DNA of 41,597 nucleotides from Candidatus Poribacteria bacterium (GCA_016215705.1 JACRIR010000240.1:1-41597); one strand, 5' to 3'. Shown: positions 1 to 41,597, counted from the first letter of the stretch. A program made the numbers and translations. The notes: generated by a model from the sequence alone, not told the origin.

Positions 1-111
1 AGGATCGTGACGGACCTTCACGAAGCGCTGGCGCGGAATTCCGAAGCGTACAGGGTCGAGCTCGAACGTCTTGATGCGGTACGGAAGGTCGGGGCGCGCG
101 TGAAAGAGTGA
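1..111 (+). CDS. C-terminal end of an unidentified protein (partial)
   Basis: An open frame runs from the first base of the window to a TGA at 109-111 and gives 36 residues (starts RIVTDLHEAL, ends VGARVKE). It is charged, helical-looking and rich in Arg and Glu. It lies on the same strand as the GH3-type gene and ends 109 bases before it, so it may be the previous member of the same cluster. The fragment is too short to assign a family. That it is coding is an inference from the open frame and codon use like its neighbours. Confidence 0.45.
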   Translation, partial: RIVTDLHEALARNSEAYRVELERLDAVRKVGARVKE

Positions 112-220
112 TCTCTGGAACTGATCCGTGTTGTAATCCCTCCTACAGGATTTGCTGAATGGATTGCGCTGGAGTGGCGGCCCTGTAAGTGCGAATTCAT
201 TCGCACAATTCCACTGACCC

Positions 221-1852
221 ATGATTGAGAACCTTCTCTATTTCGCCCTGCGAACAGTCCTCAATCGCTCGTGGAACGAGCTGATACTCGCCACGAGCGA
301 GCCCGCCCGGATGCAATCGGCGCGTTTGCTCGATATCATTTCTCGTAATCAGGACACTGCTTTTGGCCGGGAACACGGATTCTCCGGCATCCGTTGCGTT
401 CGCGATCTTCGCGAGCGCGTGCCCGTGCGTTCATACGAAGAGTTTGAGCCATATATCAAGCGGATGCGGCTTGGAGAAGAGAACTTGCTCACTGCCGAGA
501 CGCCGGAGATTTTCTGTCGGACGAGCGGGTCCATGGGCGAGCCGAAATTCATTCCCGTTACGCTTTCTTTCTATGAAGAGTTCTCGAAGATGCAGAAGAT
601 GTGGCAACGGAAACTCGTCGCCGACCATCGGGAGATGCTCAGGGGCAAGATACTCTCGGTGATGTCGCCCGAGATCGACGGATACACGGAATGCGGGACT
701 CCGTATGGCGCCATGAGCGGACACTGCTACAGGCGGCAATATCCCATCACGCAGGCACGCTATGCGGTTCCATACGAGGTCATGTGCATCAGGGATTTCG
801 AGGCGAAGTACTATCTGATACTCCGTCTCGCTCTGGAACAGAACGTGACCGCGCTCGCCGCGATGAATCCAGGCACGCTACTGCTGCTGGGCAAGAAGCT
901 CCGCACGTATTTGCCGCGACTCGCGCGCGACATCCACGACGGCGCGATAGAGCGCGAGATGCAAATCGAATCCTGTTTGCGCCGTTTGTTAGAGGACCGG
1001 CTGCGGCCCGACAAGAAAAGGGCCCGTGAGATCGAGACGCTTTGCAACGGGAGAGACATCCGGTTGACGGATATGTGGAAGAATCTATCCGTCATCCTCA
1101 CTTGGCAAGGCGGCTCGGCGGGTTTCTACCTCCGCGAGTTCCCCCGGTGTTTTCCGGGCGTTCCGTTGCGCGACTTCGGGCTTGTCGCGACCGAAGGCTA
1201 TTTCTCGTTTCCGCTGTGGTCGAACACGCCTAATGCGCTTCTCGCGATCACGGGTCATTTCTTTGAATTCTTTGAGGTAGGTCCTGATGGAAATCGGGCG
1301 GACGTGGCACATGAGTGCGAAGAGATTGAAAAGGGCAAAGATTACTTCATTGTAGTCACGACTTCGGGTGGCTTGTATCGCTATGATATCTGTGATATCG
1401 TGACGGTGGTGGATTTCTACAACAAAACGCCGGTGATAGTCTTCAAACAAAAAGGGGGGAACACGATATCGATAACCGGCGAGAAAGTGACTGAGGCGCA
1501 GGTGACGGAAGCGTTTCGGGTCGCTGCGCAGTCCTGGATGACGGTCATTGACGGCTTCACGGTGACCCTGAGACTTTCTGACCCGCCTTCGTATGTGCTT
1601 GTTGTCGAGACGACCGAGCGCAGGGAGGAGGCTCTTGCCGGCTTGCTGGCCGCATTTGAGTGTGAACTGCGGCTCCGTAATATCGAGTATGCTGCGAAGC
1701 GTGATTCACAGCGGCTGGGAGCGCCCTCACTCCGGCTGCTGGAACCGGGTTTTTTTGAAGAGCGCCGCAAGCAGCGGGTGAAGCAGGGGGTTCCGGATGG
1801 GCAGTATAAGGTTCCGCATATTATGAAGGATGCCGGCGGCATTCCGGGGTAG
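221..1852 (+). CDS. GH3-type acyl-adenylate-forming enzyme (amidosynthetase-like)
   Basis: The 543-residue product matches the GH3 family, named after plant auxin-amino acid conjugating enzymes, which activate a carboxylate with ATP and transfer it to an amine. The ATP-binding loop RTSGSMGEPKF lies at residues 100-110. A second motif (ATEGYFSFPL) sits near residue 325, and YRYDICDIVTV followed by GGNTISITGEKVTE marks the nucleotide and hinge region. The C-terminal small domain is present, so the enzyme looks full length. No clear Shine-Dalgarno sequence precedes the ATG. It opens a run of + strand genes (methyltransferase, DUF362 protein, hydrolase, acyltransferase, enolase-type enzyme). The substrate cannot be read from the sequence; in bacteria the family is mostly uncharacterised and often sits in lipid or natural-product clusters. 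Confidence 0.88.
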   Translation: MIENLLYFALRTVLNRSWNELILATSEPARMQSARLLDIISRNQDTAFGREHGFSGIRCVRDLRERVPVRSYEEFEPYIKRMRLGEENLLTAETPEIFCRTSGSMGEPKFIPVTLSFYEEFSKMQKMWQRKLVADHREMLRGKILSVMSPEIDGYTECGTPYGAMSGHCYRRQYPITQARYAVPYEVMCIRDFEAKYYLILRLALEQNVTALAAMNPGTLLLLGKKLRTYLPRLARDIHDGAIEREMQIESCLRRLLEDRLRPDKKRAREIETLCNGRDIRLTDMWKNLSVILTWQGGSAGFYLREFPRCFPGVPLRDFGLVATEGYFSFPLWSNTPNALLAITGHFFEFFEVGPDGNRADVAHECEEIEKGKDYFIVVTTSGGLYRYDICDIVTVVDFYNKTPVIVFKQKGGNTISITGEKVTEAQVTEAFRVAAQSWMTVIDGFTVTLRLSDPPSYVLVVETTERREEALAGLLAAFECELRLRNIEYAAKRDSQRLGAPSLRLLEPGFFEERRKQRVKQGVPDGQYKVPHIMKDAGGIPG

Positions 1853-1893
1853 GGGAAGAAGTCAAGCCTTGTTATGGCAAGGATTTGTTGAGT

Positions 1894-2940
1894 ATGAATC
1901 CGGTTCTCGATCAAATCAAGTTCATGAGCAAGATTGTGGGCCTCGGTCGCGTGTTGAGCATGCGCAAGAAGCATGCAGAAGGTTTGAAGTATGTGCGTGG
2001 ATACGTGGCCACCACTTGTTTCTGGTCGCTCTTGAACAATGGATTGCTGGACGAGATTCGGGAAAAGGGGAGCGTTGAGATCAAGGACTTTGCGGAACGG
2101 AGAGGCCTCGCCCTCGGCGCCCTTGGGTCCATATGCGAGTATCTCGACGGTATCAAGGTCATCAGATACATGCACGGCAGATGCAGCCTCGTGCCCGGGG
2201 GAAAGACACTCTTGGAGGAGCCGAGAGGTCTGTTTGACCTCCTCTATGGGTACGAACCCGTGCTACGCGAGATCGAGAACCTGCTCAAGCGTGAGAAGAC
2301 CTACGGTAAAGACGTGTGGAGGCGAGGCGACGCCGTGGCGAGAGGAAGCGGCGAGCTTGGCCGCCAGTTTCCGTTCCTCGCTGTTCGCGAACTGGTGTTC
2401 TCGAACGGTTTCCGACGGGTGCTCGATATCGGATGCGGAGACCTTGAGTTTCTATTCTTGCTGTGCGAGCGACCGGATATCGCGTGCTTCGGGATTGACA
2501 ATGACGCTCGCGCCCTCGAATGCGCGCAGAGGAGGTTGAAGCAATCGGACCTGAGAGATCGGATCACGGTCACGCTCGGCGACATGTTCGAGGTGGAAGA
2601 TGTCGCCACGCGATTTCGGGGAATTGACGCGATAACTGCAATCGACGTGTTTCATGAGTATTTGCTTGCAGGCCCGGATAAGGTCATCGATCTGCTCAGC
2701 GCGTTCAGGCGACATTTTCCGGAAGCACATCTTGTTGTTGCGGAGTTCTTCAAGCTTCCGCACAAATGGCTCAGGCGAATACCGACCGTCACGCTGGAAC
2801 ATCATCTTCTCCATGCGCTTACGAATCAGGTTATCCTCCCTATAGGCGAGTGGATAGAAGTCTTTGAGAAGAGCGGCTACAGGATTGTAGAGAAGAAGCT
2901 GATTCATGCGATTGGGCATGGCTATTTTGTCCTCAAATGA
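1894..2940 (+). CDS. SAM-dependent methyltransferase with N-terminal winged-helix domain
   Basis: The product has about 348 residues. The first 110 form a helical, winged-helix-like dimerisation region, as in O-methyltransferases. A class I SAM domain follows, with motif I (VLDIGCGDLEFLF) near residues 176-188 and an acidic motif II (FGIDND) after it. The tail matches the substrate-binding helices of small-molecule methyltransferases. I chose ATG 1894 because AAGGA lies ten bases upstream; TTG codons at 1885 and 1888 are alternatives. It starts 42 bases after the GH3-type gene and stops just before the DUF362 gene, so it is probably co-transcribed. The acceptor is unknown; a small carboxylate or hydroxyl compound made by the cluster is a reasonable guess. 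Confidence 0.85.
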   Translation: MNPVLDQIKFMSKIVGLGRVLSMRKKHAEGLKYVRGYVATTCFWSLLNNGLLDEIREKGSVEIKDFAERRGLALGALGSICEYLDGIKVIRYMHGRCSLVPGGKTLLEEPRGLFDLLYGYEPVLREIENLLKREKTYGKDVWRRGDAVARGSGELGRQFPFLAVRELVFSNGFRRVLDIGCGDLEFLFLLCERPDIACFGIDNDARALECAQRRLKQSDLRDRITVTLGDMFEVEDVATRFRGIDAITAIDVFHEYLLAGPDKVIDLLSAFRRHFPEAHLVVAEFFKLPHKWLRRIPTVTLEHHLLHALTNQVILPIGEWIEVFEKSGYRIVEKKLIHAIGHGYFVLK

Positions 2941-2961
2941 TTGGAGCAACAGAACAAGACA

Positions 2962-4059
2962 ATGAGCACGGTAGCGATATATGACGCCACATATGAAAGC
3001 GCAATGGATGTTGTGGAGAACGCTTTCAGACATTTCGGCGTGAACGTCGAGAACAAAAGAGTCGTAATAAAACCCAATATCATCGGACCATTCGAGGCGC
3101 GGAGGGCGATTACGACGCATCCGGCGATAGTCTCAGCCGTCGTGAATGCCGTCGAAGCCCGCAGGCCGGCGCAGATAATCGTGGGTGACAATCCCGGGGT
3201 TCGCGGTTACGGCTCCAACAAGCTTTGCGCGCAGAGGAGCGGAATTCTTGACGTCTGCTCGAAACACTACGTGAACCTGAGCGAGGAGGGTGTTTCGGCC
3301 ACCGGCAACTCACGCTTTACACAGAGGGTGACCATCTCGCGGTCATTCGTCGAGGCCGACTACTACATTTCGATACCCAAATTCAAGACCCACATGCTGA
3401 CAGTGATAACCGGCTCTATCAAGAACAGCCTCGGGATGCTCGTGGGCGGACAGAAGGCGGCGATTCACCGAATGGCGGGCGCGTGCGAGAGTTTTTCAGA
3501 GGCTCTTGTAGACATCTACCGGTTGCGAAAGCCGGACTTTGTAGTGATGGACGCCGTCGTGGGCATGGAAGGCAAGGGGCCATCGTCGGAAGACCTGCGC
3601 GATATCGGGAGAATCCTGGTAAGCGATAATGCAGTCGAGCTCGACGCAGTCATGGCGACAATGATGGGTTTGGAGCCTTCGTATGTGCCGATGCTCCGGA
3701 TAGCGCAAAAGCGCGGACTCGGACGAATCAGTTTGAGAGAAATCGAGACGGTCGGACCCGTGAAGCGGATCGAGAGATTCAAACTTCCCTCGAAGGTGAT
3801 GCGCGGGCCCGTCGGCCATCTCAGTTGGAGACTACTCCAGCAGTTGATGATTAGCCGCCCGGTTCCCATCGAGGAAAAGTGCACGAAATGCGGCATATGC
3901 GAGCAGCACTGTCCTGTGGGGGCTATTAAACTCAGCCCGTATCCACGGATCAACCCCGAGAGATGCATTTCGTGCTTCTGCTGTATGGAGCTTTGCACGA
4001 GCCATGCGCTCGATGTCACAAGAAAGGTTAAACGCTACCGGGGCCGGTTTGAGTATTGA
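2962..4059 (+). CDS. DUF362 domain protein with two 4Fe-4S clusters
   Basis: The N-terminal two thirds match DUF362 (KPNIIGPFEARRAITTHPAI, then IPKFKTHMLTVITGSIKNSLG, both conserved in the family). The C-terminus carries a bacterial-type ferredoxin domain with two motifs, CTKCGICEQHCP and CISCFCCMELC, predicted to bind two 4Fe-4S clusters. The role of DUF362 proteins is not settled; they are found in anaerobes beside redox and lipid genes. ATG 2962 (MSTVAIYD) is the likely start. A TTG at 2941, directly after the upstream stop, would add seven residues. Neither has a strong ribosome site, so translation may be coupled to the methyltransferase. In this cluster it may supply electrons for a reduction step. 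Confidence 0.85.
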   Translation: MSTVAIYDATYESAMDVVENAFRHFGVNVENKRVVIKPNIIGPFEARRAITTHPAIVSAVVNAVEARRPAQIIVGDNPGVRGYGSNKLCAQRSGILDVCSKHYVNLSEEGVSATGNSRFTQRVTISRSFVEADYYISIPKFKTHMLTVITGSIKNSLGMLVGGQKAAIHRMAGACESFSEALVDIYRLRKPDFVVMDAVVGMEGKGPSSEDLRDIGRILVSDNAVELDAVMATMMGLEPSYVPMLRIAQKRGLGRISLREIETVGPVKRIERFKLPSKVMRGPVGHLSWRLLQQLMISRPVPIEEKCTKCGICEQHCPVGAIKLSPYPRINPERCISCFCCMELCTSHALDVTRKVKRYRGRFEY

Positions 4060-4096
4060 GAAAAATAGTGGCGGCATATCATTCCGGCGCGGACGC

Positions 4097-4143
4097 GCCC
4101 TTATTCGGGGACACCATGCGGCATCGTGTCCCCGAATGAGGGC
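4097..4143. repeat. GGGGACAC-family palindrome, copy 1
   Basis: This 47-base inverted repeat has 23-base arms around one central base, with two mismatched pairs. The core is ATTCGGGGACACCATGC and its complement. It lies in the 122-base gap between the DUF362 and hydrolase genes. The same core recurs at 9533, 14030 and 25569, which makes it a dispersed REP-like element rather than a terminator; no T-tract follows. Confidence 0.85.
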
Positions 4144-4181
4144 GGGTTTCTTGGGAGCGCAACGAAAACTCTCGAAGGAAT

Positions 4182-5015
4182 ATGAACAGTGAAATCCGCG
4201 AATATGTGGCAGGTGACGGCTACAGGTTGCGCTGCCGCCGTTGGGCAACCGCCGCGAGCCCCGACGCCCTCGTGTATTTGCACGGAATAGAAAGTCACTC
4301 CGGATGGTTCGCGGAGTGCGCCGAGAAGATAATGCAAATGGGGATAGCGGTTTACGCGCTCGACCGCAGGGGGTCGGGCATGAACACGGTCTCGCCGGGA
4401 TACTGCCGTGATTATCGCCAACTGGTTGACGACGTGCTTCTATGTGCGCAATCAATCAAGAGCGAACACCGAAGAGTTCATTTGGCCTCGCTTTCATGGG
4501 GCGGGAAACTCGCGCCGGCGATCGACATTCTGCGTCCGGGCATATTCTCAACCATAACTCTCATCTCGCCGGGAATATTTTCTCGAGTGGCGCCTGGTAT
4601 AGGTGAGAAGCTCAATATTGCGCTGAATTCGCTGTTCCGGCCGCTGGCTCTCCACCCCATACCCATCGAGGATAGAATGTTCACGTCCCTGCCCAAATAT
4701 CTGGAATATATTGCGAATGATCCTCTTCGACTTCGACGGGTGACAGCGCGTTTCTACTTCCAAACTGCGATGCTTGACAGGTTCCTGAAGAAGATGGAGT
4801 ACCAGTGGGCTGCGCCGACTCAGTTCTTGCTTGCGGAGCGCGACGAAATCGTGGATAACAGGCGGGTTAAGGAAATGTTCGAATGCTTGAAGGCACAGCC
4901 TAAGCGGCTGAAGACATACGCCGGATGCAATCATTCACTCCAGTTTGAGAGACCGGATGAAGTCTCGAGGGATATAGTGGATTGGATACGGACTGCAGAC
5001 GCGGTCGGTTGCTAG
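4182..5015 (+). CDS. Alpha/beta hydrolase (lysophospholipase/S33-like)
   Basis: The 277-residue protein has the alpha/beta-hydrolase layout: an oxyanion-hole motif LHGIESHSGW (residues 33-42), a Ser nucleophile elbow SLSWGG with Ser105, an acid in LLAERDEIVD (Asp221 or Asp225), and a catalytic His in GCNHSLQFERPD (His251). It most resembles the monoglyceride lipase/lysophospholipase group. The first Gly of the usual G-x-S-x-G elbow is Ser here. There is no signal peptide, so it should be cytoplasmic. AAGGA sits only two bases before the ATG, which is close for a ribosome site, but no better start is visible. Its place between GH3-type and acyltransferase genes suggests release or trimming of an acyl intermediate. 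Confidence 0.82.
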   Translation: MNSEIREYVAGDGYRLRCRRWATAASPDALVYLHGIESHSGWFAECAEKIMQMGIAVYALDRRGSGMNTVSPGYCRDYRQLVDDVLLCAQSIKSEHRRVHLASLSWGGKLAPAIDILRPGIFSTITLISPGIFSRVAPGIGEKLNIALNSLFRPLALHPIPIEDRMFTSLPKYLEYIANDPLRLRRVTARFYFQTAMLDRFLKKMEYQWAAPTQFLLAERDEIVDNRRVKEMFECLKAQPKRLKTYAGCNHSLQFERPDEVSRDIVDWIRTADAVGC

Positions 5016-5054
5016 TACTGCGTTTCCTGAATAACATGCACTGATTCGACGACG

Positions 5055-5144
5055 TTCCCCCCTTTGCAAAGGGGGGAAGGGGGATTTGGAACTTTTATCT
5101 CCCGAGACTTCTGTCACTTCTTAAATCCCCCTTTTCAGAAGGGG
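5055..5144. repeat. Composite C/G-tract inverted repeat
   Basis: Three inverted repeats are nested here. Bases 5055-5078 form a perfect 24-base palindrome (TTCCCCCCTTTG and its complement). AAGGGGGATTT at 5077-5087 pairs with AAATCCCCCTT at 5123-5133. CCCCTT at 5128-5133 pairs with AAGGGG at 5139-5144. The element fills the gap between the hydrolase and acyltransferase genes. It looks like a dispersed non-coding repeat unit; it could also act as a transcription or RNA-stability element. Confidence 0.7.
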
Positions 5145-5215
5145 ATCGTTGCAACAGAATCCAGGAAGCGCTCTGCCCGAAATGATGGCCAAGCTGCGTT
5201 GCGGATTAGTTTCCA

Positions 5216-6118
5216 ATGTTCGAATATTTGATATATCTTGGCGCGGAATTCCTTGCCACCGTGTTTCCGCTCAATCTGTTGTATTGGATTGCGAGGCGAA
5301 TAGCCGAGGTCCATCACTTCTTTGACGGGAGAGGGCGCGCGGCAGTGAGGGAGAATCTGCGCGTCATGACCGGAGGGAGTCTCGATGAGCGCGCGCTCAA
5401 TCGCGCAATCAGGCAGACATACTATCAATTCAGCCGTTATCTTGCCGAGTTCTTTCGTATGAGACGTCTTGACCGCCGGTTTTTTGACTCGCATGTGAGG
5501 ATTGTGGGCATCGAAAATGTGGAGACCGCGCTGAAGCACGGAAACGGCGTCGTTGTGGTGTCGGCGCATTACAGCAACTGGGAGCTTGGTCTTGCGTACC
5601 TGACAATGCGCGGGTACCCGGCCTACGCGATTGTGGCGCCCCACAGGAATAAGAGGGTGAATGCCCTTTTTCTCAAGCCCCGCCTGAGCAAGGGGGTGCG
5701 CGTCATCTCGACCGACCGCGCCGTTGAGGAAGGCTACAAGGCGCTCCGTGGCAACGGGATACTCTGCGTTCTCGCGGACCGGGTTACGACAAAGGGAGGT
5801 GTTCCCACAACGTTTTTTGGGCGAATGGCCGTCTTCCCGAAGGGGGCTGCGAAGTTTGCGCTCGGGACTCACGCGCCGATTGTCCCCGGGCACATCATAC
5901 GTCATCCCGGCAACACATTCACGCTCACGTTCAGCGAACCAATTCATACAAACGACATGCAGGACGACGATGAATCGGTTCGGCGGCTTATGAGCGCTTA
6001 TACCCGGCGTCTCGAGGATTACGTAAGGCGCGACCCAACGCAATACGGCGTGTTTCATAGGATATGGAAAGATGCAGATAACACGAATCGAGATTTTCAC
6101 GATAGGAATTCCTTTTAA
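5216..6118 (+). CDS. LpxL/HtrB-like lysophospholipid acyltransferase
   Basis: The 300-residue protein belongs to the lipid A late acyltransferase (LpxL/HtrB/MsbB) family. The N-terminus is hydrophobic (FEYLIYLGAEFLATVFPLNL) and should anchor the enzyme to the inner face of the inner membrane. The HX4E catalytic motif is present as HYSNWE (His118, Glu123), followed by the family features LADRVTTKGGVPTTFFG and FPKGAAKFAL. The length is normal. The ATG has no clear Shine-Dalgarno sequence. Its 3' end overlaps the next gene by 47 bases, so the two are translated from one message. The acceptor may be lipid A, or an amine- or hydroxyl-bearing lipid specific to this cluster. Confidence 0.87.
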   Translation: MFEYLIYLGAEFLATVFPLNLLYWIARRIAEVHHFFDGRGRAAVRENLRVMTGGSLDERALNRAIRQTYYQFSRYLAEFFRMRRLDRRFFDSHVRIVGIENVETALKHGNGVVVVSAHYSNWELGLAYLTMRGYPAYAIVAPHRNKRVNALFLKPRLSKGVRVISTDRAVEEGYKALRGNGILCVLADRVTTKGGVPTTFFGRMAVFPKGAAKFALGTHAPIVPGHIIRHPGNTFTLTFSEPIHTNDMQDDDESVRRLMSAYTRRLEDYVRRDPTQYGVFHRIWKDADNTNRDFHDRNSF

Positions 6119-7202
6119 GAGGAAATACGTCCATGCAGAGGCCCGGCGCGACGCAGCGGAAAACATTGTGGTCCAAATTCATTCTGATACCGGCGAGACG
6201 GGTATCGGCGAGACGATTCCGCGCGAATATTTGACCGGAGAGACACCGGGTCTGGTCGTAGAAGCCATCTGCGGCACTTTCGGGCCGCAACTTGTCGGAG
6301 TGCGGTTGGACAGCTTCGAGGGAACGCTCGGGTTCTTGTCGGAGATGGTCGAGATGGCTCATGAGAGAGCGCTCGAGGCCGCCTTCTGCGCGGTGGATCT
6401 CGCGTTGATTGATCTTGCGGGAAAACACTTTCGGAGACCGGCCTCCGACGCGATAGGCGAGGTCAGCAGGAAGAAGATATACTATACCGGCCCGATCTCC
6501 GGAGAAGGGCCATTGTCAACTGCAAAGACGGCGCTCAAGCTGAAGCTCGCTTGTTTCTCTCAGGTGAAGGTAAAGGTGGGGGTCGGCAGCGACACGGTGC
6601 GACTCGCCCTTGTGAGAGGAATCATGGGGAGCAAGGTTGACATACGTGTCGACGCCAATTGCGCGTGGCGCCCCGAGCAAGCAGTCGAGAACATTTCGCG
6701 GATGAAGCGGTGGAGGATATCGTCGATCGAGCAGCCCGTACCAGGAAAAGACTTCGAGGGCATGCGGTTCGTCCGTCGCCGATGCGGCATTCCCGTCATG
6801 GCGGACGAATCAATATGCAGCTTGAGCGACGCGCAACTATTGGCGGAAATGGGCGCGTGCGACATCTTTAATGTGCGCCTGGCGAAGTGCGGCGGCATCA
6901 CCGGCTCGCTCAGGATTCTGGAAATCGCACGCCGGAATTCCCTGAAATATCAGCTTGGTTGTCTTGTGGGCGAGACGTCGATCCTGGCGGCGGCCGGCCG
7001 AGCCTTCGCCTTTGCCGTTCCTGAGCTCATGCACGTGGAGGGATCGTACAACCGGTTTCTGCTCTCCGCAGATATCGCGACTCCACATCTTGGCTTTGGC
7101 CCAAACGGCGTCGCAACGCCGCTCGAAGGGTTCGGGCTGGGTGTAACGATTGATGAGAAGGCGCTGGAGAAGTGTACGATTGACCGCAGGGTTCTGGAAT
7201 AA
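6072..7202 (+). CDS. Enolase-superfamily enzyme (muconate cycloisomerase/dipeptide epimerase-like)
   Basis: The 376-residue protein has the enolase capping domain followed by the barrel. Metal ligands Asp194 (VDANCAW), Glu220 (IEQPV) and Asp245 (MADES) are present, as are catalytic Lys168 in the K-x-K motif (VKVKVG) and Lys272 on the opposite side (RLAKCGG). This places it in the MLE subgroup, which includes L-Ala-D/L-Glu epimerase, o-succinylbenzoate synthase and N-acylamino acid racemase. The start ATG overlaps the acyltransferase end and has GGAAAG directly before it. If the GH3-type enzyme makes an N-acyl amino acid, racemisation of such a product would fit, but the specificity cannot be read from sequence alone. 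Confidence 0.86.
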   Translation: MQITRIEIFTIGIPFKRKYVHAEARRDAAENIVVQIHSDTGETGIGETIPREYLTGETPGLVVEAICGTFGPQLVGVRLDSFEGTLGFLSEMVEMAHERALEAAFCAVDLALIDLAGKHFRRPASDAIGEVSRKKIYYTGPISGEGPLSTAKTALKLKLACFSQVKVKVGVGSDTVRLALVRGIMGSKVDIRVDANCAWRPEQAVENISRMKRWRISSIEQPVPGKDFEGMRFVRRRCGIPVMADESICSLSDAQLLAEMGACDIFNVRLAKCGGITGSLRILEIARRNSLKYQLGCLVGETSILAAAGRAFAFAVPELMHVEGSYNRFLLSADIATPHLGFGPNGVATPLEGFGLGVTIDEKALEKCTIDRRVLE

Positions 7203-7248
7203 TCCTTCGTTACTTCTCCCGGTCAGGAACCAGAAACACGAAACCATT

Positions 7249-8805
7249 TCAGTGTACGGCTTTTTGGTGTCCCTTCCAATATGGCTCGCGCAGCACTTTC
7301 TTGAGCACTTTTCCGCTGAGGTTGCGGGGGAGCGAATCGATGAACTCTACTGAGCGCGGTCTCTTGTAACCAGCGAGATATTGGCGCGTGAAATCCATTA
7401 TCTCCTGTTCGGTCGCCTTTTGGCCTTCCCGGAGAACAACGAAGGCCTTCACTGTTTCACCCCATTGCTCGGAGGGCACTCCGATGACGGCGGCGTCGGC
7501 GACCGCCGGGTGCATGTAAAGCGCCTCCTCGACCTCGCGAGAGTATATGTTTTCGCCGCCGGAGATAATCATATCTTTTATGCGATCCAGCATGTAAACA
7601 TAGCCCGCCTCATCCACTGTGGCCAGATCGCCGGTGTGCAGCCAGCCGCCGCGGAGGGTGTCGGCGGTTGCCTCCGGCATTTTCCAGTAGCCTTTCATCA
7701 CGTTGTGGCCGCGTCCTATGACTTCGCCGATCTGGCCCGGCTTGACATCATTTCCGTTTTCATCGACTACGCGCACTTCGGTGCCGAAGACTTCGCGCCC
7801 GGCCGAGCCGAGCCGCTTGGTCTGTTCGGGGGTTCCCCCGACCACATGATCCTCGGATCTCAATACGCACAACACGGCGGAACTCTCGGTTTGTCCGTAA
7901 CCCTGGACGAAGTCGCACTTGAAGACCTCTATCGCTTTGCGAAGAACTTCCACCGGCATCGGCGAAGCGCCGTAGATGATGGCCCGGAGGTGGCTGAAAT
8001 CTCTTTTTTCGACACCCGGCATCTGCAGGAGGAAATTGATCATTGCGGGAATAAGAAGCGCGGACGTGACCTCGCCCCTCTCCATGTCATCCAATATGGC
8101 GACGGGGTTGAAATCACGGTGGAGAAGAATTGGGCCGCCTTGGAGGATGACGGAAAGCGTGCACATGCCGGCGGCCATGTGGTACAGCGGAGCGACCATG
8201 AGAATGCAATCGCTCGGTTGAATCTGCATGCCGAACGAGCAGCCCGTCGCGTTGGTTATGAGGTTGCGATGGGTGAGCATTGCGCCCTTGGGCAGGCCGG
8301 TCGTCCCACTGGTGTACATTTGAAGGACGACATCGTCTTCGTGCTGCTCGAGCTCGGGTTTCTCGGTCGAGGCCTGGCCGATGAGGTCGTCGTAATTCAG
8401 CATGCCTTTGGGTGTCTGCCCGATGGCTATATAATGCTCGGCCATCTTGAGTTTCGGACGGACCTCCTCGATCGTGTCAAGGAACTCATCCGACGCGACA
8501 ACAACCTTTGCCTCGGAGTTTTCGAGAACATAGTGAAGCTCATGCGGAGTGAGCCGGTAGTTCATGGCTGTGCAGATGGATGCGCTCCGCGCGCAGCCGA
8601 AGTATGTTTCCACGAATTCGTTGCAGTTCTTGGATAAGACGGCTACGTGATCACCCCGCTTGACGCCCAGGCCGATGAGCGCGTTGGACAGCCGGTTCAC
8701 ACGATGGTTGGTTTCGGTCCACGTGAACCGTTTGCCTTCGAAGATGAAGGAAGTCTTGTTCGGAAACAGTCTCTGATTTCTGCGAAGCAAATCACCGAGC
8801 AGCAT
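7249..8805 (-). CDS. Long-chain fatty-acid-CoA ligase-like AMP-binding enzyme
   Basis: The 518-residue protein is a class I adenylate-forming acyl-CoA synthetase. It has the P-loop YTSGTTGLPKGAMLTHRN near residues 164-181, the A5 motif YGQTESS, the A7/A8 region WLHTGDLATVDEAGYVYMLD and KDMIISGGENIYSREVEE, and the catalytic Lys in LSGKVLKKVLRE at the C-terminus. It should convert a fatty or aryl acid to its CoA thioester in the cytoplasm. ATG 8805 (MLLGDLLRRN) was chosen because an AGGGGGG ribosome site lies a few bases upstream; an in-frame ATG at 8844 lacks one. It is transcribed toward the + strand cluster, so it is a separate unit with its own promoter at 8888-8917. Confidence 0.92.
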   Translation of the reverse strand: MLLGDLLRRNQRLFPNKTSFIFEGKRFTWTETNHRVNRLSNALIGLGVKRGDHVAVLSKNCNEFVETYFGCARSASICTAMNYRLTPHELHYVLENSEAKVVVASDEFLDTIEEVRPKLKMAEHYIAIGQTPKGMLNYDDLIGQASTEKPELEQHEDDVVLQMYTSGTTGLPKGAMLTHRNLITNATGCSFGMQIQPSDCILMVAPLYHMAAGMCTLSVILQGGPILLHRDFNPVAILDDMERGEVTSALLIPAMINFLLQMPGVEKRDFSHLRAIIYGASPMPVEVLRKAIEVFKCDFVQGYGQTESSAVLCVLRSEDHVVGGTPEQTKRLGSAGREVFGTEVRVVDENGNDVKPGQIGEVIGRGHNVMKGYWKMPEATADTLRGGWLHTGDLATVDEAGYVYMLDRIKDMIISGGENIYSREVEEALYMHPAVADAAVIGVPSEQWGETVKAFVVLREGQKATEQEIMDFTRQYLAGYKRPRSVEFIDSLPRNLSGKVLKKVLREPYWKGHQKAVH

Positions 8806-8887
8806 ATACGCCCCCCTGTAGATGTGATGATGACGGTGCAGCAAAAAGTTGGCTGGAGTCGAACGCAGTATTGTGTGCGCAAGCGCA

Positions 8888-8917
8888 ATTATAGAGAACG
8901 GTCAAAGGCGCTGTCAA
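8888..8917 (-). promoter_or_regulatory. Sigma-70 promoter for the acyl-CoA ligase
   Basis: On the - strand TTGACA (8917-8912) is followed by an 18-base spacer and TATAAT (8893-8888). Both hexamers are consensus. Transcription would start near 8881 and leave a leader of about 75 bases before the start codon at 8805. Confidence 0.75.
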
Positions 8918-9078
8918 GGCGTCCGAGAAAGAGGCGAAAGACGAAAGGAGCAAGGCGAAAGGGAACAAACAAATGATGAATGATGAAAAGGGTCAAAGTG
9001 AAAGGAAGCAAACCATCGAATCCAACCCCCTCCTTACTCGTCATTCTTCTTGACTGTTTGCTTTCCTGCCTTCTTGCA

Positions 9079-9107
9079 TTGACGCGCTCGGGCAATTCTG
9101 TTATCAT
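9079..9107 (+). promoter_or_regulatory. Sigma-70 promoter for the small gene at 9140
   Basis: TTGACG (9079-9084), a 17-base spacer and TATCAT (9102-9107) match the sigma-70 consensus at ten of twelve positions. The predicted start near 9114 leaves about 26 bases of leader, including a GGAGGAG ribosome site. Confidence 0.6.
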
Positions 9108-9139
9108 ACCCTTGATACAAATCCTACCGGAGGAGCACC

Positions 9140-9475
9140 ATGAAAAAAAGCCCCAAGCTGGATGTCCTCATCTTCGAGAAGATGGGTCTGATTCCCTCCT
9201 ATGTCGACGTTGAGGTTGTTCTCGAGGACCTCATGTATATGGACGAACACATACGCCCAACCGTTCCTGTCGAAGAACGCTTGCGCATCCTTGCGAGCGG
9301 GTTGTATCGCCGTCGCTTCTTTGACTGCGGCGACGAGTGCATGGAGATGGCGCGGACGTTCGTGCGGCTGAAAACCCTGTATCGACTGGATTCAGTGAAG
9401 AAGATGTACAGTTTCATCAACAACTACAAGCTATATATGCTCGACAAGCAGAATGTCGGCGAGCAGCACCTCTAG
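9140..9475 (+). CDS. Small uncharacterised protein
   Basis: I do not recognise the family of this 111-residue protein. It is soluble and mostly helical, with an acidic first half (VDVEVVLEDLMYMDEHIRP) and a basic, aromatic-rich second half (LYRLDSVKKMYSFINNYKLY). It has no signal peptide, membrane segment or Cys pair beyond C54 and C58 (approximate positions). A strong GGAGGAG site lies seven bases before the ATG and a good promoter is just upstream, so it is very likely a real, separately transcribed gene. It is followed by a GGGGACAC palindrome and then the TMEM165-type gene. Confidence 0.75.
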   Translation: MKKSPKLDVLIFEKMGLIPSYVDVEVVLEDLMYMDEHIRPTVPVEERLRILASGLYRRRFFDCGDECMEMARTFVRLKTLYRLDSVKKMYSFINNYKLYMLDKQNVGEQHL

Positions 9476-9532
9476 CGAGGAGTTCCTGAATTCATTCACA
9501 ATAGGATTTCTTTTTCCGTCGGCAAGTTTGAC

Positions 9533-9573
9533 GAAAATCGGGGACACGATGCGGCATCGTGTCCCCGATTTTC
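9533..9573. repeat. GGGGACAC-family palindrome, copy 2
   Basis: A perfect 41-base palindrome has 20-base arms around a central G at 9553. The left arm reads GAAAATCGGGGACACGATGC. It lies between the small unknown gene and the TMEM165-type gene. It shares its core with the copies at 4097, 14030 and 25569, but the outer arm bases differ. Confidence 0.88.
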
Positions 9574-9606
9574 TAAGTCAGGAGCGGTCAAATCTCGAGG
9601 AGGATC

Positions 9607-9879
9607 ATGGACGCCAAGATAATTGTTTCCACCTTTACCGCTGTCTTCCTTGCAGAGTTGGGAGATAAGACCCAGCTTGCAATCCTAGGACTCGCGGCGG
9701 AAAGCAAAACGCTCGTCCCCGTCTTCATTGGAGCGGCTGCGGCGATGATGTTTGCAACCCTTCTTGCGGTCGTTTTCGGCGGCGCCATCGCGGCATATGT
9801 GCCTGAGAAAGTGGTGCATGTGCTGGCGGGCGCAGCGTTCATAGTGGTGGGAATCTTTATGCTGGCGGGAAAACTCTGA
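9607..9879 (+). CDS. TMEM165/Gdt1 (UPF0016) family cation transporter, half-size
   Basis: The 90-residue membrane protein carries the family signature ELGDKTQ at residues 17-23 within its first helix, then two further hydrophobic helices (FIGAAAAMMFATLLAVVFGGA and VVHVLAGAAFIVVGIFMLAG). Gdt1 proteins transport Mn2+ or Ca2+ across membranes; most have two such halves, while some bacteria encode single-repeat versions that must pair. GAGGAGG lies directly before the ATG. No partner half is visible next to it, so a homodimer or a partner elsewhere is expected. Confidence 0.85.
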   Translation: MDAKIIVSTFTAVFLAELGDKTQLAILGLAAESKTLVPVFIGAAAAMMFATLLAVVFGGAIAAYVPEKVVHVLAGAAFIVVGIFMLAGKL

Positions 9880-9926
9880 AGACAGCGGGGTTATGGTTTC
9901 TGCACACCCTGTCATCCGTCCCTATT

Positions 9927-10982
9927 CTATGCCAGCCCACGTTCCTGCTTCACTTTCTTTGCCAAAACGCTGCAATCGGCAGGAGGAGCGGCGACACCGG
10001 GATGTTTATCGAATGAGATTGCTTCGGCCGGGCAGCGCGAGACACAGAGACCGCAGCCGATGCACCTCGCCGGGTCAATCTCCATGACGCTTCCTCCATT
10101 CTTGATTGCGTTTATTTGGCAGCGCTCCAAACATGTGCCACATGCTGTGCAGAGTTCGGGATCAATAGTGGCTTGGTAGCCTGACTGGAAGTGATCCACG
10201 GGACGGTCTACCCATTGAAGGAGCTTTAGCAAGTGGCAGCAGCATGAACAGCAGCAGCACATACACTGAAATTCCTGGGAGTTGGCAGGAGCAAGCACGA
10301 GCGCCGATTCCTCGGCCAGATTCAGACGCTGAAGAGCTTCCTCAACACTGATCTGTTTTCCCATCCCGTTTTCTATGACATAGCGGGCAACATCGCCAAA
10401 CGAGAAACAAAGTCCTTCCGGTCGGTCGCATTTATGCTCCATGAGAGCATATTCTCTGCGACACATACAGGGAGCTTCGGAGATGAGACTCTGCTTCTTG
10501 ACGAATTCCCGGACTTGGTTGTATGGAGCAACGGCAGGCAATGCATCAAGAGCCGAATCTACAGGAATGACGCGCAACTGCTTGGTCTTGACGGTTGCCC
10601 ATAACATTCCGAGGTGCGGCATATACTGTTCCATGAGTTCCCCGAATTCTCTATCTACTTTGTGCTGGTGAAACTCGAATAATCCGGGCACAAACGGATT
10701 TGCGCGATATAGCGTTTTGCCCTCATCCCGGTATCTGAAAATCAAACCCTCTCTTGCCATATGCTCGAGTTTTTCGGAAATTTCTGACTCGGCTCTTCCA
10801 ACCCGCTTTGCAATAGCAGAGACCTCTTCAAGACATTCATTCAGATGCGGCGTTATTTCCGCCTCGTCGGGCGCAAACAGCTTCCGGAGAATTCTGATTT
10901 CAATTCCGCTGTCGGTTGAAGGAAAGCCTCCTGGCATTCTATCCAAGAACGCGCGAAGCCTTTCGTATACGCAGTCACTCAT
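9927..10982 (-). CDS. Ferredoxin-type protein with winged-helix-like N-terminus and Cys cluster
   Basis: The 351-residue protein has three parts. Residues 1-110 are helical and DNA-binding-like (SAIAKRVGRAESEISEKLEHMAREGLIFRY resembles a winged helix). The middle holds a Cys-rich region (APCMCRREYALMEHKC...GLC) and then the cluster CMCCCCSCCC, eight Cys in ten residues. The C-terminal third is a 2[4Fe-4S] ferredoxin domain (CTACGTCLERCQ and CIGCGLCVSRCP). Related proteins occur in anaerobic deltaproteobacteria, but I know of no defined function. GGAGG lies 10-14 bases before the ATG. It is on the strand of the glycyl radical/corrinoid operon, 240 bases beyond the corrinoid gene. It could reduce the corrinoid protein or feed electrons to the activase. 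Confidence 0.8.
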   Translation of the reverse strand: MSDCVYERLRAFLDRMPGGFPSTDSGIEIRILRKLFAPDEAEITPHLNECLEEVSAIAKRVGRAESEISEKLEHMAREGLIFRYRDEGKTLYRANPFVPGLFEFHQHKVDREFGELMEQYMPHLGMLWATVKTKQLRVIPVDSALDALPAVAPYNQVREFVKKQSLISEAPCMCRREYALMEHKCDRPEGLCFSFGDVARYVIENGMGKQISVEEALQRLNLAEESALVLAPANSQEFQCMCCCCSCCCHLLKLLQWVDRPVDHFQSGYQATIDPELCTACGTCLERCQINAIKNGGSVMEIDPARCIGCGLCVSRCPAEAISFDKHPGVAAPPADCSVLAKKVKQERGLA

Positions 10983-11141
10983 GATCGAACATCCTCCTCG
11001 TCATAATGGGGTCTCCGGCTTGTGTGTCACACGTGAGAACGACAGTGAAAGAAAAGACGAAAAAGCGGAATACTTTCGGTTTTCTTCGTTCATGATCACA
11101 TCCGATTTTGAAGTGATGAACTGCAAGGAAAACCGTCCGAC

Positions 11142-11180
11142 AGGGCCGGGATTGCCACCATGAATAACAATCCCGGCCCT
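11142..11180 (-). terminator. Strong hairpin between corrinoid and ferredoxin-type genes
   Basis: AGGGCCGGGATTG (11142-11154) pairs perfectly with CAATCCCGGCCCT (11168-11180) across a 13-base loop. It lies 42 bases past the stop of the corrinoid gene. On the - strand no T-run follows directly, so it may be a partial terminator or an RNA-stability/processing hairpin that lowers expression of the last gene rather than an intrinsic terminator. Confidence 0.5.
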
Positions 11181-11222
11181 TGTCATGGACATGGGGACGA
11201 GGGGCAACTAATAGACACTGCC

Positions 11223-11861
11223 TTAGAACGCTCCGACGAGTTCTCTTGCCTTGTCAACGGCTGATGCGGCATCGGGCGCAAAGCCGTGGGCGCCTATCTC
11301 ATCCGCATAGCGCTGAGTGACCGGCGCGCCGCCCACAAGGATTCTTACTTTATTAGCCAGACCGGCCTTATGGATGGCTTCGATGGTGGCTCGCATATGC
11401 GGCATTGTCGTGGAAAGCAGCGCCGACATTGCGATAATCTGGGCATTATTGCTTTTAACCGCATCAACGAATCTTGCGTAAGGCACATCTATACCCAGAT
11501 CAATAACCTCGAATCCTGCTCCCTGAAGCATCATCCCTACGAGATTCTTTCCGATATCATGAAGGTCGGCCTTCACAGTGCCGAGCAGTACTTTTGCCAC
11601 CGGTTTGGCGCCCGTTTCGACGAGTTTGGGCTTCAGAATATTGAGTCCGACATGCATCGCCCTTGCCACGACGAGTACTTCAGGGAGAAAAATCTCGTTC
11701 GCCTTGAATCTTACGCCGATCACATCCATCCCGGCTATCAGCCCTTCGTTGAGAATTTGCTGGGGCGAAAACCCGGTCCTAAGCGCCTGCGTGGTCAGTG
11801 CGTTCACTGTCTTCACATCTCCTTTTTGGAGCGCATCGGAAAGTCTTTTTAGATCACTCAT
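11223..11861 (-). CDS. Corrinoid (B12-binding) methyltransferase protein
   Basis: The 212-residue protein has the two-domain layout of MtbC/MttC/MtaC-type corrinoid proteins. A four-helix N-terminal cap (residues 1-90) precedes a Rossmann-like B12-binding domain. The signature D-x-H-x-x-G is Asp99-x-His101-x-x-Gly104 (KADLHDIGKNLVG), and His101 would be the lower cobalt ligand. SALLSTTMPHM and VGGAPV complete the pocket. The length is normal. A GGAGG site precedes the ATG. It is encoded 56 bases after the methyltetrahydrofolate methyltransferase gene and would carry methyl groups from the UroD-type methyltransferase to that enzyme. Confidence 0.93.
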   Translation of the reverse strand: MSDLKRLSDALQKGDVKTVNALTTQALRTGFSPQQILNEGLIAGMDVIGVRFKANEIFLPEVLVVARAMHVGLNILKPKLVETGAKPVAKVLLGTVKADLHDIGKNLVGMMLQGAGFEVIDLGIDVPYARFVDAVKSNNAQIIAMSALLSTTMPHMRATIEAIHKAGLANKVRILVGGAPVTQRYADEIGAHGFAPDAASAVDKARELVGAF

Positions 11862-11917
11862 TGCATATTCCTCCTCTTGCTATGAAGCAAGCGCCGCTTC
11901 AGCACAATCATTCTTGC

Positions 11918-12730
11918 TCATGTTTCCAGCTTATTGTTTCTGTATGCCGCGATATAATCCTTGCAATATTCGTCAAGTCCCAACAGAGTCGTGGCCGTTA
12001 TGAGATTTGCCATCATCTGTTTGTCCAACGGATCGAAGATGACGGCATCAAGACCAGCCGCCATAGCCATCACCAGGAATGTTCGGTTCATCAGTTTTCT
12101 CACCGGCAGACCGAAGGAAATGTTGCTAAGGCCGCAGACGATATGGACGCCGGAAAATCTCTTATGAATCTCTTCGATGGTCTGCAAAGCGACGACTCCG
12201 CTCCTTTTGTCCGTGCTGACCGCCATGACAAGCGGGTCAACATAAATGTTAGTCGGCTTGATGCCGTTCTTGACGAGATTGTTCACAAGCCTGGAACCGA
12301 CGCCGATCTTGCCATCCGGCTCCGACGGGATGCCCTCGTCGTCAAGGCAGAGCGCGACGACTTTGCAGTCGTACTCTCTGATGATCGGAAGAAGGGAGGA
12401 AAATCTTTCCTTTTCGGCGGAAATCGAGTTGACCATTGCCGAACCGCCGCAGATGGCCAAAGCTTCCCTCACTACTTCTGGGTCGGAGCTATCAATGCAC
12501 AATGGAGCATCGCCTGCCGCCATAACGGTTTCGATGACCCATTTCAGGTTGGGCCACTCCTTTTCAGCGAAAGCGCCTGCGTTGACATCAATAAAATGAG
12601 CGCCCGCTTGAAGCTGTTTCCTTGTTTCGTCTCGAATAAATGCCGTGTTCTTTTCTTCGATCGCCCTTGCAATCGGTTTCCGGGAGGAGTTTATCCGTTC
12701 TCCTATAATGGTGATATTGGACACATTCAT
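11918..12730 (-). CDS. Methyltetrahydrofolate:corrinoid methyltransferase (MtrH/CmuB/AcsE-type)
   Basis: The 270-residue protein has the pterin-binding (dihydropteroate synthase-like) barrel: GERINSS at the N-terminus, then AGAHFIDVNAGA, a CIDSSDPEVVREAL strand and VNSISAEKE, all typical of enzymes that exchange methyl groups between methylcobamide and tetrahydrofolate. The size matches AcsE and CmuB. Its ATG overlaps the stop of the upstream Cys-pair gene as ATGA, so the two are translationally coupled. With the corrinoid protein and the UroD-type enzyme it forms a complete three-part methyl-transfer module that would deliver methyl groups to one-carbon metabolism. Confidence 0.9.
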   Translation of the reverse strand: MNVSNITIIGERINSSRKPIARAIEEKNTAFIRDETRKQLQAGAHFIDVNAGAFAEKEWPNLKWVIETVMAAGDAPLCIDSSDPEVVREALAICGGSAMVNSISAEKERFSSLLPIIREYDCKVVALCLDDEGIPSEPDGKIGVGSRLVNNLVKNGIKPTNIYVDPLVMAVSTDKRSGVVALQTIEEIHKRFSGVHIVCGLSNISFGLPVRKLMNRTFLVMAMAAGLDAVIFDPLDKQMMANLITATTLLGLDEYCKDYIAAYRNNKLET

Positions 12731-12972
12731 TTATGCGTTTTCCCTAAATGGTCAAGTGAGGTTCCACAGCAACGGGGCGCAGTGGAGCCGCCATTCTTGG
12801 ATTTCCCCTCCCGGGTCCCTTGCGATGTAGCTTCGGTATTGGAACCACAGCATTCGGACGAAGATGTGCCTTGCGTTTCCTCTTTGATTTCTTCAATACG
12901 GACTGAGCAGCAACTGCTTTTGCCGGCTCCAAAGAGGCGGCTCAAAAGTCCTTCCTTTTTGTTTTCAGTCAT
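12727..12972 (-). CDS. Small protein with three Cys-Cys pairs
   Basis: The 81-residue hydrophilic protein has three vicinal Cys pairs (GKSSCCSVRIEEI, SSECCGSN and APRCCGTS) in a Ser/Thr/Gly/Lys-rich, probably disordered chain. There is no signal peptide or membrane segment. AGGAGG lies ten bases before the ATG, and the stop overlaps the next start (ATGA). I recall similar short Cys-pair proteins next to ArsP-type permeases; that is recall, not a search. The pairs could bind a soft metal or metalloid such as As(III), or act as a chaperone for the permease encoded upstream. No function is proven. Confidence 0.8.
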   Translation of the reverse strand: MTENKKEGLLSRLFGAGKSSCCSVRIEEIKEETQGTSSSECCGSNTEATSQGTREGKSKNGGSTAPRCCGTSLDHLGKTHK

Positions 12973-13088
12973 CAGTTAATCCTCCTGATTATCTGTGTTC
13001 CGGCCCATTTGCCGCATGTATCCAGTTTCCTCTTCACAGGACTTCCTTTTCGCAATAACTTTGCCCAGACGGCATGTGCTGCATTATT

Positions 13089-13973
13089 TCAAATCAGATT
13101 GACCGCCAAGCCTGTAATGACGGCTATAAGGAAAACACCACAAACCAGGGCAGCCACCAGACGGGTTTTGAATATGCTTGCTAACATGGTCATTTCCGGA
13201 ATTGCCATACCGGCGCCCCCAATGATCAATGCAATCACTGCTCCTGGACTCATTCCCTTTTTGACTAACGCCAGCCCGATCGGGATGGCCGTTTCCGCGC
13301 GGATGTATAACGGAATGCCAACTAGGGCCGCGATAGGAATGGCAAAGGGGTTCTTGGGTCCCGCCAGTTTTACGATAAACTCCTGGGGGATGTACCCATA
13401 AATTACGGCTCCCGCCGCTACACCGATAACAAGATAGATCAAAACTGCCCGAAGGTCTCTCCACGCTTGCCGAAATGCTTCCCTTATTTTGGCTGCAAAT
13501 GTGACAGCATGGAATGAATCGTCGAGGTTGCCGCTGACACGCACGTTCTTGACATAGCCGGCAAAGCCGCTTTTCTCGAGGAAAAGCCCGCCGATGATTG
13601 CCGCCGCAAAAGTCGTGAGCGCATACGCCATGCTGATGCGCCAACCAAGCATTGCCGTCATTAAGCCAAGGATAAGCGGGTCAAGAATCGGTGACGCCAG
13701 AACGAAAGACATCACGGACCCGAACGGCGCCTTGGCTTTGAGCAACCCCACCGTCACCGGAATTGTTGAGCATGCGCAGAAAGGTGTAACGGCCCCAAAC
13801 AGCGCGCCGAGAAAACTTCCCTTTACTCCTTTATGCGATAGCCAGAATCTAAGTTTTTCGTCGGAGATGAATTGCCTGATCAGCCCGATGAGAGCACTGA
13901 TTCCGAGAAACAACGACGTCAGCTCCGTCATTATGTAGCCGAAGAATTTGAGAGTATCCACAAGAGAGTTCAT
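13089..13973 (-). CDS. ArsP/DUF318-type permease
   Basis: The 294-residue protein is an eight-helix-type membrane permease of the DUF318 family. The signature TPFCACSTIPVTVGLL (Cys66 and Cys68) matches the TPFC-x-C-S-x-IP motif of ArsP, an exporter of trivalent methylated arsenicals; other members move Cu, Zn or unknown solutes. A second repeat motif (GIPLYIRAETAIPIGLALV) mirrors the first half. It is encoded between the UroD-type methyltransferase and the Cys-pair gene in the same direction. In this setting it may export a toxic methylated product or import a substrate; which one cannot be told from sequence. Confidence 0.85.
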   Translation of the reverse strand: MNSLVDTLKFFGYIMTELTSLFLGISALIGLIRQFISDEKLRFWLSHKGVKGSFLGALFGAVTPFCACSTIPVTVGLLKAKAPFGSVMSFVLASPILDPLILGLMTAMLGWRISMAYALTTFAAAIIGGLFLEKSGFAGYVKNVRVSGNLDDSFHAVTFAAKIREAFRQAWRDLRAVLIYLVIGVAAGAVIYGYIPQEFIVKLAGPKNPFAIPIAALVGIPLYIRAETAIPIGLALVKKGMSPGAVIALIIGGAGMAIPEMTMLASIFKTRLVAALVCGVFLIAVITGLAVNLI

Positions 13974-14029
13974 AAGAAATATCTTTCGACTCCATTTTCA
14001 CGTGTTTTCGCTCGAGAGACCGGTGTCTG

Positions 14030-14078
14030 CTCCTTGAATTGGGGACACCATGCGGCATGGTGTCCCCAATTCAAGGAG
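14030..14078. repeat. GGGGACAC-family palindrome, copy 3
   Basis: A perfect 49-base palindrome has 24-base arms around a central G at 14054. The core reads TTGAATTGGGGACACCATGC. It ends four bases from the stop codon of the UroD-type gene, inside the operon and upstream of the permease gene. The transcript would form a very stable hairpin there. Confidence 0.9.
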
Positions 14079-14081
14079 AAA

Positions 14082-15254
14082 TCAGGAATAATACCCGAAT
14101 TTCTTCACCGAATCGAGCATCGCCTTGACATTTTCCGGGCGGGCATTGGGGGCCACCTCGCAGCCTGCGGCCAATATGAAGCCGCCACCTTTGCCGGCTT
14201 TCTCGATAAGCTTCTTGCAGTATTCGGTCACTTCTTCCTTGCCGCCGAATGCGAGCATCGAGGCAGGCACATCGCCGAAGATGCAGCAGTGACCGCCGAT
14301 GATTTCTTTCGCCCGGAATATGTCTGTCCTGCCGTCGAATTGCAGGACCACTTTCCCTTTGGGAAGCTCGTACAGGTATTCCAGGTTCTTATTCCAGTTG
14401 CCATCGCAGTGGAGGAAGGGGGTGACCCCTCTTTCGACGAATCCGTTCACGATTGCTTTCAGCGATGGAAACGCATGCTGCTCAAACTGCTTCGGCGAAA
14501 CGAAATCGTTTGAAGTGCGGTGGCAAAATACAAGCACGCGGCGAACACCGGTTTTCTTTGTAAGCCAGTCGCCGACTTTTACATATCCTTTCGAGAGCGC
14601 CAGAGAGACTTCGGCGAGTGGCCCGGGATTATCCATGAGATCGTAGGAAAAACTTACCAATCCACGCGACATCGAGAGCGTGTCAAAGGGGGCTTCCATG
14701 CAGATTCCATGCTGGACGGCCACATCGCGCGCCTGCCATCTCTTGAACTCCTCGCGCCACACGGGAATCTGCTTGAGCATTTTTCGGATGATCCGTGTCT
14801 TGGCAAAGATTCCTTCTCCCTGTTGCTCCCGCTGCACGCGACATGCAAGTGTTGACAGGAAATTGATGTACTTCAGAAACGTAGTCGGCGTTTTGCTGCG
14901 CGCGAAGGTGAGATATTCATCCGCCGACATGATTTCTTCTTCGATGACCTGATTTATTTCATCGGGCGGCAGGTCGAGGCCGGCAAGTTTCATTTTCATT
15001 GGAAGGATAAACATGTACGCTTCCGGACTTATGGGATTGATTGGATAGTATATGTCCCAAGGTCCAAGCTCGTTGAAGCACTTATTGATTGCGAACTCAT
15101 ACTTCTTCATATCCGACCACAGTTCGTGAACCGTGATGTTTGCGTAGTAAGCGGCAAAATAGTAGATCATCGGATCAACCGGCACGCGATCTGGCACGCC
15201 GAGTCTTATCACAGTTTGAAGCCGCTGCTCGGCTGTCATGGTATCTTTCGGCAT
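14082..15254 (-). CDS. Uroporphyrinogen-decarboxylase-family methyltransferase (MtaA/CmuA-type)
   Basis: The product has about 390 residues and belongs to the URO-D superfamily branch used for corrinoid-linked methyl transfer, not haem synthesis. It has the N-terminal MTAEQRLQTVIRLGVPDRVPV, a His-Cys motif FLHCDGNW, and the C-terminal AAGCEVAPNARPENVKAM, where His and Cys are likely Zn ligands. Such enzymes move a methyl group between a thiol or other substrate and a corrinoid protein. ATG 15254 has AGGA nine bases upstream; ATG 15263 is an alternative. With the separate corrinoid and MtrH-type proteins it resembles chloromethane methyltransferase CmuA/CmuB split into parts. The methyl donor is unknown. 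Confidence 0.87.
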   Translation of the reverse strand: MPKDTMTAEQRLQTVIRLGVPDRVPVDPMIYYFAAYYANITVHELWSDMKKYEFAINKCFNELGPWDIYYPINPISPEAYMFILPMKMKLAGLDLPPDEINQVIEEEIMSADEYLTFARSKTPTTFLKYINFLSTLACRVQREQQGEGIFAKTRIIRKMLKQIPVWREEFKRWQARDVAVQHGICMEAPFDTLSMSRGLVSFSYDLMDNPGPLAEVSLALSKGYVKVGDWLTKKTGVRRVLVFCHRTSNDFVSPKQFEQHAFPSLKAIVNGFVERGVTPFLHCDGNWNKNLEYLYELPKGKVVLQFDGRTDIFRAKEIIGGHCCIFGDVPASMLAFGGKEEVTEYCKKLIEKAGKGGGFILAAGCEVAPNARPENVKAMLDSVKKFGYYS

Positions 15255-15379
15255 TATCGGCATTCCTCTCTTACTGCATTCTCAGGGTTGAGTCTTCTCA
15301 CATATGGCCGCACGAAGGGCATCAGCACAGGTACGCGAAGCGAGTCTTCCAATAGCCCCCATTTCATCAAGAATCGCCT

Positions 15380-15769
15380 TCACCTACCTCGCCAAAGCAG
15401 GACAAGCATCATCGTTCCCGCGCCAAATGCCCATAAGTCAACGACAATCATGACGAGCATCATGGGATCAAGGCTCTTGTACATACCATGCTGCAGATGG
15501 AAGGCCACATCGAGAAAACCCATATGAATCAATGCAGCGGCCGCTGCAATGCCTGCCAGCCTTCCCCAGTCCCATCCCAATAGGACCCCGATGCCACCGA
15601 CGATAGCCATAAGTCCCATCCACCCATCAGCCCAGGTAGCAGCCTGTTGGAGGTCGCGATATGCCGCCGGATGGTTCGGATGCAGTGGATAGCCCGCCAA
15701 GGCTATTTTGATGTAAAAAAGAGTGTTTCCAATACCTGTTAACAACAACATAATCACAGCCGGTTTCAT
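15380..15769 (-). CDS. Small four-helix membrane protein
   Basis: The 129-residue protein has four predicted membrane helices: residues 2-23, about 43-62, 66-88 and 103-125. Polar, His-containing loops (YPLHPNHPAAYRDLQQ and HLQHGMYKSLDP) lie between them. I do not recognise the family. ATG 15769 (MKPAVIML) was chosen because GGAGGGAGTGGAGAG lies directly upstream; an ATG at 15793 would add eight residues. It sits between the activase and the UroD-type methyltransferase genes and is transcribed with them. It might help substrate entry or scaffold the pathway at the membrane, but nothing in the sequence proves this. Confidence 0.78.
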   Translation of the reverse strand: MKPAVIMLLLTGIGNTLFYIKIALAGYPLHPNHPAAYRDLQQAATWADGWMGLMAIVGGIGVLLGWDWGRLAGIAAAAALIHMGFLDVAFHLQHGMYKSLDPMMLVMIVVDLWAFGAGTMMLVLLWRGR

Positions 15770-15836
15770 CTCTCCACTCCCTCCGATTTGCACTTATCTT
15801 TTCCGGCTCTCGCTGGAAGCGCTGAACAATCGGCGC

Positions 15837-16781
15837 CTAGCGGGCGGCAATCTCACCTTCGACGGATCTCGCATTGATTCCTTCTTGCGAAAACATGTCA
15901 ATGACCGAGAGCAGTTCTTCGCTTGTGAGAGGCTTCTGCAGTTCAGCCGGAGGAGAATCTCTTCTTCCGAGCCACGAGAGTTTCGTCACCCAATTCTCGT
16001 GATACGGGCAGAGCCCTATCTCTCTTACACCCACTTTCTTGAGAAACACGCCGATTTCGCTAATGTTGGCCTTGTTCGCAGTCATTGACGGGACAACCGG
16101 CAGCCGGAAATCAACCGGCGCCCTGCATTCAACCAGCATCCGCGCATTCTCGAGTATCTGTCGGTTGTCGGCGCCGGTGAGACGCTGATGCTCGACCGAA
16201 TTGATGATCTTGAGGTCAAAATAAATCCGGTCGAGATACGGAAGGAGTTTCCTGAGATTGTCTGATGCAGCCAAACCGTTCGTCTCGATCGCAGTATTGA
16301 GGCCGGCTTCCTTGCATGCCTTGAGGAACGCAAGAGTGAAATCAAACTGCAGCGTGGGCTCGCCGCCTGAAAGGGTGACGCCGCCTCCGGACTCTTCATA
16401 GAAGGCGGCGTCGCGTTTCACTTCTTCCAACAGCTTCGAGATAGAGTACCGCTTGCCGACCGCAAACATTGCTCTTGAAGGGCAACCTTCGGCGCATGCT
16501 CCGCACGCAGTGCAACGGCCGCGATCTATCCTGTCAGCGTTGTCAAACATTATCGCGTCCGCCGGACAGGCTTTCTGACAGGTTCGGCATCCGATGCATC
16601 GTTCCGCCCTGAATCCGATCTCCGGCGCAGGACTAATTGATTCGGGATTCTGGCACCACCTGCAACTGAGGGGACACCCTTTGAGGAAGACTGTGGTGCG
16701 AATGCCGGGACCATCGTCCAGCGAGTAGCGCTGGATATCCAAGACGAGACCGGTCATATCATTTTCAGGATGAACATCCAA
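15837..16781 (-). CDS. Glycyl radical enzyme activase (radical SAM)
   Basis: The protein has about 314 residues. The radical SAM motif C-x3-C-x2-C is Cys36, Cys40 and Cys43 (KGCPLSCRWCQNPES). An inserted ferredoxin domain (CIGCRTCQKACP and CTACGACAEGCP) would bind two more 4Fe-4S clusters, as in activases of non-PFL glycyl radical enzymes. GGVTLSGGEP is the usual SAM-binding glycine motif. I place the start at TTG 16781 because a perfect AAGGAGG lies seven bases upstream; ATG 16757 is an alternative. It directly follows the second glycyl radical enzyme gene. It should install the glycyl radical on one or both of those enzymes, since no other activase is present. Confidence 0.93.
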   Translation of the reverse strand: MDVHPENDMTGLVLDIQRYSLDDGPGIRTTVFLKGCPLSCRWCQNPESISPAPEIGFRAERCIGCRTCQKACPADAIMFDNADRIDRGRCTACGACAEGCPSRAMFAVGKRYSISKLLEEVKRDAAFYEESGGGVTLSGGEPTLQFDFTLAFLKACKEAGLNTAIETNGLAASDNLRKLLPYLDRIYFDLKIINSVEHQRLTGADNRQILENARMLVECRAPVDFRLPVVPSMTANKANISEIGVFLKKVGVREIGLCPYHENWVTKLSWLGRRDSPPAELQKPLTSEELLSVIDMFSQEGINARSVEGEIAAR

Positions 16782-16808
16782 AGTTATGACCTCCTTGAAA
16801 TACAATTA

Positions 16809-19202
16809 TCAGCATCCGCAGATTTCACTGCGCGCGATGATCTCTTCCTGTGTGGCTTCCGTGAGTTCCACGAAGCGGGCGCTGTAACCGGTCACCCGAA
16901 CCAGTAAATCCTCATACTTTGCGGGATTTTTCTGGGCGTCTCGCAACGTCTCGGTATCAACGGTTGAGATTTGCAGATGCTGTCCGCCAAGTTTGAAGAA
17001 GTAGGCCTTGAGCAGCGAAATGAACGCCTGAACCCCCTGTTCGGTATCGAACATCTTCGGGCTGTAGCGCTGGTTGTATGACGAGCCGCCGGCCATTTTT
17101 GTGAAATCCATAGCGCAGACCGATTGCATGGATGCCGTCGGACCCTCTTTATCCATGCCGGACGTGGGACCGCAGCCGGGACTCATCGCCTCGCCCGCGT
17201 GCCTGCCGTCGGCCGAGGCCGCCACCATTGAGCCCTGATATATGTGGTGCGCTTCGGTATGCATTGACAGCACATGAGCTCCGCCGCGACTCGTTTTGGG
17301 CTGGCTCAGCAGGAGTTCGTCCGTGAAGTCAACAAGGTCCTTGGCAATCTCGTCCGCCCTGGAATCGCACGTTCCAAATTTAGGGGCATGGTTGCGAAGC
17401 GCCTGACGTTCCTCTTCGTTGTATTCAAAATCGGTTTTGAGCCAGCCTACGACTTCATCCAGCGTGTGAGACTTCTTCGTATACACAACGTCTCTTATCG
17501 CCGCCAATGAGTCAATCAGGGTGCCGTTGCCGACGAGCGCGATCCCGCTCGCGTTATTGAGCGCTCCACCCGCCTTGACATCCTTGCCGCGCTCAAGCGA
17601 GCCCGGTACGAGCGGGGAAAGCACGGGGTTGGGCAGGTCGCGTCTTTGTATGTCGCCTACCAGTCGGTATTGCGAAAAGGCCCGCTCCAATACGGACCGA
17701 TAGTAGTCTTTGAAGGCGGCATAGAAATCTTCCCATGACTCATACTCTGGAGAGGGCATGTCTGCGTCGTCACCGGCAAGCGAGAGGATCGGCTTGCCGC
17801 CGTTGAGAAACATTTCCAGGATTTTCGGCCCATTAAAGAAGACCGAGCAGCTCGGGCCGTACATGTTGCCGCTCAAAGGCTGTATGCAGCCGGTGAGAAC
17901 ATAATCCCGGGCGTCTTCGACCGGAACCCCGACACGCGTGAAACTTTCGACGATGACGTTGTCGTTGAATACCTGCACAACGTTGGAGCCATTGGTCATT
18001 ACTTCGCCTACGGCCTGGAAGAAGGACTCGGGAGTGTCCGGATGCAAGCGAATGGTTACGCTCGGATGAAGGAGTCTTACTGCATCCGCCGCATCCAGAA
18101 AGACGTAGGAAAGCTCGTTTGTGGCGTCTTTGCCGTCTCTGTCTACTCCGCCCAGAGTGAGGTCGAATCTGGTGGAATTGCCGTCAACAACTCTTGTAAT
18201 GACGTATTCGCCAAGAAAGACGACCTGGTTGAATCTAACGAAGAGCTCATCGATAAACTCCTGAGCATCTTCGCGGGAAAGTCGCCCTTCTTTGACATCA
18301 CGCCGATAGAACGGATACAGATATTGGTCTATTCGAGCCCCGGGAAGCTCCATGGGCATGTCCATCTGCTGCAATCCGCAGAAGGTGAACCAGAATGACT
18401 GCACTGCCTCACGGAATGTGCGCGCAGGTTTTGCCGGCACTTGCGCGCATATCTCGGCGATTTCACGAAGTTCCTTTGCGCGTTCTTCCGACGGCGCAGT
18501 CCGGGCCATCTCACTTGCCAGCCGGGAGTGCCTTTTTGCAAGTTCAATGACGCCTTCGGCTGCGATAATTACGGCTTTGTAAAACGCTCGCTTGTCCTCG
18601 GCCTCCGGGCCACCGTTGGAAACACCCGCCAGGCGCGCCTGCGCTTCGCCGATGATGCCCTCGTAGCCGTTTTCAAGAACCTTGCGGTAGTCTACGTAAG
18701 AGAGGCCGGTGCTTCCCTGAAAATCGTTGAACGGAATGATCGCCAGATTCCGCACGAGAAAATCTGTGTCCTTATCCAACTGCTTCGCCCACTTGTCGAA
18801 TCCGCTGGTCCCGTCCCAAAACGGCAGGATATCTTCACGCAGCTCTCTCTTTTCCTCGTCCGTGAGTTTGAACTGCATAGACGTCCGCTCGTTGAAATTG
18901 TCGAGTTCTTTGATTAGGCCATCGCTCTTGAGCTCAGGATACAGCGCTGAGCCCTTGAATTTCTCGGTGCTCTTGCCGACAATCAACTCACTATCGGAGA
19001 TATCTATGGGGAGCTTCTTGAGTGTTTCTCTGACACCAAGCGCAAACTGAATGATTCTCGGAAGATCACGGTTGTTCCGAATGGCGTTGGTTACTTCGCG
19101 AACGCGCACTATTCCGAGTTCGCGAGGAGCGTCAATCACGCGCCTGCGCATGTGCTGAAGCCTTTGTGATAAGGCTCGTCGCTGTTTTGTGATGGTCGTC
19201 AT
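16809..19202 (-). CDS. Glycyl radical enzyme 2 (GCIQP variant)
   Basis: The 797-residue protein is a full-length pyruvate formate-lyase-like glycyl radical enzyme. The radical site is Gly772 in RVTGYSARF. The catalytic Cys is Cys439 in LTGCIQPLSG. In many eliminases and decarboxylases of the family (for example choline TMA-lyase) the residue two after Cys is Glu, the general base; here it is Gln441. An extra Cys452 (YGPSCSVF) follows. The chain ends in Cys-Gly-Cys, which is unusual. It is a diverged paralogue of the protein encoded at 20067-22508. GGGAGG precedes the ATG. Its substrate is unknown; loss of the base suggests a different reaction or a non-eliminating role. Confidence 0.92.
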   Translation of the reverse strand: MTTITKQRRALSQRLQHMRRRVIDAPRELGIVRVREVTNAIRNNRDLPRIIQFALGVRETLKKLPIDISDSELIVGKSTEKFKGSALYPELKSDGLIKELDNFNERTSMQFKLTDEEKRELREDILPFWDGTSGFDKWAKQLDKDTDFLVRNLAIIPFNDFQGSTGLSYVDYRKVLENGYEGIIGEAQARLAGVSNGGPEAEDKRAFYKAVIIAAEGVIELAKRHSRLASEMARTAPSEERAKELREIAEICAQVPAKPARTFREAVQSFWFTFCGLQQMDMPMELPGARIDQYLYPFYRRDVKEGRLSREDAQEFIDELFVRFNQVVFLGEYVITRVVDGNSTRFDLTLGGVDRDGKDATNELSYVFLDAADAVRLLHPSVTIRLHPDTPESFFQAVGEVMTNGSNVVQVFNDNVIVESFTRVGVPVEDARDYVLTGCIQPLSGNMYGPSCSVFFNGPKILEMFLNGGKPILSLAGDDADMPSPEYESWEDFYAAFKDYYRSVLERAFSQYRLVGDIQRRDLPNPVLSPLVPGSLERGKDVKAGGALNNASGIALVGNGTLIDSLAAIRDVVYTKKSHTLDEVVGWLKTDFEYNEEERQALRNHAPKFGTCDSRADEIAKDLVDFTDELLLSQPKTSRGGAHVLSMHTEAHHIYQGSMVAASADGRHAGEAMSPGCGPTSGMDKEGPTASMQSVCAMDFTKMAGGSSYNQRYSPKMFDTEQGVQAFISLLKAYFFKLGGQHLQISTVDTETLRDAQKNPAKYEDLLVRVTGYSARFVELTEATQEEIIARSEICGC

Positions 19203-19237
19203 TTCATAACCTCCCTCTTATTCGAATTTCGTGTTAT

Positions 19238-19963
19238 CTATATTTTTTCCATGAGTCTTCCGGCTTTGGCCTTTTGTCTGGCCATGAACAGAGGACCGTG
19301 ATCCACCTTCTTCGTGTCTATTACGAATTGCAGCGCTTTGCGCGCTTCGTCTTTCTTGCGGCGGGAAATCTCCAGTTCGGCATACGAAATCGCGGCAACC
19401 GGGCAGGCTGGCGCAAGCTCACGCGCCCGTGTAAGATGTTCGAGCGATTTCCTCTTGTTGCCGATGCCGATTGGCCTCGGCGGGGAGAGACGATACAGAT
19501 TCCCGAGCACCTGGTGTCCCATCGCACTATTGTATGTTTCGTCCAACTCGACGGCGCGCCTGGCATACGCCGCGATCTTTGGAAGATAGTGCAATATGCT
19601 CATAATGCCTTCTTCCTGACCATGAATACCCAGCATCGCCGATGCCCACGCGTTGGCCCAAACATTGCCTTCGTCGAATTCCAGCGCCTTCTTTGCCAGG
19701 TCAGCGCCCTTTTTCGCGAATTCTCTTCGCGCCTTGCTGCCTTCCGGCGCATACTCGTAATGCCAGAATTCAACCTGGGCCAGATAAGCGTATATCCGCG
19801 ACTTAATAGCGGGATCGGACACCTTCTTCAGAGTTTCCTGCAAAAGCCTCTCGGCCCTATTCAAGTTGTCGTCCTCTTCCAATACCTCGAAGCAGTGGTC
19901 AACTTTCGCGAACATTTCCGCGAGTTCGGCATCCGTTATTGTGTCTGCAATTGCGCCAGTCAT
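19238..19963 (-). CDS. TPR-type helical protein 2 (TatT-like)
   Basis: The 241-residue protein is all-helical with tetratricopeptide-like repeats (NLNRAERLLQETLKKV, AKKGADLAKKALEFDEGNVWANAW, KIAAYARRAVELDETYNSAMGHQVLGNLYRL, and KSLEHLTRARELAPACPVAAISYAELE). The central GHQVLGNLYRLSPPRPIGIGNK motif resembles the TRAP-transporter TatT-type TPR family. It has no signal peptide. ATG 19963 was chosen because AAGGAG lies seven to twelve bases upstream. It pairs with the glycyl radical enzyme gene just downstream, as its paralogue does with the first one, so each enzyme seems to have its own TPR partner, perhaps a chaperone or binding subunit. Confidence 0.82.
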   Translation of the reverse strand: MTGAIADTITDAELAEMFAKVDHCFEVLEEDDNLNRAERLLQETLKKVSDPAIKSRIYAYLAQVEFWHYEYAPEGSKARREFAKKGADLAKKALEFDEGNVWANAWASAMLGIHGQEEGIMSILHYLPKIAAYARRAVELDETYNSAMGHQVLGNLYRLSPPRPIGIGNKRKSLEHLTRARELAPACPVAAISYAELEISRRKKDEARKALQFVIDTKKVDHGPLFMARQKAKAGRLMEKI

Positions 19964-20066
19964 GTTACTATCTCCTTCTTTTGTTTGGTTGTTGTGGTTT
20001 CCATGCCCGGCTAAGGGCATGCTCTTTTTGCCCTCTACTGATGACTTCTCTTTTTTTCGTCCATAT

Positions 20067-22508
20067 TCATCCGCACGCGCACATTTCCGAGCGCCGGATT
20101 ACTTCTTCCTGCGTTGGCTTTGTCAGGTCGATGAATCGAGCGCTGTAGCCTGCGATCCGAACGAAGAGGTCTTCGTATTTTTCCGGATGCTGCTGCGCCT
20201 TCCGAAGTGTTTCGGTGTCGGCCACCGTAACTTGCAGGTGCTGGCCGCCAAGCCTGAAGAAATAGGTCTTTAGCATGGAAGCGAACTGGCCGACGCTTTC
20301 CTGATTGCTGAAAAGAGTCGGGTTGAAACGCATATTGCACGAAGCGCCGGCATAGACTTTGGTGTAATCAATCGTGGCCATTGAACGAAGCGAAGATGTG
20401 GGCCCCTCGCGGTCCATGCCGGGTGTCGGGCCGGCGCCGGCGCTGAGCATTTCTCCTTCGGGTCGTCCATTCGGCATGGCTGCAACAATTGCCCCCTGAT
20501 ACACATGGTGCGCCTCTGAATGAAGCCCCAGAACCCAAGAACCGTTTCTGTATGTGCGTTTTTCTTTTAACACTTCGTCCATAAAATCGACTATGTCTTT
20601 GGCAATCTCATCCACGTACGGGTCATTGTTTCCGTATTTCGGCAAGTGATTGAGAAGCCTTTGCCTTTCTTTTTCGTAACCGCGGAAACCGGACTTGAGC
20701 CATTCGACTACTTCTTCCAGGTTGTGCTGCCTTTCGTCATAAACGATCTTGCGTATGGCCGCAAGCGAATCCGCAAGAGTTCCAATACCAAGCAAGTCGA
20801 TGCCCAACAGGTTGTAGCGCGCTCCACCCGACTTTATATCCTTGCCGTTTTCAACTGTTCCATCTATCAGGGCAGAAAGAATAGGATTGGGGAGCAACCG
20901 TTTTTGGATTTCACACGCAATATCAAGCGCATCCATTGTTTTTTCCAGTATGGAACGAAGGTAGTCCGTGAATTTTCCATAGAATTCGGCAAATGAACTG
21001 CACTTGGGACTCGGCAAGTCCTGCTCGTCGCCACAAACAGAAATCATGGGTCTTCCACCATTGAGGAACAGTTCGAGTATTTTGGGCCCGTTTATGAAAG
21101 CCGAGCAGGGGGAGCCATACGTGCTCCCCGGTATTGGCTCCACGCAGCCGGTTAAAACATAATCACGCGCGGCTTGAATCGGCCACCCAAGACGCGTAGC
21201 GCCTTTCACCATGACTTCATCATTGAACACGTGCATGACATTCGCGCCATTCGTCATTAGATTTGTCGTCGCGTTTACGAAAGCTTCAGGAGAATCCGGG
21301 TGCAGGCGAACAGCTACGTTCGGGCTTATGAGCCTCATGTTGTTCACGGCCTCCAACGCCAGGTAGGAAAAGGCGTTCGTGGCGTCCTTGCCGTCCTTAC
21401 CCACACCGCCCAGGGTCAGTTCGTACCTCGAAGTGTTGCCGTCATTGACCTTCGTCACGGCGTATTCCCCCAGTATAGTGACCTTATTGAACTTGATATA
21501 AAACTCTTCAAGAAGCTCCAGCGCTTCGCTGCGGGTCAAGCCGCCCTCTTCAACATCACTGCGATAATATGGATAAAGATACTGATCCACACGGCCGAGA
21601 GGAATCTCTTGCCCGACGTCCAGTTGGGCTATTCCGATGAAAGTGAGCCAGACCGCCTGCAAGGCTTCTTGAAAAGTGCGCGCAGGTTTAGCCGGCACTC
21701 GCTCGCATATCTCGGCGATTTCGCGAAGTTCCTGTGCGCGCTCGTGGGAAGTCGCTCCGGAAGCCGAAGCATGCGCCAGTTGCGAATAGCGGGATGCAAG
21801 CCCAATCACACCTTCCGAGGCAATGATTACGGACGTGTAGAAACTTTTTTTCCCTTCCCTTTCGGGGTCGTCGCTTTCGATTCTCGCCATTGCCGCCTTG
21901 GCTTCGTCTATGATGCCTTCGAATCCTTTCTGAAGGACTTTCTCATAATCAATATGGGCCAGGTGATTGGCGCCATTGAAATCGTTCTGGATCACGATCG
22001 CGATATTATCGACGAGAAAATGTATGTCTTCACTCTGACGGGACATCATATCGTCGAATGCGCTTTTGTTCTTCCAGAAGAGCAGGATTTCTTCTCGAAG
22101 CTCTCTCTTTTCTTCGTCAGTGATTGAAAAGCGCAAAGTCTCGCGCTCGGTGAAGTTCTGAAGTTCGGCAATCAAGAAATCGCTCTTGACCTCCGGATAC
22201 AGAACCGCACATTTGGTTTTCTCGCCATGCGCGCCGGCAATGCGCTCATCATCAGAAATTGAGATCGGAAGTTTGCGCAGGGCTTCTTTCATCCCCAGCG
22301 CGAGCTGAATCGCCCGCGGCCTGTCCGGATTCTGCTTCACAGCCTTGGTCACTTCGCGTGCGCGCACAAGACTTATCTCTCGAGGGGCCCGAAGCACTTG
22401 TTCCCGCATCCGTGCAATCCTCGGCGACAAATCGCCGCGAGCGGCTACCGCTGCGGATATCAGTTCGCTGTCATCGATCGCGGATTTACGGCTGGCTGTT
22501 GTTGTCAT
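20067..22508 (-). CDS. Glycyl radical enzyme 1 (GCVEP type)
   Basis: The 813-residue protein is a full-length glycyl radical enzyme of the PFL-like superfamily. The radical site is Gly787 in RIAGYSARF. The catalytic Cys455 lies in LTGCVEPIPG with Glu457 two residues on, as in C-N, C-O or C-S cleaving lyases and aryl-acetate decarboxylases. Tyr464 and an extra Cys468 follow (GSTYGSPCSAF). The C-terminus ends in Cys-Ala-Cys-Gly. The N-terminal 60 residues match those of the second paralogue (APREISLVRAREVTKAVKQN). AAGGAGG precedes the ATG. The substrate cannot be named; the methyl-transfer genes downstream suggest a methylated leaving group. Confidence 0.93.
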   Translation of the reverse strand: MTTTASRKSAIDDSELISAAVAARGDLSPRIARMREQVLRAPREISLVRAREVTKAVKQNPDRPRAIQLALGMKEALRKLPISISDDERIAGAHGEKTKCAVLYPEVKSDFLIAELQNFTERETLRFSITDEEKRELREEILLFWKNKSAFDDMMSRQSEDIHFLVDNIAIVIQNDFNGANHLAHIDYEKVLQKGFEGIIDEAKAAMARIESDDPEREGKKSFYTSVIIASEGVIGLASRYSQLAHASASGATSHERAQELREIAEICERVPAKPARTFQEALQAVWLTFIGIAQLDVGQEIPLGRVDQYLYPYYRSDVEEGGLTRSEALELLEEFYIKFNKVTILGEYAVTKVNDGNTSRYELTLGGVGKDGKDATNAFSYLALEAVNNMRLISPNVAVRLHPDSPEAFVNATTNLMTNGANVMHVFNDEVMVKGATRLGWPIQAARDYVLTGCVEPIPGSTYGSPCSAFINGPKILELFLNGGRPMISVCGDEQDLPSPKCSSFAEFYGKFTDYLRSILEKTMDALDIACEIQKRLLPNPILSALIDGTVENGKDIKSGGARYNLLGIDLLGIGTLADSLAAIRKIVYDERQHNLEEVVEWLKSGFRGYEKERQRLLNHLPKYGNNDPYVDEIAKDIVDFMDEVLKEKRTYRNGSWVLGLHSEAHHVYQGAIVAAMPNGRPEGEMLSAGAGPTPGMDREGPTSSLRSMATIDYTKVYAGASCNMRFNPTLFSNQESVGQFASMLKTYFFRLGGQHLQVTVADTETLRKAQQHPEKYEDLFVRIAGYSARFIDLTKPTQEEVIRRSEMCACG

Positions 22509-22541
22509 CGGTTTCCTCCTTTTGATGAATGCGCCATCAGT

Positions 22542-23258
22542 CTAAAGCTTCGCTAGAATGTCCCTTGCCCATTGTTTCATGTTTTCAGTGTAGATCGGCC
22601 CGCGGACTATTGTTTTCTGATTCAACACATGATCCGCCTCCTGCCGGGCTTTATCCTTCTCGCGAATACTGAAATATGCCTCGGCGAGGCGGAGCTTCGC
22701 CTGAGGATCATTCGGGGATAGTTCGTTGGCGCGAAGCAAATGCTCCACGGCCTTTTCTTTGTCACCGAAGGCAACCGGCGGCGGCGGTGTAAGCCTGTAA
22801 AGGTCTCCCAAAACCTGATGCGCTCCCCCATTCATATATGATTCATCCAGTTCAACTACTCGCTCCGCGCATTCCTTGATCTTGTCCATATAGAACAATG
22901 CGCTCAGAATGCCCATCTCCAGGCCGTGGACGCCCATAAGGAGCGCCGCCCAGTAGTTGGCGTACAGGTTGTTCGAATGGAGCTCCAGCGCCTTTTGGGC
23001 TAATCCGACGCCTCTTTCGGCTATTGCAAGGCGTTCTTCTTCCGGAGCGTAGTAGTGACGCCAGAATTCCGCTTGCGCCAGCATCGCATAAGCTCGCGCC
23101 AAGAGGGAAGCGTCAGTGATTCTTTCCCTGAGGGGCGTGAGCATAGCTTCTGCCTTGTCAAGATTGCCGTCCTCCTCGCACTGCTCAAAGAATCTGTCAA
23201 CTTCGACAAAGACTGCTTCGAGTTGTGAATCCGCGCCTGTCCTCGCCGCCTCACTCAT
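22542..23258 (-). CDS. TPR-type helical protein 1 (TatT-like)
   Basis: The 238-residue protein is a paralogue of the TPR protein at 19238-19963, with the same order of helices and the shared motif GAHQVLGDLYRLTPPPPVAFGDKEKAVEHLLRA (quoted in parts: HQVLGDLYRL, then PPPVAFGDKEKAVEHL). It has no signal peptide, so it is predicted to be cytoplasmic. ATG 23258 (MSEAARTG) is the start, because a perfect AAGGAGGG lies seven bases upstream. It is the first gene of the operon and follows a leader of about 257 bases. Its pairing with the downstream glycyl radical enzyme suggests a dedicated accessory or binding protein, but that role is inferred only from position. Confidence 0.82.
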   Translation of the reverse strand: MSEAARTGADSQLEAVFVEVDRFFEQCEEDGNLDKAEAMLTPLRERITDASLLARAYAMLAQAEFWRHYYAPEEERLAIAERGVGLAQKALELHSNNLYANYWAALLMGVHGLEMGILSALFYMDKIKECAERVVELDESYMNGGAHQVLGDLYRLTPPPPVAFGDKEKAVEHLLRANELSPNDPQAKLRLAEAYFSIREKDKARQEADHVLNQKTIVRGPIYTENMKQWARDILAKL

Positions 23259-23505
23259 CTTGATTCCCTCCTTGACCATGTTGATTCTCTTCCTGACCGC
23301 TCTCTTCAAGAATTCAGTTTGATGCTTCGTGCTTTCCCGTCACGCCTAGCGCACATCGGTACTGAATTTTCCTCTCTTCTTCCGGTGCTTCCGCTCTTGT
23401 GTTTTCCTTGGCTATGTGATACAGTTCCGATTGAGTAGGCGAACCTCCCAAGCAAGAAACCACGACAGGCCGCTAGGAGGCTAGGGTCTTTCGGTTTAGT
23501 TATTG

Positions 23506-23524
23506 ATTTCATACATGCGTAATT
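23506..23524 (-). promoter_or_regulatory. Putative TetR operator O2 over the operon start site
   Basis: Read on the - strand the site is AATTACGCATGTATGAAAT. It matches the palindromic site at 23665-23683 at 15 of 19 positions. It overlaps the -10 box (23522-23527) and the predicted start near 23515, where a bound repressor would block transcription. Confidence 0.6.
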
Positions 23525-23550
23525 ATACCATACTCCAATCTGTTTGTCAA
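23522..23550 (-). promoter_or_regulatory. Consensus sigma-70 promoter of the glycyl radical operon
   Basis: On the - strand TTGACA (23550-23545), a 17-base spacer and TATAAT (23527-23522) match the sigma-70 consensus perfectly. Such a strong promoter would need a repressor to be off; the TetR-like gene next to it fits that role. The predicted start is near 23515. Confidence 0.85.
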
Positions 23551-23664
23551 TACCCAGTGGATATGTGGCATAATTCTCATGAATGTGCTATAATTAGGCA
23601 AATCTGGATTGTCCTTGACATCGTAAATGGAGCAGTGTTTCGAAGAGAAGTGAAGCAATATTAA

Positions 23665-23683
23665 AATTACATGTGTATGTAAT
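23665..23683 (+). promoter_or_regulatory. Putative TetR operator O1 upstream of tetR
   Basis: AATTACATGTGTATGTAAT contains a perfect inverted repeat (ATTACAT, four bases, ATGTAAT) ending 23 bases before the regulator's start codon. The position suits autorepression. The related site at 23506-23524 suggests one protein binds both. Confidence 0.65.
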
Positions 23684-23706
23684 AAATAACTCAAGGGGGC
23701 CAATCC

Positions 23707-24300
23707 ATGCCGAAGGTCGTAAATCATAAGGACCGACGCGAGAACGTCGCCGAGGCCACTTGGCGTGTCATCGCCAAACAGGGAATCGAGACGACTACTA
23801 TAAGAGAGATCGCGAAGGAAGCTGATTGCTCCACGGGAATGCTTCAATACTATTTCAAGAACAAAGATGAGTTGATACTTTATGCGCTGCAGCTTGCCGT
23901 GTTGCGGATGGGCGGACGCATGTGGAAAAGAGGAGAGGAGTCGGCAGGAACCCAGATACTGAGGAACGTAGTCATCGAGTCACTTCCGCTTGATGAGGAG
24001 CGCCGATTGGAATGGCAAATCTTGGCGGTATTCTATGGACGGGCGGCAACCAGCACAAAGATGGCGGAAGAGTGTGATCTGTGGTACACAGACTACCGTA
24101 GCCTGCTACGGGGACTCATTACCAATGGAAAGCGAGACGGGCATTATCGAATGGAGATAGATGCGGCGACCGAGGCAGACGCCATAATATCGCTTGTCGT
24201 CGGGATCGGCGTTCTGACCATCATCAAACCTCGTCATTTCACTTCTGAGTTCCAGCTCGAATTGATGGATCGGCATCTTTCAACGTTGCTCACCAGGTGA
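23707..24300 (+). CDS. TetR-family transcriptional regulator (BetI-like C-domain)
   Basis: The 197-residue protein has the TetR helix-turn-helix at residues 10-57 (AEATWRVIAKQGIETTTIRE, then IAKEADCSTGMLQYYFKNKD). Its C-terminal ligand domain resembles the BetI-type group (LEWQILAVFYGRAA; DAIISLVVGIGVLTIIKP). BetI itself senses choline, but the domain is shared by many regulators and does not fix the ligand. An AAGGGGG site lies before the ATG. It is divergent from the glycyl radical/corrinoid operon, and two matching operator-like sites lie between them. It is the likely substrate-sensing repressor of both transcripts. Confidence 0.92.
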   Translation: MPKVVNHKDRRENVAEATWRVIAKQGIETTTIREIAKEADCSTGMLQYYFKNKDELILYALQLAVLRMGGRMWKRGEESAGTQILRNVVIESLPLDEERRLEWQILAVFYGRAATSTKMAEECDLWYTDYRSLLRGLITNGKRDGHYRMEIDAATEADAIISLVVGIGVLTIIKPRHFTSEFQLELMDRHLSTLLTR

Positions 24301-24382
24301 AACGCGGCCGGTGCGATTGGTCGTCCAGGCCGAACATGCATGATGTCCCTGTCGTCGTATTTCTACGCTTCGGGAACTGGCG

Positions 24383-26173
24383 CTACCATGCGCTTTTTCT
24401 TCCCGTCTGGTTGCTCTCTCCCTCCGACTGTGCCGCTCGCAGTTTTTCAATGTTTTCCTTCGCCTCGGCGTTTTGCGGGTCGAGCTCGAGTGCTCGAACC
24501 CAGGCGGCTTCCGCTTCGTCATAGCGCCCGAGGCGAGCATATATCACTCCTAAAGTCGTCTGCGCGTCCGGTGAGCCGGCGTTCAGGCTGACGGCCGCGC
24601 GCGCCTCGATCAGGGCTTCTTGCTGGAATCCCGACCGTGTGTATGCGTTTGCCAATGCGATCCGTGTCTCGGGCGTATCCGGCGCCGCCTTGACCGCTCT
24701 CTTTGCAGCTTCAAGAGCATCCTCCAATCTGCCCGTCGCGAGATATATGTTCGCCACTTGCGTGTTGGCGCGGGCGCTTTCCGGATACTCTTCAAGCGCG
24801 CTTGTCCAGAGCGACAGAGGGTCGCGCCATTGGGTGTTTCTGTTCACCGTGAGAGCGCTCAACACAATGAGAACGGCAGAGAAGCCGCAGATGAGCGCTT
24901 TCCGCCATTTCTTCCGCCCGCCGGTCGAGTTTCGATCGAGACCGACGCCAAGGACATAGCCCGCAATGAACATGATTCCGACCGTCGGAAGGTACATCCT
25001 CTGTTCGTTCACCACGAGTTTAAGCGCCACAAGCGTCGAGCTGGGCGCAAGAGCAAGCGCGAACCACCAGAGGCCAAATGTAACTATAGGTAAAGAGCGG
25101 ATCAAAAGAAGCGAGCCTGCAAAAAGAGCGACCGCAGCAACGACCGACGCGAGCGCAGCCGGCGCCAGGAGCGAGCCCGAGGTTGTGACAACATGGTCAA
25201 TGCTCAAATTCGTCGGAAGCGCTATCAAGCGAAAGTAGATGAACAGCGCCTTTGCTTGAACAAAGAGATTCTCCCAGAGTCCACGCGCCTGCTGAGTGTC
25301 GCCGATAACGCGCAGGATGCGAACGACAAAGACCATGAATCCCGCGGTAAGTGCAACAAACGGCGCGAGCGCAATCGCTGTTTGCAACAACCTTTTTTTG
25401 TCAAATTGAAGGCGGAACCGAAGGATTTCGTAGAGCGCGAGCAGACCCGGAACCGCGACCGCCTCCTCCTTTGAGAGAAGAGCGCACAGATAGGCAACGA
25501 GGGAGGCGAGCAGGAAGAGCGTCTTCCTGAGATTCTTCGCTCCGCTCGCAACAAACCGCCGACTGTTTCCCTTAATTCGGGGACATCCCGCCTGAGGCGG
25601 GACATCGTGTCCCCGAATTAAGGGCTCAGAATGAAAAGCGGCGGGCTCGCGGGCGCGTGTATATAAGAGAAAGCAGAGCAGGGAAAAGCCGCCTGCCAGC
25701 AGCGTGGAACGGCCGGAGATGTAGTTCACGGGCTGCGTGTTGATCGGGTGGCATGCAAACAGGAGGGCGACTGCGAGGGCTGCCGTATGCGACTGCTCAA
25801 TTCCAAACGAACGCATGAGCGCGCCTGCCGCCGCATATACGAGAAGAGTGTTCAAGACATGAATCGCGATGTTGACGAGATGGTAGCCCAACGGGTCTTG
25901 ACCGCCCGCAACATAATTCAAGACGAACGTCGCCATAGTGAGCGGCCTGTAGCCGCTCAAAGGGATGTTGCCTATCAGGCGAGGTGATATAAAGAAATGG
26001 CCTATGCCGGCGAGGCTGTGGACATATTGGTTGTTCAGAATGAAGTGGGGGTCATCGTACTGGAAGGAATTCCCGAGCGTGTTGGCGTAGACGAGCGCAG
26101 GTAAAAGAGCCACCGCAAGAATACGGAGGAAGCTCCCGCGCCTGTTTGTGATGGTCGCGATCTGCTGGGCCAT
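24383..26173 (-). CDS. TMTC-like membrane glycosyltransferase with C-terminal TPR
   Basis: The 596-residue protein has a polytopic N-terminal part of about ten helices and three C-terminal TPR units (SARANTQVANIYLATGRLED onward). The first loop carries the acidic motif FQYDDPHFILNN and a later loop has LSKEEAVAVP, both typical of TMTC/GT-C type mannosyltransferases that use a polyprenyl-phosphate sugar. It would act on proteins or glycans outside the inner membrane. Residues 184-202 (PLIRGHDVPPQAGCPRIKG region) are encoded by an inserted GGGGACAC palindrome and have no counterpart in the family. The frame stays open, so the protein is probably still made. No Shine-Dalgarno sequence is obvious at the ATG. 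Confidence 0.85.
   Translation of the reverse strand: MAQQIATITNRRGSFLRILAVALLPALVYANTLGNSFQYDDPHFILNNQYVHSLAGIGHFFISPRLIGNIPLSGYRPLTMATFVLNYVAGGQDPLGYHLVNIAIHVLNTLLVYAAAGALMRSFGIEQSHTAALAVALLFACHPINTQPVNYISGRSTLLAGGFSLLCFLLYTRAREPAAFHSEPLIRGHDVPPQAGCPRIKGNSRRFVASGAKNLRKTLFLLASLVAYLCALLSKEEAVAVPGLLALYEILRFRLQFDKKRLLQTAIALAPFVALTAGFMVFVVRILRVIGDTQQARGLWENLFVQAKALFIYFRLIALPTNLSIDHVVTTSGSLLAPAALASVVAAVALFAGSLLLIRSLPIVTFGLWWFALALAPSSTLVALKLVVNEQRMYLPTVGIMFIAGYVLGVGLDRNSTGGRKKWRKALICGFSAVLIVLSALTVNRNTQWRDPLSLWTSALEEYPESARANTQVANIYLATGRLEDALEAAKRAVKAAPDTPETRIALANAYTRSGFQQEALIEARAAVSLNAGSPDAQTTLGVIYARLGRYDEAEAAWVRALELDPQNAEAKENIEKLRAAQSEGESNQTGRKSAW
25569..25624. repeat. GGGGACAC-family palindrome, copy 4, inside a coding sequence
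   Basis: A 56-base inverted repeat has outer arms CCCTTAATTCGGGGACA and complement. Its centre differs from the other copies: it holds a second small hairpin (CCCGCC TGA GGCGGG) in place of ATGCGGCAT. It lies within the TMTC-like gene and is read through in frame as about 19 residues in a loop between membrane helices. Confidence 0.88.
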
Positions 26174-26276
26174 TTCGATTTCGGATTATAGCACGGGCGA
26201 TAATATGCGTCAATCAGGAGTACCTCTATCAGGTCCGTCCCGCAAAAGGCGTTTTGTTGAAATATGAAATATCTGT

Positions 26277-26306
26277 TGTAGGGGCACGGCGCGCCGTGCC
26301 CCTACA
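26277..26306. repeat. 30-base perfect palindrome (GGGGCACGGCG core)
   Basis: TGTAGGGGCACGGCG is followed directly by its exact complement. It lies in the 264-base gap between the TMTC-like gene and the RraA-like gene. The sequence differs from the GGGGACAC family, so it is a second class of dispersed palindrome. No T-tract follows, which argues against an intrinsic terminator. Confidence 0.75.
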
Positions 26307-26437
26307 GCCAACCGACGGAGAGATTCGTGGGAAAAAACGAGGGTGCTCACTTGACACGGCTGAATCGGCGATATTTAATATCAGGCGAACTCAACCCTTC
26401 TGGGAGAGCCAAAATACACGAGGAGAGGAACTGCGAT

Positions 26438-27136
26438 ATGTCGAACTTATCGAAAGAGGAGATACTCGCGTTGTGTGAACGGATGGAGAAGCTTTACACG
26501 CCCGCCATTTCGGACGTGCTGGATGACATGGGTTTCAGGAACGGCGCGATGTGCGCCGGCTTCTCGCCCATCATAGGCGACTCGGTTATTGCCGGTCCGG
26601 CGTTTACGATGGCCGAGGACAAAGCCGACAACACGCTGCTCTTAAAGGACATGGACCCATCGTTCATTGTCGGGCTTCTCGATGCTTTCTGCGGAAGTCT
26701 CGATAAGGGGCAGGTTATCGTCGTGGATACGAATGGGTTCTGGGGCGCAGGCGCCTATGGCGAGCTCATGGCGACAACTACGAAATACTATGGCGGCGCG
26801 AGGGGAGCCGTCGTCGACGGCCCGATACGTGATATTCCGCGCGTGAGGGAAATCGGCTTTCCGGTGTGGGCGAGGGGAAGCATACCGACCGACTCGGTTG
26901 GCCGGACGAAGCTTGTCGGGATCAATGTGCCGATAAAGTGCGGGGGCGTGGAGGTGAACCCGGGCGACATAGTCATGGCCGACACGGATGGCATAGTAGT
27001 CATCCCTCCAGCCGTGAATCTGAAAGAATTGGTCGAGCGCGCGGAAGAAGTTGCTGTCGCTGAGCGGCGCTCCCGCGAAGAGTTGCGCCAGGGGAAGTCG
27101 CTGCGGGAGGTGTACGAGAAGTACGGACGATTGTGA
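26438..27136 (+). CDS. RraA-like protein (HMG/CHA aldolase family)
   Basis: The 232-residue protein has the RraA/4-hydroxy-4-methyl-2-oxoglutarate aldolase fold. The hallmarks are TPAISDVLDDMGF near the N-terminus, GAYGELMATTTKYYGGARGAVVDG, the metal/substrate motif DGPIRD (Asp127 to Asp132), and the C-terminal GDIVMADTDGIVVIP. Family members cleave 2-oxo-4-hydroxy acids or decarboxylate oxaloacetate in the cytoplasm with Mg2+; true RraA instead inhibits RNase E. The length and extra C-terminal helix favour the aldolase-like group. ATG 26438 was chosen because AGGAGAGGA lies eight bases upstream. It is followed after 112 bases by the CBS protein gene. Confidence 0.85.
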   Translation: MSNLSKEEILALCERMEKLYTPAISDVLDDMGFRNGAMCAGFSPIIGDSVIAGPAFTMAEDKADNTLLLKDMDPSFIVGLLDAFCGSLDKGQVIVVDTNGFWGAGAYGELMATTTKYYGGARGAVVDGPIRDIPRVREIGFPVWARGSIPTDSVGRTKLVGINVPIKCGGVEVNPGDIVMADTDGIVVIPPAVNLKELVERAEEVAVAERRSREELRQGKSLREVYEKYGRL

Positions 27137-27248
27137 GGTTTAGGGTTTGTGTTGAATTGCGGAGCGCGAAAATGATAGAATTTTGTTCGATTCCAGAGTC
27201 TGTTCGGTGCGGGAACTAATCTCCAGGGAAGCGGGAGGAGGAGGCACA

Positions 27249-27662
27249 GTGCTCGAGAAAATGCGCGAGACACTCGTTCGCGACTTGATGAATCGCGAAG
27301 TCAAGTTCATAAGAGAAGACATCTCGCTGCTCGATGCGGTATGGAAGATGAAGGAGTTTGGAGTGTCATGCCTGGTTGTCGAGAGTGCGAACAAGGCGGA
27401 CGGGTATGGTATAGTCACTCGGAAAGACCTCATCAATAAACTGATAGACCCTGAGCCTGGCGAGCAACATGCCTTCGTTTCGGACGTAATGTCGCGGCCC
27501 ATCGTTACGGTCCCGCCCACCGTCAGCGTATCGGCCTGCGTCAAATTGATGAAACGCTTCAACATGAGGAGGGTCCCCGTTTTTGACGGCAAACAGATAG
27601 TGGGAATCCTCAGCAACAGCGACATTTTCAAGAGGTTCTACCCTGGTCCGGGCGTACATTAG
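27249..27662 (+). CDS. CBS-domain pair protein
   Basis: The 137-residue protein consists almost only of two CBS domains: residues 8-64 (VRDLMNREVKFIREDISLLD onward) and 76-133 (VSDVMSRPIVTVPPTVSVSA onward). Such pairs bind AMP, ATP or SAM and act as energy sensors or regulatory subunits. GTG 27249 is the likely start, because GGAGGAGGAGG lies just upstream; an ATG at 27261 is an alternative, while an upstream TTG lacks a ribosome site. It ends nine bases before the large membrane protein gene, so the two are probably co-transcribed. The regulated partner is unknown. Confidence 0.88.
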   Translation: MLEKMRETLVRDLMNREVKFIREDISLLDAVWKMKEFGVSCLVVESANKADGYGIVTRKDLINKLIDPEPGEQHAFVSDVMSRPIVTVPPTVSVSACVKLMKRFNMRRVPVFDGKQIVGILSNSDIFKRFYPGPGVH

Positions 27663-27670
27663 AAATTGGA

Positions 27671-29929
27671 ATGCCCGATAACGGCGCATTGAAGAAGACT
27701 TATCCGTACATTCCCTTCGGCGTTCTGGCCGCATGGGCGGGCTTGGTGATGCTCCGGTTCTACCGGGAGCATCCACTTGGATTGAAGCAGTTTTACGGAC
27801 TCATTCTCCGGCTGCAGATTCCTCCTCCCCCATCGGATTTTCCGAAAATCGTGATAGCCGGCAGACATCTGTCTCTCGCCTGTTTGCTGGTGTTTGTGGG
27901 TATCCTTGCAGGCAGACGCCTTCTCAGAACAATCGGAATAGTTCGCGTAGAGAACCCATCCGGAAGCAAATGGCTCGTCAGCCGGGAACTTGTTCTCGCG
28001 TTTGGACTGGGATGGGGATTCCTCATATATCTCACCTTTCTGCTCGGCGCCGTCGGGGGGCTGTATTCAGCGGTGATGTGGGGAGTGATACTCCTCTTGC
28101 TCGGCGTTTGCGTCCGGGACATTCCCTGTGTTTTTCGTGATCTGGCGATTTTGCTAAGGCGAGACAAGTCCCCCTCTTTCACGGACGCCAACTTGTTCGC
28201 AGACGGGGGGCGAAAACGGACCGAAGACAATGTGCGAACAGATTCGCATCTAAAGCAGGCTGGTCAGCGCACACCTCCGCAGCCAGGTCCGGACGCACAG
28301 TTGTCAGAAAGACCGCTGTCCGGCTTGCTCGAGCGCGTCGGTAGCGCCGCGGTGATAGTAATGCTTATCCTCATCGCGATCATGGCGCTCGCCCCGAGCA
28401 TCACACACGACGCGATGGTATATCATCTCGACGTTCCTCGGATATATACGCAGGAGCACGGGTTCAAGGCTGTGCCATATAACCTTTTCTCAAACACTTT
28501 CCTCAACATGGAGATGCTATACGTTGTCGCATTGTTGATTGACGACTTTATTCTGGCGAACTTGATTCACTACATTCTGGGCGTTGCGACTTTGGTGCTT
28601 TTCTGCTCGGTGATACAATCCAATTTCGGGCGTTCGGCAGCAGTCCTGACCGCGCTCATTTTCTTTTTCAATCCCCCCTTCCTGAACCAAATGCCGCTTG
28701 CGTATGGCGATATTGGGATGGCGTTTTATTTTGTGCTCGCGCTATACAGTCTGTGGAGGTGGAAGACGGAAGGCGCGGAGGGCTGGTTCGCTCTGGCCTG
28801 CGTATTTGCAGGCGTGTTCAGCGGTATGAAATACACCGCGATGTATGGACTCTTCACGATGTGTGTCATGATTGCCGCGGCGGAGCTTTCATCGGGCGAG
28901 CGCCGTGTTGGCAAAGCGATCAAGCGGTTGGCGCTGTTCGGGGCAGTTGTCACGGTGTTTGTTTCGCCGTATCTTATCAAGAACTATTTGATAACGGGCA
29001 ACCCCGTCTATCCAGTCATGTACAATCTTTTCGACGGCCGTTGGCTCTCCCCGCTACAAGTTGTAAGGATGCTCGAGTACGTCCATTCTCATGGGATGGG
29101 CCATGATTGGCGGCATATGTTGGCGCTGCCCTGGAATATAACCATATTCGGGAACAGCGGCTTTGCCAATTTCGACACGGCGATAACGCCGCTGTGGCTC
29201 ATTTTGTTGCCGGCTTTTGTTTTCATTCGGCCGAAACCTGCGTTCGCGAAGTGGGCTGCGCTCGCGTGCGGCCTCTATTTCCTGAGTTGGGCGGCATCCA
29301 CGCATATCACCCGCTACATGATGCCTATCTTTCCTCTGCTCAGTTTTCTTTGCGCGTTCACAATCGTCAAGCTGAGCGAGAAGGCCTCTGCGGTCTCGGG
29401 AGTTCTTTCAGCAATTTTTGAGGCATCCGTGGTCCTGATGTGCGGGCTCGTGTGGTTTTCCTTCACTTACTTCTATCCGCCCCGCGTGCCTGCGGAGTTC
29501 GGGCCGGCCGTTTGGGGATCGCAGACTCGAGATGAATTCCTGACCCGAAAGATTCCAAATTACCCTGTGTTCAGGTATATAAGCGAAGATTTGCCGCCGG
29601 ACGCCCGGTTGATCTTTTTCTGGGACAATCGCGGTTTCTTCTGCAACAAACCCAAGATTGGGGATAGTGTAATAGAAGCGCCCATGATGATTGAATTGGT
29701 GCACGAGGCGGGAACAGCGGATGCGTTTCATCATAAGCTGAAGGCGATGGGTATCACCCATATGCTCTTTAATACCTTTTTCTTGGAGAGATTCCCCACC
29801 CACAGGATTTCGATGGAAGACGACATACGTTTTGCAGGCGATTTGGCGGTCTTCAGGGGTTTTCTAAGGGAATATTGTGTGCCCCTGTTTTCATCCATGG
29901 GGGCAACCGTCTATGCGTTGCGCGATTGA
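27671..29929 (+). CDS. Large polytopic membrane protein, GT-C glycosyltransferase-like
   Basis: The 752-residue protein has more than a dozen predicted membrane helices. A soluble segment lies at about residues 165-220 (basic, Pro/Gln-rich). The loop SITHDAMVYHLDVPRIY holds an acidic residue just outside a helix, as in GT-C enzymes that use polyprenyl-phosphate sugars. LSYGD-like text (QMPLAYGDIGMAFYF) and SGMKYTAMYG follow, and the last 130 residues are a soluble domain. I cannot name a closer family. It is encoded nine bases after the CBS protein. It probably transfers a sugar at the outer face of the inner membrane; the donor and acceptor are unknown. Confidence 0.7.
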   Translation: MPDNGALKKTYPYIPFGVLAAWAGLVMLRFYREHPLGLKQFYGLILRLQIPPPPSDFPKIVIAGRHLSLACLLVFVGILAGRRLLRTIGIVRVENPSGSKWLVSRELVLAFGLGWGFLIYLTFLLGAVGGLYSAVMWGVILLLLGVCVRDIPCVFRDLAILLRRDKSPSFTDANLFADGGRKRTEDNVRTDSHLKQAGQRTPPQPGPDAQLSERPLSGLLERVGSAAVIVMLILIAIMALAPSITHDAMVYHLDVPRIYTQEHGFKAVPYNLFSNTFLNMEMLYVVALLIDDFILANLIHYILGVATLVLFCSVIQSNFGRSAAVLTALIFFFNPPFLNQMPLAYGDIGMAFYFVLALYSLWRWKTEGAEGWFALACVFAGVFSGMKYTAMYGLFTMCVMIAAAELSSGERRVGKAIKRLALFGAVVTVFVSPYLIKNYLITGNPVYPVMYNLFDGRWLSPLQVVRMLEYVHSHGMGHDWRHMLALPWNITIFGNSGFANFDTAITPLWLILLPAFVFIRPKPAFAKWAALACGLYFLSWAASTHITRYMMPIFPLLSFLCAFTIVKLSEKASAVSGVLSAIFEASVVLMCGLVWFSFTYFYPPRVPAEFGPAVWGSQTRDEFLTRKIPNYPVFRYISEDLPPDARLIFFWDNRGFFCNKPKIGDSVIEAPMMIELVHEAGTADAFHHKLKAMGITHMLFNTFFLERFPTHRISMEDDIRFAGDLAVFRGFLREYCVPLFSSMGATVYALRD

Positions 29930-29954
29930 GGGCAAGGAATGGCCCTTGACTCAC

Positions 29955-31454
29955 CTACTGCCGGAAGAGAGGCGAGCGTTGGCCGGGGTAGGTTACGTAT
30001 ACTATGTCGTTCTGAACGTGAACGAAGTAAATCGGATCCGTGGACCTTTTGGCCTTTTCCGGAACTCTGCCATTCTCAAGGCCGGTGGCATTGAGCGTCG
30101 GATTGTCGTATAGCACCCTGATCGCGCATGAAAGGTTTCTCAGCCAGTCAGCATTGTAGTCTCCCGTGAAAATGAATCCGCTGTCGTCGGGGGGATTGGG
30201 AATCTTGTCAAGCAGTTGTTTTTCGACATTGCGCATGCGGAGAGTAACTGTATGCAGCCTGGCCTCCTCCCTTCGAATCACGAAGGTTGACCGCGCCAGG
30301 ATTCCCGCCATGAATATCACGCATACGGCCGCCGCGAGAGTTTTGCTGCGCCTGGATAAAGTCGTCGCCATCTTGCTCAGGATGCTGCCAATGAGCAGCA
30401 TCAAGCCCACGTCCGGAAGAAGAAGATAATAATGATAGAGGCGTTGCGGCGCGAACAGGACAGGGAACAGCGCGCAAAGGAACCACCCAAGAGCGAACAC
30501 CGATATTCTCTCCAGCCGCCAACTCTGCCTCCATGAAAAATAGGAAAGCATTCCGGCGACAATCAGGAGTTTCAATGAAACCAGCCACCAGTTCGTTTTC
30601 CACACCAGGCTGTCGCGGAACAACGAATCCAAAGGAGAGACACCGAGGAAACCCGCCAAATAGCTGTCAATTGCCCAGGAGAGATACACCCCGAGATACC
30701 GTATGACGAAGGGTCCGACTGACAGCCCATAAGCGCCGGCTTCAAGGACATTGAAATAGTGAAGCCTTATGAAAAGGTAGCACAACGTTATCACAAGAAA
30801 AGGACACAACCTTGCGCCTAGCAATAAGGAATCTTTTCTGTTTTTCGGAAAGTCATACAGCGCTTCAAACAGAACTATTATGCCGGGAACCGCAATGCCG
30901 ATTTCCTTTGAGAGCAGCGCAAGCAAGAACAAGAAGACTGACAGCGCCAGATATGCCGGCATGCGCCTGTTTACGGACACAGTGTAGGCAAGAACGGATG
31001 CGGTTGCAAAGAATGCGGCAAACAGTTCCGGAGCGCAGGAAATCCACAATTGCGTGAGCGCGTGCGCCATATTGACGGGAAACAGGACCGCTGCAATGAA
31101 TGCAGTGGGCCCGTCCCCCTTGAGATTGATGATCAGGAAATAAATCATGAATGAGATTAACGCCATCAAACACAAGTTTATTATGCGAAACCAGAACGCA
31201 TTCGCGCCGACCAGAATTTGCATAACACCGAAATACACGTATGTGGCCAATGGCCGATAGAAGGGGACCTGTTCACCGCTGACTGAAGAAAAATGGACGG
31301 GAGAAAAAGCTTTCAGCACGTCGGAAGCCGACGTCAGCCTGCTTCCGTCCAGGAGTTCATAGTCATCCATCAAGAAAGGGAACTCAAGAGAAGGCGCATA
31401 GAGCCACAGAAGTATGAGAAAGCCTATGACTATGGTTGAGGTTTTTCCGAACAT
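29955..31454 (-). CDS. TMTC/GT39-like polytopic glycosyltransferase
   Basis: The 499-residue protein has about eleven membrane helices. The first outer loop contains FPFLMDDYELLDGSRL, with the Asp-Asp pair expected of a GT-C catalytic site, and a later loop has LLSKEIGIAVPGII, as in the TMTC-like protein at 24383-26173. There is no TPR tail; a short soluble C-terminal domain ends the chain. Its start overlaps the 3' end of the gene at 31430 by 25 bases, so the pair is translated from one message. It most likely acts in envelope glycan or glycoprotein assembly. Confidence 0.78.
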   Translation of the reverse strand: MFGKTSTIVIGFLILLWLYAPSLEFPFLMDDYELLDGSRLTSASDVLKAFSPVHFSSVSGEQVPFYRPLATYVYFGVMQILVGANAFWFRIINLCLMALISFMIYFLIINLKGDGPTAFIAAVLFPVNMAHALTQLWISCAPELFAAFFATASVLAYTVSVNRRMPAYLALSVFLFLLALLSKEIGIAVPGIIVLFEALYDFPKNRKDSLLLGARLCPFLVITLCYLFIRLHYFNVLEAGAYGLSVGPFVIRYLGVYLSWAIDSYLAGFLGVSPLDSLFRDSLVWKTNWWLVSLKLLIVAGMLSYFSWRQSWRLERISVFALGWFLCALFPVLFAPQRLYHYYLLLPDVGLMLLIGSILSKMATTLSRRSKTLAAAVCVIFMAGILARSTFVIRREEARLHTVTLRMRNVEKQLLDKIPNPPDDSGFIFTGDYNADWLRNLSCAIRVLYDNPTLNATGLENGRVPEKAKRSTDPIYFVHVQNDIVYVTYPGQRSPLFRQ

Positions 31455-32737
31455 CGAATCTTATCCTGCCATGAGCCAAATGCAAAGAAAAGCCACAAAG
31501 CCGACAAAGCTACGAATCTTATAAGAACAAGACTTTGTTTCCGTGAAAACGGAAACACGTTTATTGCTGAGAAGCAGGCTATAAAGAGAGCCCCCGTCAG
31601 GAATCTGTGTTTTCCCTTCCCCATCGTGTCACCAAGCATCAAGAAGAACGGGATCAACAATATCATGAGATAATGGAACCAAGTCACAGGCGATATAAGA
31701 AGCATTGTCAATACATAGAGTGACACCTCATTGTTTTCCGGAAGATCGCGAGTGATATATTCTCTTTTCGTCAAGAACCAAACCACAAGAAGAATGCCGA
31801 CGGAAAGAAGCTTGGAAACATAGACGGCTCTTGAATCAAGCATGCCATTTATGCCTTCGGATGGTCCCAGCGGGCCGTGGGCATAGAACAGCCTTCCCAC
31901 AAAACCGTAGAGGCCGTGGTTGAAATAATGGAAATTGCCGGAGGATATGGTCGGGAACACTTCCTTGACAAAGAATACCAGAGGCTTGCTTCCGAGAAGA
32001 GCCAGAGGAAAAAGGCACAGCAGACCAACAAACAAAGCAGACAGCAGCAGGAACCGATATTTGCGCTTTCTCAAGAAGTAGAGACCCCAGATGGCCGGAA
32101 TCACTTTTATCTGGATCATGAGGGCCCAGATCGCACTCGCAGCCAGGTCCTGTCGTTTTTCCAACAAGAAGAGAAAAAGCGCCAATAAGAAGAGCAGAAT
32201 CGTGTTCGTCTGGCCGAAAAGAAGATCGGCCTGCATCGGCAGGAAGAAAGAGCACGTCAACAATGCAAGGGCAACGAACTCGAGGCTCTTTCCCCTCAGT
32301 AATATTACCAGGGTGGCTGAAAACAGGATTGCGCTGCCGACCACCCAAATCTTGTATGCCGTATCAAACGAGAAGAGTGTCAAGGGCAGATAGAGGAAGA
32401 TTGAAAAGGGAGTGGATATGTATCGTTGGAAAATACGCGGCGCAATTTCAGGATACAGAAAGTTATCACTGCGCAAGGCCAGTCCGTGTCCGTGGTATTG
32501 CATAGTCCGGTAGTCATATATTTGAGAGAATCCGGAATGGGCCACCATGTGGGCAGTGGCGTAGTTGACTTCCAGATCCATTGGAACAAATGCCTTGTGG
32601 TCCAGCCCATGGAAGAACAAGCGATTTGGAACTGAAACAGGGATATCAAAGAGGAAAGACGCGACGTTCCACAACATGAGACAAATTGAAAGCAGGATGA
32701 CAGCCTGGAAGAGCCGCCGCCCACCGGCTAAAGGCAT
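31430..32737 (-). CDS. GT87-like (DUF2029) membrane glycosyltransferase
   Basis: The 435-residue protein has about ten membrane helices. It carries the DUF2029/GT87 pattern: an outer loop MDLEVNYATAHMVAHSGFSQIYD with Asp and Tyr residues, then FLYPEIAPRI, and FGQTNTILLFLLALFLFL. GT87 enzymes such as PimE transfer mannose from polyprenyl-phosphate-mannose. ATG 32737 (MPLAGGRR) was chosen because AGGGAGA lies nine bases upstream; longer in-frame starts at 32878 or 32860 add a non-hydrophobic leader without a ribosome site. It is the first gene of a two-gene operon with the GT-C gene at 29955. Confidence 0.82.
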   Translation of the reverse strand: MPLAGGRRLFQAVILLSICLMLWNVASFLFDIPVSVPNRLFFHGLDHKAFVPMDLEVNYATAHMVAHSGFSQIYDYRTMQYHGHGLALRSDNFLYPEIAPRIFQRYISTPFSIFLYLPLTLFSFDTAYKIWVVGSAILFSATLVILLRGKSLEFVALALLTCSFFLPMQADLLFGQTNTILLFLLALFLFLLEKRQDLAASAIWALMIQIKVIPAIWGLYFLRKRKYRFLLLSALFVGLLCLFPLALLGSKPLVFFVKEVFPTISSGNFHYFNHGLYGFVGRLFYAHGPLGPSEGINGMLDSRAVYVSKLLSVGILLVVWFLTKREYITRDLPENNEVSLYVLTMLLISPVTWFHYLMILLIPFFLMLGDTMGKGKHRFLTGALFIACFSAINVFPFSRKQSLVLIRFVALSALWLFFAFGSWQDKIRCSEKPQP

Positions 32738-32965
32738 GTTCCGGAATCTCCCTTGCTCCACGAACAAGACCGCATGAAAAGAGGCTTGCGCTAGTTTACA
32801 CCCTGCAATTTTCAAATGCAATTGCGCTGCAACTGTGCGACCATGAGCGAATGCGGCCATTGAATTTCGGGATTTCATCTGTTATTCTCTAGGCAAGCGC
32901 TGAAACAAGCAGAAACATTTCTACCGAGAATATCCGGTCATAGAACAAGAAAGAACTAAACCGCA

Positions 32966-34549
32966 GTGGCTCAAACAGCCCTCGAGTCGGCAGAATCCAA
33001 ATCATCAGGACTCATCTTTACATCGGCTGCAGTCGTTTGCTTTCTCGCCATAGCGGCAGCCACATCTTACAACCTTACGACAAAATCGCTCTGGTATGAC
33101 GAGACGATTTCCTCCTACTATGCGCGGCAGTCCTTCTTGACCATAGCGAGAATGTCTCTGCTCGACCATGTGCCGCCGCTTTATTATTGGTTGCTCAAAG
33201 TTTACTCAGGAATCCTGGGCCGGTCGGATGCGGCCCTTCGCTCACTATCGGTTCTCTGCAATCTGGCCGCCGCCGTCTACCTGTGGCGGCTGGCGCGAGA
33301 ACGGCTTGATGAAAAGACCGCCCTTTATGCGCTCGTATTCTTTGCAACTTCCAATTATTTGCTGATACGCGCTCAGACCGCTCGCGCTTATCCGCTTTTC
33401 TTGTTTTTCACGATGGCTTCCGTCTACTACTTCTTCCGCTCATGGCAGGAGGAGAAGAAAAGGTGGTGGCTGTTGTACTCGTTTTGCCTTACTTGCAGCC
33501 TTTACACTCTGTATCTGGGAGTGGCGACGGTCGCTGCGCTGTCGGTCACAGTCTTGCTGTCTGCTGCAAAGAGATTATCCCGTTGGCATCTCAGATATGT
33601 CTTGTGGACGGGCGTGAGTCTTGCTGGTTTCCTTCCGTGGGCAATCCTGCTCACGGTAACACATCCGTCAAGAAACCCGGATTGGTGGGGCGATGCGCTT
33701 CCGTCCGGGAATTTTCTCAAGGATTTCTTAAGCCTCTTCAGCAGCTTCTTCGAGGCGGAGAGTTTGAGACAGATGCCCGGGAACCCTGCGGGTGCGATAC
33801 TGGCGAAACTGCTCCTTATAGGCGTTGGCTCGATTCTTATACACTCGCTCATAGGCTGGCGGAAGAATGAGCGCGCGACAAGAGTGCTCGTGTTCGGATG
33901 CCTGTTCATCCTGATTTCCGTCCTCTGCAATTTCGTGCTCAACGTATTTGCTGCCGTTGACTTCCCGACGTCTCTTCGTTTCATCTCTCTTATTCCAATT
34001 GCTTATTTGATCGTGGCAGCGGGCATATCGAAGCTCAGGCTCAAGGGGCTCGAGGTTCTGGTTCTACTCGTCTTAGTATTTCCGAATCTGATTGCAATGA
34101 GAGGGACTTATGCTTCCTCGAGCATCGAGGACTGGCGAGAGATGGCTCAATATATCGAGACAAACTGGCAACCGGGCGACTGTATCGTCTTTGTGCCGGG
34201 ATACATGAATATAGCTTTCGATCATTACGCGGGCAACCGATACCCTGAGCTTGGATATCCGAAAGGGTTGATGAATCCGGCGAGGATGTATTGGGGCTAC
34301 CATTCGATGCGCGACTCGAGTGAAGCCGAGCGATTCCTGCTGGAGAATGCGGTGATAATCCGGCGGAGCCACCGCATATGGCTGATACACAGCCACAACA
34401 TCCTGTTTGACACGGGGAGGCAAGTTCCGGATGCTACCATGCTGATTGCTTTGCAGAACAAGCCGTTATTGAAGCAGGAAGATTTCAGGAGATACAGCGG
34501 AATTCTCTTGTACCTTTTCTCACGCGCAGATGCGTCGGCGCCGAGATAG
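32966..34549 (+). CDS. GT39/ArnT-like membrane glycosyltransferase
   Basis: The 527-residue protein has about eleven membrane helices and the ArnT/PMT pattern: LWYDETISSYYARQSF in the first outer loop, with Asp-Glu as the likely catalytic pair, then DHVPPLYYWLLKVYSGILG and RSDAALRSLSVLCNL. A C-terminal soluble domain from about residue 380 (DWREMAQYIETNWQPGDCIVFVP) is common in this group. The start is a GTG at 32966 without a strong ribosome site. It is divergent from the GT87-like gene across 228 bases. It should add a sugar from a polyprenyl donor to an envelope acceptor such as lipid A, a glycan or a protein. Confidence 0.83.
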   Translation: MAQTALESAESKSSGLIFTSAAVVCFLAIAAATSYNLTTKSLWYDETISSYYARQSFLTIARMSLLDHVPPLYYWLLKVYSGILGRSDAALRSLSVLCNLAAAVYLWRLARERLDEKTALYALVFFATSNYLLIRAQTARAYPLFLFFTMASVYYFFRSWQEEKKRWWLLYSFCLTCSLYTLYLGVATVAALSVTVLLSAAKRLSRWHLRYVLWTGVSLAGFLPWAILLTVTHPSRNPDWWGDALPSGNFLKDFLSLFSSFFEAESLRQMPGNPAGAILAKLLLIGVGSILIHSLIGWRKNERATRVLVFGCLFILISVLCNFVLNVFAAVDFPTSLRFISLIPIAYLIVAAGISKLRLKGLEVLVLLVLVFPNLIAMRGTYASSSIEDWREMAQYIETNWQPGDCIVFVPGYMNIAFDHYAGNRYPELGYPKGLMNPARMYWGYHSMRDSSEAERFLLENAVIIRRSHRIWLIHSHNILFDTGRQVPDATMLIALQNKPLLKQEDFRRYSGILLYLFSRADASAPR

Positions 34550-34579
34550 AATCCGGCAAGACATTCCCGCGATAAGACG

Positions 34580-35083
34580 CTAATTTCTTGGCGTGACTGT
34601 GGAGTTGACTGTCAATCTGGTCTCCGTGCGGCCTGTACCCGTATGAAAAATCGCGGTTATGTCTATTCGGTCCACTGAGGGCATAGCCGAGTTTACAAAC
34701 TGCAGCGACTCGACGTATCCTGCGATGACTGACTGCGTGCCGCCCCTTGTCTGTATGATTTGTCCCCAATTAGGCGCGAAAGGCGCCAACGGGGAAAGGG
34801 TGTACTGTACGGCAGCGCCGTCTGCGCTGCTGGTAAAATCGATCGTGGCCCCGCCATTACTGAGAACAGGGGCAGGCGCCGTCCTGGCTTCGGTAAGCCC
34901 CTCGGTCATCATCTCCATTGCGCGCTCGGACTGTTGTTTGAGCGTGACCACATTGCTGTCAAGCGAAAATGCTTCCGCTGTGGTTAGCCAGAACTTTACC
35001 GTCACGATTGCGATAAAGAGCATGATTGCTGCGGCTATCAGTACTTCGAGCGTCGTAAATCCCGAATCTTTTTTTCTTGGCAT
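34580..35083 (-). CDS. Pseudopilin with prepilin methylation motif (PilW/GspJ-like)
   Basis: The 167-residue protein starts MPRKKDSG and then FTTLEVLIAAAIMLFIAIVT, the type III (prepilin) signal cleaved after Gly by PilD, with Glu5 of the mature chain in place. A single hydrophobic helix is followed by a soluble domain. It has the size and simple layout of a minor pseudopilin. It is the last gene of the four-gene - strand pilus/secretion set, 21 bases after the PilV-like gene. It probably helps start assembly of a type IV pilus or type II secretion pseudopilus. Confidence 0.86.
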   Translation of the reverse strand: MPRKKDSGFTTLEVLIAAAIMLFIAIVTVKFWLTTAEAFSLDSNVVTLKQQSERAMEMMTEGLTEARTAPAPVLSNGGATIDFTSSADGAAVQYTLSPLAPFAPNWGQIIQTRGGTQSVIAGYVESLQFVNSAMPSVDRIDITAIFHTGTGRTETRLTVNSTVTPRN

Positions 35084-35104
35084 GAACGCAATCCTTAGTT
35101 TGTC

Positions 35105-35722
35105 TTATGGCCTTGCGAGATACGTAGTGATTTCTGCCAGAGGCGAGTCATATCTTCGCGGACGCTGGCCACCCGGATTCCTGTGCCTTTGCTGGTCTAC
35201 CTGGGGTTGTGCGGAGTTTTGGTCGGCATAGTAAACCCGAACGGTTATTTCCTTAAGCAGTGTAGTAGTATCATCATTATCACCGCCCCCAACACCGCCC
35301 ACGGCGACATTATTGATGAGCAACTGGTAGACATATATTGTCTTGCTGCCTGCCATTCCGCGGTCGGTAACTCCATCTCCGTCAAAGTCGTCTGAAATAT
35401 GATCGCTCGGCGGTATGGCAGGGATTGCGGGACGCACACCGGGAATGGCCGGCTGAGCTGGGATGGCTCCAGGACGCGTGTTATCAATGAGTTGACTGAA
35501 GACATCGTTAGGAGGAGTCCCTCCCTGTTTGCCGAAGTCAATGGTTCTTTCCAGCACTTGCTGTGCGAGTTTGTCTGCAATATGACGTTCCTGGCTGCCG
35601 GTGTCGGCGCGGATGGATACGGTGAGCATCGCGGCAATGCCGGTCATGAGCAGCACCAGGATTACCATCGAGACCGCGACCTCTATCAGACTGAGTCCAC
35701 GGTTATTTCGTATTGTCTCCAC
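35105..35722 (-). CDS. PilV-like pseudopilin with Pro-rich linker and Ca-loop motif
   Basis: The 205-residue protein has the prepilin signal NNRG followed by LSLIEVAVSMVILVLL, with Glu5. Residues 85-106 form a Pro/Ala/Ile-rich linker (repeated PAIP), and residues 112-120 read DFDGDGVTD, an Asp-rich loop like those that bind Ca2+ in EF-hand or thrombospondin type 3 repeats. GTG 35722 is the likely start, because GAAGGG lies upstream and it leaves a short basic leader; a TTG at 35758 would overlap the preceding gene. It lies in a row with the other pilin-like genes. It is likely a minor pilin whose folding depends on calcium. Confidence 0.82.
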   Translation of the reverse strand: METIRNNRGLSLIEVAVSMVILVLLMTGIAAMLTVSIRADTGSQERHIADKLAQQVLERTIDFGKQGGTPPNDVFSQLIDNTRPGAIPAQPAIPGVRPAIPAIPPSDHISDDFDGDGVTDRGMAGSKTIYVYQLLINNVAVGGVGGGDNDDTTTLLKEITVRVYYADQNSAQPQVDQQRHRNPGGQRPRRYDSPLAEITTYLARP

Positions 35723-35747
35723 GGCAATTATCCCTTCCAGAAAATTG

Positions 35748-36128
35748 TCAGAAAACAATGACCTGTCCGGGCGGTATCTGCTCCTTCATTTCCCGGAGTC
35801 GGCGTTGCTGTTCTTCAGGAGTAGGCAAATCGGCGCCACCGGAGTCCTTGCCCTCCAGTGAATCACTTTCGGACGTGGAGGCTTGCTCCTCTTCGCTCTG
35901 CGTCGAGGAGTCCTGGCTCACGTTGGACGTCGTAGCCCCGTCAACCGCTGATAAAGCCGCGCTCTTCTCCGAGCTCCTGCTTGCCCGCATGACAAGGGCC
36001 AGCGCGCAAAATAAGATTATGGCGGCGCTCAATGCAAGAAGTTTGAGATCACCCAACTTGCCCGAGCGGGCCTTGCTCATCAGGTCTGACAGAGAAGATG
36101 ACGGAGGAATCTTTTTACTCGGCTTCAT
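35748..36128 (-). CDS. Single-pass membrane protein with acidic Ser-rich tail
   Basis: The 126-residue protein has a basic, cytoplasmic N-terminus of about 30 residues, one membrane helix (LLALSAAIILFCALALVM, about 32-49), then an outer segment rich in Ser, Glu, Gln and Thr and a C-terminal helix (PTPEEQQRRLREMKEQIP). The topology is like PilP/GspC-type or other pilus assembly subunits, but I cannot assign a family. ATG 36128 was chosen because CAGGAG lies upstream and it follows the stop of the PilX-like gene by four bases. It probably supports the pilus machinery encoded around it. Confidence 0.8.
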   Translation of the reverse strand: MKPSKKIPPSSSLSDLMSKARSGKLGDLKLLALSAAIILFCALALVMRASRSSEKSAALSAVDGATTSNVSQDSSTQSEEEQASTSESDSLEGKDSGGADLPTPEEQQRRLREMKEQIPPGQVIVF

Positions 36129-36132
36129 GGGT

Positions 36133-37887
36133 TCACACTCCTGAGAAATTCGGATTGAAATCCGGAATACTCGAGGGCACGACGAAGCCCTGGGAATTCG
36201 CCGGGTCATTGTCGCGCCGGCTGTCCCACACCGTCTGGTTAGTGTTGTTGAAGGTCGGCGGGTCGAAGAGTGTCGTCGATGGGAAATACGGTGGCGCCAG
36301 GCCGCCGTTGAGGCGTTGGTCGTAAACAAAGTTTCTTGCATAGCCCGACCTATGGCCATTGCTGTCGAACGTGCCGAATGCGCCATAGTACCTCATTATT
36401 GCGCCGCCCAATATCGTCGCGGTTCCGCGCGGGCTTCCACTATCGTAGTTGTCCACCTGGATGACGCCCGTGTCGTCGGAAGTCATAAGAGTGCTGTTGA
36501 TCACGATATCGTTGGGAGCGGATGTTCCTATGCGGATATCGCCTCCCGGCGTGAATATTCCCAGGATGTTTGCCGCATCGGAGACCGTGAGCGGGTCCTC
36601 TTCATACACCAAGTCCCGGGTGATGGTGACGCCTCCTTCGGATATGACTGTTAGCGCCGTATCCGCTTGGACTGCCGGCGATGTTACGCCTCCTGACCGG
36701 GTTGGCCCACCAAGCGAACTCACGTTGCCGGCGACGTAGAGCGCGCCGTTCGGAATCCCTTGATACGTGACTGAATTGACAGTCGTCGTATTATTGGCTC
36801 TATCGACGACTATGTTTGATGTCGAGCCGTTCGAATGCGTAATCTGGTAGTTCTGCCTGTGGCTGCCATCCACACTAAGGAGTACATTACTCACATTACC
36901 CTGAACATATATTCCGCCCTTGAGCGCGGCTCCATTGGTCGGGACATAGACGCCATCTGGAGGAGGAGTTATGCCGATTGGCAACCCTAGCTCGAGCCTC
37001 AACTCGGAATTATTGGTCACAGTGCCTCCCACTGCCGCGGAGCGTTGGTCAAAAGCGTTCGTCGGCATAGGAATGGAATCGGCGCCGCGGTCAAACCCCT
37101 CACCGAAAATGGGGACATCTCTCGGCGGATTGCTGTCGGCGTCGAGCAACAGGTTGCTGCCGTTGTTATAAAAATAAGCGTCGTTTTGCACACTTGAGAC
37201 CAATCCGTTCGAGAATGTCGGAAAATATGCGAAGGCAAACCGCGTATTTGTATGCACGCGTCCCCGGAAATTCGTGTTTGAGGTGAACCATACTTTTGTA
37301 CCGCTGACCATCGAGTGGATGCCTGTGAAAAGCATATAGTTGGCAAAGCTTTGGCGATTGAATCTGATTTCGAAGGAACCGTTCGTGTTGAGGGTTGTGA
37401 CCCGGTTAGGACTGTTGGGGTCTCTCCCGTCGGCGAATATGTTGTAGCTGAAGCTGTAGACCTGACTTTGCAGCGTTATTTGCTGAAAATTGGGCAACAA
37501 TTGCGCTCGCACATTTGTGACTGCGGCGCCATTCGGCAGCAGGACGTCGGGGAGATTGACATTGGGCGAAAAGAAGATCGCCTGGTTGGCCTGGCTCAAA
37601 ATAGCGCCCGACCCGTTCCATGCCGCCCGGGCGACCTCAAACCTTGCCAACGCATCCTGCCTTATGGCCGCCTTCATTGCCTGCTCGCCCGCCTGGGCGG
37701 CATAAGCAGCAGCCAGATTCTCCGTCCTGATAGTTGTCGAAACCCTGTCCTTGGTAGTCCTTGTGGCGGCTGCCGCAATAAACACGGCCGCCATCGCAAA
37801 GACCATTGCAAGTGAAACCAGCAATATGCCGCGTTCGTCCCTGAGAATATTTCTGTGCCGCGCCTGACCTTTGTCTGGTAAGTTCAT
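36133..37887 (-). CDS. PilX-like protein with large extracellular domain
   Basis: The 584-residue protein begins with a PilX-type leader and helix (DERG, then ILLVSLAMVFAMAAVFIAAA) that lacks the Glu5 of classic pilins, as is usual for PilX. A long Asn/Thr/Ser/Gly-rich exported domain follows; it resembles DUF4900-type domains in pilus-associated proteins and carries repeated NNTT- and SGGV-like stretches suited to adhesion. ATG 37887 was chosen because AAAGGGG lies nine bases upstream; a more distal start would add an unlikely leader. It is the first gene of the operon and sits just after the sigma-54-like promoter. It probably forms a tip or adhesin of the pilus. Confidence 0.8.
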   Translation of the reverse strand: MNLPDKGQARHRNILRDERGILLVSLAMVFAMAAVFIAAAATRTTKDRVSTTIRTENLAAAYAAQAGEQAMKAAIRQDALARFEVARAAWNGSGAILSQANQAIFFSPNVNLPDVLLPNGAAVTNVRAQLLPNFQQITLQSQVYSFSYNIFADGRDPNSPNRVTTLNTNGSFEIRFNRQSFANYMLFTGIHSMVSGTKVWFTSNTNFRGRVHTNTRFAFAYFPTFSNGLVSSVQNDAYFYNNGSNLLLDADSNPPRDVPIFGEGFDRGADSIPMPTNAFDQRSAAVGGTVTNNSELRLELGLPIGITPPPDGVYVPTNGAALKGGIYVQGNVSNVLLSVDGSHRQNYQITHSNGSTSNIVVDRANNTTTVNSVTYQGIPNGALYVAGNVSSLGGPTRSGGVTSPAVQADTALTVISEGGVTITRDLVYEEDPLTVSDAANILGIFTPGGDIRIGTSAPNDIVINSTLMTSDDTGVIQVDNYDSGSPRGTATILGGAIMRYYGAFGTFDSNGHRSGYARNFVYDQRLNGGLAPPYFPSTTLFDPPTFNNTNQTVWDSRRDNDPANSQGFVVPSSIPDFNPNFSGV

Positions 37888-37937
37888 ATGCTTCGGCCCC
37901 TTTATTTGCCCAGAGGATATTTTACATTGGTTTGTTG

Positions 37938-37953
37938 AGCATAAACTATGCCA
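37938..37953 (-). promoter_or_regulatory. Sigma-54-like promoter of the pilin operon
   Basis: On the - strand TGGCATAGTTTATGCT keeps the GG and GC dinucleotides of the -24/-12 consensus at the exact 12-base phase. Transcription would start near 37928, about 41 bases before the PilX-like start. Pilin genes are often sigma-54 dependent. Confidence 0.5.
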
Positions 37954-38080
37954 CCGACTTGTCGCGTGGCGCCAACCTATGCCAATCATACCGTAAGGTT
38001 TTATGTGACAACTTCTTATAGCCTGTGTCTGAACGCTTGATGGGCATGCTCCGGTGAGTTGCCATCAAATACAAAACTGT

Positions 38081-38109
38081 CAAAAAATGACGTTTTTGGT
38101 CATTTTTTG
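38081..38109 (-). terminator. AT-rich hairpin after the ABC ATPase gene
   Basis: CAAAAAATGAC pairs perfectly with GTCATTTTTTG across a 7-base loop. The stem ends in a T-run in either direction. It lies 46 bases after the stop of the ABC ATPase gene and may end that transcript. The stem has few G-C pairs, so it would be a weak terminator. Confidence 0.5.
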
Positions 38110-38154
38110 TAACGCGGAATTAATTGTGGATTCTGTGGAAGATACAGCCGATTC

Positions 38155-39075
38155 TTAATCTCGGAGCATTCTTCCTGTGAGCTCGAGAAACACGTCTTCA
38201 AGGGAAGGATTGCGGAATTGCATATCCATGAGGTCTATTCCAAGCTCCCGCGCCAGGTTCAGCAACCCGAGCATGCAGGCTTTGATGTCAGCAGTGTAAA
38301 GGACGACGTTTCGGCCCACGATGTTGATTGCCTCGACATCTCTCAGTCGAGAGAAGCATTCCGGCGCAACGTCTTCGCCGATTGAGAACTCGATGACGTT
38401 CGCCTTGTTGAGTCGGGCCACGAGGTTTCGGGGCGCATCATGCGCAATGATTTTTCCGTGGTCGATTATGGCGACTTCGTCGCTCAGTCTTTCGGCCTCA
38501 TCCATATAATGCGTGGTCAGGAATACGGTCTTACCGTTGTGTTTAATGGACTGAACCAGCCGCCAGACCTCATGCCGCGCCTGAGGATCGAGGCCGGCAG
38601 TCGGTTCATCGAGGAAAAGAATTTCGGGATCGTTTACAAGCGCAAGGGCAACAGCGAGCCGCTGCTGTTGTCCGCCTGAGAGCTCGGCGACCATCTGGTT
38701 CGCCTTTGAGTCGAGTGAAACGGACGAAAGCAACTGGTTTGCGGGAACAGGACGATCGTAGAAGGAGCGGAACAGGTTTACGATTTCACCGACTTTGAGC
38801 CGCTCGAAGAGACTGGTCGTCTGTAACTGTATTCCCATCAATTGCTTCGCCCGTGCAAGCTCGGAAGGGAGAGCCATGTCGAGAAGCCGAATCTCACCCG
38901 AGTCCGGCGCTTTCAGACCCTCAATAATCTCCATGGTCGTGGTTTTTCCGGCGCCGTTCGGCCCAACCAGGCAAAAAATTGTGCCCCTGCGGATGGCAAA
39001 CGAGATTCCGTCCACTGCCGTGACACCGCCATATGATTTCCTGAGATTCTTTACAACGAGGGCGTATTCGGACAT
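38155..39075 (-). CDS. ABC transporter ATP-binding protein (drug/gliding type)
   Basis: The 306-residue ATPase has Walker A at residues 38-45 (GPNGAGKT), the signature LSGGQQQRL (132-140), Walker B ILFLDEP (152-158) followed by the D-loop, and the switch His in TTHYMDEAERL. The C-terminal extension (about 220-306) is typical of the DrrA/CcmA-type group that pairs with an ABC-2 permease. No permease gene lies downstream, where pilin genes begin, or directly upstream, so its partner must be encoded elsewhere. The start ATG at 39075 has no strong ribosome site. Confidence 0.9.
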   Translation of the reverse strand: MSEYALVVKNLRKSYGGVTAVDGISFAIRRGTIFCLVGPNGAGKTTTMEIIEGLKAPDSGEIRLLDMALPSELARAKQLMGIQLQTTSLFERLKVGEIVNLFRSFYDRPVPANQLLSSVSLDSKANQMVAELSGGQQQRLAVALALVNDPEILFLDEPTAGLDPQARHEVWRLVQSIKHNGKTVFLTTHYMDEAERLSDEVAIIDHGKIIAHDAPRNLVARLNKANVIEFSIGEDVAPECFSRLRDVEAINIVGRNVVLYTADIKACMLGLLNLARELGIDLMDMQFRNPSLEDVFLELTGRMLRD

Positions 39076-39451
39076 GGCTCAGATGATTGGTATCGTTTTC
39101 TTTTCCACAGTTTTTTCAACGTGGCTCAGCCTACACCAAACGACGCACGTCGGGCGTGATGAATCGCGCCTCAGAAAATCGGGAGCGGCAATGCAGATTA
39201 TCACGGATTTTCATATTTTGCAATCGTATCGGCGCGCATGCAGGATTGGGCCGACCTTGTTCCATTGACGAGTGAGTTGACGCCGCATCGCAGAAAGGGA
39301 TATTATGGCGTGGCTCAGCCGAGGAAAGAAGGTTGCTTTCCTCCGGCCTGCAGCCCTTCGCTCGCAATTACCGGCTCGATGCGGAACCGACGAGATTCAG
39401 GACAGGGATTCAGAAAGACGTGGGAAATACTGCGACCATTGGAGTAAAAGG
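39076..39451. other. Divergent intergenic region
   Basis: This 376-base gap separates the ABC ATPase gene from the S55 peptidase gene. It holds a small hairpin (GAGGAAAG at 39321-39328 with CTTTCCTC at 39336-39343) without a T-run. Frames through it are open in part but lack ribosome sites and family features, so I call no gene. No clear promoter was found by eye. Confidence 0.5.
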
Positions 39452-41293
39452 ATGAACAGAAGACATATCTCGTTTCTGATTCAAACGATAAGCTTTCTCA
39501 TAATGCTCCTGTTTATGGATGCCATTGCAGGGGCGGAAGAAACCGGAATGTCGGCCGCGCCGATTGACACCCGGAAATACATGTTGGTCGACGAGATCAG
39601 GCCGGGAATGAAGGGGTACGGGCTGACCGTTTTTTCGGGGACAACCATCGAAAGATTCAATGTCGAAGTTATCAGCGTCATCCGCAACACGGGAGCCCAA
39701 AGCAATCTGATACTGGTTCGCGTGTCAGGCGGCCCAATCGAGAAAGCCGGAGTGATCGCGGGCATGAGCGGGAGCCCGGTATACATTGATGACCGCATGA
39801 TCGGCGCGCTCGCATATTCCTGGGCCTTCTCCACGGAGCCGCTTGCCGGCATTACACCAATCGATGAGATGCTCCGGATTTTTTCCTTTGAGAAAAAGAA
39901 TGACGCACGGAAAACGGTCGCCGGACCGGCTGAGGTCGGTTCAAAAGGATGGGCTCACGAAGCTGGCGTTGCAGTGGCTTCGCCTGCCTCCACATCGGAA
40001 TCGGCGGTGATGCAGCCTATCATGACACCAATGGTGTTCTCCGGTTTTTCGCGGGAGACCATAGAATCCTTCAGACCGCAGCTTCAGGGATGGGGAATTG
40101 TCCCGGTCCTCGGCGGTTCTTCTGCGCAAGGAGGTCAGGTGGAAGATGCGCCGTTCGAGGAGGGCGCCGGAATAGGGGTACAACTTATTAGTGGTGACTT
40201 GTCAGCGGCCGCGATCGGCACTCTTACAGTTCGGGATGGCGATAGAATCCTCGCGTTCGGACACCCGTTCATGCTTTCCGGCCCCGTTGATTATCCGATG
40301 ACAACGGCCTATATAAACGCCATCCTTCCCAGCCTGGTTGTTTCTACAAAGGTGGGGTCTTCCTTGAAATCTGTCGGTGTGCTGACCCAGGACAGGAGGA
40401 CGGGAATCATGGGCATTGTCGACGGGTCAGCGAGAATGGCGCCGGTTACGCTTTCGACTCTGCAGAGAGGCGAGGAAACGGGCCGGACATTCCATTTCGA
40501 GGTCGCCCGCAGCCGGCAGCTGCTGCCGCTTATGGTGGGGATGGCCTTGTCGGACTCATTTACCCAGGTCGGAAGCGCGACCGGCGAGTTCACGGCAAAG
40601 GTACACTATGAAATCGAGATGGAGAAGTTCCCGACAATTCGAAACGATGATTTCTTTTCGGGCGCGGGCGGATTCCCGGTCTTGTCCTCACTCGGGTTGG
40701 TGAGGGACCTTTCCACTCTCCTCAACAATCAATTCACGGAGCTTTCCGTCAAGGCGATCTCCATTCAGGTTGAGGTGCTCGAGGCAATCGAGTCAGCCCG
40801 TGTGACGAGCGCGCGTCTGGGGAAAGACACTGTCAGACCGGGCGAAGATATCGCGCTCAAAGTCATCATGAAGCCTTACATGAAGGACTACGTGGAAAAG
40901 GAAACCGTCCTGCATATTCCGGAGCATTTTCCGGAAGGGCAGGCCTTTCTTCAGATATCGGCGGCGCCTCAGACCGCCTTCTTCGAGAGAATGCGGGCGC
41001 CCACTCGTTTCCAGCCCGACGAAATAGAGAAGCTCGTGCAACTGGTGGACGAGGATTACCCGGGTAACAGGCTCGACATCCGGCTGCTGGTAACCGATCC
41101 GGGCATCGTTGTAAAAGGCCGCGAAATGCCGGCGCTTCCATCGTCCGTCTTTTCCGTCATATCGCAGACGATGGGCAAGGAGCCGATGGGAATTACGATG
41201 TCCAGCGTGATGCTGGAGAAACACATTACATTCGACTTTGAGGTGGAAGGCTCAATCATTATACCGGTAACTATAGATCGCAAGGCGAAGTGA
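39452..41293 (+). CDS. SpoIVB-type (S55) peptidase-like exported protein
   Basis: The 613-residue protein starts with a signal peptide (MNRRHISFLIQTISFLIMLL, cut near AIAGA). The S55 domain follows: LVDEIRPGMKGYGLTVF, then GMSGSPVYIDDRMIGAL with Ser108 as the likely nucleophile, and AFGHPFMLSG further on. SpoIVB cleaves a sporulation regulator in Bacillus; homologues in diderm non-sporulators are exported and have no defined target. The C-terminal third is a beta-rich domain of unknown kind. ATG 39452 has GGAG seven bases upstream and gives the only sensible signal peptide. It precedes another exported protein gene. Confidence 0.87.
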   Translation: MNRRHISFLIQTISFLIMLLFMDAIAGAEETGMSAAPIDTRKYMLVDEIRPGMKGYGLTVFSGTTIERFNVEVISVIRNTGAQSNLILVRVSGGPIEKAGVIAGMSGSPVYIDDRMIGALAYSWAFSTEPLAGITPIDEMLRIFSFEKKNDARKTVAGPAEVGSKGWAHEAGVAVASPASTSESAVMQPIMTPMVFSGFSRETIESFRPQLQGWGIVPVLGGSSAQGGQVEDAPFEEGAGIGVQLISGDLSAAAIGTLTVRDGDRILAFGHPFMLSGPVDYPMTTAYINAILPSLVVSTKVGSSLKSVGVLTQDRRTGIMGIVDGSARMAPVTLSTLQRGEETGRTFHFEVARSRQLLPLMVGMALSDSFTQVGSATGEFTAKVHYEIEMEKFPTIRNDDFFSGAGGFPVLSSLGLVRDLSTLLNNQFTELSVKAISIQVEVLEAIESARVTSARLGKDTVRPGEDIALKVIMKPYMKDYVEKETVLHIPEHFPEGQAFLQISAAPQTAFFERMRAPTRFQPDEIEKLVQLVDEDYPGNRLDIRLLVTDPGIVVKGREMPALPSSVFSVISQTMGKEPMGITMSSVMLEKHITFDFEVEGSIIIPVTIDRKAK

Positions 41294-41351
41294 GCTTCTA
41301 AGAAGATTCTGACAAGGGCGAATGTCGTGAATGAACAAAAGGAGGCGGAAC

Positions 41352-41597
41352 GTGACAGGACGCACGGCCTTGGGAAAGGCGGTCTTTGGCATTATCCTGC
41401 TCATGGCGGCAAGCGCATGGGCGGTGAGCAGTTCGCTTTGGGAAGTGGACTCGAAAGAAGACTTTGATTCGGGCGAGCCTGACGGCGTTTCCGTTTGGGC
41501 GCCGGGGCAGATAACGCTGGGGCCAAAAGCGGTTGTCACCGAGATCGACGCGCTGTATGTGTGGGCGCTTGCAGAGGACGGAAAGGGGAATATCTAC
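41352..41597 (+). CDS. Exported protein, 5' end only (partial)
   Basis: The frame gives 82 residues and runs off the window. It begins with a signal peptide (GKAVFGIILLMAASAWAVS) and continues SSLWEVDSKEDFDSGEPDGV. A perfect AAAGGAGG lies six bases before GTG 41352. ATG 41331 is in frame and would add a more basic n-region (MNKRRRN) but has a weaker site. It follows the S55 peptidase gene by 58 bases. The early LWEVDSKEDFDSGEPDGVSV text resembles the start of a beta-propeller-type exported protein, but too little is present to be sure. Confidence 0.7.
   Translation, partial: MTGRTALGKAVFGIILLMAASAWAVSSSLWEVDSKEDFDSGEPDGVSVWAPGQITLGPKAVVTEIDALYVWALAEDGKGNIY

Follow-up and report, generated by a model that had tools for sequence, protein, structure and literature searches.

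Two glycyl radical enzymes and a corrinoid methyl-transfer module in a likely operon of a Candidatus Poribacteria bacterium

Glycyl radical enzymes (GREs) and corrinoid demethylases are two main means by which anaerobes open inert bonds. In a stretch of 41,597 nt of Candidatus Poribacteria DNA (here referred to as the window), genes for both lie side by side, which raises the question of whether the two chemistries serve one pathway, and in which order they would act. A sequence-only reading of this locus had proposed an undescribed operon in which the radical cleavage of a methylated compound is followed by methyl transfer to tetrahydrofolate. All of the genes that it listed on one strand were recovered on the minus strand by domain and profile searches, and no account of an operon combining GREs and corrinoid methyl transfer was found in a search of mainly open-access literature. 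The gene block is considered real and its combination new.

The block (9927-23258) comprises 12 genes in the same direction, namely, from the 5' end, TPR1, GRE1, TPR2, GRE2, an activase, a four-TM-helix (4-TM) protein and a UroD-type methyltransferase (MTI), followed by a PF03773 permease, a protein with three Cys-Cys pairs (CC-pair protein), a second methyltransferase (MTII), a corrinoid (B12) protein and a 2x[4Fe-4S] protein (Table 1). The 11 intergenic gaps measure, in gene order, 33, 103, 35, 27, 67, 116, 108, 116, -4, 56, and 240 bp, and a clear ribosome-binding site is present before most of the genes. The promoter upstream of TPR1 is the region's only site with all 12 positions matched, and the TetR gene is read divergently from a promoter of its own. 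Terminator-like sites inside the block are weak on the minus strand (total count of 12 versus a shuffled mean of 17.9), and co-transcription of the 12 genes is likely as judged from this layout. By chance, about 0.07 UroD genes would be expected within 10 kb of a given GRE (8 GREs and about 18 UroD candidates in a 5.47 Mb genome), an estimate in which the corrinoid protein, the partner and the single strand are not yet required. An operator common to both TetR promoters was considered and dropped, the sole match being 11 bases long and overlapping a -10 box. An Rfam search of the window gave no match, and thus no known cobalamin riboswitch. A SpoIVB-type S55 peptidase domain (PF05580) is encoded at 39305-41293 of the window.

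Table 1. Features of the gene block and its upstream region, in gene order; the starts of TPR1 (23258), TPR2 (19963), the activase (16781) and the 4-TM protein (15769) were revised by ribosome-binding site.
Feature	Coordinates	Strand	Details
TetR regulator, BetI-type C-terminal domain	23707..24300	+	PF13977 61.8 bits (cut-off 27), PF00440
Sigma-70 promoter TTGACA-17-TATAAT	23522..23550	-	12/12 matches; upstream of TPR1
TPR1, TPR/TAtT-like helical protein	22542..23258	-	PF16811 38.1 bits; PF14559
GRE1, glycyl radical enzyme	20067..22508	-	Cys455-x-Glu457, Gly787, plus Glu301, Cys468
TPR2, TPR1 paralogue	19238..19963	-	44% identity to TPR1
GRE2, glycyl radical enzyme	16809..19202	-	Cys-x-Gln instead of Cys-x-Glu
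Radical-SAM glycyl radical enzyme activase	15837..16781	-	CxxxCxxC + two 4Fe-4S sites; TIGR02494 322.7 bits (cut-off 174)
Small membrane protein, ~4 apparent TM helices	15380..15769	-	No family; weak DoxX_2, E 0.0083
UroD-type corrinoid methyltransferase (MTI)	14082..15263	-	Putative Zn ligands His285, Asp287, Cys368; CdmB 9rui E 2.6e-28
PF03773 (ArsP_1) permease	13089..13973	-	178.4 bits (cut-off 32.3)
81-aa protein, three Cys-Cys pairs	12727..12972	-	No family match
Methyl-THF:corrinoid protein methyltransferase (MTII, MtgA/CdmA/AcsE-like)	11918..12730	-	PF00809; PRK07535 335.7 bits (cut-off 259)
Corrinoid protein, DxHxxG motif	11223..11861	-	DLHDIG; matches 1y80, E 6e-63
Cys-rich 2x[4Fe-4S] protein, N-terminal winged-helix-like part	9927..10982	-	Likely electron carrier

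The corrinoid module had been called complete, which holds for the three components of a corrinoid demethylase, i.e., MTI, the corrinoid protein and MTII, all present together in the block, but not for an ATP-dependent reductive activator, as none of the RACo/RamA type was recognised within the cluster. Three genes with the RACo domain PF14574 are located elsewhere in the genome, one of them inside a CODH/ACS operon. The profile matches of MTII correct its earlier description as MtrH-type to the MtgA/CdmA/AcsE type, and its nearest solved proteins are 4o0q (E 6e-58) and 4o1e. Since the genome elsewhere encodes a complete CODH/ACS operon that includes an AcsE of its own, methyl-tetrahydrofolate has an outlet in the Wood-Ljungdahl pathway, and the corrinoid protein, MTII and CODH/ACS together give good support to methyl transfer to tetrahydrofolate.

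In MTI, the motifs LHCDG and AAGCEVAP supply His285, Asp287, and Cys368 as putative ligands, which align with the zinc-binding positions of MtaA-type enzymes, and the same His-Asp-Cys set is common to its five nearest homologues in other loci. The nearest solved protein, the Acetobacterium chloromethane methyltransferase CdmB, belongs to a branch that holds the O-demethylases MtvB, OdmB, VdmB, and MtoB; the two are distant, however (102 bits, mostly in the C-terminal half), and His-Asp-Cys is missing from CdmB. According to Kountz and Balskus, S-methyltransferases have His-Cys-Cys, whereas O-methyltransferases have carboxylates or non-ligands for one or both Cys (PMC10418091). By alignment, MTI follows the latter pattern, with a carboxylate in place of Cys. 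Because of this set and the published ligand comparison, the predicted substrate is favoured to be O-methyl rather than S-methyl, the zinc-ligand rule being a published generalisation that is applied here to predicted ligands.

Membership of the GRE superfamily follows for GRE2 from its PFL-like and Gly_radical Pfam domains, and for GRE1 from a PFL-like match in the genome search together with the aligned Cys455 and Gly787. The two are 55% identical, and contig C250 of the same genome carries a further copy, GRE3, with 58% identity to GRE1. A TPR protein precedes each of the three and was found at no other fetched GRE locus. Glu301 and Cys468 (GRE1 numbering) occur only in GRE1-3 among 55 aligned GREs, and the residue two positions after the catalytic Cys, which is Glu in GRE1 and in 44 of the 52 other sampled GREs, is Gln in GRE2 and GRE3 and in none of those 52. 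All three carry a C-terminal CxC tail; the GREs of two relatives (L103:8296-10749 and L105:7823-10261) have CC-containing tails akin to it (GGGCCS and QGSCCG). When aligned with glycerol dehydratase and CutC, Glu301 corresponds to Ser282 and Cys468 to Asp447/Thr502, the latter being diol-binding positions. Given these replacements, the substrate of GRE1-3 is probably not a plain diol of the known kind. The match of His182 of GRE1 to the substrate-binding His/Asp of glycerol dehydratase and CutC hinges on a one-residue gap, and an AlphaFold model of GRE1 made from four sequences is poor overall (mean pLDDT 55) and of low confidence at the active-site loop.

GRE1 resembles the eliminases CutC, glycerol dehydratase, and HpsG in its Cys-x-Glu, Gly radical motif, and PFL2-class activase, and differs from them in Glu301, Cys468, the TPR partner and the CxC tail, with identities outside the subfamily not exceeding 38%; in GRE2 and GRE3, Gln is an additional difference from eliminase GREs. 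GRE1 and GRE2 score 491 and 484 bits against CutC (TIGR04394, cut-off 1050), at most 508 bits against HpsG/HpfG, i.e., (2S)-3-sulfopropanediol dehydratase (NF048011/NF048009, cut-off 1000), and 483 and 497 bits against HypD, the trans-4-hydroxyproline dehydratase (NF043068, cut-off 1100). GRE1, GRE2, and GRE3 reach none of the curated GRE equivalog cut-offs and, judged by sequence, make up a new subfamily. A further two GREs in this genome (L097:1608-4139 and L098:8232-10721) pass as HpsG with 1185 bits each, which suggests sulfonate use.

The order of the two chemistries may be weighed from these features. A GRE might first cleave a methylated compound, as CutC does with choline, and the UroD enzyme then demethylate the small methylated product. 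In favour of such an order, the closest solved structures include CutC and further eliminase GREs, Cys-x-Glu is retained in GRE1, and the TetR regulator has a BetI-type C-terminal domain. BetI is a choline sensor, and the domain hints weakly at an inducer of the onium type, but TetR_C_6 is a broad family. Furthermore, the operon shows neither MttB, which trimethylamine would require, nor MtaB, which methanol would require; methanethiol favours His-Cys-Cys, whereas MTI has His-Asp-Cys; and both GREs fall well short of the CutC cut-off. Radical cleavage as the first step is therefore regarded as rather unlikely. The radical-first order needs a methylated leaving group that is acceptable to a His-Asp-Cys UroD enzyme; demethylation first and a radical step second fits better. 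Thus, methyl transfer to tetrahydrofolate is retained from the sequence-only reading, while its radical-first order is less supported in view of His285-Asp287-Cys368.

Neither order gives the permease and the CC-pair protein a good place, and a metal or metalloid may be involved. In such a route, a GRE would cleave an arsenocholine-like compound, the corrinoid module would demethylate the methylated metalloid, the ArsP-like permease would export it and the CC-pair protein would carry it. This would account for the permease and CC-pair genes, for the extra active-site Cys and Glu of the GREs and for the BetI-type regulator. Yet PF03773 is broad and takes in Cu/Zn exporters, no arsenic gene was found in the operon, and no such pathway was found in the literature search, making this organometalloid route highly improbable. 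As for methylarsenite transport of the ArsP kind, the permease can be placed only in the broad family PF03773: it lies under every NCBIfam equivalog cut-off, with SO_0444 and SaoE the best but far below theirs. Permease neighbourhoods elsewhere contained no methyl-transfer genes. The 351-aa 2x[4Fe-4S] protein, which matches no named family, has homologues at 12 or more places in the genome and at many in relatives, and was rejected as a pathway marker for being one of a large paralogous family.

Conservation of the neighbourhood in relatives, on which the sequence-only reading had staked its proposal, was not found in the sampled genomes. When about 35 GRE loci and 11 UroD loci were fetched and compared with the window proteins by phmmer, a GRE never occurred with TPR, UroD, corrinoid protein, or MTII, the sole exception being the TPR-GRE3 pair of the same genome. 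The two family-level relatives that were compared (G001 and G002) keep UroD orthologues with 68-71% identity, and a paralogue in the genome itself (G000, contig C67; L085:9697-11979) is 73% identical to MTI; none of these three copies has a GRE or corrinoid gene alongside. A linalool dehydratase/isomerase-like gene (PF18566) lies close to the C67 paralogue. Neither of the two relatives has the GRE subfamily. Outside its own genome, nothing exceeded 38% identity in a search of 98 genomes, the best match to a GRE profile across 386 genomes reached 624 bits versus about 1600 for the profile's own members, 82 further genomes gave none at 1e-185, and a short-peptide scan across 84,980 species yielded two relatives with 27-32% identity; matches on plasmids were all below 60%, and viral contigs gave none. 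Among the sampled genomes, a limited set from a sparsely populated lineage, the subfamily and its TPR partners were thus found solely in their own genome. The lack of a conserved neighbourhood counts against the proposal only for these genomes, because the absence of the GREs differs from their being unlinked and sampling is thin.

These distributions bear on whether two independent pathways, a radical unit (TetR-TPR-GRE) and a methyl-transfer unit, were joined in one operon in this genome only. Contig C250 (L029:7430-13535) resembles the present block in its paralogous TetR (254 bits), which adjoins GRE3, and in its TPR-GRE pair, and differs from it in having DmsA/DmsB-like molybdopterin oxidoreductase genes instead of the activase and methyl-transfer genes. 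No obvious membrane subunit and no activase were seen beside the DmsA/DmsB-like genes. A radical unit free of methyl-transfer genes on C250 and UroD orthologues free of GREs in three places would be expected if the units were separate, and third-position GC is lower in the 2x[4Fe-4S] and corrinoid genes (0.54-0.56) than in GRE2 (0.65). In opposition are the 12 genes on one strand, their short gaps, the single strong promoter and the lack of a strong internal terminator, and two unrelated pathways are deemed unlikely, though a serious contender. A joint function of the GREs and the methyl-transfer genes is plausible.

The explanation preferred here, tentatively and with less than even confidence, is a catabolic operon, induced by its substrate, for the breakdown of a methoxylated hydroxy compound. 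The genes, their motifs and, elsewhere in the genome, CODH/ACS were observed; from these we infer every step of the pathway. The TetR regulator would sense the substrate, the zinc enzyme MTI would move its O-methyl group onto the corrinoid protein, kept reduced by a RACo encoded elsewhere in the genome, and MTII would hand the methyl group to tetrahydrofolate, from which it would enter the Wood-Ljungdahl pathway. GRE1, acting like a dehydratase or eliminase via Cys455, Glu457, and Gly787, would turn the hydroxy compound or diol left after demethylation into an aldehyde or ketone, and GRE2, which lacks the Glu, may carry out a second, different radical step. One activase would serve both enzymes, the TPR proteins would be their dedicated partners, and the permease and CC-pair protein may assist in transport or in metal handling. 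This explanation is consistent with the tight block with its perfect promoter and divergent regulator, with the eliminase-type Cys-x-Glu and Gly of GRE1, and with the TPR-GRE pairing, of which the genome has three instances, one of them outside the block and with a paralogous TetR. Against it are the lack of conservation in sampled genomes, the Glu301 and Cys468 replacements that argue against a familiar plain diol, the reliance on a general zinc-ligand rule, the permease and CC-pair protein that an ether substrate leaves unexplained, and the counterpart of the substrate-binding His in GRE1, which varies with alignment.

Among known systems, CdmBCA and the MtvB/OdmB/VdmB/MtoB systems are alike in encoding a UroD-type MTI, a small corrinoid protein and an MtgA/CdmA-type MTII together, and the Wood-Ljungdahl pathway is common to CdmBCA-type systems and this genome; here, by contrast, the activator lies outside the cluster and two GREs lie inside the operon. 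Type 1 mlp clusters of anaerobes likewise combine UroD-family methyltransferases and a corrinoid protein, and are defined by Mlp2 and Mlp3 with His-Cys-Cys, a corrinoid protein and Ram/RACE (PMC10418091). Membership was rejected, as the operon has a single UroD gene with His-Asp-Cys and no Ram/RACE, and in addition contains MTII and GREs.

It is conceivable, albeit doubtful at present, that the GREs form a new subfamily, marked by Glu301, Cys468, the TPR partner and the Gln variant, and perform novel radical chemistry on an intermediate, be it methylated or demethylated, in the first pathway encoded by a GRE-corrinoid methyl-transfer operon. An operon uniting GRE and corrinoid chemistry would suggest that some methylated compound is processed anaerobically by a route not yet known, and the unusual active site of the GRE subfamily offers a well-defined place to look for a new radical reaction.
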